Shown: piece by piece, positions 1 through 47,658 of the stretch
Position numbering within the stretch: position 1 is the first letter of the stretch
How the letters are laid out: each line of letters opens with the position of its first letter
Origin: a filamentous cyanobacterium CCP2
Lineage (GTDB): Bacteria > Cyanobacteriota > Cyanobacteriia > Elainellales > Elainellaceae
Reading direction: 5' to 3'
DNA length: 47,658 nt
Assembly (NCBI GenBank): GCA_003003615.1
Contig: PVWD01000012.1
Location: 1 to 47,658, forward strand
Notes under the pieces: generated by a model
Told to the model about the DNA's origin: nothing
What the model saw: only the letters and a program-made list of their open reading frames with translations
The model's database searches: none
Program-made: the position numbers and the translations under genes

Positions 1-1
1 C

Positions 2-802
2 CGCTTTCCCAGCCGCACCTCACCCCTGACCTACTATTTCCGTTACTATGTGCCCCGCGTCTTGAAGCAGGCAGAACACATTATTTGCAACTCCACTGCC
101 ACCGCTCAGGATGTCAACACGTTTTACAATATTTCTGCCAAAAAGCTGACTCCCATTCCCCTTGCCCACGACGCGGTTCAATTTCGAGTGCTTGACTCGG
201 ACGATCGCCCTCCCTTGCCTTCAAACCATCTGGCAAGGCCAATTCGCCCTTACTTTTTCTATGTGGGACGGCATGACCCCTACAAAAACCTACAGCGAGT
301 CATTGGGGCCTTTGCTTCATTAAACCGAGCAAACAGTGGGCATGATTGCGAGTTGTGGATTGCCGGTGCAGAAGATCCTCGCTATACGCCATTTCTGAAG
401 GCTCAGGCTGAAGCGTTGGGGGTTGGCGATCGGGTTCAGTTTTTAGATTATGTTTCTTACAGCGAACTGCCCATTCTGCTCAATCAGTCCTTGGCATTGG
501 TTTACCCTAGCCTCTGGGAAGGGTTTGGCTTTCCAGTTCTCGAAGCGATGGCCTGTGGAACGCCGGTGATTACGTCTAACTTGTCTTCTTTGCCGGAGGT
601 GGCAGGGGATGCGGCTCTGCTGGTAAACCCTTACAGCGAAACCGAAATCACCCAGGCAATGCAGCAAATTTTGGCTGATGACAGCACCCGATCGCACTTA
701 CGGTCAGCAGGGCTGGCCAGAGCAAACCAATTTAGCTGGGCAAAAACCGGAACCGCAACGGCAGAAATTTTGCAGCAGTATAGCAACAGATGGAAAAGTT
801 AG
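2..802 (+). CDS. Glycosyltransferase family 4 (GT-B fold), 5' end cut by window edge
   Basis: This gene encodes a retaining GT4 glycosyltransferase that moves a sugar from a nucleotide-sugar donor, most likely in exopolysaccharide, O-antigen or glycolipid assembly at the cytoplasmic membrane. The frame is open from the left edge. A GTG lies at 50, but codons before it (reading [13 protein letters not shown]) match the GT4 N-terminal lobe, so the true start is outside the window. Visible motifs are the linker [14 protein letters not shown], the donor-binding [19 protein letters not shown] with its E-x7-E pair, and [16 protein letters not shown]. Donor and acceptor cannot be read. A second GT4 gene lies 1 kb downstream, but two small genes intervene, so one operon is not implied. 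Confidence 0.9.
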
Positions 803-834
803 GAAGCATCCCGTTTATATCAATTAAGCAATTT

Positions 835-997
835 CCGTAGCGCAGGCATCTTGCCTGCCAGTGAGATATTCGTAATGTAAATACAAAATTGGGATACACC
901 CAAAATTAGGACAACAAGATTCTCTTCGAGCCAAACCTGCAATCATTCTGCTTTGTTGACTGGGCGGGCAAGATGCCCACCCCACAAGAATTTCAGG
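835..997 (+). repeat. Dispersed palindromic repeat, long form (arm A 835-868, arm B 955-997)
   Basis: Arm A carries GTAGCGCAGGCATCTTGCC and arm B carries GGGCGGGCAAGATGCCCACC. Their cores (GGCATCTTGCC and GGCAAGATGCC) are reverse complements, so the pair can fold into a stem with a loop of about 90 nt. The same two arms recur at many intergenic sites in this window. The region from 803 to 1015 holds nothing else recognised. Confidence 0.8.
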
Positions 998-1015
998 TTA
1001 TTAAATTTGTGTTCC

Positions 1016-1192
1016 TTAAGCTGAAGGGTCAGATGATGATTTGGCATGGCGTTCTTTTAATGCCTTTAAGACGATCGATCGCAGTAAGTAGGACACCGAT
1101 CGATCATCTTCCTCAGCCCAAGCTTGGATCGCTTTCTTCTCTTCTGGGCTGACATAAAACGCAAGCTGCTCTGTAGGGCGGGAATTGCTCAT
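1016..1192 (-). CDS. Small ribbon-helix-helix-like protein, 58 aa
   Basis: This 58-residue ORF begins MSNSRPTEQLAFYVSPEEKK and ends SSSDPSA. It has the pattern of a MetJ/Arc (RHH) DNA-binding protein: a short hydrophobic strand (QLAFYVS, residues 9-15), a first helix (PEEKKAIQAWAEEDD), a turn with Ser (RSVSYLL), and a second helix (RSIVLKALKERH). Such proteins bind DNA as dimers through the strand, and many are antitoxins or autorepressors. No toxin partner is visible beside it. The gene is divergent from the 59-residue gene at 1347. The space between them holds three phased TATGAT repeats and an ATTAC-N8-GTAAT inverted repeat, plausible operators. The fold assignment is inference from the residue pattern only. 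Confidence 0.6.
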   Translation of the reverse strand: MSNSRPTEQLAFYVSPEEKKAIQAWAEEDDRSVSYLLRSIVLKALKERHAKSSSDPSA

Positions 1193-1211
1193 GCCCTACT
1201 TATAACACTGT

Positions 1212-1256
1212 ATTACGCAGTCCTGTAATTTATGATGCCATATGATATTGTATGAT
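1212..1256. promoter_or_regulatory. Candidate operator: inverted repeat plus three 10-bp-phased TATGAT repeats
   Basis: ATTAC (1212-1216) and GTAAT (1225-1229) form an inverted repeat with an 8-bp spacer. TATGAT then occurs at 1231, 1241 and 1251, exactly one helical turn apart. The block lies between divergent small genes starting at 1192 (minus) and 1347 (plus). TATGAT also resembles a -10 box, so one copy may be a promoter element. That the RHH protein binds here is inference. Confidence 0.4.
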
Positions 1257-1346
1257 ACAACCTGCAAAGTTAAAACCAGGGCCTCCTCTTTGCACAAGTT
1301 CAGCCCTGGCTCTTACTCCCTAGTTGTTTTAGGAGTTGTCCTAATT

Positions 1347-1526
1347 ATGACCTATAGCGAACGCCTGAATTACTGGGCGGTGGTTCGGTTATTACCCACT
1401 CACCAGTGGGTTGTGGTTGCGCGCTTCCACAGCCGATCGGATGCCGATGGATATTGCCAATTCTTACAACGCCAAATGCCAAATCAGAAGTTTATGGTGG
1501 TGTTTGATTTGCCAGACTTTCATTAA
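1347..1526 (+). CDS. Small cyanobacterial hypothetical protein, 59 aa
   Basis: No function is recognised. The ATG at 1347 is preferred over an in-frame ATG at 1242 because AGGAG lies at 1331-1335, 11 nt upstream, and because the upstream extension overlaps the repeat-rich divergent control region. The product is compact and mixed: it begins MTYSERLNYWAVVRLLP, continues through WVVVARFHSRSDADGYCQFL, and ends VVFDLPDFH. This suggests strand-helix-strand with a central SDADGYCQFL helix, resembling the small single-domain proteins common in cyanobacteria. It lacks a signal peptide and membrane segments. A hairpin follows the stop codon. Confidence 0.6.
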   Translation: MTYSERLNYWAVVRLLPTHQWVVVARFHSRSDADGYCQFLQRQMPNQKFMVVFDLPDFH

Positions 1527-1530
1527 AAAA

Positions 1531-1556
1531 TCTTCACAGTATGGCTGTGTAAAGAT
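1531..1556 (+). terminator. Hairpin after the 59-aa gene
   Basis: ATCTTCACAG and CTGTG..AAGAT flank a TATGG loop just after the stop at 1526, giving a stem of about ten pairs with a small bulge. No U-run follows, so termination is uncertain. Confidence 0.35.
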
Positions 1557-1715
1557 CTAATGTTTAAATCGGGGGAAAACCGTGAAAAAACGAATGATAC
1601 GGTTTACGTACCCAGACAGACTACGGATAATTCTTGATAGGAACTAGCCAAAATACTACACGTTTAACTGAATGAGCCAGGAAATACCACCTGTACCATC
1701 CACAAAAACCCTAAG

Positions 1716-1745
1716 AGACTGAGTATAAAAAATGCTCAGTCTTTT
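1716..1745 (+). terminator. Intrinsic terminator-like hairpin
   Basis: AGACTGAG (1716-1723) pairs perfectly with CTCAGTCT (1735-1742) across an 11-nt A-rich loop and runs into TTT. It lies 46 bp before the glycosyltransferase start at 1792. It could end the small upstream gene or act in the leader of the downstream gene. Confidence 0.55.
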
Positions 1746-1791
1746 GTAGATCTAGCTAGTTTCCTACAGTAACCAATGAGGAAATTACCTT

Positions 1792-2889
1792 ATGCACTGG
1801 ACTGTTGCAGCTTCGTTTATTCATGATCTGAATCTAAGTACGTCTGCCTGGCTGACCCCTCATGTTACGAGTGGGCGGCATCAGTTTACCATTATTCCAC
1901 GTCGCGCACCGCTTGCCAGTTGGCACACCCGCAAAACATCGGTGACAAACCGCAAAGAATGGATGGATCATTGGCTCCAAGGCAGTGAAGCCCTTCAGAG
2001 AACTCATGGCGGGGTCATTACGGTGTTTCCACAGCTTGCATCTGCCGTTGGGATGCAAAAGCAGCTATCCCGTAAGCAAACTCCGATCGTTGCCTGGTTG
2101 TTTAATGTGGGGACTTGCTCTTCCGGGATGCGGCGGCAGTTTGCTAAAAAGAGCTTGCAGGCGATCGATCGGTTTGTTGTGCATACTCAGCGCGAACGGC
2201 AAATCTACAGCGAATGGCTAGACTTACCCATTGAACGGTTTGAGTTTGTGCCTTACCAAGTTCCAGAAATGCCGGTAACGTATGCTGAAAACACTACTGA
2301 ACCGTTTATTACGGCCCTTGGGTCTGCCCATCGAGATTTTCCTGCCCTCTTCCAAGCGGTCAAAACCCTCAACATTCCAACGGTGGTGGCCGCTAGCAGA
2401 CGATCACTGGAAGGTGTGAGCATTCCTGATCAGGTGCAAACTCCGTTTGACATTGGTAAACAAGATTGTTTGCGCCTTGCCCAAGAAGCGCGGATTAATG
2501 TTGTGCCGATGGTTCCGAATGAGCGTGTCACTGCTGCCGGACAAGTGACCATTGTCGAAGCAATGCGGATGGGTCGTGCTTTAATTGCAACTCGCTGCAA
2601 TGGAGCCGAGGATTACATCATTCACGGTGAAACGGGTTTGCTCGTGGAACCGCACTCCGTTGAAGACCTGACGAACGCCATCCAGCAGCTATGGGAAGAC
2701 CATGAACTGCGCGATCGGTTGGGACAGAATGCAATGCAGTATGCAACCGAGCATTTTTCTGATCAGGCGGCCGGTGCAGCCCTGGGCAGAATTTTGGATG
2801 AGGTTGCCAGTCAAGTAGGGGGCAAGGTTTCCTTCCGTTCTGCTTCACCAACCAATGGACATTCGTTTGCTCGGTTGACTCCACCATAA
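1792..2889 (+). CDS. Glycosyltransferase family 4 (GT-B fold), 365 aa
   Basis: A second GT-B glycosyltransferase, probably acting on cell-surface polysaccharide or glycolipid. The C-terminal donor-binding half is clear: VTIVEAMRMGRALIATRCNG (E-x7-type motif), GAEDYIIHGETGLLVEP, and a closing helix region LRDRLGQNAMQYATEHFS. The N-terminal half is divergent. It contains VVHTQRERQIYSEWLDLP, typical of the acceptor domain end, and ITALGSAHRDFPALFQAV at the domain junction. The start ATG has GAGGAA about 8 nt upstream. The last 30 residues are low-complexity and may be a disordered tail. The gene stands alone, with a strong terminator hairpin at 3044-3068 downstream. Donor and acceptor are unknown. 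Confidence 0.85.
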   Translation: MHWTVAASFIHDLNLSTSAWLTPHVTSGRHQFTIIPRRAPLASWHTRKTSVTNRKEWMDHWLQGSEALQRTHGGVITVFPQLASAVGMQKQLSRKQTPIVAWLFNVGTCSSGMRRQFAKKSLQAIDRFVVHTQRERQIYSEWLDLPIERFEFVPYQVPEMPVTYAENTTEPFITALGSAHRDFPALFQAVKTLNIPTVVAASRRSLEGVSIPDQVQTPFDIGKQDCLRLAQEARINVVPMVPNERVTAAGQVTIVEAMRMGRALIATRCNGAEDYIIHGETGLLVEPHSVEDLTNAIQQLWEDHELRDRLGQNAMQYATEHFSDQAAGAALGRILDEVASQVGGKVSFRSASPTNGHSFARLTPP

Positions 2890-3043
2890 TAGGTAAGTCA
2901 GATTGCTTAACCCAAAAAACATCATCAAGCATAACGACATGGCAACGGATGAAACATTAGAACAGTTTCAGGGATCTAAACCCAAAGCGGATTAGAACCT
3001 ATAACTTTTGATGATTTTCTTCCTACTGCCATAATCTTCTTCG

Positions 3044-3070
3044 AGGGGTTTTGCCATGCAAGACCCCTTT
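3044..3070. terminator. Strong hairpin between convergent genes
   Basis: An 11-bp stem (AGGGGTTTTGC with GCAAGACCCCT, one G-T pair) closes a 3-nt loop at 3055-3057 and is followed by TTT. It lies between the GT4 gene ending at 2889 (plus) and the TPR gene ending at 3126 (minus), so it may serve both. The rest of 2890-3125 holds nothing recognised. Confidence 0.6.
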
Positions 3071-3125
3071 CCTATTGCAAGCGAAACCAGTGCCACAATC
3101 AATGCTATCTTTTGTACTAATTTAT

Positions 3126-3530
3126 CTAGGTTGTGATCAGCTTTCGCTTCAGCCAAATATCATCTCTCGCATGTAAATAGCGCGGATCAGGATTCAATTC
3201 GATCGCCCGTTCATAGGATTCGATCGCATTTCCATACGCCATCATTTCCGCCAGCAATAAACCGCGATTAAACCAAGCTTGATGATAGTCAGATTGCAGT
3301 GCAACAGCTTTGTCATAGGAGGCAAGAGCTTCTGCATAACGCTTCATCCCACACAGGGCATTACCGCGATTATTCCAGGCTTTGCAATAGTTCGTATCCA
3401 GTTCGATCGCTTTATCAAAGGCGGCGATCGCTTCTTTATATTGTTCTGCTTCACACAATGCACAACCCTTTCCATCCCAAAACTCTGGATGAGTTTGCTC
3501 CTGATCAAAATGATTCATCGTGATATCCAT
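3126..3530 (-). CDS. Small three-repeat TPR protein, 134 aa
   Basis: The product consists almost entirely of three tetratricopeptide repeats, at about residues 16-49, 50-83 and 84-117. Canonical positions are visible in AWNNRGNALCGMKRYAEAL, AWFNRGLLLAEMMAYGNAI, and the terminal AIELNP. TPR superhelices mediate protein-protein contacts; no catalytic domain is present. ATG at 3530 and ATG at 3518 are both possible starts, and no strong ribosome site decides between them. The gene closes the minus-strand accessory island, downstream of the HicAB module and a heptanucleotide array. It is related in kind to the TPR part of the large STAND protein but lacks that protein's terminal 40 residues. Confidence 0.85.
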   Translation of the reverse strand: MDITMNHFDQEQTHPEFWDGKGCALCEAEQYKEAIAAFDKAIELDTNYCKAWNNRGNALCGMKRYAEALASYDKAVALQSDYHQAWFNRGLLLAEMMAYGNAIESYERAIELNPDPRYLHARDDIWLKRKLITT

Positions 3531-3615
3531 TTTTCGTCCACTACAGTTCCATTCTGAGCGGTGGAACAGCGATCGACTGGAGGGATTTCTGGACTGAGCA
3601 GATTCGGTAATTTGG

Positions 3616-3694
3616 TAATGGGTAATGGGTAATGGGTAATGGGTAATGGGTAATGGGTAATGGGTAATGGGTAATGGGTAATGGGTAATGGGTA
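3616..3694. repeat. Heptanucleotide tandem array (TAATGGG), about 11 copies
   Basis: A perfect 7-bp tandem repeat runs for about 79 bp in the noncoding gap between the small TPR gene and a TPR-tail remnant. Such arrays are common in cyanobacterial intergenic DNA and vary in copy number by slippage. A minus-strand frame through it gives a meaningless LPITHYP repeat. Confidence 0.95.
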
Positions 3695-3710
3695 GTAAAG
3701 GTATCTTCTT

Positions 3711-3781
3711 CGATCGCCAATGCTAGAGCGCGATCGCAATACTCAAGGCGCGATCGGTTTTTCCTATTTTCTGGTACAGCT
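3711..3781 (-). pseudogene. TPR-tail remnant T4 (frameshifted copy of STAND gene 3' end)
   Basis: Read on the minus strand, this stretch matches the 3' region of the STAND-TPR gene (5668-5742), including GGAAAAA.CGATCGCGCCTTG and ATTGCGATCG. One base is missing (TTGAG for TTGGAG), so the frame breaks and meets TAG. It starts 7 bp after the HicB stop codon. It is the outermost of four tail copies in the island. Confidence 0.7.
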
Positions 3782-3787
3782 ATTCAA

Positions 3788-4000
3788 TCAAGCAAACATT
3801 AAACGCCCTTTCGGTTCTGGAATGGGTCGTCCAAGCTCTTTTGCTGTTTCGATCCATTCCTGAATAATGATTTCGGCATTTTGCACTGCTTCTTGATAGG
3901 TTTCTCCATCTGCGGCACAACCTGGCAATTCTGGCACTTCCACAATAAAGGCTTGATCTTCTTCACTCCAATAAATAACCATTTCATACCGAATCTTCAT
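3788..4000 (-). CDS. hicB: HicB-family antitoxin, 70 aa
   Basis: This is the antitoxin of a type II HicAB pair. HicB neutralises the HicA RNase by direct binding and often autoregulates. The sequence shows the HicB partial RNase H-like fold: a first strand pair (IRYEMVIYWSEEDQAFIVEVPELPG), the signature PELPGCAADGETYQEAV, and a helix with AEIIIQEWIETAKELG ending PIPEPKG. No C-terminal DNA-binding domain is present, so this is the short form. Its ATG lies inside the hicA 3' end (17-bp overlap), indicating translational coupling, with the toxin gene first as is usual for hicAB. A TPR-tail remnant follows directly. Confidence 0.9.
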   Translation of the reverse strand: MKIRYEMVIYWSEEDQAFIVEVPELPGCAADGETYQEAVQNAEIIIQEWIETAKELGRPIPEPKGRLMFA

Positions 4001-4250
4001 CTTGACCCCCTAATTGATATTTCAAAATTACATTGCGAACTTGTTTAACTTGATAGGCTTTGGCTTTTCCTTGTTTCGGTTGTAGGTTAAGAATATCCTC
4101 AACATCTTCTTTAGTAAAAATATGATGGCTACCTTGAATTCGCTCTACAAAACCTAGATTCTTCAACAGCGTGCATAGCGGCTCAAAAGGAATATTAGAA
4201 TCAGATGTTCCTCTCAGGATTTTAATTAATAGTTTATTTTGTTGACTCAC
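3984..4250 (-). CDS. hicA: HicA-family toxin, 88 aa
   Basis: The product is an mRNA interferase with a double-stranded RNA-binding-like fold. The catalytic histidine region is present as QGSHHIFTK, preceded by the helix LCTLLKNLGFVERI and followed by ILNLQPKQGKAKAYQVKQVRNVI. The N-terminal stretch LIKILRGTSDSNIPF is longer than in E. coli HicA. The start is a GTG at 4250 with GAGGGAAG just upstream; the nearby ATG is out of frame. It overlaps hicB by 17 bp. A TPR-tail remnant (T3) ends 17 bp before its start codon. Confidence 0.88.
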   Translation of the reverse strand: MSQQNKLLIKILRGTSDSNIPFEPLCTLLKNLGFVERIQGSHHIFTKEDVEDILNLQPKQGKAKAYQVKQVRNVILKYQLGGQDEDSV

Positions 4251-4267
4251 CTTCCCTCATTTGCGTC

Positions 4268-4394
4268 CTAATGCTCTTTCCCATTTTGTTCCTCCTCTAG
4301 CTGTTGTTTCAGTTCTTCACACTCTTTCACTAACGGAATCCTCAACTCGATCGCCAATGATAAAGCTCGATCGCAATACTCCAAGGCGCGATCG
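4268..4394 (-). pseudogene. TPR-tail remnant T3 (in-frame copy of STAND gene 3' end)
   Basis: On the minus strand this encodes DRALEYCDRALSLAIELRIP and then LVKECEELKQQLEEE before a TAG. It is closely parallel to the last residues of the STAND-TPR protein (DRALEYCDRALELAIELGIP). It has no start codon or upstream TPR body. It lies between the RelE stop (4412) and the HicA start (4250). Confidence 0.75.
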
Positions 4395-4411
4395 CATCCT
4401 CAAAATCATTG

Positions 4412-4684
4412 TTACAAATCCCGATAAACCTCACGACGATGCCGAACATAGTGAATTAAAACCCGTTTAATTTCTGTATCAACTTCATAAACAATGCGAT
4501 AATCGCCCACTCGAATTCGATAAAGACTTTCAGTACCTGTAAGTTTGACAACTTGAGAGGGTAAGGGTTCATTCCTCAGCCCTATAATCCTAGCCAAAAC
4601 ACGATCGCGGTTTTCGGATGATAACTTACGTAAATCTTTCTCTACGGATGGTTGAAAAGCAATCTCATACTGCTCCATGTTCAT
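4412..4684 (-). CDS. RelE/ParE-family toxin, 90 aa
   Basis: This is the toxin of a type II pair, probably a ribosome-dependent mRNA interferase of the RelE group. Features in order are the start strand YEIAFQPSVEKDLRKL, the helix ENRDRVLARIIGL, and the strand core SLYRIRVGDYRIVYEVD followed by VLIHYVRHRREVYRDL. The basic residues of RVGDYR and RHRREVYR match the RelE active face. It overlaps the upstream antitoxin gene by 20 bp. ATG at 4678 (MEQYEIAF) is an equally good start. Target and activity are inferred from the family. Confidence 0.9.
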   Translation of the reverse strand: MNMEQYEIAFQPSVEKDLRKLSSENRDRVLARIIGLRNEPLPSQVVKLTGTESLYRIRVGDYRIVYEVDTEIKRVLIHYVRHRREVYRDL

Positions 4685-4883
4685 CTAACCGCTTCTGCAT
4701 CTCTTCTAAGCTGATGGGTTGCTCTTGATGTCGTTCTGCCACGATCGCCAAATCATGAAGGTCTTCTAACAATTGCTCATATTGCTCAATCGCCAGAATC
4801 ACTGCCGTTTTGTTGCCGTTTGCATCAATAATGTACTGCTCTTGCAAAGAGTTCGTAACTGAGTTTTCTGAGTTTGTAGTCAT
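4665..4883 (-). CDS. Phd/YefM-type antitoxin, 72 aa
   Basis: This antitoxin partners the RelE-type protein encoded directly downstream. The N-terminal half carries the Phd/YefM-like element YIIDANGNKTAVILAIEQYEQLLEDL, which usually forms a DNA-binding dimer. The C-terminal half (ERHQEQPISLEEMQKRLDEH) is the acidic flexible helix that wraps the toxin. The order is antitoxin then toxin, with overlapping ends, as is normal for this class. The start at 4883 is the first ATG after a degraded TPR-tail remnant ending at 4908, so little native promoter space remains. Confidence 0.88.
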   Translation of the reverse strand: MTTNSENSVTNSLQEQYIIDANGNKTAVILAIEQYEQLLEDLHDLAIVAERHQEQPISLEEMQKRLDEHGAV

Positions 4884-4907
4884 CGTAAGAAGTTCCTCTT
4901 TGATGCT

Positions 4908-5015
4908 CTATCTTTCATTTTCTAATTGAGCTTTCAACTCCTCACACTCTTCCACCAATGGAATCCCTAACTCGATCGAAGGCCAACGCTTGCAATCCTG
5001 TTGCGCCCGATCGGT
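4908..5015 (-). pseudogene. TPR-tail remnant T2 (partly decayed copy of STAND gene 3' end)
   Basis: On the minus strand the last 23 codons (IELGIPLVEECEELKAQLEN then ER and TAG) are nearly identical to the STAND protein C-terminus. The preceding codons are scrambled by small deletions. The remnant begins about 5 bp after the DUF4926 stop and ends 25 bp before the Phd start. Confidence 0.75.
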
Positions 5016-5019
5016 TGCC

Positions 5020-5259
5020 TTAACTCTCAACTAGGATTGGTTCATACGTGAGAAGCATTAACTGTGTAGTGGGAACTGTTTCCATTGCATAAGTTTCTCC
5101 TTGAGCATCGGCAAAATCAACCAGATAAGCCTGATCATTAAAACTCATGAGAACTGTGCCAACCTGCCCATGTCTTAGCAAAATGGGCTGCTTTGTTTCT
5201 TTATGAATTGCTCGGATTTCATCTGTTAAAGCAACAACATCATACTCTTTGATGGTCAT
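5020..5259 (-). CDS. DUF4926-like small protein, 79 aa
   Basis: A small protein of the DUF4926 type, whose function is not established. The start at 5259 is chosen over 5292 because AGGAG sits at 5266-5270, overlapping the stop codon of the upstream DUF6883 gene. The sequence is an SH3-like strand-rich barrel pattern: YDVVALTDEIRAIH, then RHGQVGTVLMSFNDQAYLVDF, then AQGETYAMETVP. It is translationally tied to the DUF6883 gene, and the two look like one functional unit. A toxin-antitoxin or immunity-like role is only a guess from position and size. Confidence 0.75.
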   Translation of the reverse strand: MTIKEYDVVALTDEIRAIHKETKQPILLRHGQVGTVLMSFNDQAYLVDFADAQGETYAMETVPTTQLMLLTYEPILVES

Positions 5260-5269
5260 AGTTAGCTCC

Positions 5270-5605
5270 TCAATGATTGACAGGATAAGCATTGGTTAAT
5301 CTAGGGAAATCTTCACCCGTGCGAACAATCCAACATCCCAATACCAGAGATGTTCCGATCGCAGTTGTCATAGAAAATTTAACATCATAATGAGTTCCAT
5401 ATTGATCGGTTCTATAGATTATTGCTTCCTCTCTGACGGCTGATTCCAGTAACGCAGCTTCTAAAATTTCTTTGTTTTCTAATGTAATCCCTAAACGATT
5501 TCTAAACATAATGGCTTTGTCTTTACCTTTAGGATGTTGCAAGTTTAGTGAATATCGTTCCAGCTTATTGCCCAGTTCTGCCCGATCGCCATTTGGCAAT
5601 TTCAT
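5270..5605 (-). CDS. DUF6883-like protein, 111 aa
   Basis: A small protein resembling the DUF6883 family, whose role is unknown. Visible features are MKLPNGDRAELGNKLERYSL at the start, the conserved HPKGKDKAIMFRNRLGI, and the strand-rich end YDVKFSMTTAIGTSLVLGCW with IVRTGEDFPRL. Its ATG overlaps the stop of the 950-residue STAND-TPR gene as ATGA, so translation should be coupled to that gene. The DUF4926 gene follows and has its ribosome site inside this gene's stop region. The three genes therefore form one tight transcriptional and translational unit. Confidence 0.75.
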   Translation of the reverse strand: MKLPNGDRAELGNKLERYSLNLQHPKGKDKAIMFRNRLGITLENKEILEAALLESAVREEAIIYRTDQYGTHYDVKFSMTTAIGTSLVLGCWIVRTGEDFPRLTNAYPVNH

Positions 5606-8454
5606 AGCTCATTCTCCAACTGAGCTTTCAACTCCTCACACTCCTCCACTAACGGAATCCCCAACTCGATCGCCAATTCCAATGCTCGATCGCAATACTC
5701 CAAGGCGCGATCGATTTTTCCTAATTTTTGATGTAGTTCTGCTAAGTTTTTGAGGACTTCGGCTCTCAGAGAACGATTTCCAGTCTGATTGCAAATTTCT
5801 AGAGCATTTTGCAACGCTTCCAAAGCGTCTGTATGTCGCTCAATCTTAATTAATACTTTTCCAAGTCCACACAAAGCATGGCTTTCTGTGCTTTGATCAC
5901 CAATTTCCTTTGCAATAGCTAGCCCCTGATTCCGTAATTCAATAGCTTTAGAATTATTGCCCAAATTGCAATAAGTATCACCCAAATTACCTAATGCAGT
6001 TGCTTCTCCCTGTCGATCGTCAATTTCACGAGCAATGATTAAACGTTGCTGACAAAGGTGAATGGACTGCTGATACTTGCCTAGAGCGTTATAAGCGTTT
6101 CCCAAACTACCGAGTGCATTGCCTTCTCCCCGACGATCGCCAATTTCTTGTGCAATAGCTAAGTGTTGCTTATGGAACTCGATTGCCCGATAATATTTTC
6201 CCAAGGAGCAGTAAGTAACCCCTAAATTGCCAAGGGCAACACCTTCCCCCTGTTGATCACCAGTTTCTCGTGCAATAGCTAAGTGTTGATGGTAAAAATT
6301 GATTGCCCGTTGATACTCACCCAAGTTGTCGTAAATCGATCCCAAGCTACCGAGTGCATTACCTTCTCCTCGCCGATCACCAACTTCACAAGCAATGGCT
6401 AAGTATTGTTGATGAAATTTAATCGCCTGCTGATACTCACCTAAAGCGTTGTAAAGATTCCCCAAATTGCCGAGTGCAGCACCTTCTCCCTGTCGATCGC
6501 CAGTTTCTCGAGAAATGGCTAAGTCTTGCTGAAGGAATTCAACTGCCCGTTGGTACTTGCCAATAGAGCGGTAAGCAATCCCCAAGCTACCGAGTGCAGC
6601 ACCTTCTCCTTGTCGGTCACCGATCTCACGTGCAATGGCTAAGGCTTGTTGAAGTATTTCAATAGCCTTAAAATAGCTACCTAAGCTTTGATAGACATTA
6701 CCTAAATTATTCAATGCCCTCCATTGCCCGTGTAGATCATTAATTTCTTGGGCAAGCTTGAAGCTTTGCTGATAGTAATCAACTGCCTGAGCATATTGGC
6801 TTAGAAGGGTATAAGCATTGCCCAAACCTTTGATACAAGCCACTTGATCCACATCTTGCAGATGTCCCAGCAGACGGTGATGTAGCCGGATCATCTCTTG
6901 GTAGTGTCCCCAGGTTTGTAGTTGCAATCCAATACCTTGATCCAACAGAATCACTTTTGCTGCTTGCCAATCTTCAAGTTCACAGTAATGCTCAAAGGCT
7001 TCTAGCTTGCCTCGGATTTTTTCCAGGTTAGGGATGTCAGGATCAGGCTCATAAGCTGTTAACCAAAGTTCAGCCGCTTGGCGTTCGGCAGCTTTCCAAA
7101 TAGGAGCATCTTCTCGCAGCAAGTCGTGAGCAATATCTCGGATTAAGTTGTGCTGACGAATATCAGTATCCTCTTTCTCAATCAAAGCCCGATCGCTCAA
7201 AGCCTGATAAGCTAACTTTTGCTGATTAAGAGAACGATCGCCAATCATCGCCAGCCAGAATTTTTTAGGAACAGGACGACGAAATACGGCACTACGGCAG
7301 AGCAAATCTAGTGCATCTGTTGGCAGTTGTTTCAGAGATTTCTTGATGCGTTCTCGAACTTTGCGATCGAGGGCTTCATTGTATTCTGTTTCGTCGAGGC
7401 GGGCGGCTTGTAGTTCTCTAGCGACTTGCTCAAATTCCGGTTGGTAAACCTGCCAGTAGCGAACCACATCCCCAGCAAAATCCTGCAAAATATCCTCGGC
7501 AATGACCTTCAGTACCAGAGGATGACCTTCATAAATTTTGGCGATTTGGGTAAGGATATCCTGATTAGCAGGTTCTACAGAAATTCCCCGTTTGGCGAAG
7601 AATTCGAGTTGCTGTTCTACTTGCAATAAGCCATCCAGCCGAATTTCTCTCCAAGCATTAGGGTAGCGATCGCCAAACTCAATCAGCGCATTGGGAAACG
7701 CCTGGGAAGTCAATACCAAACGACTGGCGAAAGGGGAATCCGTCAGGCAACGCTGAAGAAAAGTTACCCAGTATGGATCAACAAATTCGCTAGGCTGTTC
7801 AGGATTGAGTAACCGTTCCAGCGCATCAAGCTGTATCCAGTAGGATTGGGATTGCAGCTTTTGCAACAGTCGTTTCGCTAACTGCTCAGGATTATTCCGC
7901 TCTTTGGGGTCAAGGTCAGGCTCCCCCAGCCTGGCTAGCAGATCAGCCGCAATAGAGGGAAAATCTGGACTTTGCCCCTCAATTTCCAGATAGATCCATT
8001 GAAAAGTCGGATCGCGCTCCCAGGCTTTACTAACCAGGCATTCTCCTAAAGTCGTTTTGCCGATTCCAGAAATTCCTGTAATCCACAGCAACCGAGTTTG
8101 TCCTTGCAATTTGGGTAAAAGCTCAGTAACCAATGATTCTCGCCCAACCCAGGTTTGCCCATCGTAGGTTGATGGCATTGGAGGAGTCGGCATGATGTTG
8201 CCGGATTTTAACCGCCTTTCCAGTGCCCCTCTAAAACTCGTCTTGCCAACTTTCTCTCCCAATGCCTCAGAAAGTAAGTCCCACAGCTTTTTGCCCTCAT
8301 TTTTGATGTGTTGAGGTGCGTAGCCTTCCATCTGCTCATAGCCTTTGCCGTCCAGAGATTCCCGCAAAATCATGCGCTGAATATCCGTTAAAGAGCTACC
8401 CGTATGAGCAAGTAACACCTCATCAGCGACTTGAATAGCTTCCTCTGGGGGCAT
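5602..8454 (-). CDS. NB-ARC/STAND ATPase with N-terminal HTH-like domain and long TPR array, 950 aa
   Basis: A signal-transducing ATPase of the STAND class. Residues 1-85 form a helical HTH-like domain seen at the start of many cyanobacterial NB-ARC proteins. The NTPase follows, with Walker A GISGIGKTT at 127-135, Walker B WIQLDALE around D210, sensor RLVLTSQ near 250, GHPLVLKVI at 310-318, and a winged helix ending RQHNLIRDIA (MHD-like). Residues from about 545 to the end are TPRs of the 40-residue type, repeating cores such as GDRQGEGAALGSLG. The DNA repeats with 120-bp periodicity, suggesting recent amplification. In this family the TPRs sense a ligand and the ATPase oligomerises; no obvious effector domain is fused. 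The stop overlaps the DUF6883 start. A small membrane protein is divergent upstream. Confidence 0.9.
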   Translation of the reverse strand: MPPEEAIQVADEVLLAHTGSSLTDIQRMILRESLDGKGYEQMEGYAPQHIKNEGKKLWDLLSEALGEKVGKTSFRGALERRLKSGNIMPTPPMPSTYDGQTWVGRESLVTELLPKLQGQTRLLWITGISGIGKTTLGECLVSKAWERDPTFQWIYLEIEGQSPDFPSIAADLLARLGEPDLDPKERNNPEQLAKRLLQKLQSQSYWIQLDALERLLNPEQPSEFVDPYWVTFLQRCLTDSPFASRLVLTSQAFPNALIEFGDRYPNAWREIRLDGLLQVEQQLEFFAKRGISVEPANQDILTQIAKIYEGHPLVLKVIAEDILQDFAGDVVRYWQVYQPEFEQVARELQAARLDETEYNEALDRKVRERIKKSLKQLPTDALDLLCRSAVFRRPVPKKFWLAMIGDRSLNQQKLAYQALSDRALIEKEDTDIRQHNLIRDIAHDLLREDAPIWKAAERQAAELWLTAYEPDPDIPNLEKIRGKLEAFEHYCELEDWQAAKVILLDQGIGLQLQTWGHYQEMIRLHHRLLGHLQDVDQVACIKGLGNAYTLLSQYAQAVDYYQQSFKLAQEINDLHGQWRALNNLGNVYQSLGSYFKAIEILQQALAIAREIGDRQGEGAALGSLGIAYRSIGKYQRAVEFLQQDLAISRETGDRQGEGAALGNLGNLYNALGEYQQAIKFHQQYLAIACEVGDRRGEGNALGSLGSIYDNLGEYQRAINFYHQHLAIARETGDQQGEGVALGNLGVTYCSLGKYYRAIEFHKQHLAIAQEIGDRRGEGNALGSLGNAYNALGKYQQSIHLCQQRLIIAREIDDRQGEATALGNLGDTYCNLGNNSKAIELRNQGLAIAKEIGDQSTESHALCGLGKVLIKIERHTDALEALQNALEICNQTGNRSLRAEVLKNLAELHQKLGKIDRALEYCDRALELAIELGIPLVEECEELKAQLENEL

Positions 8455-8508
8455 GGCTTAAAGTCAGGTTTCAGAAACAGCAGTTGACTCGATAATAACC
8501 TTACTTTT

Positions 8509-8525
8509 TCGGAACTTCTCGGAAC
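8509..8525. promoter_or_regulatory. Direct repeat TCGGAAC, 10-bp spacing, in divergent promoter
   Basis: TCGGAAC occurs at 8509-8515 and 8519-8525, one helical turn apart. This is the 125-bp gap between the STAND gene (start 8454, minus) and the small membrane gene (start 8580, plus). It may be a regulator site; no regulator is identified. Confidence 0.3.
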
Positions 8526-8579
8526 GACAGAACTGGAGCGGATTGTGAGAATTGAATCATTGATTAAGAGGTCACTGAA

Positions 8580-8762
8580 ATGAGTCAACAACAACTGGTA
8601 TCAACCCAACAAACCGCCCCTCACGCCTCCATTGATCCTGAACCGATCGCCCAGTCCGAATCTCCAACCGCAATTATCCTGGCAATCGCTATTCTACTCT
8701 CAATCTCGATCGGTTCCATTACCCAACTCGTGCAGGTGATCTTGACCACAAAAAAGCCCTGA
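8580..8762 (+). CDS. Small single-pass membrane protein, 60 aa
   Basis: No family is recognised. The product has a polar N-terminal part (residues 1-28, rich in Gln, Ser, Pro) and one strong transmembrane segment at about residues 30-54 (AIILAIAILLSISIGSITQL), then a short basic end TTKKP. GAGG lies about 8 nt before the ATG. The gene is divergent from the STAND ATPase with only 125 bp between starts, so the two may share control. A membrane partner for the STAND protein is possible, but this is inference from location alone. It is followed by intergenic repeats, not by another gene. Confidence 0.6.
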   Translation: MSQQQLVSTQQTAPHASIDPEPIAQSESPTAIILAIAILLSISIGSITQLVQVILTTKKP

Positions 8763-8828
8763 CTAAAATGGGCGATCGACAGGCTCAGATGAACCGGACA
8801 GTCAAAACTCCTGAATCCGACTACTTAG

Positions 8829-8863
8829 CTGACTGGGCGGGCAAGATGCCCACCCCACAAGAG
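8829..8863 (+). repeat. Dispersed palindromic repeat, arm B only
   Basis: The stretch GACTGGGCGGGCAAGATGCC followed by CACCCCACAAGA is the same as arm B at 955-997 and 26175-26216. No arm A is nearby, so this copy is a half element. Confidence 0.8.
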
Positions 8864-8907
8864 GAAAGTGGAAAGCAGAGAGCAAAAGATAACCAGGCTT
8901 TATTTCT

Positions 8908-8966
8908 AACTCCTGGCTCCTGACTCCTGACTCCCGACTCCCCACCCCCAACTCCCGACTCCCTAC
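8908..8966. repeat. Low-complexity CTCCTGACTCCCGA tract
   Basis: Irregular tandem copies of CTCCTGACTCC/CTCCCGACTCC abut the stop codon of putA. A similar tract lies at 43957-43995. Tracts of this kind are frequent in cyanobacterial intergenic DNA. Confidence 0.8.
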
Positions 8967-11944
8967 TGCTCCGCCCCCTCGATCGGCGCAAATCCCTGCC
9001 GTTGCACGTTTTCGCTAATGTGTCGCGGTTCCAGGAATTGCAGCAGATAGTCTGGGCCGCCTGCCTTGGAGCCGACTCCGGAGAGTTTGAAGCCGCCAAA
9101 GGGTTGACGAGCCACGATCGCCCCGGTGATGTGACGGTTGATGTACAGGTTGCCCACCTCAAAGTCCTCCTGGGCCCGCTGAATGTGGGAGGGGGTGCGG
9201 GAGTAGAGTCCTCCAGTCAGACCATAGTTAGTGTGGTTGGCAATGTCGATCGCCTCGTCGAATGTACTGGCTCGGATCACAGACAGGACGGGGCCAAAGA
9301 TTTCCTCCTGGGCGATCGTTCCCGTGGGGGAAACATCGGTGAAGATCACCGGGCCAACGAAGAATCCAGGGTCAGGAGCAGGGAGTTCTAACGCAATGGT
9401 CGCTTCCTGTTTGCCTTTTTCAATGTATTCTTGAATTCGCTTTTGGGCGGCTGCGTCAATCACCGGCCCGACCTGGGTGCTGGGGTCTTCTGCGATGCCA
9501 ATGTTGAGCGATCGCGTCGCTTCAATGAGTCGCTTCACGAACATATCGTAGATGGGTTCAAGAACGATCACCCGCGAGCAGGCCGAACACTTTTGACCAC
9601 TGTAACCGAACGCTGAATAGACAACGCCCTGAACCGCCTGATCCAAATCTGCACTCTCATCGACGATAACGGCATTCTTGCCGCCCATTTCCGCAATCAC
9701 CCGCTTCAGGTGCTTCTGTCCCGGTTGCAGGTCTGCCGCATCCCGGTAAATCTGACAGCCGACTTCCTGGGAACCCGTGAAGGCAATCATATGAACATCG
9801 GGATGCTTCACCAGGTATGCGCCAACGGTGGAACCCTTACTGGGCACATATTGAAATACGCCCTTAGGAATGCCTGCATCCACCAAAATTTCGGTAATTT
9901 TCGCCGCAATAACGGAGGAGGTTTCCGCCGGTTTCAGTAAGGTACAGTTTCCAGTAACGAGGGAGGCCACCGTCATGCCCACTGGAATGGCAAGAGGAAA
10001 GTTCCAGGGCGAAATCACGACGCTAATCCCTCTGGGTTGGTAATGGTAGCGATCGGTTTCACCGGATACATCATAGCTGTGTCCTCGATCGAGCCGTTCC
10101 ATTTCCTCAGCATAGTAATTGCAAAAGTCGATCGCTTCTGACACCTCTGGATCGGCTTGGTGTAATGGTTTCCCAGTTTCCAAGACCATCCAGGCACAGA
10201 GTTCCTCCCGCCGTTGCTCCATCAGATTTGCCGCCCGTCGCAGGATATCGGCTCGATCGCGGGCAGGGGTTTTCTTCCAGCCTCGGAAAGCTGCCTTGGC
10301 CGCCTGAATTGCTTGCTCTGCCTGCTCCATACTCAACAGTCCAATCTGTCCCACCACTTCCTCTGGATTGGAGGGATTGACGGAGTTGACATAATTTAAG
10401 GTATTGACCCGCTCTCCATTCACTAGCGGGAGGTAAGTTTTGCCCAACTGTTCCCGCACCGATCGAATCGCCGTAAAGGCCCGATCGCGTTCTTCAGTAA
10501 TGGAAAAGTCTGTGTCTGCCGAATGTTTAAAGCCATTGTGGGGAATGGTTTCGGAGAATGCCCAGGGGGATTCCATTTCGGGGGGAGCCAGTAATTCTTC
10601 CACCGGACGCTCCTCCAGGTTTTGCCGCAGGAAGGAGGTATTCGCGGTGTTTTCCAGCAGGCGACGAATCAGATAGGCCATACCGGGAATCAGTTCACCA
10701 TAGGGGCAGTACACCCGCACCCGGAAACCCTCATTCACCAAAGCTTTCGCCAGTTTATCCGCCATGCCGTACAGCACTTGCAGCTCAATCCGTCGCGCCG
10801 GAATCTTTAGCTCTCTAGCAATGGCGATCGCATGGGACTGGGAACGGACATTATGACTGCCGATCGCGGCATAGAGATATTCATGATTCTCCAATAGTCG
10901 GCGGGTCAAAGCTTCAAAGCTGGCATCTGTGGAAGACTTGTGGGCAAACACCGGATTCTGCCAGTCATGCTGGATCGCCTTAATCGTCTCCTGATCCCAA
11001 TAGGCTCCCTTCACCAGTCGCACAGTGACAGGCTTACCCCGCCGTTTGGCCCACTCAATCCAGCGTTCCAGATCCTGCTCGGTATCCCGCAGATAGGCCT
11101 GTAATGTGACTCCAATATCCGTCCGATCGCGGAACTCCTCCTCCATCAGCAGATCTTGCAGGATAGAAATGGTCAGGTCTTTGTAGGTGTACTGTTCCAT
11201 ATCAAAGTGAACGGCTGCCCCCAGTTCCTTGGCTCGTCTGAGCAGCGTCCGAATCCGATCGATCACCCGCGCCTGGCTGCCTTTTGGATCAAGTGGATCA
11301 AACTGGGAGTAAAAAGCCGTCAGCTTGACTGATACCTGCACCTTGGGCAAGGGTTCACCGTCCGCCTGATCGATAATTGGAACTGTAGACCAGCGTTTTG
11401 AGGCTTCGGTGAGTTCCTCCATTAAGTTGAGATAGCGCTCGAGGTAAGATTGGGCCTCCACTTCGGTAATCACGGCTTCCCCCAGCAGATCCACCGTAAA
11501 GCCCATCTTGTCTTTCCGCAGATGCTCGATCGCCTTCAGGACTTGCTTCACATTCTCCCCGGCAATATATTTCCGCGCCAGGGTTTCTACCGCCGTTGAA
11601 ACCGTAGTCGCTGCCGCCTGTCCGGGCAAAGAATCGGGGCTGGCAAACCCCAGCATTCCCTTTAAGGCTCCCGGCAATTCCACCGACTCATCGCTTAAAT
11701 ATTCTTGAAGATGACGGGCAATCTCCGCCTTACTCCGCAAAGATGGCAAGCAGTCAATGAAGCGAAACAACTGCACCCGCAACCCCGGATTACTCATTGC
11801 CCAGGCCAACATTTTGTCATCCCAACGCATTTGATCCCGCATTTGGGCAAAAATCGATCGACTTTCCCGCGTCACCTCCAAAAGATGTCGGGCGATCGTT
11901 TGGGTTTGGGATTCGTAGGTGCTTTCAGAAACTTGTACAACCAC
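8963..11944 (-). CDS. putA: Bifunctional proline dehydrogenase / glutamate-semialdehyde dehydrogenase PutA, 993 aa
   Basis: PutA oxidises proline to glutamate in two steps. An FAD-dependent TIM-barrel domain makes P5C, and an NAD-dependent aldehyde dehydrogenase domain oxidises glutamate semialdehyde. The N-terminal half shows the proline dehydrogenase signatures VSVKLTAFYSQFDPLDP, HFDMEQYTYKDLT, RLVKGAYWDQE and RVYCPYGELIPGMAYLIRRLLEN. The C-terminal half has PWNFPLAIPVGM, FTGSQEVG, AEMGGKNAVIVD (catalytic Glu) and GYSGQKCSACSRVIV (catalytic Cys), ending in the FGGFKLSG motif. The 993-residue length matches cyanobacterial PutA without the E. coli RHH DNA-binding domain, so it should not be its own repressor. 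It appears monocistronic. Confidence 0.96.
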   Translation of the reverse strand: MVVQVSESTYESQTQTIARHLLEVTRESRSIFAQMRDQMRWDDKMLAWAMSNPGLRVQLFRFIDCLPSLRSKAEIARHLQEYLSDESVELPGALKGMLGFASPDSLPGQAAATTVSTAVETLARKYIAGENVKQVLKAIEHLRKDKMGFTVDLLGEAVITEVEAQSYLERYLNLMEELTEASKRWSTVPIIDQADGEPLPKVQVSVKLTAFYSQFDPLDPKGSQARVIDRIRTLLRRAKELGAAVHFDMEQYTYKDLTISILQDLLMEEEFRDRTDIGVTLQAYLRDTEQDLERWIEWAKRRGKPVTVRLVKGAYWDQETIKAIQHDWQNPVFAHKSSTDASFEALTRRLLENHEYLYAAIGSHNVRSQSHAIAIARELKIPARRIELQVLYGMADKLAKALVNEGFRVRVYCPYGELIPGMAYLIRRLLENTANTSFLRQNLEERPVEELLAPPEMESPWAFSETIPHNGFKHSADTDFSITEERDRAFTAIRSVREQLGKTYLPLVNGERVNTLNYVNSVNPSNPEEVVGQIGLLSMEQAEQAIQAAKAAFRGWKKTPARDRADILRRAANLMEQRREELCAWMVLETGKPLHQADPEVSEAIDFCNYYAEEMERLDRGHSYDVSGETDRYHYQPRGISVVISPWNFPLAIPVGMTVASLVTGNCTLLKPAETSSVIAAKITEILVDAGIPKGVFQYVPSKGSTVGAYLVKHPDVHMIAFTGSQEVGCQIYRDAADLQPGQKHLKRVIAEMGGKNAVIVDESADLDQAVQGVVYSAFGYSGQKCSACSRVIVLEPIYDMFVKRLIEATRSLNIGIAEDPSTQVGPVIDAAAQKRIQEYIEKGKQEATIALELPAPDPGFFVGPVIFTDVSPTGTIAQEEIFGPVLSVIRASTFDEAIDIANHTNYGLTGGLYSRTPSHIQRAQEDFEVGNLYINRHITGAIVARQPFGGFKLSGVGSKAGGPDYLLQFLEPRHISENVQRQGFAPIEGAEQ

Positions 11945-12172
11945 AGGTAATACTCCCCCTCAATTTGTAAAGCAAGGTTCAGCCCGGATAGAAGAGGGAC
12001 GCTGAAACCTTAAATAGAACGTTTGCAGTGCATCAGCCCACTCAAAGAACCCAATTCAATGATTGCTGAATACCCTACAGCAGCCTATCTTTCTATTGTC
12101 AACGGTGAAGCGAATAACAACATCCAATTGTTAAGGAATGCGGAGAATTGGAGCAAGAAGGAAGAAGGAAAG

Positions 12173-12275
12173 GCGATCGTCTCTTTGGCAGGCAAGCGGC
12201 TTGGGCGATCGTCTCTCTGGCAGACAGGATGCCTGCGCAATCGTCTCTTTGGCAGGCAAGATGCCTGCGCTACGG
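12173..12275. repeat. Three tandem 32-bp copies of a palindrome-bearing unit
   Basis: Units at 12173-12204, 12205-12236 and 12237-12268 each read GCGATCGTCTCTTTGGCAGG (with changes) followed by CAAGATGCCTGC or a variant, ending GCTACGG. Units 2 and 3 keep the GGCAAGATGCC-type core of arm A of the dispersed repeat. The rest of the 11945-12290 gap holds nothing recognised; a minus-strand frame here only translates the repeat. Confidence 0.8.
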
Positions 12276-12290
12276 AAATACTCCTCACTC

Positions 12291-13262
12291 TCAATACCCC
12301 ACCTCCACCACCAACGGCAAATGATCTGACCCGATCGCCCTTCCCGTTCTGATCTGGTTCACCTGAATATTAGGACTGACTAAACAATGATCGATCGGGA
12401 TATCCAAAAATGGAATATCAGCATGCCAAGTGGGGAGAATACCGAATCCTTTCCGCGCATTTTTGAGTCCAGAGGTTTGCACAAAGCGATGATAATTGGG
12501 CGACCACATGGTGATATTTAGATCGCCAATTGCAATCGCAGAACGATTCGTTGTTTGAGTATTTTTATATTGCCTGATGTATTCGCCAATCGTGTTCAGT
12601 TCACGGTTCCGTTGATTGAAAAGAGTTCGGTTGATCGGCGGGGGTGGGTGAATCGCTGCAACGAGTAAGGGACGATCGGGAATGTTGACGGTTGCCACCA
12701 AGTGAAAGTCCTTTTCATTACGAACTGATTGCACAGGTTCCATCTCCAAAGGAAAGCGGCTATAGAGTGCAATGTCCAGTGCAGTGCCAAACACCTTTGA
12801 GCGAGGAGTATGGAATGAGTAGGGCAGAGTTGTTTCAATCGGTTCTAACCCTTGCAGCCAAAACTCATTTGCCTCCACGATCGCCACCACATCAGGTTCT
12901 TCCTCCTGAATTAAATCCACCAAAGCCGACACATTACGATTCTCGTAATTCACATTAGATAGCAGTACTTTGAGTGTCCGAGGCGAAAAAGCGGGCGGGA
13001 AAGCAGACGGAGCCGGCAAATACCAGGGGACGATCGCCCCTAAATTGAGCAGCAGACAGACTAAACTGAGTCCCATCCACCCCGTTTGGCGCGTCAGTCC
13101 AAAAAAAATCAGCGTGATGCCGCTTGCAATGGCGTAATGCACCTTAAAGTGGGCGGTTAAATCTGCCAGAAAACTGAATCTCCCTAAGTATCCCGTGAGG
13201 GAAAGCAGGAGGGTAACAAGCACCAGTAGCATGAAGCCATACGATAGCCAGGTTCGCTTCAT
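12291..13262 (-). CDS. Membrane-anchored endonuclease/exonuclease/phosphatase (EEP) family protein, 323 aa
   Basis: The protein has three N-terminal membrane segments (about residues 7-27, 43-58 and 64-80) followed by an EEP-fold hydrolase domain facing the far side of the membrane. The metal-site motifs appear in order: LLSNVNYEN (Asn), VAIVEANEF (Glu), AAIHPPPP (His), IAIGDLNITMW (Asp/Asn), FLDIPIDHCLV, and SDHLPLVVEV (Asp-His). EEP enzymes cut phosphoester bonds in DNA, RNA, phospholipids or inositol phosphates. Anchored members with this layout are usually annotated only as EEP proteins, so the substrate is unknown. The gene stands alone on the minus strand. Confidence 0.88.
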   Translation of the reverse strand: MKRTWLSYGFMLLVLVTLLLSLTGYLGRFSFLADLTAHFKVHYAIASGITLIFFGLTRQTGWMGLSLVCLLLNLGAIVPWYLPAPSAFPPAFSPRTLKVLLSNVNYENRNVSALVDLIQEEEPDVVAIVEANEFWLQGLEPIETTLPYSFHTPRSKVFGTALDIALYSRFPLEMEPVQSVRNEKDFHLVATVNIPDRPLLVAAIHPPPPINRTLFNQRNRELNTIGEYIRQYKNTQTTNRSAIAIGDLNITMWSPNYHRFVQTSGLKNARKGFGILPTWHADIPFLDIPIDHCLVSPNIQVNQIRTGRAIGSDHLPLVVEVGY

Positions 13263-13472
13263 TCATTTAAGCTCCAGGAATCTGACAGCAAGATTGTAAC
13301 GATTTACCTCCATCCGTTCTAACCTATTGGAGGTTCAATCAAAATATTGGGCATCCAACAGCCTGCCTCCAGTATTGCCAGGAGCAAGTCTTGCTAAAAA
13401 CCAGTATTGCCAAAACGCAGGTTATTACAGTCAAAATATATTTTCAGTCCTATTTTTGATTGAGAACAGACG

Positions 13473-13568
13473 ATGTTTCAGCAAGAACAAACTCCAGCAG
13501 AGATTGTAAATGCGATCGGCTTTGGTTTAAGGCAAGAGTTATTCAAAGGGGAGTATAACGATCAATGA
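13473..13568 (+). CDS. Possible 31-aa leader ORF coupled to the lipoprotein gene
   Basis: A short frame, MFQQEQTPAEIVNAIGFGLR plus 11 residues, runs in the same direction and ends in TGA overlapping the next ATG (ATGA at 13565-13568). It looks like a real helix-forming peptide and could couple translation of the downstream gene, but it has no convincing ribosome site and no known family. The rest of 13263-13472 shows a repeated CCAGTATTGCCA motif and no other signal. Confidence 0.35.
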   Translation: MFQQEQTPAEIVNAIGFGLRQELFKGEYNDQ

Positions 13569-14446
13569 CACGCACCACCCATTCGTTCATTCGGATTGTA
13601 GGAATCAGTTTAAGGGCTGGGCTGCTAGCTGGATTGTTTAGCAGTTGTGCCTTGCTGAACAACACTGCCTCTGAAGCCGATTCATCCCAAGCGACTGCCG
13701 AAAATGGCTCTCTAACTGGGACAGATCTGGCCTGCGACACTCCCACCCATGTCTCTGAAATCGTTTGGAGCAATGGAGAACCCCTCATCACCTTTACCCA
13801 AAAACCTAGTGAAACCATTCTCGATCAGGAGTCAGTCGCCATTCTCAGCAATCCTGACGGCAGCAGAACCTACGGCTACCAAACCGATCGCACGGTCTTT
13901 ACCCGGTTTTACCTGGATGGAACTTGCCTGATTCAAGCCCTAGACGATCAGGACAACATCACAGTGGAAGCATTTGGGCAAACAAGCATCGTTAACCCAA
14001 GCGGAGAGGGTAATACAACGACACCCACCACCAACGGTGATGAACCGATCGATGAACCGATCGCCGCAGCCACCATTTCCACCCCTCCCAGCGAGCCAGT
14101 TTCCAACAGCGAAGATGAACTGATCACCACAGCACCCAACCCAGCAAGCCTGTCGCTGCTCTGTTCAGGAGCCATTCAAAACGACGTTGACTTTACAGCT
14201 TATTTCAACGGTGAGTCCGGTTTTAGCCGTGTGGAATTCTTGCCCCGCGCCTCATCTTCAAATACGCCCTTAACCTCCACCCTTTCCTATAGTGGCGAGA
14301 ATAGTGCAGGACAAGCTCTTTGGCGAGGTTCGGTCAGCGCAATGGCAGATGTAACGCTGGTTCATTTATCAACCTCTGCGGTGAAAGCAGGCGATCGTGT
14401 CTCTGTGGGCTACGACGGACGCTGGGGCCAAGCCATTTGTCGATAA
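13565..14446 (+). CDS. Probable secreted lipoprotein, two strand-rich domains, 293 aa
   Basis: The function is not recognised. The N-terminus is signal-like: basic residues, then LRAGLLAGLFSSC with Cys at about residue 28, an imperfect lipobox, suggesting a lipoprotein or at least an exported protein. The first domain (about 45-140) contains LACDTPTHVSEIVWSNGEPL and YGYQTDRTVFTRFY. A Thr/Pro/Glu-rich linker follows (about 140-190). The second domain (to the end) has two further Cys residues, SLLCSGAIQN and GQAICR, that could pair. GGGGAG lies upstream of the ATG, and a 31-residue frame overlaps the start. It is probably a periplasmic or outer-surface protein. Confidence 0.7.
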   Translation: MTRTTHSFIRIVGISLRAGLLAGLFSSCALLNNTASEADSSQATAENGSLTGTDLACDTPTHVSEIVWSNGEPLITFTQKPSETILDQESVAILSNPDGSRTYGYQTDRTVFTRFYLDGTCLIQALDDQDNITVEAFGQTSIVNPSGEGNTTTPTTNGDEPIDEPIAAATISTPPSEPVSNSEDELITTAPNPASLSLLCSGAIQNDVDFTAYFNGESGFSRVEFLPRASSSNTPLTSTLSYSGENSAGQALWRGSVSAMADVTLVHLSTSAVKAGDRVSVGYDGRWGQAICR

Positions 14447-14605
14447 TACGCTGATAATACCTAGACAAGTTTCTTTTGCCGCTGCTTTAACCTATATTCT
14501 CGCTACACTGGTGAGATAAAGTGTTTTCAATGTAGTTTTGTTAAGAATTGTTCGGTCATGCTGTCTACACCATCGACCTCATTCACCCTCAGCATTCCCC
14601 ACGCC

Positions 14606-14899
14606 ATGACAGCCACGCCGACAGTGGCTCCTGGCAAATCCAGCCAAACCATTAGTAAGACCTACCCCAATTACAAGGTGATCGTCTTAAACGATGACTT
14701 CAACACCTTTCAGCACGTTGCCGACTGCCTGATGAAGTATATTCCTGGCATGACGAGCGATCGGGCATGGGAACTAACGAATCAGGTTCACTATGAGGGA
14801 CAGGCGACGGTTTGGGTTGGGCCCCAAGAGCCTGCGGAGCTTTATCACCAACAACTGAGCCGAGCCGGGCTGACAATGGCTCCTCTCGAAAAAGCCTAG
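14606..14899 (+). CDS. clpS: ATP-dependent Clp protease adaptor ClpS
   Basis: ClpS binds N-degron substrates and delivers them to ClpCP or ClpAP. The diagnostic core is complete: YKVIVLNDDFNTFQHVADCL (the NDDFNT substrate-pocket motif), AWELTNQVHYEGQATVWVG, and EPAELYHQQLSRAGLTMAPL. The wording of this core resembles the second cyanobacterial ClpS type (ClpS2) more than E. coli ClpS; that assignment is from memory of the family. The frame is open from ATG 14558, but the product starting at 14606 (MTATPTVAPGK) gives the usual length of about 97 residues. Neither start has a clear ribosome site. A DUF2103 gene follows. Confidence 0.92.
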   Translation: MTATPTVAPGKSSQTISKTYPNYKVIVLNDDFNTFQHVADCLMKYIPGMTSDRAWELTNQVHYEGQATVWVGPQEPAELYHQQLSRAGLTMAPLEKA

Positions 14900-14929
14900 C
14901 CATGCACCATTCCATTCTTGACATAAAAG

Positions 14930-14957
14930 TTGACACACAGGAATTTACAGGCACAAT
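14930..14957 (+). promoter_or_regulatory. Candidate sigma70 promoter upstream of the DUF2103 gene
   Basis: TTGACA at 14930-14935 and CACAAT at 14952-14957 are separated by 16 bp. A second TTGACA lies at 14918-14923. The position suggests a start site near 14964, which favours the short DUF2103 reading frame. Confidence 0.4.
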
Positions 14958-14988
14958 GGGGGGTAACATCCCTCTTTTTTATTTCTTA

Positions 14989-15288
14989 ATGATTATGGGC
15001 GGCTCCCCTAAAGGCAGAGTAGTTTGGAATCACTCAACCCATCTCCCCGGATTGATTCCAATCCTGGAGCAGCTCACGCATATCGATGGCATCCAAACCA
15101 TTACCCCTGCGGTAATTGGACGAGCGCGATCGAACACGCCGAAAATGCAAATCAAAGTTTCCGTGCCCATTCGTGGGGGATTTAAGCTGATTGCTCGCAA
15201 GGGCAAAACCTTTCAAGAAGTCTTTGTGATTACAAGTTTGAGCCAGGAAGAACTGGCCGAGGCAATTCACCAAACCCTGAATGCATAG
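14989..15288 (+). CDS. DUF2103 protein, about 99 aa
   Basis: A conserved cyanobacterial protein of the DUF2103 family, described as a possible metal-binding protein; its role is unknown. The core is KGRVVWNHSTHLPGLIPILE, then IQTITPAVIGRARSNTPKMQ, then VSVPIRGGFKLIARKGKTFQ and TSLSQEELAEAI. The open frame reaches back to 14812, inside clpS. Family members start just before the WNHST motif, and a promoter-like pair lies at 14930-14957, so the ATG at 14989 (or 14995) is preferred. It follows clpS, a neighbour arrangement seen in other cyanobacteria as I recall it, but a functional link is not shown. Confidence 0.8.
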   Translation: MIMGGSPKGRVVWNHSTHLPGLIPILEQLTHIDGIQTITPAVIGRARSNTPKMQIKVSVPIRGGFKLIARKGKTFQEVFVITSLSQEELAEAIHQTLNA

Positions 15289-15412
15289 CAAGACAATCTA
15301 TTAGCGAGACAATACGAGTTTCAAACCAGCTTCCTCACAGCGATACAATGGTGAAGTTGCAAATTGTTTCAACTCAGATCATTTATTAACCTTAAGGACA
15401 GATAGGCGGGCA

Positions 15413-17884
15413 ATGCGGATCTCTTTGAACTGGCTCAAGGAACTCGTCGATATTACGATGACCCCAGACGAGTTGGCGGACATGCTGACCATGGCGGGGT
15501 TTGAAGTGGAAGAGATTGAAGACCGTCGGACGTGGGCAGATGGCGTGGTGATTGGCAAAGTCATTCAGCGGGAACCCCATCCCAATGCCGACAAGCTGAG
15601 CGTCTGTACGGTGGATATTGGGGCTGATCAGCCTTCTACGATCGTTTGCGGAGCCGCCAATGTCCGAGCTGATATTTACGTCCCGGTTGCCACGTTGGGA
15701 ACCTATCTGCCCAAGATCGACCTGAAGATTAAAGCCCGAAAGCTGCGGGATGTGCCCTCTGAAGGCATGATTTGTTCCCTGGCAGAAGTGGGGTTAACCA
15801 AAGAATCCGAAGGAATTCATATTTTTCCGCAAACAGACTTACCCATCGGCAGCGATGCCCGTCCCTACTTGGGCTTAGACGATGTGGTGCTCGATCTGAC
15901 TTCCACCGCCAACCGGGCTGATGCCCTGAGCATGGTCGGAATTGCGCGAGAAGTGGCTGCTTTAACGGGAGCGAAGCTGAAACTGCCAGAAATTCCCCAA
16001 ATTCCTGTGAAAACAGGCGGCAAAGACTTGAAGCTGAAAATCTCTGAGCCGCAAGCCTGCCCCATTTACATCGGCACGATTATCGAAGGAGTCACGATCG
16101 CCCCTTCCCCAGACTGGCTACAACGCCGCCTCCAAGCTGCCGGAACTCGTCCCATTAATAACGTTGTTGATATCACCAACTATGTGCTGCTGGAATGGGG
16201 ACAACCGCTTCATGCCTTCGATCGCGATCGGCTTCAGTCCGTTGCCGGGAGCAAAAACTTGGCGATCGGGGTGCGATTTGCTCAATCGGGCGAAACCTTT
16301 ACCACATTAGATAGTCAGGAGCGTAAGCTGACTGAACAAACTTTACTGATCACTGCGAACGATCAACCCGTGGCGTTGGCAGGAGTCATGGGCGGCGAAA
16401 ATACGGAAGTCCATGACGCAACCCAGAACTTGATGCTGGAAGCGGCGATTTTTGACACCGTCGCAACAAGGCGATCGGCCCGTTCCCAGGGTTTACGCAC
16501 TGAGGCTTCCACCCGGTATGAGCGCGGAGTTAACCAGGCAGAGCTAGAAATTGCCTGTCAGCGAGCGATTCAGCTACTTACCGAGATAGCAGGCGGCACA
16601 GTTGGAACCCAAGCGGTGGCAGATAGCCGTCCGGGGCAAACGCTGATGACTCGTGCGATCGAACTCCGCATGGAGCGGGTCAACCAAATTTTGGGGCCCG
16701 TCATTTTGAATCCGGCTGCGTTAGCTGAAGACTCCTTAGCAGAAGATGACATTGGCGAACTACGAGCCGCAGACGTAGAACGGGTTTTAACTGCTTTGGG
16801 CTGTGAGCTAACCCCCTCTGAGCAGGAAGGGCTTTGGACTGTCACGGTTCCCCCTTACCGCTACCGCGACCTAGAACGCGAAATTGACCTGATCGAAGAA
16901 GTGGCGCGGCTCTATGGCTACAACAACTTCTGTGATACGTTGCCCAGCAAAACTGAGGCAGGCTACCTACCAGAGGAATATTTGGCCCTTCGTCAGATCC
17001 ATGCTGCTTGTCGGGCTGTGGGGCTAACAGAAGTCATTCACTATTCCCTGGTGAAGCCGAACCACGAGAATCAGGTGGCTTTATCTAACCCCCTGCTTGC
17101 CGAATATTCTGCCCTCCGCACCGAAATGCTGTCTGCTCTGATTGATGCGTTCCAGTACAACCTGGAGCAGGGCAATGGCCCCCTCAACGCCTTTGAAATG
17201 GGGCGAGTCTTTTGGCGGGAGGAAAACGGCTTTTATGAAACCGATCGCCTGGTTGGAATTGTTGGTGGTGATCCGGTTCAGGGCCGCTGGGTGAGAAGCG
17301 GTCGTGACCAGCCGATGAGTTGGTTTGAAGCAAAGGGCATGTTGGAAAGCGTGTTTCAGCGGTTGAGTTTAACCGTAGAATATCAGCCCGATCGCCGCAA
17401 TCCAATTCTGCATCCTGGACGGACGGCCTCGCTGTGGCTCAATGGTGATCGGCTGGGCACCTTCGGACAACTGCATCCCCAGGTTCGGCAAGAACGCGGA
17501 CTGCCTGATGAGGTCTATGTTTTTGATTTAGATCTGGATGTGATACTCAATCATCTGGTGCAGGAAGATAACCCCGTGCCCATCTTCCAACCCTACTCCA
17601 CCTTCCCGGCTTCCGATCGCGACATTGCTTTCTTTGCCCCCATCACCTTCTCAGTGGCAGACATTGAGCGATCGGTGAGGCAAGTGGGCGGCAAACTCCT
17701 GGAATCGGTGGAGCTATTTGATGAGTATCGCGGCAAAGGAGTCCCTGAGGGGAAGCGCAGCCTTGCCTTCCGCTTGGTGTACCGGGCAGCCGATCGCACC
17801 CTCACCGATCAGGATGTGGAACCTGTGCATCAGAAAGTGCGTGAGGTGTTGGAAGAGAAATTCCAGGCAGAATTGAGAAGCTAG
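15413..17884 (+). CDS. pheT: Phenylalanine-tRNA ligase beta subunit PheT, 823 aa
   Basis: PheT is the beta subunit of the heterotetrameric phenylalanyl-tRNA synthetase. In order it shows an N-terminal module [14 protein letters not shown], the EMAP/OB-type tRNA-binding domain with [15 protein letters not shown] and VCGAANVRA, the B3/B4 editing region ([18 protein letters not shown]), and the B5 domain. The catalytic-like core contains [20 protein letters not shown], and the C-terminal ferredoxin-fold anticodon-binding domain contains [12 protein letters not shown] and [17 protein letters not shown]. The length is normal for bacterial PheT. The alpha subunit gene is not in this window, as is usual for cyanobacteria with unlinked pheS and pheT. 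Confidence 0.97.
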
Positions 17885-17909
17885 TTGAAAAGACGTTTGG
17901 CGACAAAAT

Positions 17910-19505
17910 ATGCTGCTGGCCCAAAGTAATGCCGTCACTGCTCCGGGAATGGATAATGTGACGGGTTTAGTCACAACGCTGATCATCTTGTTACTCGTAG
18001 CAACTGGGGTCGCGCTAATCACCCGACGGCTACGGATACCCTATGTGACGGGTTTAGTCTTAGCTGGCTTAGCTGTCACCGAGTTGCTGCCTGGGCAAGT
18101 TGGGCTAAATCCAGAACTGGTATTGAACCTATTCTTGCCCATCCTGATTTTTGAAGCATCCATCAACACTGACATTAGCCGTCTTCGTAGTACGGTGAAA
18201 CCGATCGCCCTATTGGCTGGCCCTGGCATTGCGCTGGCTTCAGCAATAACCGCCGTTTTGCTAAAGTACAGCCTGGGCTTTGCCTGGATGCCCGCCTTGT
18301 TTGCTGGGGTAATTCTAGCCATTACCGACACCGTTTCCGTGATTGCGGTCTTTAAGGAAGTGCCTGTGCCTTCCCGGTTGTCCACGATCGTGGAAGGTGA
18401 AAGTTTATTTAATGATGGCGTTGCGCTGGTGTTGTTCAGCCTGATTGCCAGCGTTTACACCGTCGGCTCGATTACTTTCCTGGAAGGGCTACAGCAGTTG
18501 ACGGTTGTGATTGCGGGCGGTACGCTGGTTGGTCTGGGTTTTGGTTATTTAAGTGTAGGACTATCGCGGCAGTCAGATGATGCATTAAGCGATATCTTGC
18601 TGACCGTTGCGGTTGCCTTGGGAGCCTTTCAGGTAGGGCAGTTTCTCGGCGTGTCAGGAGCGGTGGCGGTGGTGGTAGCCGGGTTGGTCTACGGCAACTT
18701 GGGCATTGCTCGGAGCGTTTCTGCCACTGCAAAAATCACGATTCTGAGCTTTTGGGAATATGCCGGATTTGGGGTCAACACGTTTATTTTTTTGCTGATT
18801 GGGCTAGAAGTTGACCTAATTACCCTCTGGCAGACCCTACCTTTGGTTTTGATTGCGATTCTGGTCTATCAGGCAGGACGGGCATTAACGGTTTACCCCT
18901 TACTCGCCTTATTGCGATCGTTCGATCGCCCCATTCCCATTAAGTGGCAGCACGTCCTGTTTTTGGGCAACGTTAAAGGGTCGCTTTCCATGGCCCTGGC
19001 CCTCAGCATTCCCCTAGGGCTGCCTGGACGAGAGCAAGTGATTCCCCTTGTATTTGGGACTGTTCTAGTTTCACTGGTTGGGCAGGGATTGAGCCTCCCA
19101 TGGTTGGTCAAACGGTTGAGACTATCCAGCGTTTCTAACATCAGACAGCAGGTAGAAGAATCTCAAATTCAGCTAATTGCCGCCAAAGCCGCCCAGGATG
19201 AGCTAGACAGCCTGCTGAAGTCGGGGGTTTTGCCAAAGGCCGTTTACGAAGAATTGCGGGCAGCTTACCAGGCCAGAGTGGCGGTATCCGAACGGCGATT
19301 GCGGGATCTCTATAATCAACGCCCAGATCAAGCTTTAGGAAAGGGAGACGATCGCACTAAGCTAGATGCAATCCAGCGACGGTTGCTGCTTGCAGAAAAA
19401 GGAGCCGTCAATGATGCCCTCCGCAAACGGATTATTTCTGAAGACTTGGTGCAAACCTACATCCAAGACCTCAATGAGAGACTTCTAACGTTAGACGATG
19501 ACTAG
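17910..19505 (+). CDS. CPA1-family Na+(K+)/H+ antiporter, 531 aa
   Basis: A cation/proton antiporter of the NhaP/CPA1 type in the cytoplasmic or thylakoid membrane. It has about 12 membrane segments from residue 15 to 415. The core transport motifs are LPILIFEASINTDISRL, AGVILAITDTVSVIAVFKEV (the TD of helix 5) and STIVEGESLFNDGVALVLFS (the ND pair of helix 6). The cytoplasmic tail of about 120 residues is helical and charged. ATG 17910 (MLLAQSN) and ATG 17949 (MDNVTG) are both possible. Its 3' end overlaps the convergent RCK gene by 35 bp. The neighbouring RCK proteins could be ligand sensors for it, which is inference. Confidence 0.92.
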   Translation: MLLAQSNAVTAPGMDNVTGLVTTLIILLLVATGVALITRRLRIPYVTGLVLAGLAVTELLPGQVGLNPELVLNLFLPILIFEASINTDISRLRSTVKPIALLAGPGIALASAITAVLLKYSLGFAWMPALFAGVILAITDTVSVIAVFKEVPVPSRLSTIVEGESLFNDGVALVLFSLIASVYTVGSITFLEGLQQLTVVIAGGTLVGLGFGYLSVGLSRQSDDALSDILLTVAVALGAFQVGQFLGVSGAVAVVVAGLVYGNLGIARSVSATAKITILSFWEYAGFGVNTFIFLLIGLEVDLITLWQTLPLVLIAILVYQAGRALTVYPLLALLRSFDRPIPIKWQHVLFLGNVKGSLSMALALSIPLGLPGREQVIPLVFGTVLVSLVGQGLSLPWLVKRLRLSSVSNIRQQVEESQIQLIAAKAAQDELDSLLKSGVLPKAVYEELRAAYQARVAVSERRLRDLYNQRPDQALGKGDDRTKLDAIQRRLLLAEKGAVNDALRKRIISEDLVQTYIQDLNERLLTLDDD

Positions 19506-20178
19506 AGCAAATCCCCATAAAGTCAATCATCTGACGCACCAAACCGGGCTTTGTTACCACCAGGATCGTTGAGCCAGCATCTAGCCGGGTGTTGCCATTC
19601 GGAATGATCAAATCGGCGCAGACATGGCATTGATAGCCGATAATCAGCGAACCCGTGGGGAAGTTTGGATCTTGGGCAATTTCGGCCACCGTCCGTCCGG
19701 CAATGTAACAATCACTCGGCACAGGTAGTTTAAGTACCTCTACTTGCCCCTGTTCAAAGTGCATCATTGATTCTACTTCGGGATATTCCAGCGCGTTCAC
19801 CATTGTGGTAATCGCAATATCCAATGTGCTGATCACATGGCTGGCTCCAGCAATCCGATAAGGTTCCAAAAAGTCTCGCTCACTCATGCGAACCACAATC
19901 ATGGGAACGCCATATCGTTTGGAGAGCGTCACCAGTGCCAGGTTCATCGCATCGCTGCTGAGGGTCGCAGCCACCGCATCGGCTTTACGAATTCCCGCTT
20001 CATTTAACACTGTTGTGCTGACGGCACTCCCTTCAAACGCCATGACTCCCACCTTCTCGCGGGCATACTGACAGGCGATCGGGTCAGTATCAACCACTGC
20101 AACCGTATGGCCCATTTCCAGTAGGGCTTGGGCTAACCGTAACCCCATCATTCCGGCTCCACCAATCAACACATACAT
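19471..20178 (-). CDS. TrkA/KtrA-type RCK protein, 235 aa (copy 1)
   Basis: A soluble regulator of a K+ or cation transporter that senses nucleotides or ions. An N-terminal Rossmann RCK domain (about residues 1-130) starts MYVLIGGAGMMGLRLAQALL with the GxGxxG dinucleotide loop and VVDTDP binding end. A C-terminal RCK_C (TrkA-C) domain ends the protein, with VEVLKLPVPSDCYIAGRTVA. It lies tail to tail with the CPA1 antiporter gene (35-bp overlap) and 173 bp downstream of a close paralogue on the same strand. No membrane subunit of a Trk/Ktr system is nearby, so its partner could be the antiporter or an unlinked channel. Confidence 0.9.
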   Translation of the reverse strand: MYVLIGGAGMMGLRLAQALLEMGHTVAVVDTDPIACQYAREKVGVMAFEGSAVSTTVLNEAGIRKADAVAATLSSDAMNLALVTLSKRYGVPMIVVRMSERDFLEPYRIAGASHVISTLDIAITTMVNALEYPEVESMMHFEQGQVEVLKLPVPSDCYIAGRTVAEIAQDPNFPTGSLIIGYQCHVCADLIIPNGNTRLDAGSTILVVTKPGLVRQMIDFMGICSSHRLTLEVSH

Positions 20179-20351
20179 GGCTCACTTTGCCTCGCTAGTT
20201 GAAAATTTGTTAGCAGTTCCGTAAAGACAGGGTTCATCGCTTTGGGGATGTACTCTAATTTGAATAACCCCTAAAGGCTTTGAACCCTTTGATTTCTGAT
20301 GCACTACATCAGACCTAATTCATTTCTATTTTCGTTGATTCATTGCAACTT

Positions 20352-21086
20352 TCACAGAACTCCTTCTACTGATGCTTGATAAAGCATTTCTACCTTCGGT
20401 AAACGATCGCCTGGACAATGCTGCAAGAAATCGATGATTTGATGTAAGAATTGGGGCTGAGTGGCAACCAATACAGTCGAGCCTGCTTCAAGCACTGTCC
20501 CTCCGTGCGGAACGACTAGATTTGTATGCGGGTGAGACTGATAGCCAATAATCAGAGAATTTTCTGGAAAGTTAGGATTTTGGGCAATTTCTGAAATCCT
20601 TTGACCCACCACATCACAGCGTTCGGGAATGGACAGCTTAAGAATTTCAATTTGCCCTTGCTCAAAGTGCATCATCGAATCCACTTCAGGATATTCGATC
20701 GCCCTCACCATTGTAGAAACGCCCAAATCCACCGTGCTGATAATGTGATGGGCCCCAGCAATCCGCAACGGTTCAGTAAAGTCTCTGTGACGCATGCGCG
20801 ACAGAATATGAGGTACTCCAAAATGACGAGCTAAAGACACCATCGCAAGATTTAGAGCATCACTCCGCAACACCGCTGCCACCGAATCCGCCTTGCGAAT
20901 GCCTGCGGTCAAAAGCACTTCTGTACTCACCGCACTCCCCTCAAATGCCATCACACCACACTGTTCCCGCGCTTGACGACAGGCAGCAGGGTCAATATCA
21001 ATAATGGCAACTGTATGTCCAAGTTCCAACAAGTCTTGAGCCAGGCTGAGACCCACTAATCCGGCTCCGCCAATGATTACATACAT
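20352..21086 (-). CDS. TrkA/KtrA-type RCK protein, 244 aa (copy 2)
   Basis: A paralogue of the 235-residue RCK protein downstream; the two share long blocks such as QDLNEMGHTV-like helix 1, GVMAFEGSAVST and the stretch YPEVDSMMHFEQGQ. The N-terminal Rossmann domain carries GGAGLVGLSL and IDIDPAACRQAREQ. The C-terminal TrkA-C domain includes EILKLSIPERCDVVGQRISE. The start at 21086 is chosen because GGAGGG lies at 21091-21096 in the message; an upstream in-frame ATG at 21122 lacks such a site. The pair are tandem duplicates that may form heteromers. A membrane partner is not identified here. Confidence 0.9.
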   Translation of the reverse strand: MYVIIGGAGLVGLSLAQDLLELGHTVAIIDIDPAACRQAREQCGVMAFEGSAVSTEVLLTAGIRKADSVAAVLRSDALNLAMVSLARHFGVPHILSRMRHRDFTEPLRIAGAHHIISTVDLGVSTMVRAIEYPEVDSMMHFEQGQIEILKLSIPERCDVVGQRISEIAQNPNFPENSLIIGYQSHPHTNLVVPHGGTVLEAGSTVLVATQPQFLHQIIDFLQHCPGDRLPKVEMLYQASVEGVL

Positions 21087-21228
21087 GATGCCCTCCTTCC
21101 ATTCGTATCTGCTGCTTCCCAAGTGTCACTTTAGCTCAATGCTTGTAGAGACAACACGAGGCTTCAGCATAAGGTGGATGGCATGTTAGAAGCGTAATGC
21201 AGATCACATACGGATCACAGCGAGCCGA

Positions 21229-23004
21229 TCAATACCCTGAAAACTGTTCTTGGTACGCCAAATACGCAGCCTCCAGAAACACATCGGAAGTCATGCCGTC
21301 TGGAATCGTTTCAAGCTGAATCACCGATCGCACCTGTCGCGCCAAGTTCAGGCTGAGTTCTGCTTCCGCCAAGCGGCTCATAAAGGAACGGCGTTGTAAG
21401 TATTCGCTAATGACTGCAAATTGGTCAGGCTGGAGTTTTGCTAAGTTTGCCTGCTGTGGAAGGTCTACTGCAAAAGCCTTAGCCGCATCAGATAGGGTAA
21501 TTGCCCGTTGATTCGCCCGATTTTCCTGAATCACCACCGTTCCAGCGGCCCAGTCTCCCAGCCGCTTTTCGCGCTTACCAAAAAAGATTAGAAACGCTCC
21601 CAGGAACAGGAAAAAGTCGATCGGCTGGATTAGAGAACGCAATACCGCCTGAGCCAGTCCAATCGGTCTGCCATCATCCCGAATCACGCGGATTTTAGCA
21701 GCACGTTTGCCGGGAGTTTGCCCCTGACGCAGCACCTCAAACCCAACAAAATAGCCCGTTGTGCCAATGAAAAACAGCAACAGACCGATCGCCAACAGCC
21801 ACAGCGACAGCCCACTGTAATCCAGTTCGGCTTGTTCCAAATAGGTTAAAAGTTGGTAAGAAAAAATTCCCCAAACCGTCCAGAATAAAATAGAACCCAT
21901 CAGCAGAATCGTATAGTCCACCAGGATGGCGTAGATCCGATTGCCAATTCCAGCCAGGGTAAATTCTAATTCGACGCTTTCCGGTGTCACTAAACTGACC
22001 CGCTGAAATAGCTGCATCACCGAAGCGGCTGAACCGTCCTGCGACTCGATCGTCAGCCCCATTCCTTCCCGACGGCTGCGTAGGTCATAGTAAAGAACCG
22101 CCTTTGTGCATTGCCAGATGGGCAGTAAAAGAATGCTCAAACCAATTCCCAAGGCATAGCTGCCCACAAAGGAAGACACAAAGAACCCGTCATTCCCAAC
22201 CGGGTCAAGCGAAATGGCGAGCAGTTGTAAAAGCGAACTCACCACCTGAAAAAGCACCTGAAACGGAGTCAAAACCGCCACCACTAGCATTAAAAGCAGC
22301 ACAACCCGCCACCCGCTTTTCGTCGTCAAATTCCAACTGCGGCCTAAGGATGCTGCTGCTCCGGATGCTGGCTCAATGGCATAGACCACTTCAGGCACAA
22401 AAAAACGGGCTAGCATCCATAGAAAGAAGATAATCGCCGGAATGCCCACCACCGCCAACAAACCCAGCGTGGCAAACCCGATCGCCATCAGCGTGGCATC
22501 ATCCGGTGTCGCTTCCGCAGTAATGGCATCTAACCCCGTCACTGCAAAAATCAGTATGACCAGCAGAATCGTTAACAGGATATAAAACCCAATGAACAAC
22601 CCCATAAACAGCAGAGACAGCAGAAAGCTAATCAGCCAAAACCCCCACATTCGCCGATTCGTGTATTGACTGGCGGCAGCAGCAGTTTCTGGAACCAGGA
22701 TTAATTCACCAAACGATTTCCGGGCAATGGCGGCGGCAAACGCCTGATACTTGGCAAAACCCATCAGCAGCAAGCCCAACGAAATCGGCACGATCGCAAT
22801 TAGCCAGCCTGTATTTCCAGATTGAACGAACCCAAACACGCTACCCACCAATACAATCAACGGGACAACGAACCAAGCCGTACCCACTGCCGCCAGCCAA
22901 GCATACTCTTTAAACTGTTTGCGATAAAGCTGTAACCCAGCACTGAGGATATTTCCAGCACTTAAAAACTGAATTGGCGTAAGCGATCGAGGTTGAGAAG
23001 ACAT
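21229..23004 (-). CDS. Polytopic membrane protein with C-terminal RDD domain, 591 aa
   Basis: The N-terminal two thirds form a multi-pass region with at least six membrane segments, including the loop EPASGAAASLGRSWNLT. This resembles the membrane part of glycerophosphodiester phosphodiesterase-like proteins. It is followed by an RDD domain whose signature residues appear in GIGNRIYAILVDYTILLMGS and GQTPGKRAAKIRVIRDDGRP. RDD proteins are thought to act in small-molecule or cation transport, but the role here is unknown. ATG at 23004 (MSSQPRSLTP) is preferred over 23082, whose extra residues look non-coding. It is divergent from a SpoIIM-like gene, a neighbour pair that often recurs in cyanobacteria. 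Confidence 0.85.
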   Translation of the reverse strand: MSSQPRSLTPIQFLSAGNILSAGLQLYRKQFKEYAWLAAVGTAWFVVPLIVLVGSVFGFVQSGNTGWLIAIVPISLGLLLMGFAKYQAFAAAIARKSFGELILVPETAAAASQYTNRRMWGFWLISFLLSLLFMGLFIGFYILLTILLVILIFAVTGLDAITAEATPDDATLMAIGFATLGLLAVVGIPAIIFFLWMLARFFVPEVVYAIEPASGAAASLGRSWNLTTKSGWRVVLLLMLVVAVLTPFQVLFQVVSSLLQLLAISLDPVGNDGFFVSSFVGSYALGIGLSILLLPIWQCTKAVLYYDLRSRREGMGLTIESQDGSAASVMQLFQRVSLVTPESVELEFTLAGIGNRIYAILVDYTILLMGSILFWTVWGIFSYQLLTYLEQAELDYSGLSLWLLAIGLLLFFIGTTGYFVGFEVLRQGQTPGKRAAKIRVIRDDGRPIGLAQAVLRSLIQPIDFFLFLGAFLIFFGKREKRLGDWAAGTVVIQENRANQRAITLSDAAKAFAVDLPQQANLAKLQPDQFAVISEYLQRRSFMSRLAEAELSLNLARQVRSVIQLETIPDGMTSDVFLEAAYLAYQEQFSGY

Positions 23005-23189
23005 AGCCCATATCCATGTTGAGCGGCGGAATCGAACGGGTGAAACGGTAGCAGGGCAACTCAGATGATGTTGAGAACCCAAATTGAGGCTAGCTTAGCC
23101 TAGATGCAGCAGGCAAGCAGTTCGCACGATGGAAAATCAGAAATTTCAGGCTTTCGTAGCCCATTGAGCAAAGTAACTTAAAAACAAGA

Positions 23190-23255
23190 TTTCAAAGATA
23201 TAAAGCTAAAAACCCTAAAAGATATTCCCAAAAGATATAAAGATATAAATCCCCA
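23190..23255. repeat. AGATATAAA-type direct repeats in divergent promoter
   Basis: Three to four copies of (A)AAGATATAAA or AAAGATATT lie in the gap between the RDD gene (minus) and the SpoIIM-like gene (plus). They may include -10-like elements of either promoter. No regulator is identified. Confidence 0.35.
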
Positions 23256-23282
23256 AAATCAGCACTTTCAACACAAATCTCT

Positions 23283-24248
23283 ATGAATATTCAGCGTTGG
23301 GTTGCCCGACGAGAACAAAGCTGGAACCAACTCCATGATTTACTACAACAGGCAGAACGAAAGGGAATTCAATCTTTGAGTGCAGGCGAAATTGAAACCC
23401 TGGCCAGCCTTTATCGATCGGTGTCAGCCGACTTAGCACGGGCCCGAACTCATCAGGTGGGCGAATTAATTATCCAAAATCTGCAATCGTTGGCAACGCG
23501 GAGCTATACGCAAATCTATCAGGGTTCTCGTCGGCAAGAATGGCACGCAGTTCGAGATTTTTTTTGGTGGGGGTTTCCTGCGGTGGTGCAGCAGTCGAAG
23601 GGGTATATCGCCCTATCGGTGGTGTTGTTTGTGGGGGCGGGTTTAGTCAGTTGGTGGTTTGCCTGGCGAGATCCAACGTTTTTGGCGTTAATTGTGCCAC
23701 CAGAATTAATTAGCCAAGTGCGCGATCGGCAGGAACTTTGGACAGGCTCAATTGTGGGGACTGAACCCTTCGCCTCCACCAATATCATGATCAACAACAT
23801 TCGGGTTACGTTCAATGTGCTGGCAGGCGGCATGACCGCAGGCATTTTGACCACTTACATTGTGTTGCTCAACGGCGTGTTGATTGGGGCGATCGGGGCG
23901 TTGGTGGGGCAAAATAATTTGGCATTTCCGTTTTGGGCGTTTGTGTTTCCCCATGGTGCGTTGGAGCTGCCCGCCATTTTTATGTCTGCCGGAGCCGGAT
24001 TCTTATTAGCAAAGGCGATCGTTTTTCCAGGCAAATATCGACGGGTGGATGCGCTGAAACGGTATGGACAGCAAGCGGCTCAACTGATGTTTGGAGTGGT
24101 GCCTCTACTGGTAATTGCAGGCGTGATTGAAGGATTTTTCTCCCCTAATCCAGCAATTCCTGATGTGCTGAAATATGTAACTGGGATCATTCTGTTTGTT
24201 TGCCTGATCAGGTACTTAGGACGCAAACCGATCGCATCAAAAATGTAA
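23283..24248 (+). CDS. SpoIIM-family (stage II sporulation protein M-like) membrane protein, 321 aa
   Basis: A membrane protein of the SpoIIM superfamily; the name comes from Bacillus, but cyanobacteria do not sporulate. A helical cytoplasmic N-terminal part (about residues 1-105) holds VARREQSWNQLHDLL and ARARTHQVGELIIQ. Membrane segments then run to the end, with the family core NIMINNIRVTFNVLAGG and FPHGALELPAIFMSAGAG, including the conserved HG-x-x-E/ELP. It is expressed divergently from the RDD-domain protein, and a shared pathway in membrane organisation or solute movement is likely but unproven. A terminator-like hairpin follows. Confidence 0.9.
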   Translation: MNIQRWVARREQSWNQLHDLLQQAERKGIQSLSAGEIETLASLYRSVSADLARARTHQVGELIIQNLQSLATRSYTQIYQGSRRQEWHAVRDFFWWGFPAVVQQSKGYIALSVVLFVGAGLVSWWFAWRDPTFLALIVPPELISQVRDRQELWTGSIVGTEPFASTNIMINNIRVTFNVLAGGMTAGILTTYIVLLNGVLIGAIGALVGQNNLAFPFWAFVFPHGALELPAIFMSAGAGFLLAKAIVFPGKYRRVDALKRYGQQAAQLMFGVVPLLVIAGVIEGFFSPNPAIPDVLKYVTGIILFVCLIRYLGRKPIASKM

Positions 24249-24344
24249 ATTTCAGACAAACTTAACTAATTTTTAAACCCAAAATTAACCTCCCCATGCA
24301 TAAATTGAGGCAGCATCTCAATTAAAATTTGATGAAGATTTAAC

Positions 24345-24382
24345 CGGGGATCGCCCGCTTCATCAGTGATCCCCCGATTTTC
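24345..24382 (+). terminator. Hairpin downstream of SpoIIM-like gene
   Basis: CGGGGATC (24345-24352) pairs with GATCCCCCG (24368-24376, one bulged C) and runs into ATTTTCTT. It lies 97 bp after the stop. The remainder of 24249-24597 is AT-rich and shows no other recognised element. Confidence 0.5.
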
Positions 24383-24597
24383 TTAAGAAACTGAGGTTGC
24401 ATTCTTCAGGGAAGGCTGACATAATTTATGACGAAGTTTAACTAAAAAATGATTTTCTCAAAAATACTTTAAGCCACTTCAGCTAAAGCGATCGGAGGAT
24501 ATCAAACCATTTAGTTTCCTTTAGGGCTTTTGCGCCATCATGGTGCAATTTTATTGACTTAACGCTGTTTTATTTACATCCTTTTTTTAAGGGTTTT

Positions 24598-24786
24598 ATG
24601 ATAGAAAACACTCAGTCCATTCGTTGTCCAAACTGCGGTAGTTTGGCAGAACGTGAATATATTATTAGCAGCCAAATTGTCCGAACTCAATGTCCATCGT
24701 GCGACTACCTGATGATTTTGTGTTCGCGCACCAATAAGGTAATTGAGGCCTATGCACCGGGCATTCCGGTTCGTCATGGAAGTTAA
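24598..24786 (+). CDS. Small zinc-ribbon protein, 62 aa
   Basis: The product has two CxxC knuckles, IRCPNCGS and TQCPSCDYLM, spaced as in a rubredoxin-like zinc ribbon, with a hydrophobic end GIPVRHGS. AAGGG lies seven bases before the ATG. Similar tiny zinc ribbons in cyanobacteria are often labelled PriA-like by similarity to the PriA zinc region, but the PriA helicase is not present here. It may bind nucleic acid or a protein partner; the function is unknown. It is not in an operon. Confidence 0.75.
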   Translation: MIENTQSIRCPNCGSLAEREYIISSQIVRTQCPSCDYLMILCSRTNKVIEAYAPGIPVRHGS

Positions 24787-24803
24787 GCATTTAATCAGGT
24801 GAT

Positions 24804-24832
24804 TCGTAGCGCAGGCCTCTTGCCTGCCAGTA
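24804..24832 (+). repeat. Dispersed palindromic repeat, arm A
   Basis: CGTAGCGCAGGCCTCTTGCC followed by TGCCAGTA matches arm A with one changed core base (GGCCTCTTGCC). It follows the zinc-ribbon gene and could serve as its terminator. Confidence 0.75.
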
Positions 24833-24932
24833 GAACTGCCAGTGAGACATGCCCGATCGCAATGACCAAATTTATTTTTTAACCGCCATCTTGGGGACAA
24901 GGGGCAAAACTCCTTTGCCGCTATCGGTAGGG

Positions 24933-25988
24933 CTATTGCACAGCAATTTGCGAGTTGGGTTTTGGCTTATCGATCGATCGGTTTCCCGAATTGCCAGGAA
25001 AAAAGACGCTATTACGGAGCGAATCTAGCAGGAAATGAGGTGGGTTCGTGTCTGGCTTGCGCTGAATGACTCGGCGGATACTCCAGGTGCAAAGCCCGAT
25101 TAATCTAGCTAGATCGGCTAGCCCTGCGTATAGGAACCCGTGATTTTTGACAAAATAGCGTCTGCGGGAGTCAAAAACGTATTGAGGTAAACGCTTAGGG
25201 GCAGATTCGCGATCGGTAACTCCGGTACTCTGTCCGGCAATGTGCATCACTCGGCTAGCAGGAACATACCAGCAAGGCCAGCCCGCCCGCTTTGCCTGTA
25301 AACAAAAGTCGGTTTCCTCATAGTAAAGGAAGTACGCTTCATCCATCAGTCCGATCGCCTCAAAGACTTGCCGACGAATCATCATGCTGGCACCGGGCAA
25401 CCAGTCGATCGGTTGGGGTTGATCGCCCATCTTTTGAGCCACGATCCACTTAGACAAGAGTTTGCTCACGAGTCCTAACCGCATTCCCTGTTCCAACTCA
25501 CTCAAAATGCTGGGAAACCGAAAGGCAAACGGCCACAGGCTACCATCTGGGTTTTCTAAACTGCTGCCCATAATGCCGACGGTTGGATGCTGTTCACCAA
25601 AGTCTACCAGTGCTTTGAGGCAACCCGGACGCACCTGAGCATCGGGATTGAGTAAGAGGAAATAGGATGGGGGATGGGGTTGCTCAAGGGCAGGGCGAAT
25701 CGCCAAGTTATTACCGTAGGCATAGCCGCCGTTATGGTTTGAGGGGATGAGAGCCGCCCAACTGTCCCAAGCTTCTGCGGTGATCGCAGCACTGATTTTT
25801 TCAACAGAACCATCGCCAGAATCATTATCGACGACGACGACACGAGTTCCTGACACTGATCGCACTTCGCTAGCCAAGGAACGCAAACATTCAATGGTTA
25901 GATGAGACGTGCGGTAGTTCACAATCACAACCATGAGTTGACATGGAGTTGCTTCGTTAAAATTTGTGCTGTCAATTGCAGTTGTCAT
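24933..25988 (-). CDS. Glycosyltransferase family 2 (rhamnosyltransferase-like), 351 aa
   Basis: An inverting GT-A glycosyltransferase. The N-terminal Rossmann-like nucleotide-binding region reads MVVIVNYRTSHLTIECLRSL with VVVVDNDSGDGSVEKI. The metal-binding acidic motif is LLNPDAQVRPG. The acceptor part has WLPGASMMIRRQVFEAIGLM and DEAYFLYYEETDFCLQAKRA, the EED pattern of WbbL/RfbN-like enzymes. ATG at 25988 is preferred to 26036 because GGTGA sits at a suitable distance. The gene is 380 bp downstream of the NRPS on the same strand, separated by three repeat copies. A role in decorating the NRPS product is possible but weakly supported; cell-surface glycan work is equally likely. Confidence 0.85.
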   Translation of the reverse strand: MTTAIDSTNFNEATPCQLMVVIVNYRTSHLTIECLRSLASEVRSVSGTRVVVVDNDSGDGSVEKISAAITAEAWDSWAALIPSNHNGGYAYGNNLAIRPALEQPHPPSYFLLLNPDAQVRPGCLKALVDFGEQHPTVGIMGSSLENPDGSLWPFAFRFPSILSELEQGMRLGLVSKLLSKWIVAQKMGDQPQPIDWLPGASMMIRRQVFEAIGLMDEAYFLYYEETDFCLQAKRAGWPCWYVPASRVMHIAGQSTGVTDRESAPKRLPQYVFDSRRRYFVKNHGFLYAGLADLARLIGLCTWSIRRVIQRKPDTNPPHFLLDSLRNSVFFPGNSGNRSIDKPKPNSQIAVQ

Positions 25989-26059
25989 AGGGTGAATCAC
26001 CATAAAACGAAGAATTGCGAACGAAGGAGGGAACATTCCATTGATGTAAATGAATCGAT

Positions 26060-26311
26060 TTCCGTAGCGCAGGCATCTTGCCTGCCAGTGGGCGATCCGT
26101 CACACAAAAGAATTGCGAACTAGGAACGATCAACTGTGGATTAAATTATCTGAGCCGAGCGATCGTTCTGTTTGGTTGACTGGGCAGGCAAGATGCCCAC
26201 CCCACAAGAATTTCAGTTTATTGAATTTTGATGCTGTAGGGGCACGATGCTCGTTAAACATGCACAGGGGTGATTGATTGGTAGCGCAGGCATCTTGCCT
26301 GCCAGTGAGAC
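26060..26311 (+). repeat. Dispersed palindromic repeats: arms A, B, A
   Basis: Arm A at 26060-26091 (TCCGTAGCGCAGGCATCTTG), arm B at 26175-26216 (GACTGGGCAGGCAAGATGCC with CACCCCACAAGA) and another arm A at 26281-26311 occupy the 380-bp gap between the NRPS and GT2 genes. No gene is visible there. Confidence 0.85.
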
Positions 26312-26370
26312 TGAATGCTTAACCGCCATAATGCCCCTCTATTTAGTGCCAGCCATTCTGCGAAGTTGCT

Positions 26371-29300
26371 TTACAGAACAGCATTCATGTACGCCTGGAT
26401 GGCCTCAGCCATGACTTGAACATTTGGCTCTTGCAGCATACTGGAGTGTCCACCTGGCATCTCGTAGACTTTTACCTGCTCAACTCGTTCTTCCCAACCC
26501 AGCAGAGGGTCGCTGAAAATCTCAGTGTAGGGTGTATCGTCAATTACTGTTCCGTCGAATATGCTGCTTTTCTGCGTGGCAAGAAACAGTAGCACTTCTC
26601 CAGGATAAGGTGCTTCAGGCACATATTCTTTCTCCGCAAATCTTAGAACGGCCCAGACTGGAATATTGCTGAGGAACTTGGGAAGGGGCCAGCCGCGATC
26701 GAGGTAATATCGGAAGAGTTTCAATTTGGTTTTCCGTTGAATGGCTGCACTTCTTGAGGTCAATTCGTAAACAAGAAGGTTGATGATCTTTGTCCAGATT
26801 GTTTTGAGGAGGTAAAACAATCGCTGGTGCGGAGCCAGTTGCTTAACCTGACGCAAGGATTGGGAGAAGCCATCCATCCGTTGATTGGCAATGTAATTTG
26901 TGCGGACGGATGCTTTCACATCAGCTGCATCCAGGAGGGCAATCATTTTCACCGTTTGTCCTTCGCGGTGGAGCTTCCGGGCTACCTCGAAGGCGAGAAA
27001 ACCGCCAATGCAAAGCCCACTCAGCAAATAAGGCCCCTCAGGCTGTACCGATCGAATTTGCTCGGTGTAGAAGTCTACCATTTCTTCCAGGCGGGTGTGC
27101 AGCATGGGGAAGCCATCTCTGCTGTAGGGTTGAATTCCGTAAACGGGATGGTCGGCATTCAAGCTGAAGGCTAACTGTCGATAAGGAATGATTTCGCCTT
27201 CACCGTCATGAATAAAGAAAATGGGAGGTTTGTTAGAACTGCCCTTTCTCAGCAAGACGATCGAGTTGTGTAGATCCGAAGGCTTAGATTCCCGCAGGAC
27301 ATCAGCAAGCTGAGCAATGGTGGGTTCAGTCAACAGGGTACTGAGGGGTAGCGTTTTGCCAAATGCTTCCTCAATTTTCATCATCAGCGCGATCGACTGA
27401 AGCGAATCTCCACCAATTTCAAAGAAATCATCCTCAACCCCGATCGGACTAATGCCGAGCACGATTTCCCAAATCTGAACGAGTTGCTGTTCATACTCAT
27501 CTCGCGGAGCCACAAAGGATCTGAAGCCTGCCAAATCTTCCTGGGTTGGTGCAGGTAATGCCTGGCGATCGACCTTTTGGTTAATGTTGACGGGCAGTGC
27601 CTCCAACACGACAAACGTGCTGGGAACCATATAGTCTGGCAGTTTGGCTTGCAAAAACCGCCGAATTTCAGCTTTGTTAGGGGTTTGTAAAGGACTGGGC
27701 ACAATGTAAGCCACTAAACTTTTCTCACTCTTGCCCAATTCCCGCGCCACGACAACCCCTTCCCGCACACCAGGAGCTTTCCGCAAAGCCGCCTCAATTT
27801 CACCGGGTTCAATCCGAATGCCCCGCAGCTTGATTTGATAGTCAGAACGACCCAAAATTTCTAAGTTGCCTGCCTCATCAAACCGACCCAAATCCCCTGT
27901 GCGGTAGAAGCGTTGACCGTCAATTGTGATGAACTTTTCGGCGGTTAATTCTTCCCGATTCAGATATCCCTGGGTAATGCCATCCCCACCAAAATGAATT
28001 TCACCTACCACGCCGATCGGAACTAGGTTTTGATGCGGATCATAGAGGCGCACGGAGACGTTATTGAACGGCTTCCCGACTTTCGTTTTAGTGATAGTTT
28101 GGTCACGCAGTACCGGATACGTGCATCCCATACAGCTAATTTCGCTACATCCATAAATCACGTAGATTTCTGCATTAGCGAACACAGTTTTCATATTTTC
28201 CAGCAGATCAGGCGGAACAATATCTCCCCCGGAAGAAACATGCTTGAGGTGGTTAAACGTTTGGGTATCGATACCGCTTTCCTGAATGTAGGCGATCAGC
28301 TTCCGTAACAAGCTCGGAGACATATGCACGATCGTCGCTTGCTGCAAGGTCTGCACCATTCGCTTGAAATCAAGAACATGGTCACGCTCCAGCAGAATCA
28401 GGGTTCCACCTGCCACCAAGGGCGACCATAACTCAAACATGGTAATGCTGAAGGTAAAGCGAGCGATCGCAGGCATCACATCTTGAGTATTAAACCCATA
28501 TTTTTCTTGAGCCACCCAAATATAGTTCACCAGATTTGCATGGCTAGCCATCACGCCCTTCGGCTTCCCTGTGGTACCAGAGGTGTAGATAATATAAGCC
28601 GTCTGGTTCAGGTCGATCGGGTGATTGGGGTTATGGGTTGGCTGGTCTTGAAGCGTCTGCCATTCTTGGTCGAGACACAACACTGTAGGGACAATGGCAG
28701 GCACAACCGAAGTCAGATGGGACTGGGTTAACAGGACAGGGGGCTGAGTGTCTTCCAGCATGGCAGCGAGTCGCTCCTGGGGATGACTCGGATCAAGAGG
28801 AACATACACACCACCCGCCTTAAAAATGGCTAGAATGCCGACCAAAACCTCCAAAGACGGCTCCATACAGGAAGCCACGCGCACACCGGGTTGCACACCC
28901 AGTTGGTTCAGGTAATGGGCTAACTGGTTAGCTTTTTGATTCAGTTCTGCATAGGTTAGATGTTGACCATTGAAGGAGACGGCTCTTTTTTCCGGCCGCT
29001 GCACTGCATGATTTTCGATGACTGCAAAAATCGGATGCTGCGGATAGCCAACCGAGAGGCTACTCCACTCTTTATGAAATTGGTGCAGTTCTGCGGGAGT
29101 CAGTAGTGGTAAATCTGCAATGGGGCGATCGAGATTGGTCACACTACCTTCAATCATTTGACAGAAATGGCCACTCAAACGCTCAATGGTGCTGTGCTGA
29201 AAGAGATGCACATTGTACTCTAGCCGACCTTTAATATCTAAACCGTCATGCAAAATCTGGAGGTGCAAATCGGGCTGCTCTACCTGAGACAACGGTAAAT

Positions 29301-29859
29301 CCACCGTCTCATATTCTGAAGGGTTAGCATCAGCCGAGAAAGAAATTCCTTGGCTATAGGTAAAGGCAACCGTTGAATGCGGTGTATGACAAGAAACGAT
29401 CGGCAGGGTTTGAAAATCGCTTAGCAGATCAGAAATTTGCTGAACGAGAGACTGAATAGTGCATTCACCTGAAACGGTTGCAGCCAGCCGAACCGTAGGA
29501 GCATCGCCTGTGTGATGAGCTAAAAACGTACAGTCTAAATCAATCAAATTTTGTTGGCTATATCGGTATAGAAGTGCCACAAAAGTAGATAGGAGAAAAG
29601 CACTGGGTGCAGCTCTATTAGGCGACAGCTGTTGATTAACAAATAGTGGCAGTTGGCGCGGAAAACTAAAATCAATGAATCCTGCTTGATAGGGGGTAGT
29701 AGGCAGTTTTAGGAAGTCATAGGGTAACGACAATTTTGAGCGATCGTCGGAAAGAGTGGTTACTTGCATTTGTTGAGGGTACACAGGGTTAGGCAAATGA
29801 TGTACGTCAGCGAAATGCACCTGCTGATCCACTACTTCTAAAGACAATTCAAGGCTCAT
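26371..29859 (-). CDS. Single-module NRPS: partial C-A-T-TE, 1162 aa, atypical adenylation pocket
   Basis: Residues 40-265 match only the C-terminal lobe of a condensation domain (ending LEYNVHLFQHSTIERLSGHF); the lobe with catalytic HHxxxDG is absent. The adenylation domain (270-770) has YTSGTTGKPKG (425-435), FTFSITMFE (468-476), YGCSE (569-573), YRTGDL (652-657) and Lys762 in NINQKVDR. Ser471 replaces the Asp that normally holds the alpha-amino group (FDxSVxE), so the substrate may be an alpha-keto, hydroxy or aryl acid. The carrier site is GGDSL, Ser819. The thioesterase has GLCIGG with Cys950 instead of Ser, Asp977 and His1138 (PGGHSSM). The gene is divergent from HPPD- and TyrA-like genes, which could make 4-hydroxyphenylpyruvate. 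The product is unknown. Confidence 0.9.
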   Translation of the reverse strand: MSLELSLEVVDQQVHFADVHHLPNPVYPQQMQVTTLSDDRSKLSLPYDFLKLPTTPYQAGFIDFSFPRQLPLFVNQQLSPNRAAPSAFLLSTFVALLYRYSQQNLIDLDCTFLAHHTGDAPTVRLAATVSGECTIQSLVQQISDLLSDFQTLPIVSCHTPHSTVAFTYSQGISFSADANPSEYETVDLPLSQVEQPDLHLQILHDGLDIKGRLEYNVHLFQHSTIERLSGHFCQMIEGSVTNLDRPIADLPLLTPAELHQFHKEWSSLSVGYPQHPIFAVIENHAVQRPEKRAVSFNGQHLTYAELNQKANQLAHYLNQLGVQPGVRVASCMEPSLEVLVGILAIFKAGGVYVPLDPSHPQERLAAMLEDTQPPVLLTQSHLTSVVPAIVPTVLCLDQEWQTLQDQPTHNPNHPIDLNQTAYIIYTSGTTGKPKGVMASHANLVNYIWVAQEKYGFNTQDVMPAIARFTFSITMFELWSPLVAGGTLILLERDHVLDFKRMVQTLQQATIVHMSPSLLRKLIAYIQESGIDTQTFNHLKHVSSGGDIVPPDLLENMKTVFANAEIYVIYGCSEISCMGCTYPVLRDQTITKTKVGKPFNNVSVRLYDPHQNLVPIGVVGEIHFGGDGITQGYLNREELTAEKFITIDGQRFYRTGDLGRFDEAGNLEILGRSDYQIKLRGIRIEPGEIEAALRKAPGVREGVVVARELGKSEKSLVAYIVPSPLQTPNKAEIRRFLQAKLPDYMVPSTFVVLEALPVNINQKVDRQALPAPTQEDLAGFRSFVAPRDEYEQQLVQIWEIVLGISPIGVEDDFFEIGGDSLQSIALMMKIEEAFGKTLPLSTLLTEPTIAQLADVLRESKPSDLHNSIVLLRKGSSNKPPIFFIHDGEGEIIPYRQLAFSLNADHPVYGIQPYSRDGFPMLHTRLEEMVDFYTEQIRSVQPEGPYLLSGLCIGGFLAFEVARKLHREGQTVKMIALLDAADVKASVRTNYIANQRMDGFSQSLRQVKQLAPHQRLFYLLKTIWTKIINLLVYELTSRSAAIQRKTKLKLFRYYLDRGWPLPKFLSNIPVWAVLRFAEKEYVPEAPYPGEVLLFLATQKSSIFDGTVIDDTPYTEIFSDPLLGWEERVEQVKVYEMPGGHSSMLQEPNVQVMAEAIQAYMNAVL

Positions 29860-30010
29860 AACAAACCTACTTAAGAAATTTCAAAGTTGGTTAACAATGT
29901 ATAGAAATTACCAAGTTACCCGAAAACTTTATCAGTTTAAATTACAGTTTTGCTCAGGGATTTTTCAGGACTTACTGGCAATTATTTGGAGAAAATTTTT
30001 TGGAAAAATT

Positions 30011-30251
30011 TTTTGAATCTACATCGCTTTTTTACAATCGATACTGTTTCTTTATGGCTTCTACACACATGATTCTAGGTTTTCCGAATGGAGGTTTGTT
30101 CCCCACAGACACTTAGTAGATTCATTCTTCCATGATGGTCTATTTGTAGGGGATTTTCGAGATTTGTACTGAATCTTTAATCAGAATCAAGTTTGTATTA
30201 AGACCGCGTGTAGCCACTAGTACTTGTTTTGAATCTTGAGCTAGATTCAAA
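30011..30251. promoter_or_regulatory. Divergent NRPS/HPPD control region with perfect inverted repeat at 30228-30251
   Basis: TTTGAATCT (30228-30236) and AGATTCAAA (30243-30251) form a perfect 9-bp inverted repeat with a 6-bp spacer. Related TGAATC/GATTC half-sites occur near 30013, 30115 and 30171-30189. The NRPS gene starts at 29859 (minus) and the HPPD gene at 30341 (plus), so a dimeric regulator could control both. The rest of the 481-bp gap is AT-rich, with a tandem AAAATTTTTTGG near 29993-30018. Confidence 0.5.
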
Positions 30252-30340
30252 TCTAAGTTTCACCTGATATTTTTACTGGGTATATTGCAGAGCTGAAGTT
30301 TTTCGCTGCTTTCGCTGTACGAACACTCACTGGAGAAGCT

Positions 30341-31429
30341 ATGTCAAACCCCGTCTGCCCAATCATCGGCATTGATCACTTAGAGTTTTTCGTTGGTAGC
30401 GCAAAACAGTCCGCATTCTTCTATTCCAAATGTTTTGGCTTTAAGAACACCGCTTATCGAGGGTTGGAAACAGGTGAGCGCAAAACAACTTCCTATGTTT
30501 TAGAACAGGGAGAAATCCGTTTTGTTTTAAGTTCGGCGATGAGTGCCAACCATCCCATTGCCCAAAGCGTTGCAAAGCATGGAGATACGATCGCCGTTGT
30601 TGCAATGCAAGTCCCGGATGCAGCGGCAGCCTATCAGTATGCAGTGGAACAGGGTGCAGTCGGAGCGATTCCCCCCACGTCGCAAGCTGATGCTCACGGA
30701 ACCTATCGCTATGCAGCAGTTCATACATTTGGTGATGTGCTGGTCAAATTTGTCGATCGGCGTGATTACTCAGGCAACTTTGCTCCCGGCTTTGTTCCTC
30801 GTTCTGATACTGCTCACTCTGGAGTCGGTCTCACCCGCATTGACCATGTAGTTGGCAATGTAGAAAGAGGGGCAATGGATAGATGGACTCAGTTTTTTGT
30901 GAAAACAATGGGCTTTGAAATGCGGATGCATTTTGATGATCAGGCGATTTCCACTGAGTATTCTGCCTTAATGTCAAAAGTGTTACAAAATGGCGGTAAA
31001 ACCATTGTCAATATCAATGAACCGGCGGATGGTTTACGGAAATCCCAAATTGATGAATATCTAGAGGCACATTACGGCCCAGGAATTCAGCATATTGGTC
31101 TAGCAACCAATGATATTGTTCAAACGGTATTAACCCTAAAGCAAGCTGGCGTGGAGTTTCTCCCGATTCCAAAAACCTATTACGAAAATTTGGAAAGTTG
31201 GGTACATGAAATTGATGTACCGATCGAAAAGCTAGCCGAATTAGGGATTTTAATCGATCGCGATCAAGATGGCTATTTGCTGCAACTCTTCACTAAACCC
31301 CTTGGCGATCGTCCGACCCTGTTTTTTGAAATTATTGAGCGGCATGGTTCACGCGGATTTGGAGCCGGAAACTTTAAGTCTTTGTTCGTCGCATTGGAAC
31401 GAGAGCAGGCATTGCGCGGCAACCTTTGA
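30341..31429 (+). CDS. hppD: 4-Hydroxyphenylpyruvate dioxygenase-like protein, 362 aa
   Basis: A non-haem Fe(II) dioxygenase of the HPPD/hydroxymandelate synthase family. HPPD turns 4-hydroxyphenylpyruvate into homogentisate. Two VOC repeats are visible, and the Fe ligands are His169 (RIDHVVG), His251 (GIQHIGLA) and Glu330 (FFEIIERHGS). The C-terminal helix motif GFGAGNFKSLFVALEREQ is complete. The substrate loop reads VNINEP (224-226): Asn226, typical of HPPD, is kept, while the usual Pro is replaced by Asn224, so product outcome is less certain. GGAGAAG precedes the ATG. The gene is followed by tyrA, whose product could supply the substrate, and is divergent from the NRPS. It may instead serve tocopherol synthesis. 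Confidence 0.9.
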   Translation: MSNPVCPIIGIDHLEFFVGSAKQSAFFYSKCFGFKNTAYRGLETGERKTTSYVLEQGEIRFVLSSAMSANHPIAQSVAKHGDTIAVVAMQVPDAAAAYQYAVEQGAVGAIPPTSQADAHGTYRYAAVHTFGDVLVKFVDRRDYSGNFAPGFVPRSDTAHSGVGLTRIDHVVGNVERGAMDRWTQFFVKTMGFEMRMHFDDQAISTEYSALMSKVLQNGGKTIVNINEPADGLRKSQIDEYLEAHYGPGIQHIGLATNDIVQTVLTLKQAGVEFLPIPKTYYENLESWVHEIDVPIEKLAELGILIDRDQDGYLLQLFTKPLGDRPTLFFEIIERHGSRGFGAGNFKSLFVALEREQALRGNL

Positions 31430-31580
31430 TTCATGCCGAGGACTCATACCAATCTCCTGCTCCTCCTTAAAGTGTTGCGTTTCGCCCCCTAAATTCCAGC
31501 TTTGAGGGTCTGCCGAACAAGGGCATCCCCCTTACCTTCTCATTCTTTTTAGTTCAAACATTCCCAGGCAAACGCTGATT

Positions 31581-32753
31581 ATGGTTATGAGCAAAACACT
31601 CCAGCAAATCGATCGGGATTTAATTCACCTGTTACGCGAACGGATTGCCCTTCTAAAAACCTCTACCCCTCCCCCAGTGGATGAACAACTAGACCACGTT
31701 CGTTCGTTATTGGCGGATGCAAATATTTCTGAATTCACCTGGCAAACGCTGCTGGTTAACTGCATGGCAGCCCTCGCCACATCCCCCTCTCTTGCAATGC
31801 AAATGCAGTCGGAAAGTCGCAAAATTACCATTGTGGGCGGACGGGGAGCAATGGGACGGTTTTGGGTCGATCGTCTAACGGCGGCTGGCCATGCGGTGAG
31901 CGTTTTAGAATATGACGGCTGGAATGAAGCTGATTCTCTGCTGGGTAATGCTGACTTGGTACTCATCGCAGTGCCGCTAAAAAGTATGGTTCCCGTCATT
32001 CGCCGAGTCGCGCCTTACCTCTCGCCCCAAACGATTCTGGCAGATATTGCCAGTACCAAAACCGAGGTTATGCAGGCGATGCTGGATAGCCATACGGGGC
32101 CAGTGGTTGCCTTGCATCCCATGTTTGGCCCAGGAGGAACTTCATTTTTAGGGCAGAAGGTCGTCGTTTGCCCCGGACGCTATCTGCCCCAATCTCAGTG
32201 GCTCCTGGATGCGATTGAAATGGATGGTGGCACGCTGATTACCTGCACCCCTGAAGAACACGATGCCATGATGGTGGCGGTTCAGGCAATTCGCTTCTTT
32301 TCTAACTTTAGTTTGGGCACTTTTTACGCCAAGGAAGGGGTAGACATTGAGCGGAGTTTTGAATTTTCCAGCCCGCTGTATCGATCGGAGATTAACACCA
32401 TCAGCCGTTTGGTAGCGCAAGATGCAGCCCTCTATGTCGATATTCTGCTGGCTTCCCCAGAGCGGTGTGAAGCGATCGGGCGATTAGTGGATACCTATGC
32501 CCATCTGGCGGATCTACTCAATCAGGGCGATCGGGCCGCTCTGATTGCAGAATTTGAAAAGACGCGCCAATCATTTCAGGCTGGAGCAGGGCGATCGTTA
32601 AGTGAAAGCAACTACATGTTAAACAATCTCAGTTCGTTTTTGGCAGCGAAAACGGTTGAAGCCGCTATTGCAAACACACCATCGCCATTACAACTAGACT
32701 TGCAGCCAGAATTACAGCCCCAAGCTCTGCTATCCCTTGATGCAGCCGCTTAG
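31581..32753 (+). CDS. tyrA: TyrA-type prephenate dehydrogenase with short chorismate-mutase-like N-terminus, 390 aa
   Basis: This gene resembles E. coli T-protein rather than the short arogenate dehydrogenase usual in cyanobacteria. Residues 4-26 (LQQIDRDLIHLLRERIALLK) copy the first helix of an AroQ chorismate mutase, but the Lys/Asp/Arg/Glu-bearing helix that completes the active site is not visible, so mutase activity is doubtful. The NAD-binding loop GGRGAMG lies at 86-92. Dehydrogenase motifs are ADIASTKTEVM, VALHPMFGPGGTSFLG and EEHDAMMVAVQAIRFF. The expected product is 4-hydroxyphenylpyruvate, the substrate of the adjacent HPPD. It starts 151 bp after hppD. A second, housekeeping TyrA would be expected elsewhere. 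Confidence 0.9.
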   Translation: MVMSKTLQQIDRDLIHLLRERIALLKTSTPPPVDEQLDHVRSLLADANISEFTWQTLLVNCMAALATSPSLAMQMQSESRKITIVGGRGAMGRFWVDRLTAAGHAVSVLEYDGWNEADSLLGNADLVLIAVPLKSMVPVIRRVAPYLSPQTILADIASTKTEVMQAMLDSHTGPVVALHPMFGPGGTSFLGQKVVVCPGRYLPQSQWLLDAIEMDGGTLITCTPEEHDAMMVAVQAIRFFSNFSLGTFYAKEGVDIERSFEFSSPLYRSEINTISRLVAQDAALYVDILLASPERCEAIGRLVDTYAHLADLLNQGDRAALIAEFEKTRQSFQAGAGRSLSESNYMLNNLSSFLAAKTVEAAIANTPSPLQLDLQPELQPQALLSLDAAA

Positions 32754-32791
32754 ATGGCATCGATCAAAACGAGATTGAACAATTTTCTTAG

Positions 32792-32814
32792 GGGGTGGGC
32801 ATGACCTACCCCTT
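32792..32814 (+). terminator. Hairpin downstream of tyrA
   Basis: GGGGTGGG (32792-32799) pairs with CCTACCCC (32805-32812, one G-T pair) over a CATGA loop, then TT. It lies 39 bp after the tyrA stop, a reasonable position for an operon end. Confidence 0.45.
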
Positions 32815-32910
32815 CATTGACAGCGATCGAACGGTGTGGGAAAGAACGATTTATACAAATTAAGAAATTATACAAGTTAAGAAAATGATGGGGTAACAAT
32901 GGGGTAACTT

Positions 32911-32966
32911 GTAGCGCAAACATCTTGCCTGTTGAGTCTGCGCGGGAAAGATGCCCATCCCAAAAG
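32911..32966 (+). repeat. Dispersed palindromic repeat, compact form
   Basis: GTAGCGCAAACATCTTGCCT (arm A) and CGCGGGAAAGATGCCCATCC (arm B) are separated only by GTTGAGTCTG, so the two arms form a tight hairpin. The reverse-orientation copy at 43810-43867 has the same layout. Confidence 0.8.
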
Positions 32967-33096
32967 ACAACTACTCGATTATTTTTTGAACTTCCATCAA
33001 TGGGTTTGAGCTAGTAGCCCCTAATGGCTTGCAAGGCAGGCGTGAAGACTGGTGCAAGATCTGAGTTCACAGAATGAATCGGTTTACAGACATAGG

Positions 33097-33187
33097 CAGG
33101 ACTTACGCAAAACCTTCAATTGTAGGGTGGGCACTGCCCACCTTACGCTAAATCTGGAGGTATGAAACAGAGCTTGCGTAAGTCCTG
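33097..33187. mobile_element. MITE copy 1, 91 bp, 14-bp terminal inverted repeats, 5-bp target duplication
   Basis: CAGGACTTACGCAA (33097-33110) and TTGCGTAAGTCCTG (33174-33187) are perfect inverted repeats. ATAGG directly flanks both ends (33092-33096 and 33188-33192), as a target-site duplication would. The interior holds GGGTGGGCACTGCCCACC, itself a palindrome, and no reading frame. It is non-autonomous. The gap 32754-33299 otherwise holds a terminator and a palindromic repeat. Confidence 0.8.
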
Positions 33188-33299
33188 ATAGGTTCACAGA
33201 TATAGGTTCACAATTTCTACATATTTTTTCCTTATTCTGAAAGTGGTTCATTTCAGTTGTCCCAATCATGGATAAATGACTCAGTTAAGGAGAATGGTA

Positions 33300-33497
33300 A
33301 TGGACTGTCCCTACTGCGCCGATCGCCTGATTCGTCACATTCAGTACCAGAAAATGTATTGGTTCTGTCGGACGTGTTGGCAACCCATTTTGCTGCTCGA
33401 AGTTGAATCGGACGTTTCGCCTTTGACCCATTCAACAGATGCAGTTTATTCAGGTCATTGTGATGTTCACTCATCCCATCATTTAGTGCCCCAATGA
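33300..33497 (+). CDS. Small zinc-ribbon protein, 65 aa
   Basis: The protein begins MDCPYCADRLIRHIQ and continues YWFCRTCWQPILLLEVE, giving two CxxC pairs about 22 residues apart, a zinc-ribbon pattern. The C-terminal third is His/Ser-rich (SGHCDVHSSHHLVPQ) and may bind metal or be disordered. ATG at 33300 is preferred over 33276 because AAGGAG lies at 33287-33292. A MITE ends 110 bp upstream. No operon partner is certain. Its two-knuckle design resembles the 62-residue zinc ribbon at 24598, but the sequences are not close copies. Confidence 0.7.
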   Translation: MDCPYCADRLIRHIQYQKMYWFCRTCWQPILLLEVESDVSPLTHSTDAVYSGHCDVHSSHHLVPQ

Positions 33498-33629
33498 TCC
33501 ATCTGGCTGTTAATTCAACGATTCATGTGAACGCAGCATGCCATGCTTCATACAAATTGAAAATGCAAATTAAACTGCCTGAAATCATGGACTTTCAATG
33601 AGTTGCTGTCAAATACCGCTTTTTTAAAA

Positions 33630-34058
33630 ATGGATAATATTAACGTTGAAGACTTTGAACTCTACGTCAGTTGGGCGGTCAGCATCCTGCAAACACAGGA
33701 TTACAACGTAATTCGAGAGTTTCAACAGGAAGCCAAGCTGCATCTGACCCAGGAAGGCTTAACAAACGTTCTAGTATCCGCATTGCATTACCTTGCTGAT
33801 GCCGACTCAGAAACCTTTCAGTGGGCACTGCACAACTACGATCCACATTTTTATGTCGAGATTCGCCGCAGAACCGTGATTGCGATCGCCCATTATCTCA
33901 TTCATCAAGGTTTTATACCCGGAAAAGATTTTAGCAGCATTCCTGTGGGCGGGTTGCTCGTTAACCCAGCAGCCAGAAACGCCCTAAAGCAATATACTTC
34001 CTCCACTTTTAGCCTTTTTTTGCTACGAGAAATTCTGCATACTTTCAAGCAGGTTTAA
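33630..34058 (+). CDS. Conserved-looking hypothetical protein, 142 aa
   Basis: No family is recognised. The start ATG at 33630 (MDNINVEDFELYVSWAVSIL) is preferred over an upstream TTG at 33603. The product is predicted mainly helical: SWAVSILQTQDYNVIREFQQ, EGLTNVLVSALHYLADADSE, FYVEIRRRTVIAIAHYLIHQ, and a closing STFSLFLLREILHTFKQV. A short loop PVGGLLVNPAARNAL lies near the end. Codon use and composition look like a normal gene. There is no signal peptide. It sits between two MITE copies, so its boundaries may have been shaped by transposition. Confidence 0.6.
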   Translation: MDNINVEDFELYVSWAVSILQTQDYNVIREFQQEAKLHLTQEGLTNVLVSALHYLADADSETFQWALHNYDPHFYVEIRRRTVIAIAHYLIHQGFIPGKDFSSIPVGGLLVNPAARNALKQYTSSTFSLFLLREILHTFKQV

Positions 34059-34094
34059 TGCCTCGTTGATTCAGTGGAGAATTTTAATTAAGGT

Positions 34095-34180
34095 TAGGGC
34101 TTACGCAAAACCCTCATTTGTAGGCACTGCCCACCTTACGCTAGAGCGGGAGGTATGAAACAGTGCTTGCGTAAGTCCTG
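34095..34180. mobile_element. MITE copy 2, 86 bp
   Basis: TAGGGCTTACGCAA (34095-34108, two changes from copy 1) and TTGCGTAAGTCCTG (34167-34180) are the terminal inverted repeats. The flanks AAGGT and AAGGG form a near-perfect 5-bp duplication. The interior shares TTGTAGG..CACTGCCCACCTTACGCTA with copy 1. It lies between the hypothetical gene (ends 34058) and the ABC transporter gene (ends 34224). Confidence 0.75.
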
Positions 34181-34223
34181 AAGGGAAAAACCTGGCAGTT
34201 GGAACTTGCAAGCAGAAAACCAT

Positions 34224-35009
34224 CTAGAGAATCTGCGAGAGGAACTTCTTGGTGCGCTCTTCTTGCGGGTTGTTGAAAAATGCTTCAGGGGTTCCTTCTT
34301 CCACCAACAGCCCGTCTGCCATTAACACCACCCGATCGGCAACCTCACGGGCAAACCCAACTTCGTGCGTGACGCAGACCATTGTTATTCCTGATTTAGC
34401 CAGAGAGCGCATCACATCAAGCACTTCCCGCACCATCTCCGGGTCAAGAGCTGACGTGGGTTCATCAAACAGCATAATTTTGGGCTGCATGGCCAGGGCC
34501 CGGGCGATCGCCACTCGCTGCTGCTGTCCGCCAGAAAGCTGTCCTGGATATTTGTGAGCCTGTTCCAAAATACCAACCCGCTCTAGAAGCTGCATGGCCA
34601 CCTCTTCGGCTTTTGCCTTCGTCCAGCGACGCACCCAAATCGGAGACAACGTAATATTCTTCAGCACCGTCAAATGGGGAAACAGATTAAACTGCTGAAA
34701 CACCATTCCCACTTCCCGGCGAACCGTTTCAATGTTTTTTAAGTCATGGGAAAGCCGAATCCCGTCAATGACGATATTGCCTTTTTGGTAGCTCTCTAGC
34801 GCATTAAAGGTACGAATAAATGTAGACTTACCTGACCCAGATGGCCCCATGATAACCACCACCTCTCCCTTTTGCACCGTCAGGCTAACCCCTCGCAAAA
34901 CGTGAAAATTATTGTCGTACCACTTCTCCACGTTCTCTGCAATAATCATCGGTTCAGAGCGAACTTCAGATAGCGCATCAGTTGAAGGTTCCGCATGAAA
35001 TTGTGTCAT
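34224..35009 (-). CDS. aapP: Polar amino-acid ABC transporter ATPase, 261 aa
   Basis: The ATP-hydrolysing subunit of a polar amino-acid importer of the GlnQ/AapP group; in Anabaena the analogous role belongs to BgtA. Visible motifs are Walker [11 protein letters not shown]-loop [18 protein letters not shown] signature [16 protein letters not shown], Walker [15 protein letters not shown] and H-loop VTHEVGFA. It is the last gene of the minus-strand operon, after the two permeases (spacing 158 bp to the permease before it). A 20-residue N-terminal extension precedes the usual start ([11 protein letters not shown]), so an internal start near residue 21 is possible. Confidence 0.93.
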
Positions 35010-35167
35010 TGTTCGTGATTCTCCCAGATTGACTCAATCATATCTTGTTGACCATTGGCGTTCTGTATCAGAATGTTGCACCCTGAAGGCTCAACTTATT
35101 TTTACGGCTCGGTTTCTGCGCTTCGTGATTAGAAAATGCATCCCTGCTGCAACCACTCTGCCAAAGT

Positions 35168-36382
35168 TTAGTGCCCCGTATTGAGTTGACGCTCTAGCCT
35201 GCGGCTGCCCCAGGACATGGCATAGCAAAACAGCCAGTAAATAATGCCGATAAACGTATAGGCTTCCCAATACCGACCAATGAACTGCGGATTGGCCAAA
35301 ATCGATCGCGTGATGCCCAACAGGTCAATAATGCCGACGATCGATAAAAGCGTTGTATCTTGAAACAAACTGATAAATTGCCCGACGATCGCCGGAATTG
35401 AAATTTTTAACGCCTGCGGTAGCACAATCAATGAAGTGACCAGCAAGGGATTTAGCCCCAACGCATTTGCCGCCTCGGTTTGCCCCTTAGGAATGGCTTG
35501 CAATCCTCCCCGCACATTTTCCGCGAGGTAGGCCGAACTGAATAGCGTTAACCCAATAATTCCTCGCAAAATGTTGTCTGGTCTTACTCCCTGTGGCAAA
35601 AACAACGGAATCATATTTTGCCCAATGAACAGAATGGCAATCAGAGGGATACCGCGAATGATTTCAATATAAAGAATGGAAAGCCATCGAACCACCGGCA
35701 ATGAACTTTGTCGGCCCAGTGCCAATGCCACACCCAACGGAAAACACAGCACAATACTCACCACTGACATGAACACGGTCAGCAGTAAGCCGCCCCATAA
35801 ACTTGTGGAAACGGTGGGCAAGCCAAAGCCGCCAGCAATCAGCCACAGCACTACAAAAAACGACAAAAACCAGACAAACGGCAACCATTGCCCAACAACA
35901 GGTTTTGCCCTGCCAATTTTTTTTCCGATCCAAGCACTGCCGAGCAGCAAAGCCTCAATTCCTAACAGCACCAGCCGATAGGGTAAAGGAGTTGGTAAGA
36001 GAACAGTAATGACCGCAACGATCGCCACCCCAATCAGCACATTCCGGTCAAATAGCTTAGGCACATTCCTGACTAAAACGCCCCAAGTTAAGCCCGACAG
36101 AGCAGCAATTAAGCCTAAAACCGTAAACAATCGCCAAAACTGAGCGGCGGGGTAGCGTCCGGCAAAGTACAGCGACCAGTTTGCTGGAACGACCTGCCAC
36201 TGAGCAGTTGTGGTTGCCCAACCTAAAAAGCTAACCAAAAGGTTGAGCAGTGTTGTCAAAATAATGACCGTCAGCAGGCTATTGAGCCAGTTGCTAAACA
36301 GGTTTTTTCGCATCCAGGCGATCGGCCCAACCTGAGTGATGGGGGGAGCATTAGAGGAAGAAGGGGGGAGCGTCGTTGTCAT
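35168..36382 (-). CDS. aapM: Polar amino-acid ABC transporter permease, AapM/NatH-like, 404 aa
   Basis: An inner-membrane permease of the polar amino-acid family. A long N-terminal multi-helix region (about residues 25-220) precedes the standard permease half, where the EAA-like loop reads LAENVRGGLQAIPKGQTEAA and then NALGLNPLL. The size of about 400 residues, much larger than GlnP, is typical of AapM or NatH. ATG 36382 is used because the open frame before it starts from TTG (36397). It lies 49 bp after the AapQ-like gene. It forms a heterodimer with that product and pairs with the downstream ATPase. Confidence 0.9.
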   Translation of the reverse strand: MTTTLPPSSSNAPPITQVGPIAWMRKNLFSNWLNSLLTVIILTTLLNLLVSFLGWATTTAQWQVVPANWSLYFAGRYPAAQFWRLFTVLGLIAALSGLTWGVLVRNVPKLFDRNVLIGVAIVAVITVLLPTPLPYRLVLLGIEALLLGSAWIGKKIGRAKPVVGQWLPFVWFLSFFVVLWLIAGGFGLPTVSTSLWGGLLLTVFMSVVSIVLCFPLGVALALGRQSSLPVVRWLSILYIEIIRGIPLIAILFIGQNMIPLFLPQGVRPDNILRGIIGLTLFSSAYLAENVRGGLQAIPKGQTEAANALGLNPLLVTSLIVLPQALKISIPAIVGQFISLFQDTTLLSIVGIIDLLGITRSILANPQFIGRYWEAYTFIGIIYWLFCYAMSWGSRRLERQLNTGH

Positions 36383-36431
36383 GGGAAGGAAAGACAAGTT
36401 TTGGCAGAATATGAGTGAAAAAGTGGGAAAG

Positions 36432-37643
36432 TCAGCGTTCTTTAATTTGAACGGTGCGGTTGAGGGTATTCATTAAGACGGAAATGACCAGGTTAATAAC
36501 GAGGTAGGTAATGGCAATTAAAGTCATCACCTCTACGGCGCGACCCGATTGATTGAGGGCAGTGGTGGCAGATGAAAAAATGTCAGGATAGCCGATCGCC
36601 AGTGCCAAACTAGAGTTTTTGGCCAAATTCATGTACTGACTGTTGAGGGCAGGAATAATCACCCGTAGGGCCTGGGGAAAAACAACGAGCTGCATAACCA
36701 AACCCGATCGTAACCCTAACGCTTTGGCCGCCTCCCATTGCCCCTTGGACACTGCCTGAATTCCGGCTCGGACAATTTCTGCAATAAATGCCCCCGTATA
36801 GAAGACCAGGGCAGACAACACGGCTGTGTATTCCAATGACAAACGCAAACCGCCCTCAGGTTCACCGACCTGGTTTAGCTGGGGAACTTGCCAACCCAAG
36901 CCAACCACAAGAAGCAGTAAGCCCACAGCACCCAAAACGCCCATCGCGATCAGTTGAGGCTTGCCAGAGGTGCCCTGTTCTTCCATCAGCTTGAGTCGCC
37001 ACCGCCAGAGCAGCACTGCCGTAACGAGCGCAGCAATCAGCAAAACCAGCGAGACAAACGAGGTAGCAGTATTGGCGGGCCAGGGGATCGCAATGCCCCG
37101 ACGGCTGGTAAACGCCAGACCAAATAATACATCGTTGGGTTGGTTGGTTCCTGGGGGAGGGGCTGACAGGGTATAGTACACCCCAAAGTACCAGATAAAT
37201 AATTGCAGCAAGAGTGGAATATTTCTCACCAGTTCCACATAGACCTGGCTCAGTTTGCGCAGCAGCCAATTTTCTGAAAAGCTCGCAATTCCAGCGATGA
37301 CTCCTAGCACGGTCGTCAGGACAAACCCTACCAAAATCAGCCGCAGGGTATTGACCAGTCCCACAACGAAGGCCCAGTAGTACCGATCGTTTGGGGTATA
37401 GGGAATAAGGCTTTCCCCAATGTTGAACCCTGCTTCGTTGAACAAAAAAGAAAAGTTGAACTGCCGTCCCTGTTGCCGGAGGCTTTGGTTGAGGTTGCCC
37501 ATTAACACGGAAATCAGGACAACCACAAGAATCACGACAAGGGCTTGAACTGCAATTCGTAAAAATCGCGCATCCCGCCAGAAGGGAGTTTTCTCACGAT
37601 CGCTAAACTGAGTCATGGGTTTGTGAGTTTCTGTCAATTCCAT
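36432..37643 (-). CDS. aapQ: Polar amino-acid ABC transporter permease, AapQ/NatG-like, 403 aa
   Basis: The second permease of the importer. An N-terminal membrane segment (VQALVVILVVVLISVLMG) and a long loop lead into helices with VYVELVRNIPLLLQLFIWYF, which marks the AapQ/NatG type. The EAA loop is IAEIVRAGIQAVSKGQWEAA then KALGLRSGL. The C-terminus IALTYLVINL-like helices end NRTVQIKER. ATG 37643 and ATG 37616 are possible starts. A hairpin lies 8-38 nt before the start codon in the message and may limit its translation relative to the binding protein encoded upstream. Confidence 0.9.
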   Translation of the reverse strand: MELTETHKPMTQFSDREKTPFWRDARFLRIAVQALVVILVVVLISVLMGNLNQSLRQQGRQFNFSFLFNEAGFNIGESLIPYTPNDRYYWAFVVGLVNTLRLILVGFVLTTVLGVIAGIASFSENWLLRKLSQVYVELVRNIPLLLQLFIWYFGVYYTLSAPPPGTNQPNDVLFGLAFTSRRGIAIPWPANTATSFVSLVLLIAALVTAVLLWRWRLKLMEEQGTSGKPQLIAMGVLGAVGLLLLVVGLGWQVPQLNQVGEPEGGLRLSLEYTAVLSALVFYTGAFIAEIVRAGIQAVSKGQWEAAKALGLRSGLVMQLVVFPQALRVIIPALNSQYMNLAKNSSLALAIGYPDIFSSATTALNQSGRAVEVMTLIAITYLVINLVISVLMNTLNRTVQIKER

Positions 37644-37650
37644 TTAGAAT

Positions 37651-37681
37651 GCTGTAGGAACGTTGAATCTGTCCCTACAGC
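37651..37681 (-). promoter_or_regulatory. Intercistronic hairpin between aapJ and aapQ
   Basis: GCTGTAGGAAC (37651-37661) and GTCCCTACAGC (37671-37681) pair over 10 of 11 positions with a 9-nt loop. In the message it sits after the binding-protein gene and 8 nt before the permease start, where it could stabilise the upstream transcript or block the ribosome site. Confidence 0.5.
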
Positions 37682-37730
37682 CAAAGTTTGATTAATGAAT
37701 CACTACATCATTACAGCAGACTACGAATGT

Positions 37731-38813
37731 TTAACGGAACGGCGGAGAGTACATTAAACCACCCTCTGTCCAAAGCTGATTTTGGCCGCGATCGAGACCC
37801 AACTCGGAAGCTTCACCAACATTGCGATCGAAAATTTCGCCATAATTGCCAACGGACTCAATTACCTTCACCATGTAGTCATTTGGTAAACCCAACTGAG
37901 TTCCTAAATCACCTTCAACCCCCAGGAAACGACGAATTTCCGGGTTTTCGCTGCTCAGTTGTTCCTGCACGCTGTCTTGGGTAATGCCAAACTCTTCTGC
38001 CTGAATCAAGCCATACGTCACCCACTTCACCACGTCATACCACTTCGAGTCGTTGTTGATGGTGACAGGGCCCAACGGCTCTTTTGACATAACAACATCC
38101 AGCAGCACATGCTCATCAGGATTCGGCAGAGTTGTCCGACGGGCTGCCAATTGGGAACGGTCAGACGTGACCCCCTCACACCGTCCTTCCGCATAGGCGG
38201 CATAGGTAGCATCAGAATCCTGGAACTTAACCTCGTTGTACTGCACGCCCAATTCCCGCATCCGGTCTGCCAGGTTGAGTTCGGTTGTGGTTCCCGTTTC
38301 CACACAAACCGATCGCCCTTCAAAACCGCTCAGGTCAGTAATACCGCTATCTGTACGCACCATCATCCCTTGACCATCAAAGAAAGTTGTAGGTGCAAAC
38401 TCCAGACCATTTCCTCCCACAGCATCACGGCTCGTTGTCCAGGTGGTGTTGCGGGAAAGCATGTCTACCTCACCCCCAACCACCGCCGTAAACCGCTCCG
38501 TTGAGTCTAGATTTCGGTACTCTACTTGGTCTGGGTCGCCAAACAAAGCAGCGGATACCGCCCTACAAACATCAACATCCAAACCGGAATATTCACCTGT
38601 AGAATCCACGAAGCTAAAGCCAGGAATACTACCCTCAACCCCGCAGATCAAAGTCCCACGCGAGAGAATCGTATCTAGACGGCTTGTAGCTGCACTGCTT
38701 GCTGTTGTTGTACCCTCTGCACCCCCATCGGCAGAACCGCTTGGAGCGGGAGAACAAGCTGCCAAAGCTGCTATAGAAAGCGATGCTGCCAGTAGAAAAC
38801 GCCACTTTCGCAT
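37731..38813 (-). CDS. aapJ: Amino-acid ABC transporter substrate-binding lipoprotein, AapJ/NatF-like, 360 aa
   Basis: The periplasmic solute receptor that delivers amino acids to the two permeases. The start at 38813 (MRKWRFLLAASLSIAALAAC) gives a textbook lipobox, LAAC, so the protein should be membrane-anchored; the open frame back to 38891 is not natural. The family 3 solute-binding signature appears in LICGVEGSIPGFSFVD, SGLDVDVCRAVSAALFG and VCVETGTTTELNLADRM. The Ser/Gly-rich linker after the Cys is usual. It is the first gene of the operon, upstream of aapQ, aapM and aapP. The specificity could be broad, for acidic or neutral polar amino acids. Confidence 0.92.
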   Translation of the reverse strand: MRKWRFLLAASLSIAALAACSPAPSGSADGGAEGTTTASSAATSRLDTILSRGTLICGVEGSIPGFSFVDSTGEYSGLDVDVCRAVSAALFGDPDQVEYRNLDSTERFTAVVGGEVDMLSRNTTWTTSRDAVGGNGLEFAPTTFFDGQGMMVRTDSGITDLSGFEGRSVCVETGTTTELNLADRMRELGVQYNEVKFQDSDATYAAYAEGRCEGVTSDRSQLAARRTTLPNPDEHVLLDVVMSKEPLGPVTINNDSKWYDVVKWVTYGLIQAEEFGITQDSVQEQLSSENPEIRRFLGVEGDLGTQLGLPNDYMVKVIESVGNYGEIFDRNVGEASELGLDRGQNQLWTEGGLMYSPPFR

Positions 38814-39072
38814 AGTAATCGCACTCACTCCTTCGATGAATAAAAATGTCACCCAAACAGGGCGTAGTTGCCTTAAAAAGAGCAGATGCACATATCACAG
38901 TTGCACATTCTGCCGTTAAAACCAGTCCACTCGCAGTTGCACAGGTAAACAAATGGGCGCATTCCTAATCAAGAGGGCAACCGTCATCAGAGTTTCCGAC
39001 TATCTGACCTTACCCCCATCAACGCCTTTATTTTTGCTACATTAACCTTCTCGCGGTTCATGCTTTATTTTT

Positions 39073-39086
39073 GTATCAAAACTTAC
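39073..39086. promoter_or_regulatory. NtcA-consensus site upstream of the amino-acid transporter operon
   Basis: GTA-TCAAAACT-TAC is an exact GTA-N8-TAC, the consensus for the cyanobacterial nitrogen regulator NtcA, 260 bp upstream of aapJ. A -10-like TAATGT lies about 28 nt on, longer than the usual 20-24, so the match is suggestive only. Confidence 0.4.
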
Positions 39087-39302
39087 AAGTTCCGATCGAA
39101 TCTATCGAGGGGCAGTTGACAGAATGAAGGGAATGTCAACAGCAAGCTGGGTAGGGTGATCGGGAGTCATTTGCAGTTGCTGAATAGAGCTTGCCTGCTC
39201 AAACCACGGTTTGTGCAGGTTTTGGTTTAACTCTTTTAGAAGTCTGGGCTGGTTTTGGTAAGTTTGAGGAAGTTAGGGCAATTTTTAGCAGCGGTACATT
39301 AT

Positions 39303-39366
39303 CCTGAAAAACAATCAACCTGAAGAACAATCAACCTGAAGAACAATCAGCCTGAAGAACAATATC
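39303..39366. repeat. 16-bp tandem repeat, 4 copies
   Basis: CCTGAAGAACAATCAA (with small changes) repeats four times with exact 16-bp spacing, just after the stop codon of the small gene ending at 39375. The remaining parts of the 38814-39374 gap show an NtcA-like site and no gene. Confidence 0.85.
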
Positions 39367-39374
39367 CGGCAATA

Positions 39375-39596
39375 TTAGCAAGAAGGATGACGTTCTTCAG
39401 CGAGATCGCGGATCAGAGGGAGCCGCGTTTGAATATAGGCAGACAAAAGATTCGTTTCGTCATGATTTAAGGGACGCTCCGAACGGACTTGCCGCAGTAG
39501 CCATTGTTCCAGTCCTTTATCATCCAGGGTCAGAGGAATGTAGGACTGCGTTGACTCGACTAATGACCAGAATTGCCGTAGCATTATCGGACTCAT
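39375..39596 (-). CDS. Small hypothetical protein, 73 aa
   Basis: Function unknown. GGAGG lies close upstream of the ATG at 39596, a strong ribosome site, which makes this a likely real gene. The product is helical and charged: MLRQFWSLVESTQSYIPLTL, then LDDKGLEQWLLRQVRSERPL, then TNLLSAYIQTRLPLIRDLAE, and a terminal RHPSC. No signal peptide or membrane segment is present. It reads like the small soluble proteins of unknown function frequent in cyanobacterial genomes. A 16-bp tandem array follows its stop codon. Confidence 0.7.
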   Translation of the reverse strand: MSPIMLRQFWSLVESTQSYIPLTLDDKGLEQWLLRQVRSERPLNHDETNLLSAYIQTRLPLIRDLAEERHPSC

Positions 39597-39731
39597 GGCA
39601 ACCTCCGCTTAATCTTTTTTTAAGACTTTTCCAGTGTACCTGAATAGACCATTTAGCAGAAATGGCTCCACATAAGATGACACAAGAGTTACAAATTTCG
39701 TAATAAAGCGATGAATAACTTGATAGTGGCT

Positions 39732-40706
39732 TCAGGAGCGCGGCATTTGGGGTGAAGAAGCTTCATCTTGCATTGAGGAAGCGAGGGGAATGACCTTATG
39801 AAAATGCCGATAGTCTACAGCGCGGCGACCGTCTGGAGTTCTTGTCAAAATGTCCGCAAAACGAGCATTCCAAAGAATTTCTGCGGGGACATAGGAATGG
39901 CGAGTGTGGATGGTTTGGGCAAAGGTTTCATCAATGCCAATCAGTGTCACAATCAGTTCGGCTTCCGCTTCTGCAAAGTGTTCGGGGGACATCCTATACA
40001 GAGGGCTGTGTTCGTCAATGGGATGCATGGCAAGCCAAGTGAGGGCAAAAATGGGGGTTTGCGATCGTTCCAGTTTCAAATCAAAAAACCGCCGCATAAA
40101 CTCGCCTTCTGCGGTAATGATATTTCGTACCAGGGTCAGACGAAGGGTAGCCTCCAAAATTTGGTTGCCTCGCTGATTTGCCGCCCGAAACATTAAGGTG
40201 GGAATGCCGTTGCATGGCGCGATCACAGCCGTTTGGCTAAACAAAACTCTGGCCGTTGGACGAGAGAACCGGGCAAACATTAAGCCTGTTGCCATTGCTA
40301 ACCACAACAAGCCAATTACTGCTTCTAGCGTCACGATTAGATTGGCATAGATCGTTTGGGGATACATTGCCCCATAGCCGATCGAGGCCATGGTTTGCAC
40401 ACTAAAGAAAAATGCATCGGCAAAGGAACCCGGCTGGGCATTGGCAATTCCATTTCTGTCTGCCAGAAAAGCTAAGGCAAAGAATCCATTTAACCCCACA
40501 TAGGTCAGCACCAACAACCCAATAAAGTGAAACCAGGGCAAGGTCAATAGCAGATGATACAAATCACTCCAGCGAGAATCTGCCACACCGAACTGGACAA
40601 TATTAAACCCACCCCTCAAATTCACCAAACGCGGCGGATTGGGAGAGCGAGATTTAGCGATCGATCGGGTTGAACGAGGGGGACGGGTAAAGCGTGGAAT
40701 GGGCAT
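39732..40706 (-). CDS. Inward-rectifier (Kir/KirBac-type) potassium channel, 324 aa
   Basis: A tetrameric K+ channel. The selectivity filter is TMASIGYGAMYP (residues 105-116), with the GYG at 110-112. It is flanked by outer helix M1 (HFIGLLVLTYVGLNGFFALAF, about 60-80), the pore helix (SFADAFFFSVQTM) and inner helix M2 (IVTLEAVIGLLWLAMATGLM). The cytoplasmic immunoglobulin-like gating domain (about 150-310) contains FRAANQRGNQILEATLRLTL and ELIVTLIGIDETFAQTIHTR, as in KirBac. A basic N-terminal extension precedes the slide helix. The gene is monocistronic on the minus strand. Gating lipid or ion is unknown. Confidence 0.93.
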   Translation of the reverse strand: MPIPRFTRPPRSTRSIAKSRSPNPPRLVNLRGGFNIVQFGVADSRWSDLYHLLLTLPWFHFIGLLVLTYVGLNGFFALAFLADRNGIANAQPGSFADAFFFSVQTMASIGYGAMYPQTIYANLIVTLEAVIGLLWLAMATGLMFARFSRPTARVLFSQTAVIAPCNGIPTLMFRAANQRGNQILEATLRLTLVRNIITAEGEFMRRFFDLKLERSQTPIFALTWLAMHPIDEHSPLYRMSPEHFAEAEAELIVTLIGIDETFAQTIHTRHSYVPAEILWNARFADILTRTPDGRRAVDYRHFHKVIPLASSMQDEASSPQMPRS

Positions 40707-40760
40707 AGGGGCAACGGTGAAATGGGAAGTTCAATAACGATTATTTTCAGTCCTCCATTC

Positions 40761-41249
40761 TCACTCAGTCTTCAGCACTTTCAAATACACTCGATCGCAT
40801 CGGGCCGTTTCTACACCCGTACTGAGTTGGTAGCCGCTACGTTCATAAAGTTGTACGGCTTCCTTGAGGACACTAGCTGTCTCAATCCAGATTTGCTCAA
40901 ATCCTTTGCTGGCAATTCGTTTTTCCAGGGTTTGTAGAAGATACTTCCCCAAACCTTGCCCCCGAACTTCTGGAATGAGATACATTTTGCGAATTTCAAC
41001 CGCATTCTGCCCTCGTAGGACAGGATAATACCCTGCTGTACCCACCAGCCGAGCTTCCCGCTCAACCACCCAAAATTCGCCACCTGCGGCCCAGTATGCA
41101 TCTTCCACATATAAAACGTCTTGATCGGCTCCATCCGGCTCAGAGCAAAGGTTATACTCACTTAAAACCAATGCAATTAAATCAACAGCCGCTTGACGAT
41201 CGGCAGGTTGCCAATTACGGATTAGAAAATCACGGTAAGAGGTTCTCAT
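40761..41249 (-). CDS. GNAT-family N-acetyltransferase, 162 aa
   Basis: A Gcn5-related acetyltransferase. The acetyl-CoA binding motif A reads IRKMYLIPEVRGQGLGKYLL (Q/R-x-x-G-x-G/A), followed by LEKRIASKGFEQIWIETASV and the motif B stretch AVQLYERSGYQLSTGV. The N-terminal strand RNWQPADRQAAVDLIALVLS is normal. Targets range from proteins to antibiotics and cannot be read from the sequence. The gene appears monocistronic. Confidence 0.88.
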   Translation of the reverse strand: MRTSYRDFLIRNWQPADRQAAVDLIALVLSEYNLCSEPDGADQDVLYVEDAYWAAGGEFWVVEREARLVGTAGYYPVLRGQNAVEIRKMYLIPEVRGQGLGKYLLQTLEKRIASKGFEQIWIETASVLKEAVQLYERSGYQLSTGVETARCDRVYLKVLKTE

Positions 41250-41458
41250 AAGGATAGGAGCGAGCGGAACAGAAGAGACAAAACAAGAGACGAAAGGGGC
41301 AATTAAGGCAGTATACCTGCAAAATGGTGTAGCGGTAGACAGAGCCTACTCATATTAAAGATTTACTGCGATTATCTACAGTGAACGTTTCTAGCCATTG
41401 CGATCGCCCTCTTACCACCGAGTTGATCGGCATTCATTCTGCGTTTCGCAACAATAAC

Positions 41459-42055
41459 CTAGCTATGAATTCTAGGTTCAGGGTGTAATGTCGCTAACAA
41501 TTCACTTTCCACAGTCGCCAATTCTTCCAAACGTTGAGTCACTGTAGGGCGATCGAAATAGGTGGTGGCAAGTGTCCAGTAGATGCCGTAATGTCGTGCT
41601 TCCGATGCCATTAAACCTCGGTAAAACTGTGCTAATTCTGGTTCAGGGCAGTGGGCAGCGAGTAGCCCCAAACGCTCATGGCTGCGGGCTTCAATTAAAC
41701 CGGAAACCAGCAATGAGTCTAATAAGCGATCGGGTTCATGGCGGCGAATCTGAGCTTTTAAGCCTGCCCCATAGGGAGGAGGAGACAACGGAGCTAGGGC
41801 AATTCCTCTGCGATCGAGCCATTGATTCACCTGTTCAAAATGTTCTAATTCTTCCTGGGCGATCGAGGTGAGGGTTCTGACGAGTTTGGTGCTGGAGGGA
41901 TAGCGGAAAATTAGGTTTAACGCCACGCCCGCCGCTTTCCGTTCACAGTGGGAATGATCCAGCAAAATCATGTCTAAATTTTCGATCGCCTGCTCTACCC
42001 AGGCAGTAGAGGTCGGCTGTTGCAGAAACTTAATTGGCTGTTGAATAGTGTGCAT
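41459..42055 (-). CDS. miaE: tRNA hydroxylase MiaE-like diiron protein, 198 aa
   Basis: MiaE hydroxylates the isopentenyl group of 2-methylthio-N6-isopentenyladenosine at tRNA position 37, using a diiron centre. The protein is all helical, with carboxylate/His ligand motifs at LDHSHCERKAAGVAL, IAQEELEHFEQV, LIEARSHERLGLLA and MASEARHYGIYW, in the order and spacing of the MiaE/ferritin-like family. Length is typical. It is the upstream neighbour of a small membrane protein on the same strand, with 36 bp between. Confidence 0.9.
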   Translation of the reverse strand: MHTIQQPIKFLQQPTSTAWVEQAIENLDMILLDHSHCERKAAGVALNLIFRYPSSTKLVRTLTSIAQEELEHFEQVNQWLDRRGIALAPLSPPPYGAGLKAQIRRHEPDRLLDSLLVSGLIEARSHERLGLLAAHCPEPELAQFYRGLMASEARHYGIYWTLATTYFDRPTVTQRLEELATVESELLATLHPEPRIHS

Positions 42056-42091
42056 ACGAAACGGCTTACCGATTACCCATTACCCAAAACG

Positions 42092-42298
42092 CTACCGAAG
42101 ATTCTGAAAAATTCCTTGCCATAAACCAACGATCTGTTCCCAGAGTTCTCTGGGGCCAATGCCAAAGACAAGCTGCAAGAGCAAAACCACGATCGCGATC
42201 GTAATTGCCGTGCTAATGGCAGACTTCGCCACCCGAAGCAAGAAGGTGAAGACCAGAAACGAAACAATCAGTGCTGCAAGGATGAGAATGGGTTCCAT
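42092..42298 (-). CDS. Small membrane protein, 68 aa
   Basis: Two hydrophobic segments are visible: MEPILILAALIVSFLVFTFLL (about residues 1-21) and AITIAIVVLLLQLVFGI (about 30-46), then an amphipathic end ELWEQIVGLWQGIFQNL. ATG at 42298 is preferred over 42340 because AGGG sits just upstream and the extension before it looks non-coding. The family is unrecognised. It lies 36 bp upstream of the miaE side, on the same strand, and may be an independent small inner-membrane or thylakoid protein. Confidence 0.65.
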   Translation of the reverse strand: MEPILILAALIVSFLVFTFLLRVAKSAISTAITIAIVVLLLQLVFGIGPRELWEQIVGLWQGIFQNLR

Positions 42299-42380
42299 GT
42301 CCCTATTGTGCCAGCCTTTTTGCCAATTTTGGCTTAGCAACTGGCAACCTGTCCAATCAGGTGGTTGATGGGCAGTTGGG

Positions 42381-43172
42381 TTATGGGCGGTTAGGCATTA
42401 ACTTCTCGCGGTTCTGTTCAAACTCAAAATGCAGATTGTAGATTGCATTAAGCAAATCTCGATCGCGGTGAGCCTGAATTTCAGCCCACTGACACGGCTC
42501 GGTGCGGCGGGTGTCCCAACTGAGCAGTTGCAGCCCATTCCAAAAGGTGTGGTGGCCGTTTTGCGGTGTGGATAGGTCAAGTTCCAGCCGACACTGAGGA
42601 TGGGCGGCAATGAAATCCCAGTTGGCTTGCTGTACGGCACTCCAGTTGCTATCGTCTACCACAATTAATGCTTGATCTGCTAAAAAGGGACGGGCTAGCA
42701 GTAATCCCATGAGCTGCGATCGGTAGTCATGGGCCCCGTCATATAGGTACACGCCGATCTTATCGTCGCTCTGCAATTGCCCTAAATCGTAGAAAAACGC
42801 TTCAAAGTCTTGATTGCAAAAGCAAACCTGCTCTGATAAACCAAAGGTTTCCAAATTTGCTGCCAAAATCGCTTCCCCTTCACCAGACGGATCAAATTCT
42901 GAGAAGTTATCCACCGCATAGGCCAGACGATCGGGCTGATCTAGCAACGCCCCAATTAACGTTGAACCCCGAAAGCTGCCAATTTCACAGTAAATTTCGT
43001 TTGGCTCCATGCAATGCACCGCCTCATTCAGCAACTGCATCACATTCAGCGTGGTCATGCCCTGCACCCGGTTGAGAACCGCTTGAAAGCGATCGGACTT
43101 GGGCTGCACAGCATCCATTTCCCAGTGATAATACAGCGAGGGTAAGGCTTCTAGAAACCGTTGGTAGTCCAT
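42381..43172 (-). CDS. Class I SAM-dependent methyltransferase-like protein, 263 aa
   Basis: A Rossmann-fold methyltransferase of the broad Methyltransf_24 type. The SAM-binding motif I is EIYCEIGSFRGSTLIGALL, with acidic ends in YAVDNFSEFD and the later motif VYLYDGAHDYRSQLMGLLLA, then ALIVVDDSNWSAVQQANWDF. ATG at 43172 (MDYQRFLEALPS) is used, as the open frame back to 43241 overlaps the yjbQ-like gene. GGGGAG lies close upstream. The substrate is unknown; similar proteins modify sugars or small aromatics. The gene follows a YjbQ-like gene on the same strand with 69 bp between. Confidence 0.85.
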   Translation of the reverse strand: MDYQRFLEALPSLYYHWEMDAVQPKSDRFQAVLNRVQGMTTLNVMQLLNEAVHCMEPNEIYCEIGSFRGSTLIGALLDQPDRLAYAVDNFSEFDPSGEGEAILAANLETFGLSEQVCFCNQDFEAFFYDLGQLQSDDKIGVYLYDGAHDYRSQLMGLLLARPFLADQALIVVDDSNWSAVQQANWDFIAAHPQCRLELDLSTPQNGHHTFWNGLQLLSWDTRRTEPCQWAEIQAHRDRDLLNAIYNLHFEFEQNREKLMPNRP

Positions 43173-43241
43173 ATCTCCCCAAAAGAACTCCCCCAAAGGG
43201 CAATCTATATTCCAAAAGCAAACTACCCTCAGCGTACCCAC

Positions 43242-43673
43242 CTACCTGGGGTTTCCCTTCTCTCCCATTACATGCACCACCAACTCCCGAACGTGGCTCC
43301 GCTGCCGATGCTCCCAAATGTAAATACCCTGCCAGGTGCCCAAAACCAGCCGACCATTGGCGATCGGAATTTGTTCGGAGGTGTGGGTGAGGACGGTGCG
43401 AATGTGGGCTGGCATATCGTCTGGGCCTTCGGTGCTGTGGATGTAATGGTTTCCTTCTGGAACCAGCTTTGCCAGAAAATTTGTCAGATCTGCCAACACA
43501 TCAGGATCAGCGTTTTCTTGAATAATCAAACTGGCTGAAGTATGCCGCAGAAATAGGGTACAGAGTCCGGTTTGAATCCCAGAATCAGCAACCACCTCTG
43601 CCACTTTAGACGTGACTTTGTGCAGGGCCTTGCCGCTGGTTTGGATCTTAATTGCCTGTTGATAATGGGTCAT
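43242..43673 (-). CDS. yjbQ: YjbQ / UPF0047 family protein, 143 aa
   Basis: A small conserved enzyme-like protein of the YjbQ (UPF0047) family, reported to have some thiamine-phosphate synthase-like activity. Signature stretches are LFLRHTSASLIIQENADPDV, YIHSTEGPDDMPAHIRTVLT and LGTWQGIYIWEHR. The His and Asp residues of these blocks line the putative active site. The start ATG at 43673 is used; an upstream TTG (43688) adds five residues. The methyltransferase gene follows 69 bp later on the same strand. Confidence 0.9.
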   Translation of the reverse strand: MTHYQQAIKIQTSGKALHKVTSKVAEVVADSGIQTGLCTLFLRHTSASLIIQENADPDVLADLTNFLAKLVPEGNHYIHSTEGPDDMPAHIRTVLTHTSEQIPIANGRLVLGTWQGIYIWEHRQRSHVRELVVHVMGEKGNPR

Positions 43674-43809
43674 CGGGTCAAAACTCAATACAATCTTCTA
43701 GTTTGATTTAAACAAATCCCACGACAAATCCCATGACAAATCCGATCGCCCCCACCAGAATTACCCGTAATGAATCACCTGTAAACCCAATGTGCAACTT
43801 GTTCCAATC

Positions 43810-43867
43810 TCTTGTGGGATGGGCATCTTACCCGTTCAGACTCAGCAGGCAAGATGCCTGCGCTACA
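43810..43867 (-). repeat. Dispersed palindromic repeat, compact form, reverse orientation
   Basis: Read on the minus strand it is arm A (GTAGCGCAGGCATCTTGCCT), the linker GCTGAGTCTG, and arm B (ACGGGTAAGATGCCCATCCC) ending ACAAGAG, the same layout as 32911-32966. The CTCGACTCTCC tract at 43957-43995 is a separate low-complexity element. Otherwise 43674-44192 holds nothing recognised. Confidence 0.8.
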
Positions 43868-44192
43868 GAAAATCAGAAATTTCAGACTTTAAGTTGCACA
43901 TCGCGTCTGTAATCAATTAAAACTGCAAACTTGTCACGCAGATCCCATCGCACCTTTCCCGACTCCCCACTCTCGACTCTCCACTCCCCAAACTGGGAAC
44001 CTTCTCCGATCGATCGCGTCAAAAATTGAGATGAGCTAGCCCCTTCAATTTCGTTCAGCGAATGATTTGGATTCTAGTGATTTAGGCTCTACGAGGTCAT
44101 TCAGGTTCTACAGGTCATTCAGGCAGGTTTGTTGAGTGGTTTTGCTCAACAGGCTGTTTTGTTCATCCAGAATTGGTATAAGGAAAACCAAA

Positions 44193-45056
44193 ATGCGATC
44201 GAATCGTTCTCTGTTGGGGCCGGTGTTGCCCATCTCATTAACGTTTTTAAATCAGCGTCCGGGGCGTTCTTCAACGACATCGCGAGATTTTGGCAATACG
44301 CTTGGAACTGCCGAAAATGTGGGTTCGCTCAAACGTCGTGCCAGCTACAACTACACAGGGCAGGTTGGCGGTTCGGATCTAGACTTTTTCCGCTTTCGAG
44401 TCAGAAACAGGCGTAGACCCTTTTCCCTATCGTTAAACAACAACAGCCAATTTCGGCAGCCGATCGCCGTGACGGTGTTAGACCAGCAGGGCAGACCTGT
44501 TGTGCGAAACGGCAGCTTTTTGTTTAAAAATATTGAAGCGGGGCAAACAGGTACTATCTCTGTACCGCAACTGGGTAAGGGCACTTTCTTTTTACGCTTG
44601 CAAAGTGCCACTGGCAGAAATGAACCCTATGATTTGAGCTTTTCCCTGACGCAGCAGCAGGCTCCCATCTTGGGCAGCAGCAGAGTCACCAACCTGGGGA
44701 CATTACAACCAAACCGAGCCTATAACGCTACAGGCAGAGTGGGTGGTGCAGCAGTAGACCTTTATCGCTTTAATGTGAATGCATTGAGTCGCGTCTCAGC
44801 TTCCCTATTCAGCGATCGGTTTAACCGCAGTCCGATTGCCTTTTCCATCCTCGACCGTAGCAGACGCACCGTACAAACCGACAATGGACGGTTCCTGTTC
44901 ACCAACCTGAACCCCGGACAAACCGATCGACTATTCGCACCTACCCTTGCTTCTGGGGAATACTATCTCCGCGTCCAGAGTGATGCGGGTCGCAATGAGC
45001 AGTATCAATTTAGCTTAGTGCGATCGAATGTTTCGGTACGTCCCTTAGCGGCGTGA
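44193..45056 (+). CDS. Protein with two pre-peptidase C-terminal (PPC)-like domains, 287 aa
   Basis: Two beta-sandwich repeats of about 110 residues make up the protein. Each opens with a tilde-like AENVGSLKRRASYNYTG or VTNLGTLQPNRAYNATGRVG block and includes VDLYRFNVNALSRVSASLF, ILDRSRRTVQTDNGRFLF and EYYLRVQSDAGRNEQYQFSL. PPC domains usually follow secreted proteases or occur in surface proteins. No protease domain and no convincing signal peptide are present here. The ATG at 44193 has AAGGAAAACC just upstream. An upstream ATG at 44136 adds residues that do not match. A secreted or surface role is inferred from the family. Confidence 0.85.
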   Translation: MRSNRSLLGPVLPISLTFLNQRPGRSSTTSRDFGNTLGTAENVGSLKRRASYNYTGQVGGSDLDFFRFRVRNRRRPFSLSLNNNSQFRQPIAVTVLDQQGRPVVRNGSFLFKNIEAGQTGTISVPQLGKGTFFLRLQSATGRNEPYDLSFSLTQQQAPILGSSRVTNLGTLQPNRAYNATGRVGGAAVDLYRFNVNALSRVSASLFSDRFNRSPIAFSILDRSRRTVQTDNGRFLFTNLNPGQTDRLFAPTLASGEYYLRVQSDAGRNEQYQFSLVRSNVSVRPLAA

Positions 45057-45082
45057 TATTAAGCGATCGAGCGTTTTTCCCT

Positions 45083-45157
45083 GTAGGGCAGGCATCTTGC
45101 CTGCCATTTGTCTAAGCAGCTTACCCACCATCTGAGCATCTTGCCTGCCATTTGTCT
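45083..45157 (+). repeat. Two arm-A-like palindromic repeat copies
   Basis: GTAGGGCAGGCATCTTGCCT (45083-45102) followed by GCCATTTGTC, and GAGCATCTTGCCTGCC (45134-45149) followed by ATTTGTC, are two close copies sharing the 3' end CTGCCATTTGTC. They sit just downstream of the PPC gene. Confidence 0.75.
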
Positions 45158-45177
45158 TTTGCCTACAGATTGAGCTG

Positions 45178-45375
45178 TTACTCAGCAGCTTGAGAATTTT
45201 CCTCAGCCGATCGGGCCGTTTCCTTTTCATCTAGCCAGGGGGAGTCGTAGTGGTTCCAGGGCAAGATGGGGCTATTGGGCAAGTTGCTTGTTAGGACGGT
45301 GATATTCTTCAAATCAGGCTCAGGCAGCTTGATTCGGACAGCAGAATCCTCAACGCACGGATGAGTGGCAATCAT
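45178..45375 (-). CDS. Small hypothetical protein, 65 aa
   Basis: A short reading frame that looks coding: MIATHPCVEDSAVRIKLPEP at the start, then DLKNITVLTSNLPNSPILPW, and an acidic end LDEKETARSAEENSQAAE. There is no clear ribosome site and no recognised family. The middle is proline-rich and the tail charged, so a short soluble or partner-binding protein is likely. It lies on the minus strand between the PPC gene and a membrane protein gene. Confidence is limited because such frames may arise by chance. Confidence 0.45.
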   Translation of the reverse strand: MIATHPCVEDSAVRIKLPEPDLKNITVLTSNLPNSPILPWNHYDSPWLDEKETARSAEENSQAAE

Positions 45376-45495
45376 ATTTCAAAAGTGTAAAGAGTATAAA
45401 GTAACTCCAAACAAGAGATATCCAGGGATTTGGCTATCTCTATCCTTTAAGAATAGCTTTTTCTGATTGAGAGTGCCAATTGTGAAAACCAGGTC

Positions 45496-45987
45496 TTAAA
45501 AAGCCAGCGTCACAATCCACAGGACGTGAGACAGTGTAACAATCAGCGTTGCCCAGATCACATAGGTTGCCAATGAAAGGGCTTGAGTAATGTCGTCGAG
45601 TCGCTGTTTGTTTGCCTTGTAAACCTCGATTAGGTTGGTTAGCATTTGCAGCCGATACTCATCAGGAGAAAGGGCAAGATAGCGTTCGATCGACTCTCGA
45701 TCTTCAAGATTCGGTGTCACCAGGGGCTGACGTGGCAAAAGCGCGTAAATTAATACGCTAAAGCTGAATAGGAATCCGATTACTTCTGCGACGCTAAACA
45801 GACTAACAGTAAATAGTAAACGGGATATTGATAATACCGTCAGCAGGGCAGTATTGGTAACAAATAAAATATTTAACTGAGTCAGCGAAAGTTGCCGCAG
45901 TTGCTGCTGTTGGTTTAACACCGATCGAGCGTCTTGCATCGCTAAATTCAGTGTGACAAAGACATCCGATTTTTGCTCAAGTTCCAT
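45496..45987 (-). CDS. Three-helix membrane protein, 163 aa, unknown role
   Basis: An N-terminal amphipathic helix (about residues 10-35) is followed by two adjacent membrane segments (NILFVTNTALLTVLSISRLL and VAEVIGFLFSFSVLIYALL), a charged helical stretch (RYLALSPDEYRLQMLTNLIE, NKQRLDDITQALSLA) and a final membrane segment (YVIWATLIVTLSHVLWIV). This layout of helix, two membrane passes, long cytosolic helix, and third pass recalls SLATT/Pycsar-type membrane effectors. The resemblance is architectural only, and no nucleotide cyclase or sensor gene is beside it. Confidence 0.6.
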   Translation of the reverse strand: MELEQKSDVFVTLNLAMQDARSVLNQQQQLRQLSLTQLNILFVTNTALLTVLSISRLLFTVSLFSVAEVIGFLFSFSVLIYALLPRQPLVTPNLEDRESIERYLALSPDEYRLQMLTNLIEVYKANKQRLDDITQALSLATYVIWATLIVTLSHVLWIVTLAF

Positions 45988-46060
45988 TGAATTGTCATGC
46001 TGTTTTGCAAGTCACTCACCATCGATTCATTCCATGATTCATTTCATGATCAGTCAACCG

Positions 46061-47170
46061 TTATGAATCTGTATGCAAATATTCGACGATCGCTTTTGCA
46101 ATCACTTTATTACCATCTTTCTGCAACGGTTGGTGCTGCTCCGGAGGATGAGGCGGTTCCTGCAAAAAATTCCAATTTCCCTGAAAAAATTCTTCAGGGG
46201 TCAAGATGCGATGACGGTGAGTATTGCGGATTCCTTCAATTAAAACCGGAGCCTCAGCAAAATCATCACGGGTAATCGTCACCAGCGGCACATCCATCCG
46301 GCAGGCCTCAGCAAAGGTGCTATATCCTGGCTTAGACACCACCTGGCCGCACAGGGGCATAAAGTCTACGGGTCGCACCATCCGTTCATGGGGTGTCCCG
46401 TTCAGCATCGCACTGACTTTGACCAGATTCGGCAAGTCTGGAGCCTGACGATCGAAGGTAATGAACTGCCAGTCTGGAAAGCGTTCCAGGTTGTGGTAAG
46501 GAATTTGGTCTAGCCCCAACCCGCCAAAGGTCAGTAAAGCTGTGCGTTCAACGGGAGCGGTGAGGTTAAACCACTGGCGCATTTCCGCCACCGAATAGTA
46601 GGGTGAACCACCCGTTAAGCCGGTATCGATTACCGTCGGAAAGGCACTCATGGGTTCATGAAACGGCAGCCGATAGAGCCGATCGCACCCGCTAAACCGT
46701 TCACCAATCCAGTCTGCTAGTTCAACAAATTCACCACCCCAGTCTCGATAGATAAAATCCCAGCCAAAATTGCTGATCATCCAGCAGGGAACCCCCGCAG
46801 CACGGGCGATCGAAGTGGCGATCGGCGGAATGTCGGCAATCACTAAACCCACCCGATTTTGTCGAATAAATGCCACTTCTCCAGCAACCGTCTTTTTTTC
46901 CTGAGCGCGGATTTGCTTCAGCTTTTCCAGGGTGGCCGCCTTGTCCATTGTGATGCTGTCGCTCTGCACCACGCCAATATCTAGCGGCATTGGACGATGA
47001 ATAAAATCTTCCCGCAAGTACGACTCCAGCAGCCACCGGGGAGCCGTTGTCACCAAAGCAATTACCACCTCTGGGCAAATTCGCTTTACCTCCGCCAAAA
47101 CCGAAGCCGTACGGGTGGCATGGCCAAACCCATGATTGGTCACTGCGGCATAAAGAATGGGCTGGGGCAT
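46061..47170 (-). CDS. MurG/UGT-like GT-B glycosyltransferase, 369 aa
   Basis: A glycosyltransferase of the GT28/GT1-like, GT-B kind. The glycine-rich N-terminal loop YAAVTNHGFGHATRTASVLA lies at the start. A mid-domain NFGWDFIYRD and the donor-side LTFGGLGLDQIPYHNL, then VVSKPGYSTFAEACRMDVPL, match the donor-binding face where a KPG-x-x-T/S motif contacts the sugar nucleotide. ATG 47170 overlaps the stop of the upstream gene as TAATG, so it is translationally coupled to it; GTG 47179 is an alternative. The acceptor is unknown, possibly a lipid. Confidence 0.8.
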   Translation of the reverse strand: MPQPILYAAVTNHGFGHATRTASVLAEVKRICPEVVIALVTTAPRWLLESYLREDFIHRPMPLDIGVVQSDSITMDKAATLEKLKQIRAQEKKTVAGEVAFIRQNRVGLVIADIPPIATSIARAAGVPCWMISNFGWDFIYRDWGGEFVELADWIGERFSGCDRLYRLPFHEPMSAFPTVIDTGLTGGSPYYSVAEMRQWFNLTAPVERTALLTFGGLGLDQIPYHNLERFPDWQFITFDRQAPDLPNLVKVSAMLNGTPHERMVRPVDFMPLCGQVVSKPGYSTFAEACRMDVPLVTITRDDFAEAPVLIEGIRNTHRHRILTPEEFFQGNWNFLQEPPHPPEQHQPLQKDGNKVIAKAIVEYLHTDS

Positions 47171-47658
47171 TACTCCCACACTCCTACATAAATTCGATTG
47201 CCTGCCTGTTCAATCACGCCTTGCACGGAACCGTTATTAATGGTGTAGGACGGAATTTCTCCCCGTCGGACTTGCTCCAAAGCTTGCTCAATTTCTGGGC
47301 TACTGCGATAGTTCAACATGCCGTTGAGGGCAGTCCGCATCACGTTGGCATCGGTGTAGGGCGAAAAGTAGGCTTCAGTACGTTCCACCTGATTATTGGC
47401 GCGATCGTAGATGTAAACCAGATCCACCTGTTCCGGCACAATGTAAGTAACAATCCGGAAATTACCGCCTTCATCTCGCTGGCGATCGGGTTCACCTAGC
47501 TGTTGCACCACCTGCTGTTCGCTGGTTCCTGGTGGGAAACCCGGTACGCTGGAAATTGGACTGCCGATCGCAGGCGGTTGGGGACGATCTGCCGGACGCT
47601 CTGGGGCTTGGGGGGGCAGGGCTTCAATGCTGTCCTCTGGGTCTGATGAGTCTACGGG
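47170..47658 (-). CDS. Hypothetical protein, N-terminus beyond window edge
   Basis: The reading frame is open to the right edge, so only the C-terminal 162 residues are seen. The first visible part is low-complexity and Pro-rich (ALPPQAPERPADRPQPPAIG), then a folded part with VVQQLGEPDRQRDEGGNFRI, VTYIVPEQVDLVYIYDR, a middle TALNGMLNYRSSPEIEQALE and NGSVQGVIEQAGNRIYVGVW at the end. The QQLGEP start recalls small outer-membrane lipoprotein-like folds (SmpA/OmlA type), but that is a weak resemblance. It overlaps the start of the downstream glycosyltransferase (TAATG), so the two are co-translated. Confidence 0.6.
   Translation of the reverse strand, partial: PVDSSDPEDSIEALPPQAPERPADRPQPPAIGSPISSVPGFPPGTSEQQVVQQLGEPDRQRDEGGNFRIVTYIVPEQVDLVYIYDRANNQVERTEAYFSPYTDANVMRTALNGMLNYRSSPEIEQALEQVRRGEIPSYTINNGSVQGVIEQAGNRIYVGVWE

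Follow-up and report, generated by a model that had tools for sequence, protein, structure and literature searches.

In cyanobacteria, small toxin-antitoxin-like cassettes probably use a STAND-TPR gene's 3' end as their anchor for recombination. The gene lies in the window, the whole stretch of 47,658 nucleotides from the filamentous cyanobacterium CCP2 that was analysed, where it heads an array of three gene pairs. Between and after these pairs stand three partial copies of the gene's own 3' end, here called tails. The pattern, which recurs in other genera, is consistent with homologous recombination at the end of the gene, as with the displaced ('orphan') cassettes of Rhs loci.

Organisation of the array

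The protein at the head of the array carries an NB-ARC domain (Pfam 1.7e-06, above cut-off) and many TPRs (TPR_12, 1.2e-64), and thus combines the NB-ARC/nSTAND-type NTPase domain and repeat sensor by which STAND proteins are recognised; PADLOC assigns it TPR models together with two weaker candidate models. A genome-wide search with its intact gene end (T1) returns the remnants T2, T3 and T4 with E values of 2.4e-17, 4.7e-26 and 4.2e-14, respectively, the next best match having an E value of 0.04, which confirms the three partial copies between and after the pairs that an initial annotation had described. The alignment that it had proposed gives nucleotide identities to T1 of 89%, 89% and 86%. 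As it had claimed, T3 still reads in frame (DRALEYCDRALSLAIELRIPLVKECEELKQQLEEE) while the other two have decayed: T2 requires a 2-residue gap and has an altered 5' part, and the matches of T4 are split over two frames. Homology of T2 to T1 spans 4914-5012, with a stop codon at 4908-4910, and T3 is highly identical over 4289-4394, the value being 80% over 4290-4411.

Table 1. Features of the STAND-TPR array, in window positions. The DUF4926 interval is a mechanical open reading frame whose likelier start is 5259.
Feature	Position	Strand	Basis or remark
STAND-TPR gene, array head, 950 aa	5602..8454	-	ORF; Pfam; PADLOC TPR model
T1, intact STAND 3' end	5602..5742	-	own TGA overlaps ATG of next gene
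DUF6883, predicted toxin	5270..5605	-	Pfam 1.3e-23; structure model
DUF4926, putative antitoxin partner	5020..5292	-	Pfam 4.2e-17
T2, STAND 3'-end remnant	4908..5015	-	89% over 64 bp to T1
RelB-like/Phd antitoxin	4665..4883	-	PF18506 3.4e-09
ParE/RelE-type toxin	4412..4684	-	PF05016 1.9e-10
T3, STAND 3'-end remnant	4289..4411	-	89% over 88 bp, 80% over 122 bp
HicA toxin	3984..4250	-	PF07927 1.3e-06
HicB-like antitoxin	3788..4000	-	PF15919 3.0e-11
T4, frameshifted STAND 3'-end remnant without last ~64 bp	3709..3779	-	86% over 65 bp

Pfam bears out the module identities assigned beforehand, namely DUF6883 with DUF4926, RelB-like/Phd with ParE/RelE, and HicA with HicB. Since all six module reading frames are open, the displaced pairs are probably still expressed. 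The remnants begin 7 bp (T2), 17 bp (T3) and 8 bp (T4) after the preceding stop codon, within the 5-20 bp originally estimated. On their other side a distance of 0-25 bp to the next start had been expected, which holds for T2, where 24 bp separate its stop codon from the RelB-like start, but not for T3, whose last homologous base lies 38 bp from the HicA start, nor for T4, which is followed by a heptamer repeat and no module.

A dispersed repeat was considered and rejected, the genome having only four strong tail copies, all in this array. An Rfam search of positions 2500-9500 gave no match to an RNA element, and a promoter scan of the tail found no excess of promoter-like sites (4 against 6.1 expected).

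Recurrence in other cyanobacteria

A search of cyanobacterial genomes for the tail, which the initial annotation had called for, shows that further genera carry it as well, followed immediately by modules that include relatives of all three in the window. This supports the proposed hotspot that gathers toxin-antitoxin-like modules behind a STAND ATPase, and it answers the objections raised with that proposal, such as tail copies confined by chance to this array. The 51 tail-bearing loci were selected for carrying tails and are no random sample; 14 have at least two tail copies and 37 a single one. Repeat records of counted contigs (L058, L060, L063, L066, L067, L081, L082, L101, L120 and L140) were excluded and three matches inside the TPR repeats of L062 discarded, and the 14 include L079, where the second copy is a second gene. 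Two of the 14 lie on chromosome-size Microcystis contigs. An array locus of Microcystis lies beside an sdhA-like gene. An assembly artefact is unlikely, because such loci are found on contigs of this kind (G389 C1, 5.84 Mb; G390 C1, 4.29 Mb; G085 C1, 4.73 Mb, a one-contig genome).

The tail copies number 72, one of which has fewer than 400 bases after it and hence falls outside the 43 intact tails and 28 remnants that were scored. A labelled module starts within 200 bp of 23/43 intact tails and 17/28 remnants, against 2/275 other genes, an enrichment that is biased in that the labels were derived from these same loci; the other 20 intact tails have no labelled module within that distance. Eleven of the 23 starts fall at -17 to +2 nt relative to the STAND stop codon, although the start assigned in L080 has no start codon at that position. 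Copies of the gene end lie downstream of 8/33 tail genes and 5/240 others, after a tail-bearing gene of 961 aa with an unscanned tail (L137) was moved out of the 'other' class (uncorrected, 7/32 and 6/241). In the 10 distinct single-gene loci that match a 900-bp query the remnants cover at most the last 188 bp of the gene, the exception being L067, with an extra 34 bp from an internal TPR repeat. For 24 of the 28 remnants there is a match in the same locus, the remaining four being alone in theirs, and for 5 of these 24 the closest tail belongs to another group. A DNA search of 388 genomes, with at most two candidates scored in each, gave 7 with a match.

Proposed exchange at the gene end

What, then, would move with the gene end? 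In three comparisons of Microcystis genomes a module and the terminal ~75-100 bp of the STAND gene are common to an intact-gene and a remnant setting, with homology ending inside the tail, so that this piece of the gene forms the left join of a block made up of gene end and cassette. For instance, the same DUF6883-DUF4926 pair stands behind the intact gene of G389 and the remnant of G390; in 25-bp bins the two are 88-100% identical, mostly 100%, over a stretch that starts 75 bp ahead of the STAND stop codon and runs to ~1.2 kb past it. Identity is 92% in the bin preceding this stretch and 64% in the two bins upstream of that one. The pattern is similar over shorter stretches for G388 and G389 (Phd, 72-100%) and for G391 and G396 (HicB, 84-100%). 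With G390 and G396 the sequences part at the remnant's end; the same upstream sequence plus remnant can lead into different cassettes. These comparisons suggest that pairs have been exchanged at copies of the gene end. In these three cases the shared block is bounded inside a tail, but most breakpoints in the Microcystis arrays fall outside the tails; 45/210 HSP ends lie within tail intervals where 9% would be expected, in rows that are not independent of one another. Many cassettes evidently move without a tail.

The process that we envisage is one of RecA-type homologous exchange between gene-end copies, which would swap or add cassettes. An intact STAND gene would gain a new 3' end with its reading frame kept, and the old cassette would be shifted downstream behind a useless copy of the gene end, which then decays. 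A cassette that occupies the first slot often overlaps or touches the STAND stop codon and is probably co-translated with the gene. A more elaborate reading, which we hold to be doubtful though conceivable, would have the gene end act as an expression site, where recombination with the downstream archive switches the pair that is translationally coupled to the immune ATPase and so varies the defence effector of a population, much as in Rhs loci or surface-antigen cassettes. Other TPR gene ends (L170) may work in a similar way.

Cassette function and relation to known systems

Adjacent toxin and antitoxin families, the mark of type II systems, are present as RelB-like with ParE/RelE and HicA with HicB. 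DUF6883 is predicted to be a toxin by its fold only, the model resembling CDI, BrnT and RelE toxins with a CDI toxin domain closest (best Z 11.1), and DUF4926 is its putative antitoxin. Neither has a solved-structure relative by sequence at E <= 1 when searched alone, and a DUF6883 profile matches among solved structures only resolvases, weakly (E 0.25 or worse). With less certainty, the cassettes would be type II toxin-antitoxin pairs whose addictive effect keeps the island stable, and they may also act as interchangeable effectors of the STAND protein.

The displaced modules of the window carry a fragment of the main gene, as do orphan Rhs-CT/RhsI units, displaced toxin/immunity units downstream of the main rhs gene whose fragment enables homologous recombination with it (PMC3967940). 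In that Rhs system the toxin forms the main protein's C-terminus, and the coding region ahead of it supplies the shared fragment (522 bp, 95%), whereas in the STAND array the modules are separate reading frames past the stop codon with no toxin fusion, what is shared is the 3' end of the main gene itself, and the displaced pairs keep their start codons. Recombination between main gene and fragment finds support here in breakpoints inside the tail, in comparisons between Microcystis genomes rather than within one strain. In polymorphic toxin and CDI systems one recombination event at the constant gene's 3' tip brings in a toxin together with its neutralising partner (PMC3482391). The DUF6883 model recalls these, but here the constant gene encodes an NTPase with TPRs and the toxin is not fused to a trafficking protein. 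Among NTP-dependent conflict systems of multicellular bacteria (STAND, TIR and related), the associated effectors change and some of the systems have taken up toxin-antitoxin parts; unlike the STAND array, these appear in the term-matched passages of that source without gene-end copies or cassette arrays (PMC7159879).

The initial annotation knew of no described system with such a layout, and searches of the open-licence PubMed Central literature showed no account of gene-end copies between toxin-antitoxin modules. What differs from Rhs/CDI is the use of free-standing pairs and a STAND ATPase. Cassette exchange at the ends of immune-type ATPase genes could give cyanobacteria a concrete route for gathering toxin-antitoxin genes, and would carry the logic of displaced Rhs/CDI cassettes from secreted toxins to free-standing intracellular pairs. 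With the gene-end scar as a sequence handle, effector genes that have been exchanged could be located along with the partners they once had, and a tie between STAND proteins and toxin-antitoxin pairs becomes directly testable.

Alternative explanations

Of the two routes that were originally offered, repeated insertion at one site and loss of gene bodies, the Microcystis comparisons favour a form of the former, homologous recombination inside the tail, but STAND bodies are also lost or replaced. One gene of G396 joins the STAND N-terminus to another C-terminus and has a tail scar ~0.23-0.25 kb behind it; G390 has a different large gene, with a similar scar at ~0.25 kb. If several STAND-TPR genes had stood in tandem, each leading a pair of its own, and had lost their bodies by deletion, these two cases would be explained, as would an apparently broken STAND gene (judged by eye) upstream of a tail in L083 and the additional TPR-repeat piece of L067, and cassette exchange would be unneeded. 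We nevertheless judge this origin unlikely: no labelled module follows the tandem STAND-type genes that do exist in L079, remnants other than that of L067 stop within the last ~190 bp, and in the Microcystis pairs one module follows an intact end in one genome and a remnant in the other, the breakpoints lying within the tail. A site-specific element, integron-like or integrase-driven, that uses the gene end as an attachment site and duplicates it at each insertion is highly improbable. Islands integrate at the 3' ends of genes, and a gene-end insertion that restores the gene resembles this; integron cassette arrays, which can carry toxin-antitoxin genes, likewise consist of small interchangeable units between repeats, as the STAND array does. 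Three genes for integron-type integrases pass the cut-off in the genome, but none lies on the window's contig, and on the three contigs that carry them the best match to a tail covers 25 bp of T2. Single-strand folding of the T2 plus strand (z -4.3) and of one L118 tail (z -3.3) beats all 200 shuffles, but the remaining eight of ten strands give z -2.3 to 0, a crude test of the tails for attC-like boxes found no RYYYAAC/GTTRRRY pair with full complementarity, and the duplicated length is variable.

It is nearly an even bet, though slightly short of one, that toxin-antitoxin genes gather behind many gene ends and that those of STAND genes are one safe site with no functional tie. HicA and DUF6883 modules mostly live away from tails: among 30 loci surveyed for each, out of 40 and 85 listed places, a tail lies upstream in only 5/30 for HicA and 2/30 for DUF6883, counts that both include the window; one surveyed locus, L194, has only 88 upstream bases. 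With gene names judged by eye, DUF6883 follows a comM-like gene after 8 bp in 2 loci and a methylase-like gene after 12-17 bp in 3, and HicA follows another type of TPR gene after 3-4 bp (3 loci, one with only a gene fragment). Against this stand the enrichment behind tails, biased as its labels are, and the start/stop overlap with the STAND gene that is repeated across loci. Such hitchhiking is compatible with exchange at the gene end and disputes its function alone. Some direct repeat of the upstream 250 bp lies nearby in 18/60 module loci, mostly not a tail and in L194 a match of the sequence to itself.

The gene-end array in the window

On the minus strand of the window, three two-gene, toxin-antitoxin-like modules stand behind a STAND-TPR gene, whose product combines an NB-ARC/STAND-type NTPase domain with numerous TPRs, and copies of that gene's 3' end separate the modules. 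Sequence and open reading frames agree on this point, and the layout proposed in the initial annotation stands, its coordinates needing only small corrections. When the 141-bp gene end is compared with the whole 6.95-Mb genome it finds itself and three more strong matches, every one in this locus, namely the remnants (partial copies) T3 (E 4.7e-26), T2 (2.4e-17) and T4 (4.2e-14), and the next match has an E value of 0.04. Because of this confinement the copies are real, and a dispersed repeat is rejected. Closely behind T4 lies a 7-bp repeat, which may have cut off the array at its far end.

Across the loci, 11 of 23 first modules, those directly behind an intact STAND gene, start -17 to +2 nt relative to the end of the STAND stop codon (among them L080, where a start codon is absent at the assigned position), which suggests that the first module is translationally coupled to the STAND gene; in the window, stop and start overlap as ATGA. 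With six out of six window module ORFs open, the displaced pairs may continue to be expressed, using starts of their own. The promoter scan found no promoter excess.

The DUF6883-DUF4926 pair

A structure model of DUF6883 built from 21 sequences (mean pLDDT 96) has as its top solved fold relative the CDI toxin domain 6cp9 (Z 11.1, 2.3 A over 102 residues). Next come a second CDI toxin (Z 8.9 and 7.7) and, at Z 6.3 to 4, a Salmonella toxin-antitoxin complex and the toxins BrnT, RelE and HigB; Z values below 8 may reflect no more than a common arrangement. Foldseek with the same model gave a best E of 0.0017 and zero matches at E <= 0.001, and single-sequence searches with DUF6883 or DUF4926 found no solved-structure relatives at E <= 1. 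Fold and position together point to DUF6883 as a predicted toxin, of a fold class that we take to be RelE/barnase-like, and to DUF4926 as its likely antitoxin.

Recurrence in other cyanobacteria

Among 116 genomes of the class, 11 match a profile built from 11 tails, as the gene-end copies are called here, at E <= 1e-6; scanning named genomes for tails yielded 34 loci. Of 51 distinct tail-bearing loci, 14 hold at least two tails, one of them (L079) via tandem genes. Modules other than those searched directly against protein families were named by similarity to the searched proteins or by eye. No STAND gene is present in the 2.3 kb of contig preceding the tails of locus L118. A LSTLLTELGEECEK-like protein of 80-105 aa repeatedly adjoins tails, and its L065 copy has no Pfam match at E <= 0.001.

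Features of the window and of fetched loci (L numbers)
Locus	Position	Feature
Window		modules DUF6883 + DUF4926; RelB-like + ParE/RelE; HicA + HicB
Window	3614-3694 (minus)	TTACCCA, 11-12 copies
L067/L088		TIR-STAND-TPR gene, HicA-HicB (window's family), 88-aa-type gene without known family, tail remnant, Phd/RelE-like pair (by eye; second gene appears broken)
L118		five tail copies between Phd-PIN, unknown + DUF2283 pair, DUF4258-DUF2283, transposase-like gene
L099 (Cyanothece MAG)		tail, DUF433-DUF5615, tail
L076		STAND, HicAB, XisI, tail, DUF4926
L059		single tail, then RelB/RelE-like pair
L057		single tail; no labelled module found
L065; L088; L068, L084, L099	8611-8871; 8599-8829;	LSTLLTELGEECEK-like protein
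L142; L138	5244-9005; 7940-8256	Microcystis gene with STAND N-terminus and another C-terminus, tail scar behind it
L205; L206	4145-4605; 2484-2700 (minus strand)	array stretches kept in Microcystis genomes without STAND gene
L170	about 1219-2025 (minus)	second gene-end type

Of 43 intact tails, 23 have the start of a labelled module within 200 bp, as do 17 of 28 remnants; for the other genes of at least 200 aa in these loci the figure is 2 of 275, a contrast that is inflated because the labels were drawn from the loci themselves. Independently of labels, a gene's last 150 bp recur within 5 kb downstream in 8/33 tail genes versus 5/240 others, counted after one misfiled row was moved. With a 900-bp query, remnants cover at most the gene's last 188 bp, an extra 34-bp TPR-repeat piece occurring in one locus. 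Where remnants have a same-locus match (n=24), the own-locus tail beats those of other groups in 19 and does not in 5.

Comparison of Microcystis genomes

The tail is present in 7 of 12 Microcystis genomes. The DUF6883-DUF4926 pair stands behind an intact STAND gene in G389 and behind a tail remnant in G390, the two being 88-100% identical in 25-bp bins, mostly 100%, over a stretch reaching from 75 bp upstream of the STAND stop to ~1.2 kb past it; further upstream the adjoining bin falls to 92% and the preceding two to 64%. Phd (intact in G388, remnant in G389; 72-100% per bin) and HicB (intact in G391, remnant in G396; 84-100%) follow the same pattern. In the converse case G390 and G396 have upstream flank and remnant in common at 95%, and diverge where the remnant stops, continuing into RelB or HicB.

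The whole island can be present or absent, and may leave debris behind, since five of the 12 genomes lack a strong tail and traces occur in two of these, G397 and G398. Next to an sdhA-like gene (named by eye), the flank remains homologous up to one common point in each of the five, and the fetched stretch past this break has no match to the STAND genes of G389, G390 and G393, the G395 contig stopping ~0.7 kb beyond it. In G397 a DUF433/DUF5615-type gene is accompanied by a tail-like scar (70%), and 195 bp correspond to the HicB region in the G389 array; in G398, 217 bp match the XisH-XisI interval of that array. Such short stretches are possibly debris of a lost island.

STAND bodies also get lost or replaced, and the sensor half may be exchanged too. 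One Microcystis gene shares its N-terminus with the tail-bearing STAND gene, has a different C-terminus and is followed by a tail scar.

Proposed mechanism of exchange

The arrangement is real and recurrent, and is best read as cassette exchange at the STAND gene end, for which homologous exchange between gene-end copies is the simplest account. A block that brings in a gene end together with a module would recombine with the end of the resident STAND gene; the gene would keep a functional end, and the previous module would be shifted downstream behind a gene-end copy, which would afterwards decay. As to site-specific recombination, the window's genome does hold three integron-type integrase genes above cut-off (contigs C98, C53 and C357), and two of ten folded tail strands fold better than their own shuffles. 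This route is unsupported, as no such integrase lies on the window's contig and the tails showed no paired attC boxes; the stretches fetched around the three integrases have no obvious attC arrays.

Homologous exchange at gene ends has its bounds. In the Microcystis arrays 45 of 210 HSP ends fall inside tail intervals, against 9% expected with rows that are not independent, and the boundaries of most exchanges lie elsewhere. Modules mostly reside away from tails, which lie upstream in 5/30 fetched HicA loci and 2/30 DUF6883 loci, the window included in both. Direct repeats of other kinds also occur near modules: in 18 of 60 module loci, a count that includes the tail loci and one self-match, part of the upstream 250 bp recurs within 1.5 kb. 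Other genes too have modules directly behind them; DUF6883 lies 8 bp behind a comM-like gene (L187, L193) and 12-17 bp behind a methylase-like gene (L175, L176, L178), both named by eye.

Related systems

Orphan Rhs modules bear a main-gene fragment and recombine with the main gene (PMC3967940), and for polymorphic toxin cassettes exchange takes place at a constant gene's 3' tip (PMC3482391). In the present loci a STAND ATPase gene plays the constant part, and the exchanged genes stand as ORFs of their own. For conflict systems recruited toxin-antitoxin parts are mentioned (PMC7159879), and the sections considered of that paper and of PMC8195603 describe no gene-end arrays for conflict or STAND systems.

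The gene-end principle may extend beyond one gene family. L170 shows this layout with a second type of gene end: HicAB is preceded there by ~270 bp from the end of another TPR gene, one with 42-aa-type repeats, and followed by a further piece of that end; in L169 and L171, HicA lies 3-4 bp behind a TPR gene of this type.

Follow-up and report, generated by a model that had tools for sequence, protein, structure and literature searches.

A conserved cyanobacterial NRPS locus with hppD and tyrA: a possible homogentisate starter module

Several described systems resemble parts of the locus analyzed here, which lies in a stretch of 47,658 nucleotides (the window) from the filamentous cyanobacterium CCP2 and comprises a nonribosomal peptide synthetase (NRPS) gene with adjoining genes for 4-hydroxyphenylpyruvate dioxygenase (HPPD) and prephenate dehydrogenase (TyrA). 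The arylpyruvate A-T-TE synthetases (atromentin, polyporic acid and the ralfuranone enzyme RalA) share with the window NRPS a single module, the lack of Asp235 and a precursor at the 4-hydroxyphenylpyruvate node, whereas the window family differs in having Ser rather than Val as the first code residue, a half condensation domain, an adjoining HPPD and two-module relatives. DhbE and EntE, the aryl-acid starter A domains, use a non-amino aromatic starter, as we propose for the window, and likewise have a polar residue at position 235. However, the window A domain is not stand-alone, is closest to ordinary amino-acid NRPS A domains, and carries Ser235 and YGCSE in place of Asn235 and the DhbE A5 motif. 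The scytonemin cluster of cyanobacteria also includes an extra enteric-type TyrA for 4-hydroxyphenylpyruvate supply, but no scy-type genes were found among the ten annotated neighbours in the window, which has an NRPS and HPPD instead. For the thioesterase (TE), the closest parallels are ObiF1, whose nucleophile motif carries Cys, and AB3403, the nearest solved relative of the window TE, in which alignment places Cys in the corresponding motif (GWCFGG); unlike the window NRPS, both modules have a full C domain and an amino-acid A domain.

The locus points to a conserved, unassigned biosynthetic gene cluster family in filamentous cyanobacteria, for which it makes a clear prediction about the chemistry. 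We favour a reading, to which we assign a probability of about 0.5, in which it is a small dedicated pathway where TyrA and HPPD supply homogentisate and the A domain activates it. If correct, homogentisate would join the known NRPS starter units, and genome-mining tools could use the code to recognise it. Within the open-licence literature, a scope that makes the absence weak evidence, we found neither a homogentisate A domain nor an NRPS-HPPD-TyrA cluster; with no characterized homogentisate A domain there, the code has no reference to be compared with, which counts against the homogentisate reading.

Domain architecture and adenylation pocket

The NRPS gene (26371..29859, minus strand) encodes 1162 aa with the layout half-C/A/T/TE, as indicated by Pfam and by alignment of an AlphaFold model. 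Pfam matches comprise AMP-binding, AMP-binding_C, PP-binding and Thioesterase, in the A-T-TE order, preceded by only the end part of Condensation. The half condensation domain (residues about 41-256; 29092..29739, minus strand) matches Condensation only at profile positions 386-451, and a motif check found no HHxxxDG in the protein, so we regard the N-terminus, which is kept in relatives, as a C-lobe remnant. It is followed on the same strand by the adenylation domain (residues 277-768; 27556..29031; also TIGR01733), a carrier domain with GGDSL (residues 787-857; 27289..27501) and the thioesterase (26374..27261), where the motif table gives GLCIGG with Cys950 (codon 27010-27012) at the nucleophile position. 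The AlphaFold model, built with 15 sequences (mean pLDDT 69, pTM 0.44), aligns along the C-A-T-TE modules AB3403, EntF and SrfA-C. This prediction backs the domain order and gives nothing on the substrate, the pocket being too loosely modelled to judge.

The A4 motif of the window NRPS is ARFTFSITMFELW (FTFSITMFE). As the preliminary description had claimed, Ser471 (28447..28449, minus strand) aligns with Asp235 of PheA, and the proposed pocket, S-I-F-H-V-S-I-C-M-K, proved correct by hand alignment to PheA; automatic alignment was off by one column at positions 299 and 301 and agreed elsewhere. In the A5 motif, Cys571 (28147..28149, minus strand) replaces the Pro of YGPTE, giving YGCSE. Amino-acid A domains are reported to conserve this Pro, and one keto-acid domain to have Met there (PMC11253843). 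The A5 Cys, the half condensation domain, the Cys-type TE and the neighbouring glycosyltransferase add to what the preliminary description had noted. Both Ser471 and Cys571 are invariant in the family. Of the 136 distinct A domains collected across all the loci retrieved, the Asp/Pro combination occurs in 93 and the Ser/Cys pair in 23. All 23 of the latter fall inside the window NRPS family; in five further rows the 235 column holds Ser and the second column Gln or Ala. Confinement of the pair to one clade with support of 100/100 argues against chance, and the earlier proposal of a non-amino-acid A domain is supported. Taken by themselves, Ser235 and the A5 Cys say merely that the substrate is probably no alpha-amino acid.

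Activation of a common amino acid, for instance tyrosine, through an odd pocket, with the neighbours supplying tyrosine, would be in line with McyG, which activates Phe with Val at position 235, so that the Asp is not a strict requirement (PMC11253843). We consider this very unlikely, because HPPD consumes the tyrosine precursor, the A5 Pro is replaced by Cys throughout the family, and Ser, His278 and the dioxygenase neighbour are strictly conserved.

Precursor supply genes and the conserved neighbourhood

Divergent from the NRPS gene, and separated from it by an intergenic region at 29860..30340 in the ORF maps, lies hppD (30341..31429, plus strand; 362 aa), whose product scores 408.6 bits against TIGR01263 (4HPPD; curated cut-off 277) and keeps both F336 and the His-His-Glu metal site (H187, H270 and E349). 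The adjoining tyrA (31581..32753, plus strand; 390 aa) encodes an enteric-type prephenate dehydrogenase scoring 284.6 bits against NF008400 (E. coli-type CM/PDH), slightly over the cut-off of 273. This match starts only at residue 73, and by eye the mutase (AroQ) region at the N-terminus seems degraded, as has likewise been described for Nostoc (PMC1173090). All cyanobacteria have an arogenate-type TyrA, and some have an extra enteric-type TyrA that likely prefers prephenate (PMC1173090).

The genome also has a second HPPD (G000:C470), 65% identical to the window copy, adjoining an AsnC-type regulator and an hmgA-like homogentisate dioxygenase gene (assigned as hmgA by sequence reading), while the only other TyrA match is a single short one located elsewhere. 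Given this separate catabolic hppD-hmgA pair and ordinary short TyrA, the window genes are extra and probably dedicated to supply for the NRPS pathway. HPPD has general roles in cyanobacteria, and hppD and tyrA might in principle serve tocopherol or tyrosine metabolism, with their linkage to the NRPS incidental; we find this scarcely credible in view of the second copies and of the recurrence of the grouping in several cyanobacterial orders, in both divergent and codirectional arrangements.

Across the 22 loci of the family, adjacent genes encode HPPD in 14 cases and TyrA in 12, with one or both present at 18; two of the four remaining loci are cut by contig ends, and for a contig-cut locus (G445) an hppD-tyrA pair sits at the end of another contig. 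The grouping that the preliminary description suggested searching for is strongly co-conserved, contrary to the absence of co-conservation that the description had named as refuting its proposal. HPPD and NRPS genes are divergent at most loci and codirectional at L143 and L144. DAHP synthase occurs in 4 of the 22 clusters, which fits the expectation for precursor supply. We detected no HPPD or TyrA at 87 other NRPS loci, a weak control, as most flanks were short (median locus 5.8 kb). Genes for an amino-acid ABC transporter (34224-38891) were considered as pathway components and rejected: the permease and binding-protein genes have no counterpart at related loci, which gave only distant ABC ATPase matches for the ATPase.

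Domain anatomy, code, clade, gene co-conservation and the duplicate hppD are all read from sequence, and from them we infer the catalytic steps throughout, as well as substrate and product. The extra TyrA would convert prephenate to 4-hydroxyphenylpyruvate, from which HPPD would form homogentisate (2,5-dihydroxyphenylacetate). The A domain would activate homogentisate as an aryl-acid starter and load it onto the T domain, with Ser471 replacing the amino-binding Asp because the substrate would have no amino group. Ser471 may hydrogen-bond the 2-hydroxyl, the nearest functional analogy being Asn235 in DhbE-type domains, which holds the 2-hydroxyl of the substrate (PMC11253843). Transfer or release of the homogentisyl group would then fall to the TE, whose nucleophile position is occupied by Cys. 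Against this scheme, homogentisate could have a different fate, with some other compound serving as the A-domain substrate.

The second-ranked substrate is 4-hydroxyphenylpyruvate itself, which the A domain would activate, as the atromentin and ralfuranone synthetases do, and the A-T-TE protein dimerise, leaving HPPD as a separate branch or competitor. The A-T-TE layout and the missing Asp235 fit this possibility, as does the presence of TyrA beside the NRPS even at loci lacking HPPD. However, the first code residue in characterized keto-acid A domains is Val (PMC10316625, PMC5238615), Gly in AulA or Ile in StsA (PMC5238615, PMC11253843), and the arylpyruvate A-T-TE codes start with the hydrophobic Val where the window has Ser471; at position 5, enzymes using 4-hydroxyphenylpyruvate have Asn (PMC10316625), whereas the family has Val or Ser. 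Moreover, the substrate would be depleted by HPPD, which adjoins the NRPS at 14 of the 22 loci, one branch of the family (group II, below) also has an HPPD-like protein, and the two-module forms are not dimerising enzymes. We therefore consider 4-hydroxyphenylpyruvate an unlikely substrate. The preliminary description had proposed a pathway built on 4-hydroxyphenylpyruvate or homogentisate; the homogentisate branch of that proposal is the one we favour, and arylpyruvate activation is weakened by the code, which has Ser rather than Val, Ile or Gly, and by the consumption of 4-hydroxyphenylpyruvate by HPPD.

Clades, pocket codes and dioxygenase types

Clear family members emerged from profile searches in three orders: 5 of 36 genomes from the window's own order, 13 of 42 from a second and at least 4 of 391 sampled from a third, the last being a lower bound because only two candidates were scored per genome. 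Members stood apart from other NRPSs by a gap in the searches of the first two orders; for the third order, the code and the tree decided which weaker matches belonged to the family. The resulting A-domain clade spans several cyanobacterial orders, with members including Leptolyngbya sp. FACHB-8 and FACHB-36 and two Leptolyngbyaceae MAGs. In the A-domain tree it forms one clade (100/100) containing group I (100/97) and group II (95/78), with L143 outermost.

The two groups differ in code and in neighbouring dioxygenase. Group I (code ICM, as in the window) has HPPD at 13 of 15 readable loci, and group II (code LSL; L106, L107, L108 and L038) has an adjacent HPPD at 0 of 4. Three of the four group II loci instead encode, beside TyrA, a short HPPD-like protein of 221-241 aa (L106:7359-8024, L108:14518-15243, L038:14332-15012), and such a gene is also found in the fourth group II genome near the start of another contig (L204:837-1517). 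These proteins resemble the C-terminal half of HPPD, with TIGR01263 scores of 38-39 bits in the two that were scanned, and both His and the Glu metal ligands align. Code and kind of neighbouring dioxygenase thus change together, an indication that the pocket tracks what the dioxygenase makes, predicted to be homogentisate for the window. The split gives a Fisher p of 0.004, from hand-entered counts and with kinship ignored, and it coincides with the two clades and is hence close to a single evolutionary event. L143, the deepest member, has a full HPPD, yet its code is nearer that of group II. This natural clade pair, with two codes and two dioxygenase types, offers a test of how A-domain pockets track supply enzymes.

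The undefined chemistry of the group II dioxygenase-like protein, together with the limited meaning of Ser235 and the A5 Cys for substrate identity, would suit an A domain that takes another aryl acid close to this branch (4-hydroxyphenylacetate, 4-hydroxyphenyllactate or a hydroxymandelate), with HPPD acting differently on the product line. Score and residues, however, mark the window HPPD as a standard 4HPPD, and a 4-hydroxymandelate synthase is ruled out by its scores (374 bits for 1t47 versus 176 for 2r5v) and by the retained F336, so that we regard another aryl acid as quite doubtful. Returning to homogentisate, the set of genes recurs in related cyanobacteria, pointing to what is probably an undescribed pathway that activates it. 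We put forward more tentatively a picture of the whole family, in which a homogentisate starter is served by dedicated TyrA and HPPD, the sister branch uses the product of the short HPPD-like protein, and both often feed a Cys-type TE paired with a glycosyltransferase.

Two further features were noted among these loci. At L142 and L145 the group I code occurs in a plain A-T-TE protein that lacks the half-C domain, hppD is missing from the neighbourhood, and the two genomes have a distant HPPD only; like L143, these loci count against the link between code and dioxygenase and against the homogentisate reading. At L038 (13320-14114) and L108 (13642-14436), a Methyltransf_3-type O-methyltransferase gene lies between tyrA and the short HPPD-like gene.

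Two-module relatives, thioesterase and glycosyltransferase

Six members of the family (L136, L138-L141 and L144) have a second C-A-T-TE module whose code, DILQL/IG..W (DILQLGMVW), resembles the glycine code; the module 2 code differs in L137 and L109. These two-module relatives indicate that members of the family act as starter modules; in the window, the module is fused directly to the TE. In the two-module enzymes, a C domain would take over the starter and couple it to an amino acid, in most cases glycine.

Next to the window NRPS lies a family-2 glycosyltransferase gene (24933..26036, minus strand; Pfam), whose enzyme probably either attaches a sugar to the product or synthesises the acceptor. 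It is present at 11 of the 22 loci, and its distribution follows the TE, being found at 11 of 13 loci with a G[LM]C-type TE and at 0 of 9 with other TEs (counts from the motif table, supplemented by separate motif readings for three loci). A partnership between this TE type and the glycosyltransferase is a reasonable guess, no more, from these sequence associations. The gene is otherwise widespread in cyanobacteria, often with no NRPS nearby, and the window's genome has a second copy. The idea that the glycosyltransferase marks the starter clade was rejected, since it tracks the G[LM]C-type TE and also stands beside other NRPSs. NRPSs with a G[LM]C.GG TE outside the starter clade likewise adjoin a family-2 glycosyltransferase at L124, L126, L127 and L203.

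In Leptolyngbya FACHB-8 (L109), two NRPSs of the family adjoin each other (3359-10126 and 11101-14454), one single-module with a Ser-type TE and the other two-module with a Cys-type TE.
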